Origin: Deltaproteobacteria bacterium
GTDB lineage: Bacteria > Desulfobacterota > SM23-61
NCBI GenBank assembly: GCA_029857975.1
Contig: JAOUFX010000013.1
Coordinates: forward strand, 1-15,028
Reading direction: 5' to 3'
DNA: 15,028 bases
Shown here: positions 1-15,028 of the stretch, in pieces
How the letters are laid out: each line of letters opens with the position of its first letter
Numbering within the stretch: position 1 is the first letter of the stretch
Notes under the pieces: model-generated
What the model was told of the DNA's origin: nothing
Database searches by the model: none
Seen by the model: the letters and a program-made list of their open reading frames with translations, nothing else
Position numbers and translations under genes: made by a program

Positions 1-70
1 CCTACCATAACCCCTTGGGGAGGCTCATTAGACCATCTAACATGAGGATTCGAGAAGCCTCCCCGGTAGG
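1..70. repeat. nested inverted repeat / structured element
   Basis: Three nested stems are visible. The outer stem is CCTACC (1-6) with GGTAGG (65-70). The middle stem is GGGGAGGCT (17-25) with AGCCTCCCC (56-64), nine perfect pairs. The inner hairpin is TTAG (28-31) with CTAA (37-40), extended by CA/TG after a two-base bulge. An unpaired ten-base strand (7-16) contains CCCC, which could alternatively pair with GGGG at 17-20. There is no U-tract on either side, so it is not a standard intrinsic terminator. I do not recognise it as a known riboswitch, tRNA or attC site. It may be a REP-like dispersed repeat or a structured RNA. It may also continue beyond the left window edge. Confidence 0.5.
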
Positions 71-79
71 TTTGGATAT

Positions 80-237
80 AAATTTAATAGGACGCAGATT
101 TACGCAGATAACTGCAGATAAAGATAACAATCAAGAGGAAATCAGGAGCCAGAAAACAGAATCTGGGATGAAAGAAATGACTTCTTTATTCTAAATTTTA
201 ATCCGTAAAATCTGCGTGCATCTGCGTCCTAAAAAAA
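80..237. repeat. GACGCAGAT inverted-repeat element, copy 1
   Basis: The left arm starts with AAATTTAATAGGACGCAGAT (80-99) and continues with two more CGCAGATA/TGCAGATA units at roughly 10-11-base spacing (to about 120). The right arm (about 208-237) carries the inverted units ATCTGCG...ATCTGCGTCCT. The ~85 bases between the arms show no ORF. The first 20 bases are identical to those of copy 2 at 5726-5745, and both copies have convergent arms, so they belong to one dispersed family. No target-site duplication or transposase was seen. The element ends about ten bases beyond the stop codon of the BamE-like gene. Apart from this and the hairpin at 1-70, nothing else was seen in 1-246. Confidence 0.7.
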
Positions 238-246
238 TCTTTGCCG

Positions 247-720
247 TTATTTTCTTTCGATGGTGCGCAGGACGTTATTCTCAAACCGCAAAATTAACCT
301 CTCTTTTCCATTGCTGGTCCATTCCTCATAGATAATTTCGCCGCGTTTTTCCCTCTTGACTTCCGTTGGAGAGCCGATCGCCTCCTGCGCCTGCTCCCGG
401 CTCATCCCCGGAAAGATTTGGCCGGCAGCGATTTTTTGGCAGGTTGCCGGATCCCAAAAAGGATACTTCTGCCATATCTTCCCCGCCGGAGTCTTGATGA
501 ATTCCGCAAATTCCTTCTGGGCTTTGATTTTCTCCTGGTGAATCCTGGACAGGGCTTCTAAAGGAATCTGCTTGTCCGGCGAATTTTCCGTGGGCGGAAG
601 AATGATCAAAACCAAGGCGATGCTGACCGGAATTATTAACCATAGCATCCAGGTGGCAGATAACCGATTCCTCCAGAAGGGGGCCGTCTTTCTCCAGCCT
701 GGCCAGAATGATTTAACCAT
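247..720 (-). CDS. membrane-anchored BamE/SmpA-like domain protein
   Basis: The product is about 157 aa from the ATG at 720. A basic, Trp-rich N-terminus is followed by one hydrophobic segment (about residues 23-42), then a charged linker. The C-terminal region (about 100-155) has the pattern of SmpA/OmlA/BamE folds: the helix-start motif PGMSREQAQEAIGSP, then a YEEW strand and a final RLILRFENN strand. The BamE fold usually acts in envelope protein assembly. Here it lacks a lipobox and is probably anchored in the inner membrane, so a BamE role is not implied. The ATG overlaps the end of the upstream Nudix gene by eight bases, suggesting translational coupling; a TTG at 732 in the same frame is an alternative start. 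It is the last gene of a three-gene minus-strand operon. The domain call is moderate and the function unknown. Confidence 0.7.
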   Translation of the reverse strand: MVKSFWPGWRKTAPFWRNRLSATWMLWLIIPVSIALVLIILPPTENSPDKQIPLEALSRIHQEKIKAQKEFAEFIKTPAGKIWQKYPFWDPATCQKIAAGQIFPGMSREQAQEAIGSPTEVKREKRGEIIYEEWTSNGKERLILRFENNVLRTIERK

Positions 721-1189
721 CGTAAGTACCAACGCCAGGGGATGAATTGCAGAATTCTGGGTTTTTGCGCAGCCAGTCAGCTCGGTGGATGACTTCCAAT
801 GTGACCGGGGTCATGGGGTAAGAAGAAAGTTCCTGTAGGCGAATAAAGCGAGCATCCTGGGCATCGGAATCTGCCTTTAATGCGCCGCTTTTGTGCCGGC
901 ATAGAAAATCCACCAGGACATAGTGATAGGCTACTCGTCCGTCCGGGTCACGAAAGATGCGCTCCAAAACCTTGGCCAGGACTAAAACTTCCACTTCCAG
1001 ATGAGTCTCTTCCCGAACCTCCCGGACCACCGCCTCCCTCAACGTTTCGCCTGTCCGAACGACCCCGCCAGGTATAGACCACTGGCCAAGGCTTGGCTCT
1101 TTTCCCCGTTGGACCAGAAGGATTCGATCTTCGTGGAAAACAATCCCCCCCACTCCAACGATAGGGTGATCAGGATATTTGCGTTTCAT
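713..1189 (-). CDS. Nudix hydrolase
   Basis: A 158-aa single-domain Nudix protein, a normal length for MutT/ADP-ribose-pyrophosphatase-like members. It has the GxWxxPGG lead-in (residues 35-42) and the Nudix box at 42-64: G, five residues, E48, seven residues, R56-E57-V-R-E60-E61. The metal-binding glutamates are all present. The usual Gly two places after the EE pair is His63, a mild departure. Such enzymes hydrolyse a nucleoside diphosphate linked to another group and often clean up oxidised or excess nucleotides; the substrate cannot be predicted. The C-terminal tail after about residue 135 is not recognisable. The gene lies 41 bases downstream of a small membrane-peptide gene and overlaps the following BamE-like gene, so it is probably part of the same transcript. 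The Shine-Dalgarno sequence is weak. Confidence 0.92.
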   Translation of the reverse strand: MKRKYPDHPIVGVGGIVFHEDRILLVQRGKEPSLGQWSIPGGVVRTGETLREAVVREVREETHLEVEVLVLAKVLERIFRDPDGRVAYHYVLVDFLCRHKSGALKADSDAQDARFIRLQELSSYPMTPVTLEVIHRADWLRKNPEFCNSSPGVGTYDG

Positions 1190-1230
1190 ATCCAGGGTTT
1201 AAGGGCAAGCATCGCAGTCCATCCACCTTG

Positions 1231-1446
1231 TCAATCTTTTTCCCTTCCTTTGACCACGATGAAAAATACAATAAAAATCGCTGCCAGGCAGATTCCCAGG
1301 GCCAAGAAGATCTTGATCGCTGGACTGCCTTCAGCATCGGAACGCTGGAAGCACCCGGATGAAAATAAAAGCAAGAGTGAAAAAAACCAACTCCAATTCT
1401 TAAAGATTCTTTGGGCGCTGTCGACAACTTGCTTCAATCCCCGCAT
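1231..1446 (-). CDS. small membrane protein, possible lipoprotein
   Basis: A 71-aa ORF with an amphipathic N-terminus, a hydrophobic stretch at about residues 19-31 ending in SSGC (Cys32), a short polar linker, and a second hydrophobic segment at about 43-66 with a positive end (KGREKD). The SSGC could be a weak lipobox, with Ser rather than Leu/Val at -3, or simply part of a two-segment hairpin membrane protein. The ATG is supported by an AAGGGGA Shine-Dalgarno eight bases upstream and by a candidate promoter at 1476-1504. It is the first gene of the minus-strand operon with the Nudix and BamE-like genes. I do not recognise a family. An overlapping plus-strand frame (1001-1453) is judged spurious. 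Confidence 0.55.
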   Translation of the reverse strand: MRGLKQVVDSAQRIFKNWSWFFSLLLLFSSGCFQRSDAEGSPAIKIFLALGICLAAIFIVFFIVVKGREKD

Positions 1447-1459
1447 GGAATAAATCCCC

Positions 1460-1488
1460 TTGAGTTTATGGCCGATTTTTAATATATT
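1460..1488 (+). promoter_or_regulatory. candidate sigma70 promoter for the DUF192 gene
   Basis: TTGAGT (1460-1465), a 17-base spacer and TATATT (1483-1488) point toward the DUF192 gene, with a leader of about 58 bases. It physically overlaps the oppositely directed candidate at 1476-1504. Confidence 0.35.
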
Positions 1489-1504
1489 TAAACCCAGCTG
1501 CCAA
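1476..1504 (-). promoter_or_regulatory. candidate sigma70 promoter for the minus-strand Nudix operon
   Basis: Read on the minus strand there is TTGGCA (1504-1499), a 17-base spacer, and TAAAAA (1481-1476). The start of transcription would fall near 1469, giving a leader of about 23 bases with the AAGGGGA ribosome-binding site. The -10 is only a 4/6 match. Confidence 0.35.
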
Positions 1505-1552
1505 GAATAGTTTACCCTAATAGATAAAAATATTCACTATGCTTATCAAAAA

Positions 1553-2026
1553 ATGAGTGAGCTTCAAAAAATTTCCAGGGCAAAAGGTTTTTTCAAGTTT
1601 CTTTTTTCCCTTTTTTTAATCCTGACTTTTGAGATTGAAAGCGTCTTGCCGAACGAACAAACTTTCATCTTTCTAACTCTCAAGGAGAAAATAATAAGAG
1701 TTGAAGTGGCCCGAACCGAGAGGGAGAAAGGCAAAGGGTTGATGTTTCGGGAAAGTCTCGGAAAAGATGAAGGTATGCTCTTTATCTATGACCGGGAAGA
1801 AACATTGTCTTTCTGGATGAAAAATACCCGCATTCCTCTTTCCATTGCTTTCATCGATCAACAAGGAGAGATCGTCGACATCCAGGATATGGAACCTTTC
1901 AACCTGCGGACGCGAGTTTCCGCCCGGCCGGCCCAGTACGCCCTGGAAATGAATCAGGGGTGGTTTAAAAAAAACGGAATCGGTGTGGGAGATGTGGTAA
2001 AACTGCCGCCTGATTTATGGAAATAA
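1553..2026 (+). CDS. exported DUF192 family protein
   Basis: A 157-aa protein. A basic N-terminus and a hydrophobic stretch (about residues 13-28) make a signal peptide or anchor, and the remainder (about 47-152) is a DUF192 domain. Family hallmarks are visible: KGLMFR (61-66), FWMKNTRIPLSIAFID (87-102) and YALEMNQGWF (129-138). DUF192 proteins are small beta-barrel-like periplasmic or extracytoplasmic proteins of unknown biochemical role. The gene is monocistronic by position: divergent from the Nudix operon and convergent with the OYE gene. There is no convincing Shine-Dalgarno before the ATG. The start is chosen because it gives a complete signal peptide and no other good start lies nearby. 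Confidence 0.88.
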   Translation: MSELQKISRAKGFFKFLFSLFLILTFEIESVLPNEQTFIFLTLKEKIIRVEVARTEREKGKGLMFRESLGKDEGMLFIYDREETLSFWMKNTRIPLSIAFIDQQGEIVDIQDMEPFNLRTRVSARPAQYALEMNQGWFKKNGIGVGDVVKLPPDLWK

Positions 2027-2112
2027 ATTTTTTGGTCATTTGGTCCTTTAATCTTCGGATCGTCTGGCTGTTTCCCCTTCTCGCCTTTTCCCTTTACCCT
2101 TCGCCTTACGCC

Positions 2113-3144
2113 TTACGGTATTTCTTCTCTTCCTAAATTTGGATTCTGCAGGCAGGCAATGGGCCTACCGGCGTGCATCTCCTGCGTGCAAAAGTTGCAA
2201 TAGGTGCAGGAGACAACTTCATCTTCTCTCCCCTCCTGCATCTTCTCTGGCCAGTACGGATCAGCCAATAACTGACGGCCGAGGGCCACAAGGTCAGCCT
2301 GTCCTTCCTGTAAAATCTTTTCGGCGCCGGCGCGGGTTTGCACTTTTCCCACCGCAACAACCGGAATGGTAACTTTCGCCTTGATTTTAGCGGCAAGTTC
2401 GGCGTGGGTCCCTTCGGGAGCCGAAGCCGGGGGAATGGAAAGCTCATCGGTCCGCCCCATGCCGGCTGAAACATCGATCACATCCAGCCAGTGGTTCTCC
2501 AAGGCTTGGGCAAAGCGCGCACTCTCTTCTATAGGAGTCCCTCCTGGAATTCCATCTACCGCGCTATGCCGATAAAGCAGAAGGAACTTTTCTCCCACCG
2601 CCTCGCGCATGGCCACAACCAGCTCCATGCCCAAGAGCATGCGCTTCTCGGCATTGCCACCGTATTCATCGGATCTCTGGTTGGTTAAAGGGGAAAAGAA
2701 CTGGTGGATGAAATATCCGTGCGCTCCGTGAACCTCAACCCCGTCAAACCCGGCTTCCTGGCAATGCCTGGCGGCTGCGGCGAATTTCTCGACCACCGTA
2801 CGAATTTCCTCACGGGTAATCTGGCGATAGGACTCGCGGACAGAAGGGGCAACCGCCTGGCCGTTCAATTCATTCCCGTGCCAGAGTTGCAGGACTACTT
2901 TGGCTCCCTGGTCATGAATCGCCATGACCAGGGGACGCAGGCCCTGGGCCCAACCAGCCCGTAAAAGTAGATCGACAGGTGTGCCATGCATGATAATCAG
3001 GCCCACTCCGCCCCTGGCGCGCTCTACAAAATATTGAACGGCCTGGTTGTTCCTCAACCCGAAATTCGTAACCACGGGCGCAAAGACGATGCGGTTTCTG
3101 AGTTCAGTGCCTTTGATCCGCAGCGCGTCAAAAAGGCGAGGCAT
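2113..3144 (-). CDS. Old Yellow Enzyme family NADH:flavin oxidoreductase with 4Fe-4S site
   Basis: A 343-aa protein that is an FMN-binding TIM barrel of the OYE/2,4-dienoyl-CoA reductase type. Visible features are the N-terminal RIVFAPVVTN strand, QLWHG (86-90), the active-site segment VHGAHGYFIHQFFSP (138-152) followed by RSDEYGG, and the late phosphate-binding part VALGRQLLADP (286-296). A cysteine set C313, C316, C319 and C331 near the C-terminus matches the 4Fe-4S site of dienoyl-CoA reductases, with a two-residue gap between the second and third Cys. The protein stops soon after and lacks the FAD/NAD(P)-binding C-terminal half of the long (~650 aa) enzymes, so it needs an external electron donor. 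It is the last gene of the GAF/HD-GYP operon, 25 bases after the ferredoxin-like gene, which could be that donor. The ATG has an AAGGAG site. The substrate is unknown; an enoate or enoyl-CoA is likely by family. Confidence 0.9.
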   Translation of the reverse strand: MPRLFDALRIKGTELRNRIVFAPVVTNFGLRNNQAVQYFVERARGGVGLIIMHGTPVDLLLRAGWAQGLRPLVMAIHDQGAKVVLQLWHGNELNGQAVAPSVRESYRQITREEIRTVVEKFAAAARHCQEAGFDGVEVHGAHGYFIHQFFSPLTNQRSDEYGGNAEKRMLLGMELVVAMREAVGEKFLLLYRHSAVDGIPGGTPIEESARFAQALENHWLDVIDVSAGMGRTDELSIPPASAPEGTHAELAAKIKAKVTIPVVAVGKVQTRAGAEKILQEGQADLVALGRQLLADPYWPEKMQEGREDEVVSCTYCNFCTQEMHAGRPIACLQNPNLGREEIP

Positions 3145-3169
3145 TTAATACTCCTTGAGAAAAAGGTTC

Positions 3170-4234
3170 TTATATCTTTCCCATCTCTTTGGCGATTTGC
3201 AGGTAGGTTTCCATCGGCTTGGCCGGGGGGGTATAGAGTTCTTTGGGTTTTTTCGGATATAACGAGAGGGCCTTCGTTGGGCAGGTCGTCACGCAGAGCC
3301 CGCAGCCCACGCAACGTTTCAGGTCGATTTTTGCTAGGTCCTCTTCCATGAATATGGCTTCCATCTGGCATCGCTCCAGACAGGTTTCACAGCCAGCGCA
3401 CAGATCCTCATCCACCCGGGCGAAATAATTGGATTTCACCACGCTGCTGGGATGGGGGTGAAGTTTGATGGCTTTGAGCATTCCGCAGCAACAAGAACAG
3501 CAATTGCACATTCCCCCCGTTTTTTGGGCGTTGCCCGGACTGGGCACCAAACCAACTTCCTCACTCTTCTGCAGGACGTTCAACGCTTCTTCCTTCGTTA
3601 TCCTCCTGCCGAACCCGTTTTCGATGTAGTATTCCCCCATCGCTCCAAAGGCGAAACAAGATTCCAGGGGCTTGGAACAGGGATGGCCGAGCAGTCCGCT
3701 CTTTTTCCGGCAGATGCATTCAGCCAGGGCTATGGTCTTTTGCGCTTCGATGATCTTGCGTAATTCATCGTAGGGCTTAACCTCCACAGCTGCCTCCAGG
3801 CTTTCTTGTACAGGGATAACCCTCAGCTGTGGGGTTTGCGGGCGGATTAATTCCTTGTACATGGCCTCCTGTCCATAGGCTTCAAATAACTCGCACAGTT
3901 CCCGGTCGAGGTTTTTCACCTGGTATTCAAGAATGCCCACGATAAACATCATAGCCATGTATTGATTGACCCCGTCGATCTTGAGCCTCAGGATGAGTCC
4001 TTTCCTGGACATGTGGTACAGAAAATCCGCAACTTTTCCCGGCTCACGGCCCAGGCGCTGAGCGATCGCTTCCGCCTTCTCCGGAAGAGGCTTCAGCTGG
4101 CAGGCCATTTCCGCTTCTTCTTCCGTAAAAAGTTTTTGGATAATCTTCAGCTCCACCCCGCTCTGGGTTTTTGGATAGCCCGTAGGGAGGGAATCCAGGT
4201 GTTCCCGGAGTCTCTCGAAAACCGTTTCATTCAT
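3170..4234 (-). CDS. cysteine-rich 4Fe-4S ferredoxin-type protein with winged-helix-like N-terminus
   Basis: A 354-aa protein. Residues about 33-85 look like a winged-helix region (AIAQRLGREPGKVADFLYHMSRKGLI). A central cysteine group follows (C173, C175, C186, C193), then a dense run MCNCCSCCCG (242-251). At the C-terminus are two classical 4Fe-4S ferredoxin motifs, C279/282/285/289 and C308/311/314/318, the last followed by Pro. At least two 4Fe-4S clusters are expected; the central cysteines could hold more. There is no signal peptide, so it should be cytoplasmic. Similar proteins occur in sulfate-reducing and syntrophic bacteria as electron-transfer partners. The start overlaps the stop of the upstream HD-GYP gene by eight bases, and the OYE gene follows, so passing electrons to the OYE protein is a reasonable inference. 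A redox-sensing role is the alternative. Confidence 0.85.
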   Translation of the reverse strand: MNETVFERLREHLDSLPTGYPKTQSGVELKIIQKLFTEEEAEMACQLKPLPEKAEAIAQRLGREPGKVADFLYHMSRKGLILRLKIDGVNQYMAMMFIVGILEYQVKNLDRELCELFEAYGQEAMYKELIRPQTPQLRVIPVQESLEAAVEVKPYDELRKIIEAQKTIALAECICRKKSGLLGHPCSKPLESCFAFGAMGEYYIENGFGRRITKEEALNVLQKSEEVGLVPSPGNAQKTGGMCNCCSCCCGMLKAIKLHPHPSSVVKSNYFARVDEDLCAGCETCLERCQMEAIFMEEDLAKIDLKRCVGCGLCVTTCPTKALSLYPKKPKELYTPPAKPMETYLQIAKEMGKI

Positions 4235-5498
4235 TCTCTCTCTCCTCTTCCGGCTTTTTTTCGCTTTCCTCGTCTTCGATGGCCAGGTGATCCAGGTCTC
4301 TGAATTTATCGAAATCTTCCTGCTGATCTACATAACGATTCTGGATGGCGCGCACCGCCCCGAGATTATCCAGGAATACATCCAGGATCTTCGGGTCAAA
4401 ATGAGACCCTCGCCCCTCCCGCAGGATGCGGAGAACCTCTTTTTCCTCCAGGGCCTCCTTATAAACCCTCTTCGAGGATAAGGCATCAAAAACATCCGCC
4501 AGGATGGTAATCCTGCCTTCAATGGGAATCTCTTCCCCCTTCAGACGACGAGGATATCCCGTCCCATCAAATCTTTCATGATGGGTGAGAGCCACGATGC
4601 GCGACTGCCTTAATATCGCCGCATTCGATCCTTTGAGGATATTCCCACCGATGATCGTGTGGTACTCCATGAAATGTCGCTCTTCCGGCGTCAGCCGGCC
4701 GGGTTTCTGCAAAATACCGTCGGGAATTCCTAATTTTCCTACATCGTGCATGAGGCTGGATCGAAGAATCATATTTACTTCCTCTTCCCCCCAGCCCAGT
4801 CCCTCAGCAATCAGGGTCGAATATTCGCTCATGCGCTTGATATGATTGGCCGTCTCTTTATCCCGGTACTCGGCGGCAACGCCCAGGCGGAAGATCGTGT
4901 CCAGATGGGCATGCTTTAGATCTTCTGTGAGCTCGGCATTTTCAATGGCCACCACCGCCTGGGAAGCCAGAGAAGAAACTAACCTTTCCTGCTTGGCCGG
5001 GAAGGGCACCACCTTGCCGTCGGTGGCATCGCTCATGGCATTGATCAATTGCAGGACCCCCGCTACCTTCCCTTCCCGGTTGAGCATGGGGACAACCATC
5101 ATGGAACGTGTGACATAGCCGGCCCGTTCATCCCAGGAAGCGTTGTAATGGAAAGAGGCCTCGCGCGGAATGTCCCTCACGTTGGGGATGTTAAGTACCT
5201 TTTTGGTCAAGGCAACGTAACCGGCAATCGATTCCCTGGAAATCGGCAAAGAGAAGGATTGATACATCTGCTGCATGCAGTCTTTCCCCCACCGTTCAAT
5301 CAAACTATGGCACTGGCTCACCTTGAAAATTAATTGGCCATTTTTCGCCAGGTAGAGCGTTCCCGCATCGGCTTTCGTTAGGCGGCGAGCTTCCTGCAGA
5401 ATAAGGTCCAAGAGTTTCTCCAGGTCGTGGATGCTGGAGAGGGCGATCCCTACGTTTAAAAGTTTTTCAAAGTCTTCGGTGAGGGAAGAACGCTCCAC
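4227..5498 (-). CDS. GAF domain / HD-GYP c-di-GMP phosphodiesterase
   Basis: A 423-aa cytoplasmic signalling protein. Residues about 25-190 are a GAF sensor domain (DAGTLYL, SIAGYV, VVPMLNREGKVAGVLQLIN). About 200-375 is an HD-GYP domain with the complete catalytic set: H219 of NHIKR, HD 251-252 with K255, HHE 306-308 and GYP 314-316, plus D335/D338 in ILADVFDAL. The domain hydrolyses cyclic di-GMP, and all metal ligands appear intact. The C-terminal tail (about 395-423) is very acidic and probably disordered. There is no membrane segment and no response-regulator receiver domain, so the GAF ligand is probably a small cytoplasmic molecule. The start is GTG, with AAGGAG eleven bases upstream and a good promoter further out. 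It is the first gene of the operon with the ferredoxin-like and OYE genes. Confidence 0.93.
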   Translation of the reverse strand: MERSSLTEDFEKLLNVGIALSSIHDLEKLLDLILQEARRLTKADAGTLYLAKNGQLIFKVSQCHSLIERWGKDCMQQMYQSFSLPISRESIAGYVALTKKVLNIPNVRDIPREASFHYNASWDERAGYVTRSMMVVPMLNREGKVAGVLQLINAMSDATDGKVVPFPAKQERLVSSLASQAVVAIENAELTEDLKHAHLDTIFRLGVAAEYRDKETANHIKRMSEYSTLIAEGLGWGEEEVNMILRSSLMHDVGKLGIPDGILQKPGRLTPEERHFMEYHTIIGGNILKGSNAAILRQSRIVALTHHERFDGTGYPRRLKGEEIPIEGRITILADVFDALSSKRVYKEALEEKEVLRILREGRGSHFDPKILDVFLDNLGAVRAIQNRYVDQQEDFDKFRDLDHLAIEDEESEKKPEEERENE

Positions 5499-5576
5499 GT
5501 TTTCTGAGACTCCTTATCCTACCTGGAATTCTTTAAGCAGGCTGATAAAAAATTGGAAAAAGCAAAGATATGGGTG

Positions 5577-5605
5577 ATTATAGACTTCTATTCCACTAAA
5601 GGCAA
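5577..5605 (-). promoter_or_regulatory. sigma70-type promoter for the HD-GYP/Fe-S/OYE operon
   Basis: Read on the minus strand: TTGCCT (5605-5600), a 17-base spacer, and a perfect TATAAT (5582-5577). Transcription would begin near 5570, giving a leader of about 70 bases before the GTG at 5498. No c-di-GMP riboswitch-like structure was recognised in that leader. Confidence 0.6.
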
Positions 5606-5690
5606 GTAAGATTAAAATGTTTTTGTGCTTTCGCCCGGGTTGGGAAGCTCCTACCTGAAAAACTGAGGGGTGACAAAAAATTATTTCTGT

Positions 5691-5719
5691 TTGACACCCT
5701 CCGCCAATCATCCTATATT
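5691..5719 (+). promoter_or_regulatory. near-consensus sigma70 promoter facing the LmbE gene
   Basis: TTGACA (5691-5696), a 17-base spacer and TATATT (5714-5719), an 11/12 match with ideal spacing. The predicted start point (about 5726) coincides with the left end of the repeat element at 5726-5896. The whole element would therefore be the 5' leader of the deacetylase mRNA. Confidence 0.65.
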
Positions 5720-5725
5720 GACAAA

Positions 5726-5896
5726 AAATTTAATAGGACGCAGATAACCGCAGATGACCGCAGAAACAAAAAAGACGCTGTGCGCATAGCGCTAAGCGGC
5801 TTTCTGTACTACTAACGTTCAAATTCTTGAAATTTTGTTACGCATATTTTAATTTTATCTGTGTTTATCTGCGTTAATCTGCGTCCAATAAATTTT
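5726..5896. repeat. GACGCAGAT inverted-repeat element, copy 2
   Basis: The left arm begins AAATTTAATAGGACGCAGAT (5726-5745), identical to copy 1, and continues with CGCAGATG and CGCAGAA units. The right arm (about 5856-5896) is its inverse: TATCTGCG, AATCTGCGTCC, AATAAATTTT. The terminal inverted repeats are thus about 40 bases, imperfect, and built of roughly 10-base units. The core carries a short hairpin, CGCT...AGCG around TGCGCA (about 5776-5791), not shared with copy 1. No ORF and no target-site duplication were seen. This element and the two promoters account for most of the 5499-5972 gap; nothing else was recognised there. Confidence 0.7.
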
Positions 5897-5972
5897 GGGT
5901 TGCGGCACTGCCGCACTATGTACATCCGTGTCCCAAAAGGAATTTCCTAAGCAATTAAATTCGGAGGCTGTC

Positions 5973-6740
5973 TTGAATAAACCAGGGAAAAAGAGAAAAA
6001 AATTTTTACGAGTTTTGGTTATCAGCGCCCACCCGGATGACGTGGACTTCGGCTGCGCCGGGACGCTGGCCAGGTGGGCAAAAGAAGGAGCGGAAATCGT
6101 CTATACCATCTGCACCAGCGGTGAGAAAGGGTCAGATGATCCCTCTTTGAGCAACCTGGAATTAGCGAGGACCCGTGAGAAAGAACAACTTGCCGCCGCC
6201 AGGGTAATCGGGGCCAAGGAGGTTATTTTCCTGCGGAAACCCGACGGCGAAATGCAATATTCATTGGAATTCCGAGGCGAATTGGTTAGGATCATCCGCC
6301 AATGTCGCCCGGATATCCTCTTAACCCACGATCCGGCCAATCGCGCCTTTGACAACCAATACCTCTTCCACGCCGACCACCGCGTCACCGGAGAACTGGC
6401 TTTTGATGCTGCTTATCCCGCAGCCCTGAACCGTAATTTTTTCCCGGGGCACCTGATCGCAGGATTAAATCCTCATGCGGTCTCCGAGATGTATTTTTTT
6501 GCCACTTCCCAGCCGAATACCTGGGTGGACATCGAGCCCACCCTCGATCTAAAAATCAAGGCTCTGCGCTGCCACATCAGCCAGATCAAAGAACCAAAAG
6601 TTATGGAGAAGTTCGTCCGCACCTGGTTCGGCGCGTGGGGGCAGGAAAAAGGCCTGGCCTATGCTGAGCGTTTCCGGTGTTTGCATATTTTCCGTGATCC
6701 TGGTCAGCGCCTGCGACAACTGAAGAAGTCTATGCCCTGA
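5973..6740 (+). CDS. PIG-L/LmbE family N-acetyl-sugar deacetylase
   Basis: The product is 255 aa from the TTG at 5973, a typical LmbE-family length. The zinc and catalytic motif AHPDDVDFGCAGTL lies at residues 19-32 (HPDD 20-23). LLTHDP follows at 116-121 and HADHR at 133-137, supplying the third ligand and substrate contacts. The family hydrolyses N-acetyl groups from GlcNAc-type conjugates, as in thiol, antibiotic or lipid precursors; the exact substrate is not evident. The TTG start is chosen because GGAGG (5963-5967) sits five bases before it. The longer frame from a TTG at 5895 would run through the end of the repeat element and add residues the family does not need. It appears to be transcribed alone from the promoter at 5691-5719. 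Confidence 0.9.
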   Translation: MNKPGKKRKKFLRVLVISAHPDDVDFGCAGTLARWAKEGAEIVYTICTSGEKGSDDPSLSNLELARTREKEQLAAARVIGAKEVIFLRKPDGEMQYSLEFRGELVRIIRQCRPDILLTHDPANRAFDNQYLFHADHRVTGELAFDAAYPAALNRNFFPGHLIAGLNPHAVSEMYFFATSQPNTWVDIEPTLDLKIKALRCHISQIKEPKVMEKFVRTWFGAWGQEKGLAYAERFRCLHIFRDPGQRLRQLKKSMP

Positions 6741-6754
6741 AGATTGATGGACTC

Positions 6755-6823
6755 GTAAAAAGCAAAGTAGGGGCACGGTCACCGTGCCCCTACATCAGAT
6801 GCGAGGCGCGCAGCGGTTTTTAC
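6755..6823. repeat. hairpin repeat between convergent genes, possible terminator
   Basis: The inner perfect hairpin is GTAGGGGCACGG (6767-6778), loop TCA, CCGTGCCCCTAC (6782-6793). Outer arms GTAAAAA (6755-6761) and TTTTTAC (6817-6823) give a second nested inverted repeat. It lies between the convergent ends of the deacetylase gene (6740) and the prenyltransferase gene (6891). The inner stem lacks an adjacent U-run, so it is not textbook rho-independent. Its position and strength would still suit bidirectional transcript ending or 3'-end protection. The sequence resembles dispersed intergenic hairpins of environmental genomes. Confidence 0.6.
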
Positions 6824-6890
6824 TTTTATCATGCAGCACTCATGGAACATCGGAGCGGAGACGGGATGGGTGTGGGAAAAGAAAGGAAAT

Positions 6891-7841
6891 CTATAACTCA
6901 GAGAGATAGAAAGACAGGCTCAGGAGGAGGCCAGTGGATAAATGGGATAAAATGGTCAGGGCCTGGGCCGGCCTCAATCTGGGAGAGTTTTCATATTCCT
7001 TTAAAGCCACCCTGACCCCTTTCAGGTTAATGGGAATGGTACAAAAAGTAATAAAAGAGAATAGGGGGAGGATTCTCAGCAGGACGCCCAAAGCCACAGA
7101 GAAATAAACCGCAGAAACCAACACCACAAAAACTTTGGCCGCCTTCTTTTTACCCAAGCGCACCACCCAATGGTTCTTGCCGACCGCCAGGTCCGCCTCC
7201 CGGTCCGGAAACTGGTTGATGAAAAGAACATTGGTGATCAAAAAGCCAACCGGAATCCCGGCCATTATGGCAACGGCACTGATCGTCTCAGCCTGAACAA
7301 AGTAAGCGCCGATCACCACCAGAGGGCCAAAACAGAAGCCGGTTAAAAGTTCGCCCACGCCCCGGGAAGCCAATTTCACCCGCGGTTCCACATAGAAGTA
7401 GGCCGTACCCACGCCGATCAAACCCAGGGGAATGATCGGCCACCCCCTCTTCCAGGCCAGGAAAAGGCCGATGGCGATCCCCAGCAACAGGGCACCCACG
7501 CCAAATCGGTAAACCGACTCCGCCTTCAACCGGCCATCGATGATAAATGGACTTCCCCCGTCAAAAGGTCGGTTGGCTTCACGATTCAAAAGGTCGTTCC
7601 CACTGCGGTAATCGAAATAATCATTCAGCGTGTTGGTGGCGGTATGCAACGCCAGCACGCCGGCTAAGGTAAGCATAAAATAAAAAGGATTAAAAATACG
7701 GGTTTCGTGCCAGGCCATTACCGCGCCTAAAATTACGGGAACCAAGGAAGCTGTAAAGAACGGAGCCCGCAATTCGGCCAGCCAAATTTTCAAAGGAACT
7801 TTTTGTTCTTTCATTCTCCCCTTCTCTAAATTTATCCCCAT
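6891..7841 (-). CDS. UbiA/MenA-type prenyltransferase
   Basis: A 316-aa integral membrane protein with about eight or nine hydrophobic segments. It carries both prenyl-diphosphate/Mg2+ motifs of the UbiA superfamily: NDYFDYRSGND (73-83) and NQFPDREADLAVGK (209-222). The details, especially NDYFDYxSGxD, the GVGELLTGFCFGPLVVIGAYF segment around 161-181 and the HWVVRLG after the second motif, are closest to MenA (1,4-dihydroxy-2-naphthoate polyprenyltransferase of menaquinone synthesis). No other men gene is in the window, so a different aromatic acceptor is possible. ATG 7841 has GGAG four bases upstream; an in-frame ATG at 7814 preceded by AAGGGGAG is an alternative. The gene is divergent from the ABC operon, and the MITE lies about 30 bases upstream of its start codon. 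Confidence 0.88.
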   Translation of the reverse strand: MGINLEKGRMKEQKVPLKIWLAELRAPFFTASLVPVILGAVMAWHETRIFNPFYFMLTLAGVLALHTATNTLNDYFDYRSGNDLLNREANRPFDGGSPFIIDGRLKAESVYRFGVGALLLGIAIGLFLAWKRGWPIIPLGLIGVGTAYFYVEPRVKLASRGVGELLTGFCFGPLVVIGAYFVQAETISAVAIMAGIPVGFLITNVLFINQFPDREADLAVGKNHWVVRLGKKKAAKVFVVLVSAVYFSVALGVLLRILPLFSFITFCTIPINLKGVRVALKEYENSPRLRPAQALTILSHLSTGLLLSLSFYLSEL

Positions 7842-7870
7842 TTTACTCCAATTTGCCCCTTGGTCAATGG

Positions 7871-7880
7871 CAATTTTTTA
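7871..7880. repeat. left target-site duplication of the MITE
   Basis: CAATTTTTTA, directly repeated at 8166-8175 immediately outside the inverted repeats of the element between them. Confidence 0.85.
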
Positions 7881-8165
7881 CTTGCCCCCCTTCACTTTTC
7901 CAATTCAGTTGTAAGTTCATAAAGATTAGCAAGAAAGAGGCAGGAAGATGCTGAGTACCGGCCAATCGGCGGGAAATATCTTGCGCCCATCTTCCCCTTT
8001 TGTTTCCGATAGAAGAGAGCGGAAAAGGATTTCGCAGCATGCTGCAACGGTTGAAGTTAAGCGCTGGAATAGGAACGAACAACTGCCTCATTGGCCAAAC
8101 GAAGTATCTTCCTGCCTCTCTAGGCTCGAAAATGCTAAGGAAATTTAAAAGTGAAGGGGGGCAAG
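7881..8165. mobile_element. MITE, 285 bp, non-autonomous
   Basis: The termini are a perfect 19-bp inverted repeat: CTTGCCCCCCTTCACTTTT at 7881-7899 and its complement at 8147-8165. The element is flanked by a perfect 10-bp direct repeat. Further inside, the arms continue to match as inverted copies: AGAGGCAGGAAGAT at 7936-7949 against 8106-8119, and GGCCAAT at 7960-7966 against 8090-8096. The core has a GCAGCATGCTGC palindrome (8034-8045) and TTCCG/CGGAA arms. No transposase or credible ORF is present; a 66-codon frame inside is not protein-like. Element size, matching ends and duplication are all what a MITE mobilised in trans should show. A 10-bp duplication would fit an IS4-type or similar transposase, which is inference. 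Perfect ends and duplication suggest a fairly recent insertion. Confidence 0.9.
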
Positions 8166-8175
8166 CAATTTTTTA
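8166..8175. repeat. right target-site duplication of the MITE
   Basis: CAATTTTTTA, identical to 7871-7880. It ends exactly where the TTGACA -35 box of the ABC-operon promoter begins (8176). Confidence 0.85.
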
Positions 8176-8203
8176 TTGACAATTTTCTTGCTTTTGGTAG
8201 ATT
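8176..8203 (+). promoter_or_regulatory. sigma70-type promoter of the Liv-type ABC operon
   Basis: A perfect TTGACA (8176-8181), a 16-base spacer and TAGATT (8198-8203, 4/6). The AT-rich duplicated target directly upstream has the composition of an UP element. The leader would run about 300 bases to the ATG at 8508. In that leader I see a possible small ORF and a hairpin, but no riboswitch I can name. Confidence 0.5.
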
Positions 8204-8439
8204 GAACTGTAAACTTCAAAGTAGCTTGGTTAGGGATCACTCCTTTCATCTATATTTTTTTGTTGGGCAACGGTTTTCCATTCTTGCAAGAGGTAAGGTG
8301 CGGGGACACCTGCTCATCATATAATCCTTTCTATCTTTCTTTTTTATATCAAAAACTAGGCTTGAGGATCCGCTTGGACAGGGGATTCAAAATTTTGTAG
8401 AAGGCCAGCCTTCAAAAACTACCAGGAAGGGAGGTGGGG

Positions 8440-8511
8440 ATGCAGCGCAGGAAGGAAGGCTGGGCCCAAGAAGTTGAACCTTTCGTTTCACCAAAGGAGG
8501 AGAGGCCATGA
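8440..8511 (+). CDS. putative 23-codon leader ORF coupled to the binding-protein gene
   Basis: ATG at 8440 follows AGGGAGG (8428-8434) at a five-base spacing. The frame encodes MQRRKEGWAQEVEPFVSPKE and three more residues. It stops at TGA 8509-8511, overlapping the ATG of the binding-protein gene as ATGA. That arrangement is classic for translational coupling. The peptide is not rich in Leu, Ile or Val, so it is not a standard amino-acid attenuation leader. Its length is within chance expectation in a purine-rich leader, and the main gene has its own strong ribosome-binding site. It could be coincidental. Confidence 0.3.
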   Translation: MQRRKEGWAQEVEPFVSPKEERP

Positions 8512-9752
8512 ATAGAAAATCAATCATCATCGGACTTATGTTAAGCCTGGCGCTGTTCTTGCTCTCGACCCCTTCCTCGGCCAAGCCCATCAAAGTATTA
8601 GCCCAGTTTCCCATGAGTGGCCCTGTCGGCAGTCTACCGGAGTTCGGCTGGGGGTTCATCGACGGCATGGACTACATCAACGGCCAAGGGGGAGTAAATG
8701 GCAAACCGATCACCTATTTTTTAGAGGATATGCGCTACAGCCCCACGGTGGAAGTGGCGAACTTTACCCGTTACGCCGCCGCGGAGAATCGCGACGAATT
8801 CATCTTGGCCTCGGGATATATTACCGGGGGGCTGAAGCCGCTGATCGATAAGGTAAACAAGGAAGAGCGCATCCCCTGGTTGGACGGGTCTTATTCCACG
8901 GAAATCTTCGGGCCGGAAGGTGGGCCATCCAAATATCCCTATTATTATTCTTTGGGGGCTACTTACGGCGACCAGTTTCGCGTTCTCCTGAATTGGATCA
9001 AAGAGGACTCCAAGGGTAAAGGAAAAGTCGCCATCGTCTACAGCCCGACTGAATGGGGACGGGACCCATTAGCAATGGCCCGAGCCCATGCTCAAAAGAT
9101 CGGGCTGCAAATCGTGGCCGAGGAAGAATATGCCTACACGGCCACGGATGCTACGTCTCAGGTTACCAATGTGCGCAAGGCCAAGGCCAACTATGTCTTC
9201 TACCATGGATATTCCGGGGCTGCCCCCTATACCGCCATCTTCATGAAGACAGCCAAACAGTATCTGAAGAAAGCCACCATCCTGGGGACGCACTACACCA
9301 CCGGACGATATCCCATCCTGATTGCCGGAAAAGCAGTTGATGGGATGGTCGGGGCCGGCTGCCGGCCTCAGGAGGACGAAATGGATAATCCCATGGTGAA
9401 GATGGCCCACGAATTCGCTGAAAAATACAAGCGCAAAGCAGGCGTCAAAGATATGTTCCTTTACATGGAAGGTCTGACCTACGCCCTAATCTTCCACGAA
9501 GCCCTCAGTCGGGCGGATAAGGCCGGCGAATTGACCCGCGAAGGGGTGAAAAAGGCCCTGGATAATATGGTCTGGGACTACCATGGTCTTTTCGCGGGCC
9601 GCGGATTTTCCTATAAATCCCATACCGTCCCCACGGTTAGGATCTACCGTGGCCAGGTGCAAAAAGAAGTTGCAAAAGGCGGAAGGAAAATTGGGATTGG
9701 GACCTGGAAGCCACTCTCTCCCTGGATCAATACCGACGTCGAATTAAAGTAA
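8508..9752 (+). CDS. ABC transporter substrate-binding protein, branched-chain amino-acid (HAAT) type
   Basis: A 414-aa periplasmic binding protein. The signal peptide has a short basic start, a hydrophobic core (about 6-20) and probable cleavage after SSA at residue 25. The mature part is a type I periplasmic-binding fold (Peripla_BP_6): the early KVLAQFPMSGPVG segment, then GFIDGMDYINGQGGVNGKPI, the typical contact region for such ligands. A central KVAIVYSPTEWGRDPLAMAR strand-helix and a C-terminal REGVKKALDNM helix follow. It would deliver its ligand to the LivH/LivM permeases encoded downstream. Family members bind branched-chain amino acids, amides, urea or aromatic and other organic acids; which one applies here cannot be read. 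AAAGGAGG (8493-8500) lies seven bases before the ATG. A hairpin separates it from the permease gene, consistent with higher expression of the binding protein. Confidence 0.92.
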   Translation: MNRKSIIIGLMLSLALFLLSTPSSAKPIKVLAQFPMSGPVGSLPEFGWGFIDGMDYINGQGGVNGKPITYFLEDMRYSPTVEVANFTRYAAAENRDEFILASGYITGGLKPLIDKVNKEERIPWLDGSYSTEIFGPEGGPSKYPYYYSLGATYGDQFRVLLNWIKEDSKGKGKVAIVYSPTEWGRDPLAMARAHAQKIGLQIVAEEEYAYTATDATSQVTNVRKAKANYVFYHGYSGAAPYTAIFMKTAKQYLKKATILGTHYTTGRYPILIAGKAVDGMVGAGCRPQEDEMDNPMVKMAHEFAEKYKRKAGVKDMFLYMEGLTYALIFHEALSRADKAGELTREGVKKALDNMVWDYHGLFAGRGFSYKSHTVPTVRIYRGQVQKEVAKGGRKIGIGTWKPLSPWINTDVELK

Positions 9753-9773
9753 GGAACCTATTTTCTAATCTCT

Positions 9774-9815
9774 CCCCTTCCCCCCGTCCATTCTCCCTTA
9801 AGGAGATGGAAGGGG
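9774..9815 (+). promoter_or_regulatory. intercistronic hairpin after the binding-protein gene
   Basis: The outer arms are CCCCTTCC (9774-9781) and GGAAGGGG (9808-9815). The inner arms are TCTCC (9792-9796) and GGAGA (9802-9806). No U-run follows, so it is more likely an RNA stabiliser or partial attenuator than a full terminator. It fits the usual excess of binding protein over membrane subunits. Confidence 0.4.
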
Positions 9816-9842
9816 TGAGGGGTAAGAAAGGCTATTTCCAAA

Positions 9843-10727
9843 ATGACCGACTTGATCCAAACCGTGGGAGCCGGTCTTTTGATCGGCTGCGTTTATGGAC
9901 TCCTGGGTCTGGGGATCGTCATCATCTTCCGGGCGTCGGAGGCCTTCAATTTCGCCATCGGGGAGTTCTTAGTCGTCGGTTCGTTCCTTTTTTACCTTTT
10001 CTTTTTTGATCTGCACCTCCCTTTTCTTCTGGCCCTTCCTCTCGGCCTCCTTGCTGCGGGGGCACTGGGAGCCCTCATCGAGCGCCTTTCCATCAAACCA
10101 CTTCTGGGTCGCTCGCCCCTCTCCATGACCATCATCACCCTCGGCCTGGCCAGTGTTCTTCGATCCTCCGTGCAGCTCATTTTCGGCGCTCATTCTTATT
10201 CTTTTTTCTTGGACTTGCCCGATATCAGTCTTGAATCCGAAAATCTTCTATTCCCCTCGGAACGGGTCTGGGCCGGTTTGTTATCGGTTGTTGCTTTCGG
10301 ATTTATTCTATTCTTTCTTTTCCGCACCCGCTGGGGAGTGGCTATCCGGGCCACCTCGGAAAACCAGGCCAAGGCCATGGCCTTCGGTATCGATGCCCGG
10401 TTCATTCTTCTTTTAGTCTGGGCCTTGAGTTCCATGTGTATCGCTATGGCCGGGGTCATGATCTCCAACTTCGGCGCCCTCTCTTACCTGACCGGTATCG
10501 CGGGCCTGCGGGCCATTCCCGTAGTACTCATCGGGGGGATGGACAGCATCGGCGGGGCCCTCATCGGCGGGTTGATCGTGGGCCTCTGCGAAGCCCTGGT
10601 CGGCAGTTATATCGAACCTTGGGGATTGGTGGGATTCAAGGACGTTGCCCCTTATCTCCTTCTGCTCATCGTCCTTTTCATCCGTCCCTACGGGCTTTTC
10701 GGGACCGTGAAGATTGAAAGGGTCTGA
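9843..10727 (+). CDS. livH: branched-chain amino-acid type ABC permease LivH
   Basis: A 294-aa integral membrane permease with about eight hydrophobic segments, normal for LivH. Family signatures are present: YGLLGLGIVIIFRASEAFNF (19-38), then AIGEFLVVG; the cytoplasmic coupling loop IRATSENQAKAMAFGID, which contacts the ATPase; the VVLIGGMDSIGGALIGGLIVG segment; and the closing RPYGLFG. It forms the inner-membrane channel with LivM, encoded at the end of the same operon. The Shine-Dalgarno is weak (GAAAGG eleven bases before the ATG), and the gene follows the intercistronic hairpin, so its translation may be lower than that of the binding protein. The stop lies one base before the start of the next gene. 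The symbol denotes family membership, not a proven leucine substrate. Confidence 0.93.
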   Translation: MTDLIQTVGAGLLIGCVYGLLGLGIVIIFRASEAFNFAIGEFLVVGSFLFYLFFFDLHLPFLLALPLGLLAAGALGALIERLSIKPLLGRSPLSMTIITLGLASVLRSSVQLIFGAHSYSFFLDLPDISLESENLLFPSERVWAGLLSVVAFGFILFFLFRTRWGVAIRATSENQAKAMAFGIDARFILLLVWALSSMCIAMAGVMISNFGALSYLTGIAGLRAIPVVLIGGMDSIGGALIGGLIVGLCEALVGSYIEPWGLVGFKDVAPYLLLLIVLFIRPYGLFGTVKIERV

Positions 10728-10728
10728 G

Positions 10729-11514
10729 ATGCTCTCTATCGAAAACCTTCGCGTGGTCTATCATGATGTAATTTCCATCCTCAACGGGATCTCCCTCAAA
10801 GCGGCTGGAGGGGAGATCTCCGTGATCATCGGGGCCAATGGCGCCGGCAAGACCACCCTCCTGAGAGCGATCAGCGGCATGCTGGAAATGTTTGATGGAG
10901 ACATTATTGAAGGAGACATTAAAGTCGGCGATTTTTCTCTTAAAGGATTGGACAGTACGGACATCATTAAAAAATTCGGTTTGACCTACGTGATGGAAGA
11001 CCGCCCGGTCTTCTGGTACCTGACCATCGAAGAGAATCTGGCTGCCGCCGCATACTCGCGCTGGGACAAAACCGTTAAGGCTGATATGGAAAAAGTCTTC
11101 GATTATTTTCCGGTGCTGGATAAACTGCGCCAGCAAAAAGCCGGCTACACGTCTGGCGGAGAGCAACAGATGCTGGCCATTGGCATGTCGCTGATGACTC
11201 AACCCAAGATTCTCCTTTTCGATGAACCCTCTCTGGGATTGGCCCCTCTGATTACCGAAGAGCTCTTCCGCATCATTGAGCGACTCAACCGGGAAGGATT
11301 GACCGTCGTCCTCGTCGAACAAAACGCCCATGCCGCCCTGCAGATCGGTCACCGAGGTTGTGTACTGGAAACCGGCCGAGTCGTGCTTGAAGGGCCGGCC
11401 GCTGCGCTTCTCGAGAATGAAGACGTCCGAGAATTTTATCTGGGGGCCGGCGCCAAGGAGCGCAAGAGCTATCAGGACGCCAAACGCTACAAGAGAAGAA
11501 AACGATGGCTGTAG
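10729..11514 (+). CDS. livF: branched-chain amino-acid type ABC ATPase LivF
   Basis: 261 aa from the ATG at 10729, chosen over an in-frame TTG at 10714 that lies inside livH; AAAGGG precedes the ATG by seven bases. Complete ABC motifs are visible: Walker A GANGAGKTT (35-43), signature SGGEQQ (142-147), and Walker B ILLFDEPSLGLAP (161-173). Position 198 has Gln (VEQN) in place of the H-loop His, which is normal for LivF. The first-ATPase features (IGANGAGKTT, QMLAIG, the EQNA segment) identify LivF rather than LivG. The C-terminus carries an unusual basic tail (about 243-261, KERKSYQDAKRYKRRKRWL) beyond the usual YLG ending. The stop overlaps the start of livG by ten bases. Confidence 0.93.
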   Translation: MLSIENLRVVYHDVISILNGISLKAAGGEISVIIGANGAGKTTLLRAISGMLEMFDGDIIEGDIKVGDFSLKGLDSTDIIKKFGLTYVMEDRPVFWYLTIEENLAAAAYSRWDKTVKADMEKVFDYFPVLDKLRQQKAGYTSGGEQQMLAIGMSLMTQPKILLFDEPSLGLAPLITEELFRIIERLNREGLTVVLVEQNAHAALQIGHRGCVLETGRVVLEGPAAALLENEDVREFYLGAGAKERKSYQDAKRYKRRKRWL

Positions 11515-12293
11515 AGATCGAAAATAAAATTTTGCAGATCCGCAACCTGAACCTTTCTTTCGGGGGCATCAAGGTTCTCCGGGAAGTAAGCTTCTCCGTG
11601 CCGGCCGGCGCAATTTTTGCCATTATCGGGCCCAATGGCGCCGGCAAGACCAGCCTGCTCAACTGCATCAACGCCCACTACCGCCCCCAGGAGGGAGAGA
11701 TTTTTTTCCAGGGGGAGAACATCCTGCCGCTAAAACCCCACGTGATCGCCGCCCAAGGGGTCGCTCGTACCTTTCAGAAAGTGGAACTCTTCCACGGGAT
11801 GTCCGTCCTGGATAACATCAAGCTTGGCCGCCATTTTCTCATTCCGACTTCCCTCCTGGGAAGTTTTTTCAGGTGGCCAACCACCATAGCCACCGAACTC
11901 CGCCATCGCCAGGAGATCGAAGAGGAGATTATCGACTTCTTGGGGCTTTCTTCCGTCCGCTATGCCATCGTGGATACCCTCCCGCTGGGGGTGCGCAAAC
12001 GGGTGGACATGGCCAGGGCCCTGGCCATGAAGCCTAAGCTTCTTCTCCTCGACGAGGCCATGGCCGGTATGGCCGTGGAAGAGAAGGAAGACATCGCCAG
12101 CTACATTCTGGACATCCACCGCGATCTGGGTATAACCATCGTTTGGATCGAGCACGACCTGTCGGCGGTTATGGACCTTTCTGATCGGGTTACGGTACTG
12201 AATTTTGGGGAAAAGATCGCCGAGGGAACGCCCAAGGAAGTCCAGCAAAACCCCCTGGTCATTGAAGCCTATTTAGGGCGGAGGAAATATTGA
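11505..12293 (+). CDS. livG: branched-chain amino-acid type ABC ATPase LivG
   Basis: A 262-aa ATPase of LivG type. It has SFGGIKVLREVSF (18-30), Walker A GPNGAGKTS (42-50), the Q-loop segment VARTFQ (Q91), Walker B LLLLDEAMAGM (179-189) and H-loop His217. The signature region reads LPLGVRKRVDMARALA (159-174): the canonical second glycine of LSGGQ is absent, as often seen in LivG-like proteins, which use LPxGxxKR. Walker B is followed by Ala where most have Pro (DEA rather than DEP). It should pair with LivF to energise the LivH/LivM channel from the cytoplasmic side. The start overlaps livF, and the stop is twelve bases before the synthetase gene. Confidence 0.92.
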   Translation: MAVEIENKILQIRNLNLSFGGIKVLREVSFSVPAGAIFAIIGPNGAGKTSLLNCINAHYRPQEGEIFFQGENILPLKPHVIAAQGVARTFQKVELFHGMSVLDNIKLGRHFLIPTSLLGSFFRWPTTIATELRHRQEIEEEIIDFLGLSSVRYAIVDTLPLGVRKRVDMARALAMKPKLLLLDEAMAGMAVEEKEDIASYILDIHRDLGITIVWIEHDLSAVMDLSDRVTVLNFGEKIAEGTPKEVQQNPLVIEAYLGRRKY

Positions 12294-12305
12294 GAAGGAG
12301 GAGAT

Positions 12306-14210
12306 TTGGCGCAGAACCTGATTGACCTCCTCATCCGGAACGGCAGGGAATTCCCCAAGCGCCCGGCCCTGCGGGAAAAGCGTTACGGGGTTTGGACGCC
12401 GACCCCCTGGCAACAGCTCGGCAAAGAAGTGGGTAATTTTGCCCGGGGTTTGAAGATTCTGGGGCTTGGTAAGAACGAAGCCGTGGCCGTGGTCGGCGAC
12501 AACAAGCCGGAATGGATTATTGCCGAATTAGGAACGATTGCTTCCGGAGGGGTCATCACCGGGATGTACCCCGACTGCCTGGCCGAAGAAGTGCTTTACC
12601 TCATCTCTTATGCCGACGCCCGCATCGTTGTTCTCAGCGACCAGGAACAGGTGGACAAGATCCTTAAGGTCTGGCCCAAAATCGTGGGGGCCGTAAGAGC
12701 GGTCATCGTCTGGGATTCGCGGGGTATGAACCACTACTACGCCGATCATTCCTTCCTGAAGCGTTTTGAGGAAGTGCTGGAGATGGGAGCGGAGGAGGGG
12801 AAAAACCATCCTGATTTCCTCCAACAGGCCGCCGGGGACGTCCCCCCCGATACTCCCGCCATGATGCTCACCACCTCCGGAACCACAGCCTTGCCCAAAC
12901 TGGCGATCCTCAGCCACGAAAATCTTCTTTATGCCGGCGAGAGTTACGGTAAAGTGGTCTCCATGGAGCCTGAAGATCAGCTCCTCTCCCTGGCCCCCCT
13001 GCCCTGGATCGGCGAACAGCTCTACGCCGTGGTCCGCTGGCTCTTGAGCGGGGCCTGCTACAATTTTCCCGAAGAGCCCGAGACCCTGCGCCGCGACCTC
13101 ATCGAGCTCCAGCCTTCCTATTTCGGCGGGACTCCTTCCCGGTGGGAAGACCTCGTCTCGGTCATCCAGGCGGCCATGGACAACGCCGATCCCCTGAAAA
13201 GAAACCTTTACGGATGGGCCGTGCGAACGGCTTTGAAACGCACCGAAGATGAGCTGGCCGGGAAAGATCCCGGGCTATGGGCCAAGTTTCTCTCCGGCCT
13301 TCTCAATTTCTCCGTGCTCCGCGCACTGCGCAATCGGGTCGGGTTAGGGCGGGTGAAGATGGCCGTCACCGGCGGCGGAGCTCTCTCTCCGGAGGTGTTC
13401 AAATATTTCAAGTCTTTGGGGATCGACATCCGCCAGGTGTACGGGCAGACCGAATGCGCCGGAATTGCCACCACGCACCGGGACGGGGATGTGCGCCCGG
13501 AGACGGTCGGGGTGCCCATACCCGGGATGGAAGTAAAGCTCTCCGAGCAGGGAGAGATTATGGTCCGGGGCAAATCCATCATGCTCGGCTATTACAAGAA
13601 TGAGAAGGCCACGAAGGATGCTTTTACCCCCGACGGCTTCCTGCGGACAGGGGATGCCGGTTATTTCGGGGAAGACGGGCATTTATATATCTTTGATCGC
13701 TTCAAGGACATCATGGCCCTGGCCGACGGTTCGCGTTTCGCCCCTCAGGACATTGAGATCCGCTTAAAGTTCAGCCCTTATATCAAGGAAGCGGTGGTCT
13801 GCGGGGCTAATCAGCCTTTCGTCACGGCGATCATTTCCATCGATCTCGAAAACGTGGGTAACTGGGCCAAGCGCAGGGGAATTCCTTATACCACCTACCA
13901 GGATCTTTCCCAGAGGCCGGAAGTCTACGAGCTGGTGCGCGAAGAGATCCGCAAACTTTGCCAGAGGTTCCCGCAAAATATGCGCGTTAGGAAATTTGCC
14001 ATTCTCCTCAAGGAGCTCCATCCGGATGATGAAGAGCTGACGCGCACGCGCAAGGTCCGCCGGGGATTGATTTACGAGCGCTATAAACCCCTGATTGAAG
14101 ACCTATACCAACCAACGCCGGAACATCTATTGGACATCCAGATCCGTTATGAGGATGGAAGAATCTCCTCTTTAAAAGGACAGGTGGCCATTGCGGAGGT
14201 GACGCCTTGA
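12306..14210 (+). CDS. AMP-forming acyl-CoA synthetase (long-chain fatty acyl-CoA ligase-like)
   Basis: A 634-aa ANL-superfamily ligase that makes an acyl-adenylate and then an acyl-CoA thioester. The phosphate-binding core is TTSGTTALPK (189-198), where the usual second Gly is Ala and the Gly after Lys is Leu. VYGQTECAG (378-386) is the adenylate-binding motif, followed by RTGD (447-450) with the ribose-binding Asp and the hinge DRFKD (464-468). The likely catalytic Lys is K583 in TRTRKVRR. Length and layout match the FadD15/long-chain acyl-CoA synthetase group more than acetyl- or benzoate-CoA ligases, but substrate choice cannot be assigned. It begins with TTG directly behind AAGGAGGAGA. 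It sits between livG and livM, suggesting activation of the imported compound or of an acid derived from it. Confidence 0.9.
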   Translation: MAQNLIDLLIRNGREFPKRPALREKRYGVWTPTPWQQLGKEVGNFARGLKILGLGKNEAVAVVGDNKPEWIIAELGTIASGGVITGMYPDCLAEEVLYLISYADARIVVLSDQEQVDKILKVWPKIVGAVRAVIVWDSRGMNHYYADHSFLKRFEEVLEMGAEEGKNHPDFLQQAAGDVPPDTPAMMLTTSGTTALPKLAILSHENLLYAGESYGKVVSMEPEDQLLSLAPLPWIGEQLYAVVRWLLSGACYNFPEEPETLRRDLIELQPSYFGGTPSRWEDLVSVIQAAMDNADPLKRNLYGWAVRTALKRTEDELAGKDPGLWAKFLSGLLNFSVLRALRNRVGLGRVKMAVTGGGALSPEVFKYFKSLGIDIRQVYGQTECAGIATTHRDGDVRPETVGVPIPGMEVKLSEQGEIMVRGKSIMLGYYKNEKATKDAFTPDGFLRTGDAGYFGEDGHLYIFDRFKDIMALADGSRFAPQDIEIRLKFSPYIKEAVVCGANQPFVTAIISIDLENVGNWAKRRGIPYTTYQDLSQRPEVYELVREEIRKLCQRFPQNMRVRKFAILLKELHPDDEELTRTRKVRRGLIYERYKPLIEDLYQPTPEHLLDIQIRYEDGRISSLKGQVAIAEVTP

Positions 14211-15028
14211 AATCCTTATCCGATCTCTACAACCGGTATTTCGCCTCCACCGCCATCTTCAGCCATCGCCAGGACGAGCGGATCTTCCGCACCCTTTTCA
14301 AGCGGACTTTTTTAATGATTTTTTTCATCCTGGTGGCCCTCTCCCCTCTCTATCTGGACGAATACAATTTCTACATTCTCAACCTGGTTCTGGTCAATTT
14401 GATCGGGGCCCTGGGGCTTAATTTACTCGTCGGGTTTACCGGCCTCCTTTCTCTGGGACATGCCGCTTTCCTGGGGGTGGGAGCTTATACCTCCGCCCTC
14501 TTAATTACCCACTATGGGGCTCCTCTCCTCTTCAGTATCCTCTGCGCCGGATTGGTGGCTGCCGCCTTCGGCTTGCTCGTGGGCATTCCCTCTTTGCGCA
14601 TCAAAGGGTTTTACCTGATGGTGGCCACTCTCGCTTTCCAGTTCATCATTGAGTATACCATTATCCACTGGGAGAGCCTGACCCGCGGAATCCGGGGGAT
14701 TGAGCTCCCTCTTCCCTCCTGCCTCGGCCTCTCCCTCGGAAAGCACTACGCCTTTTTCTATTTCATTTTCCTTCTGGCGGCTTTTTCCATGTGGGGTCTA
14801 AAAAATATCAACCGCTCCAAGATCGGTCGGGCTTTCATCGCCATCCGCGATAACGACGTTTCTTCGGAGATCATCGGCATCCCGGTCTTCCGTTATAAGC
14901 TTCTCTCCTTTGCCATCAGCGCCTTTTATGCCGGCATGGCCGGGGCGCTCTTTTCCGCCCTGCAGAGGGGCGCCATTCCGGAAGATTACACCTTCTTCAA
15001 ATCCATCGAGTTCCTGGCCATGGTTCTG
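14207..15028 (+). CDS. livM: branched-chain amino-acid type ABC permease LivM (partial, runs off the window)
   Basis: An open frame of 274 codons from a TTG at 14207 to the window edge without a stop. The TTG is supported by GGAGGTGA (14195-14202) four bases upstream and overlaps the synthetase stop as TTGA. A polar N-terminus (about 30 residues) is followed by several hydrophobic segments. LivM signatures are present: NLLVGFTGLLSLGHAAFLGV, PSLRIKGFYLMVATLAFQF, the coupling loop AFIAIRDNDVSSEIIGI, and SAFYAGMAGALFSAL. It forms the channel with LivH. Separation of livM from livH by three genes is unlike the usual H-M-G-F order. The C-terminal part lies outside the window. Confidence 0.92.
   Translation, partial: MKSLSDLYNRYFASTAIFSHRQDERIFRTLFKRTFLMIFFILVALSPLYLDEYNFYILNLVLVNLIGALGLNLLVGFTGLLSLGHAAFLGVGAYTSALLITHYGAPLLFSILCAGLVAAAFGLLVGIPSLRIKGFYLMVATLAFQFIIEYTIIHWESLTRGIRGIELPLPSCLGLSLGKHYAFFYFIFLLAAFSMWGLKNINRSKIGRAFIAIRDNDVSSEIIGIPVFRYKLLSFAISAFYAGMAGALFSALQRGAIPEDYTFFKSIEFLAMVL

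Follow-up and report, generated by a model that had tools for sequence, protein, structure and literature searches.

A stretch of 15,028 nucleotides from a Deltaproteobacteria bacterium (assembly GCA_029857975.1, contig JAOUFX010000013.1, positions 1 to 15,028 of the forward strand; hereafter the window) carries a short element at 7881-8165, and raises the question of how an element that has no transposase gene came to lie there and what set the place of its insertion. The reading favoured here, with a probability of roughly 0.8, is that it is a non-autonomous MITE which was moved in trans by cut-and-paste transposition with a 10-bp target duplication, and which belongs to a family inserted in register beside sigma70-like promoters.

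The element is 285 bp long and is bounded by perfect 19-bp terminal inverted repeats, the left one, CTTGCCCCCCTTCACTTTT, on the plus strand at 7881-7899 and the right one, its exact complement, on the minus strand at 8147-8165. The 10-bp target-site duplication CAATTTTTTA lies on either side, at 7871-7880 and 8166-8175. An inner 14-bp inverted repeat, AGAGGCAGGAAGAT, occupies 7936-7949 (plus strand) and 8106-8119 (minus strand) and is perfect over 14 bp within a 17-bp arm (94 %), and a second inner repeat of 7 bp, GGCCAAT, is present at 7960-7966 (plus strand) and 8090-8096 (minus strand). At up to three mismatches CTTGCCCCCCTTCACTTTT matches twice in the window, a count reached in none of 200 shuffles, and the MITE folds as single-stranded DNA much better than its shuffles (z -5.97). 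These coordinates and shuffles confirm the preliminary description, made from the sequence, of an intact 285-bp MITE with perfect 19-bp ends and a 10-bp duplication, and the 14-bp and 7-bp inverted blocks that it had placed inside the arms were both located. Coding capacity was not recognised in the MITE; neither of its two mechanically called ORFs had a Pfam match (E up to 0.001), and the window had no Rfam match at the gathering threshold. A stop-free frame of 94 codons crosses the whole element in the window, L205 and L296 (three of the five complete 284-285-bp copies), and the same frame is open over just 78 and 71 codons in L083 and L098, so there is no good sign of coding, in keeping with the earlier view of the element as non-coding. 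With its terminal repeats, short length, lack of a transposase gene, target duplication and several copies elsewhere, the window element is a MITE.

The MITE is flanked by a minus-strand gene of the UbiA prenyltransferase family (6891-7841; profile match, with a mechanically assigned start) and a plus-strand ABC transporter operon of the branched-chain amino acid type, the first gene of which (8508-9752; profile match) encodes a periplasmic binding protein (PF13458). On the left, a -35-like TTGACC (7862-7867, minus strand) starts 13 bp outside the MITE end, which is the register of the family, and is followed after a spacer of 16 by a -10-like TAAAAT (7840-7845, minus strand; consensus match) that reads towards the UbiA-family gene. 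On the right, a -35-like TTGACA (8176-8181, plus strand) starts 10 bp outside the MITE end, abuts the duplication and belongs to the divergent promoter, whose -10-like TAGATT (8198-8203, plus strand; consensus match) again follows a spacer of 16 and reads towards the ABC operon. A consensus scan of this region for promoters found two where 0.9 were expected, which alone is not significant. The left-hand -10 box runs into the UbiA-family gene as mechanically called, and homology with L002 begins at residue 10, so that the true start of this gene is probably near 7814. The -35 boxes of the divergent promoters were 13 bp apart before the insertion and are 308 bp apart now.

The nearest relatives among the loci found were L001 (JAHJQK010000144.1), with a UbiA-family protein 99 % identical to that of the window, and L002 (79 %). 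At the orthologous site of L002 the element is absent and a single TTTTTTA tract is present, that is, one copy of the T-tract target and not two. The divergent promoters, read from alignments as TTGACT-N16-TAGAAT and TTGACA-N16-TACACT, are carried by L002 without the element, and therefore predate the insertion. L001 was unusable as an empty site as the region has been lost in blocks, and a second candidate comparison, G001:C70 with G002:C20, was too diverged to reveal the target. Four blocks of the window are missing from L001 (7874-8693, 9061-10759, 10863-11621 and 11927-13669), with short homologies at some of the joints and a mosaic identity (98.6 % over 5924-7873 and 86 % over 3174-5755), and these gaps represent either real operon decay or a chimeric assembly. 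Counting the window, five complete copies of 284-285 bp were found, the other four being 72-96 % identical to the window copy. The genome of L001 (G001) contains a full-length copy (C157, 96 %), whose own 10-bp duplication is another sequence, TCATAAAAAC, as well as a further copy at 78 % (C35). The copies in G004 and G005 (72 and 73 %) are one common insertion, which is probably older than the split of these genomes because the duplication is the same and the flanks are 96-97 % identical. The empty site in L002, together with the 96 % copy beside another duplication, upholds the claim that a transposase-less element had transposed here, and searching relatives for the 19-bp terminus returned many other copies rather than none.

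The end signature of the family is CTTGCC..CCTTCACTTTT, and genomes were scanned with the degenerate pattern CTTGCCNNCCTTCACTTTT, allowing at most one mismatch. The pattern was present in 12 of 59 relatives, with control counts of 0 or 1, and two of these positives (G025 and G027) have a single match each that may be due to chance. All eight genomes returned from the class of G001 were positive for the ends, many times or at least four times, as were three of the five returned from a second class (G017, G054 and G089), and a scan of the phylum for CTTGCCNNCCTTCACTTTT without mismatch was positive in 12 of 395 genomes, these three among them. The fetched loci yielded 66 end pairs, 67-606 bp in span, in a search that took no account of flanks, and 38 of them have a 9-10 bp duplication (at most one mismatch), compared with a mean of 0.69 and a maximum of 4 in 1,000 flank shuffles. 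Alignments that cover 80 % or more of the length divide the pairs into groups of 18, 11, 6, 5, 4, 2, 2, 2 and 2, with 14 singles; the window copy is a member of the group of 5, and its interior is partly common to some other groups. Judging by seven copies that are 92.7-98.5 % identical to an eighth (L236), a 260-bp subfamily has spread recently in G004. No partner was found for 125 of 217 termini.

Some candidate members were rejected. A viral match to the 19-mer (L077) covers 19-20 bp inside a coding gene and is a chance match, a 1,398-bp end pair at L217 is a weak chance match, and L192 and L200, considered as an IS extending 1,207 bp from a terminus, are instead a duplicated gene plus a solo terminus. 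At these last two loci (G004:C1 and C57) a 1.2-kb segment occurs twice with 95.6 % identity, each time bordered on the 3' side by the same solo MITE end; the gene was read by eye as an iron-type alcohol dehydrogenase. Where a 297-bp element lies in G004 (L250), the matching flanks in G005 (L303) seem to enclose only about 50 bp, possibly what a deletion has left of such an element.

The position of insertions relative to promoters was analysed in 64 paired insertions, the 66 pairs less two with repeated flanks. A -35 box was defined as TTGACA, one mismatch being tolerated, and its offset as its start counted outside one element end. The box occurs at offset 12-14 in 54 of the 64 insertions and at exactly 13 in 44; offset 12 accounts for 9 and offset 14 for 3, and each remaining offset from 0 to 59 for 0-3. 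Over the wider range of 9-14 the box is found in 56/64, compared with 2-8/64 in nine control ranges, and in 28 of the 29 insertions that have an exact 9-11 bp duplication. The exceptions, in which the box is absent, number 8/64 at offsets 9-14 and 10/64 at 12-14. The TTGAC motif was first spotted in this same set of paired insertions; solo termini form a separate set, and 83 of these with distinct flanks have the box in 45 cases, with 0/83 at a control offset of 30-35. About half would be expected if the box were present on only one side of each insertion. In the 11 genomes with paired insertions, which belong to both classes, the box is present (offsets 9-14) in every one, as it is in the window, and the per-genome share of insertions that have it ranges from 1/2 up to all.

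A -10 box accompanies the -35 box. Alignment of 53 sites that were selected for the -35 box only, and not for a -10 box, gave T60 A73 x A52 A43 T54 (per cent) at spacer 17; two positions ahead of this -10 box a G stands in 45 % of the sites, and no position outside both boxes is above 0.46 bits. TATAAT with up to two mismatches follows at spacer 15-19 in 50/56 sites, compared with 23/56 at control spacers of 24-28. A -10 match is present at 48 of 52 insertion TTGAC sites versus 24 of 42 background TTGAC sites (Fisher p 7e-5), the background being a small one of non-ORF sites away from elements in the same fetched loci. This enrichment favours real promoters as the targets, and purifying selection against other sites could contribute to it. 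Since the -35 box stands outside the duplication and its surroundings vary between sites, it is part of the target rather than of the element. It is found at one given end in 6/10 copies of the 260-bp subfamily and 9/15 of a 298-bp subfamily, and at the same end in 4/4 copies of a 456-bp subfamily; a promoter can therefore stand at either end within a subfamily, and it is chiefly the target that is asymmetric. Outward genes adjoin 28/30 promoter sides and 23/27 opposite sides, which is about equal and does not discriminate between them. These data show the family to be inserted in register with sigma70-like promoter sites. Very short elements occur in the second class, at L234 (G089), L143/L181 and L135 (G054), with ends paired over 56, 67 and 71 bp; they resemble two ends placed back to back, and L135 and L143 are in the same promoter register.

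In the mechanism proposed, a transposase supplied in trans would join both ends of the MITE and insert it through a 10-bp staggered cut, which would leave the 10-bp duplication; a cut-and-paste mode for the family is assumed by analogy with known IS4 elements. The layout on one side is the element, the 10-bp duplication, usually 3 bp more and then the -35 hexamer, and a factor acting on that side would determine how far from the -35 box the cut falls, with TTGAC being read by the transposase or by an accompanying protein (ORF1), or the position being given by promoter-bound RNA polymerase, or a mix of these. The window MITE landed between two divergent promoters. The alternative that survives best, at somewhat less than even odds, is that the transposase or ORF1 reads TTGAC as plain DNA and that promoters are hit as tolerated TTGAC is mostly promoter, with no role for the polymerase. 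TTGAC is conserved far above the -10 box in an alignment of sites that were selected for TTGAC, ORF1 is modelled with a winged helix, which is a common DNA-binding fold, and target-arm specificity has been reported for some IS4-subgroup elements and for ISRm22 (PMC2266710). The better -10 match at insertions than at background TTGAC sites (48/52 versus 24/42) speaks against it, although selection may add to this difference and the background is small. There is weak support for the target being found via promoter-bound RNA polymerase holoenzyme or ORF1 and not via bare TTGAC. In the specific form of this idea, the transcription machinery guides the family, and ORF1, with its weak likeness to the RNA polymerase delta subunit and HARE-HTH domains, or the transposase would dock on sigma70 RNA polymerase bound at a promoter, at its upstream edge, and thereby direct the insertion to a point 13 bp ahead of the -35 box; this is possible but doubtful. 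An offset of 13 would place the duplication at about -48 to -39, where the polymerase has its upstream edge.

The source of the transposase is suggested by a single locus in G004, L198 (C41, 101-1203), where a stretch of 1,103 bp is enclosed by two outward-facing ends, of which the right has two mismatches and the other is exact. Its interior contains, on the minus strand, an intact ORF1 of 107 aa and a frameshifted and truncated transposase remnant. L198 has no duplication now, its flanks are without a -35 box, and only the 19-bp end is held in common with the complete MITEs. A full-length IS with the same ends, to which the preliminary description had looked, was accordingly found in part: one 1,103-bp copy has similar ends and an IS4-like gene, but it is decayed and no intact one was found. 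The 120 relatives of the remnant that were listed, from a total of 921, are each a single protein with a length of 388-416 aa. They belong to PF01609, and in an alignment of 26 the residues of D(62)D(102)E and all four of Y(2)R(3)E(6)K are invariant, the L198 copy ending before the latter motif. The predicted fold of the transposase (mean pLDDT 74.6) has as its closest match the Tn5 transposase (E 1.9e-8), which is a member of the IS4 family. Three relatives scored 117.6, 117.9 and 123.9 bits against the NCBIfam model IS4_2 (NF033591), below its cut-off of 152, and CTTGCC ends with a 10-bp duplication match no row of the IS4 subgroup table in PMC2266710. Because the scores are below the cut-off and the ends fit no row, an IS4-like group outside the tabled subgroups would be a fair name for the L198 transposase. 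A PDB sequence search with the transposase profile returned nothing up to E 0.1.

The protein collection contains no fewer than 960 relatives of ORF1, and the PDB sequence search gave two weak matches to it. The HARE-HTH (PF05066) and RNA polymerase delta profiles match it only below their curated cut-offs, and in a Foldseek search with its winged-helix model the top match was Rok, followed by an S. aureus polymerase complex, and no match reached E 0.001. One relative of ORF1 (P0172) and one of the transposase (P0115) have a longest contig of 202,856 bp in both cases, which suggests that they lie together. An IS4-like transposase (DDE + YREK, about 390-416 aa), encoded with the 107-aa winged-helix ORF1, is thus proposed with moderate support as the partner of the MITEs, since the two occur together in a single decayed copy whose ends are similar.

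Searches for an intact partner in 395 genomes of the phylum gave the broken G004 copy only, often with just four first-look candidates scored, and two further searches, both run without a positive control, gave 0/5 and 0/50 genomes. The 158 ORFs inside the 125 partnerless termini were compared with one another and by eye, a procedure in which the L198 remnant was not recognised. The genome contigs seen were at least 3,074 bp long, so an IS of about 2 kb assembled alone would presumably be missed, and the longest contig is below about 3.2 kb for most of the 120 listed transposase relatives; the missing intact IS is weak evidence because a stand-alone IS contig could be absent. Neither the transposase nor ORF1 was confirmed in viral contigs, and plasmids gave only distant matches below 60 % identity, in 28 records.

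It is unlikely that the transposase came from another family and that the likeness of the L198 ends arose by coincidence or convergence. The complete MITEs and L198 do share the 19-bp end only, and L198 has one end at two mismatches and is without a duplication, but its ends face outward around ORF1 and a transposase remnant, and IS4 elements typically duplicate about 10 bp (Table 1 of PMC2266710). In addition, none of 30 PF01609 loci fetched from 39 matches in ten genomes has such an end pair at up to four mismatches each, which removes only some of the candidates and those of PF01609 only. The notion that the hairpin-rich elements are host-useful regulatory modules kept at promoters, with transposition as their origin only, is more improbable still; the strong foldback of the window copy, the fixed place beside promoter-like sites and the retention of the insertion common to G004 and G005 are in its favour, whereas several subfamilies that cannot be aligned over their length, and that span 56-457 bp when paired, have their ends in common, partnerless termini are frequent (125/217), and the 260-bp subfamily has spread recently in G004. 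Random or merely AT-biased insertion, with survivors left upstream of promoters by selection, is very unlikely as the source of the register because the peak is one base wide (44/64 at offset 13, 9 at 12 and 3 at 14), although insertions within genes are generally lost and survivors would be expected between genes.

The IS4 family comprises the subgroups IS231, ISH8, IS4Sa, IS4, IS10, IS50 and ISPepr1 and is defined by D(60-110)D(100-150)E together with Y(2)R(3)E(6)K, and IS10 has CT ends but a 9-bp duplication (De Palmenaer et al. 2008, PMC2266710). The family described here resembles it in the duplication of about 10 bp, which is seen on the MITEs and not on L198, in the D(62)D(102)E and YREK residues of the transposase relatives, and in the single-ORF transposase of these relatives, the L198 copy itself being broken; it differs in its CTTGCC ends, the IS4_2 score below cut-off, the extra 107-aa ORF and the promoter register of the MITEs. 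MIC231 of Bacillus cereus is a transposase-less cassette with passenger genes and IS231 ends. It is like the MITEs in being transposase-less, in having the ends of an IS4-family element and in being moved in trans, but the passenger genes and IS231 ends set it apart, and we know of no promoter register for MIC231. In yeast, Ty1 and Ty3 insert upstream of promoters and are guided by the transcription machinery of RNA polymerase III; that system is eukaryotic, whereas bacterial sigma70-type promoters are concerned here and polymerase guidance is only a candidate. ISAjo2 and other IS1202-type ISs are found at dif sites (PMC10132070) and further ISs at REP sequences (PMC1525189). Such site-seeking ISs likewise insert at a short functional site or at a constant distance from one, but in the present family the site is the -35 box of a promoter-like sequence and the copies are MITEs.

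A literature search that included the available parts of PMC2266710 and PMC9330008 found no transposon with a promoter register, the target-arm Figure 3 of PMC2266710 being outside its coverage, and the word promoter is absent from the main text of PMC2266710. MITEs, IS4-type transposition and target-arm specificity are familiar parts, and the register upstream of sigma70-like promoters appears to be new within this coverage. That bacterial transposons can carry promoters with them or create new ones is known, and landing in a near one-base register at existing sigma70-like promoters would be a new kind of target choice. Insertion in this register spares genes and alters the upstream control regions of many genes at once, and each insertion would serve as a natural promoter map in uncultured bacteria. 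If RNA polymerase guides the family, a link between transcription and DNA transposition would become directly testable in bacteria, and the family would be the bacterial parallel to yeast Ty elements, whose integration is directed to promoters.

Other repeats are present at these loci. A dispersed repeat of about 42 bp occurs in the window at 80-121, 5725-5764 and 5855-5897 and several times in L001 too, and in G004 dispersed repeats of about 270, 135 and 115 bp lie within 2.5 kb of many MITE termini, at L196, L197, L199, L207, L211, L217, L222 and other loci.
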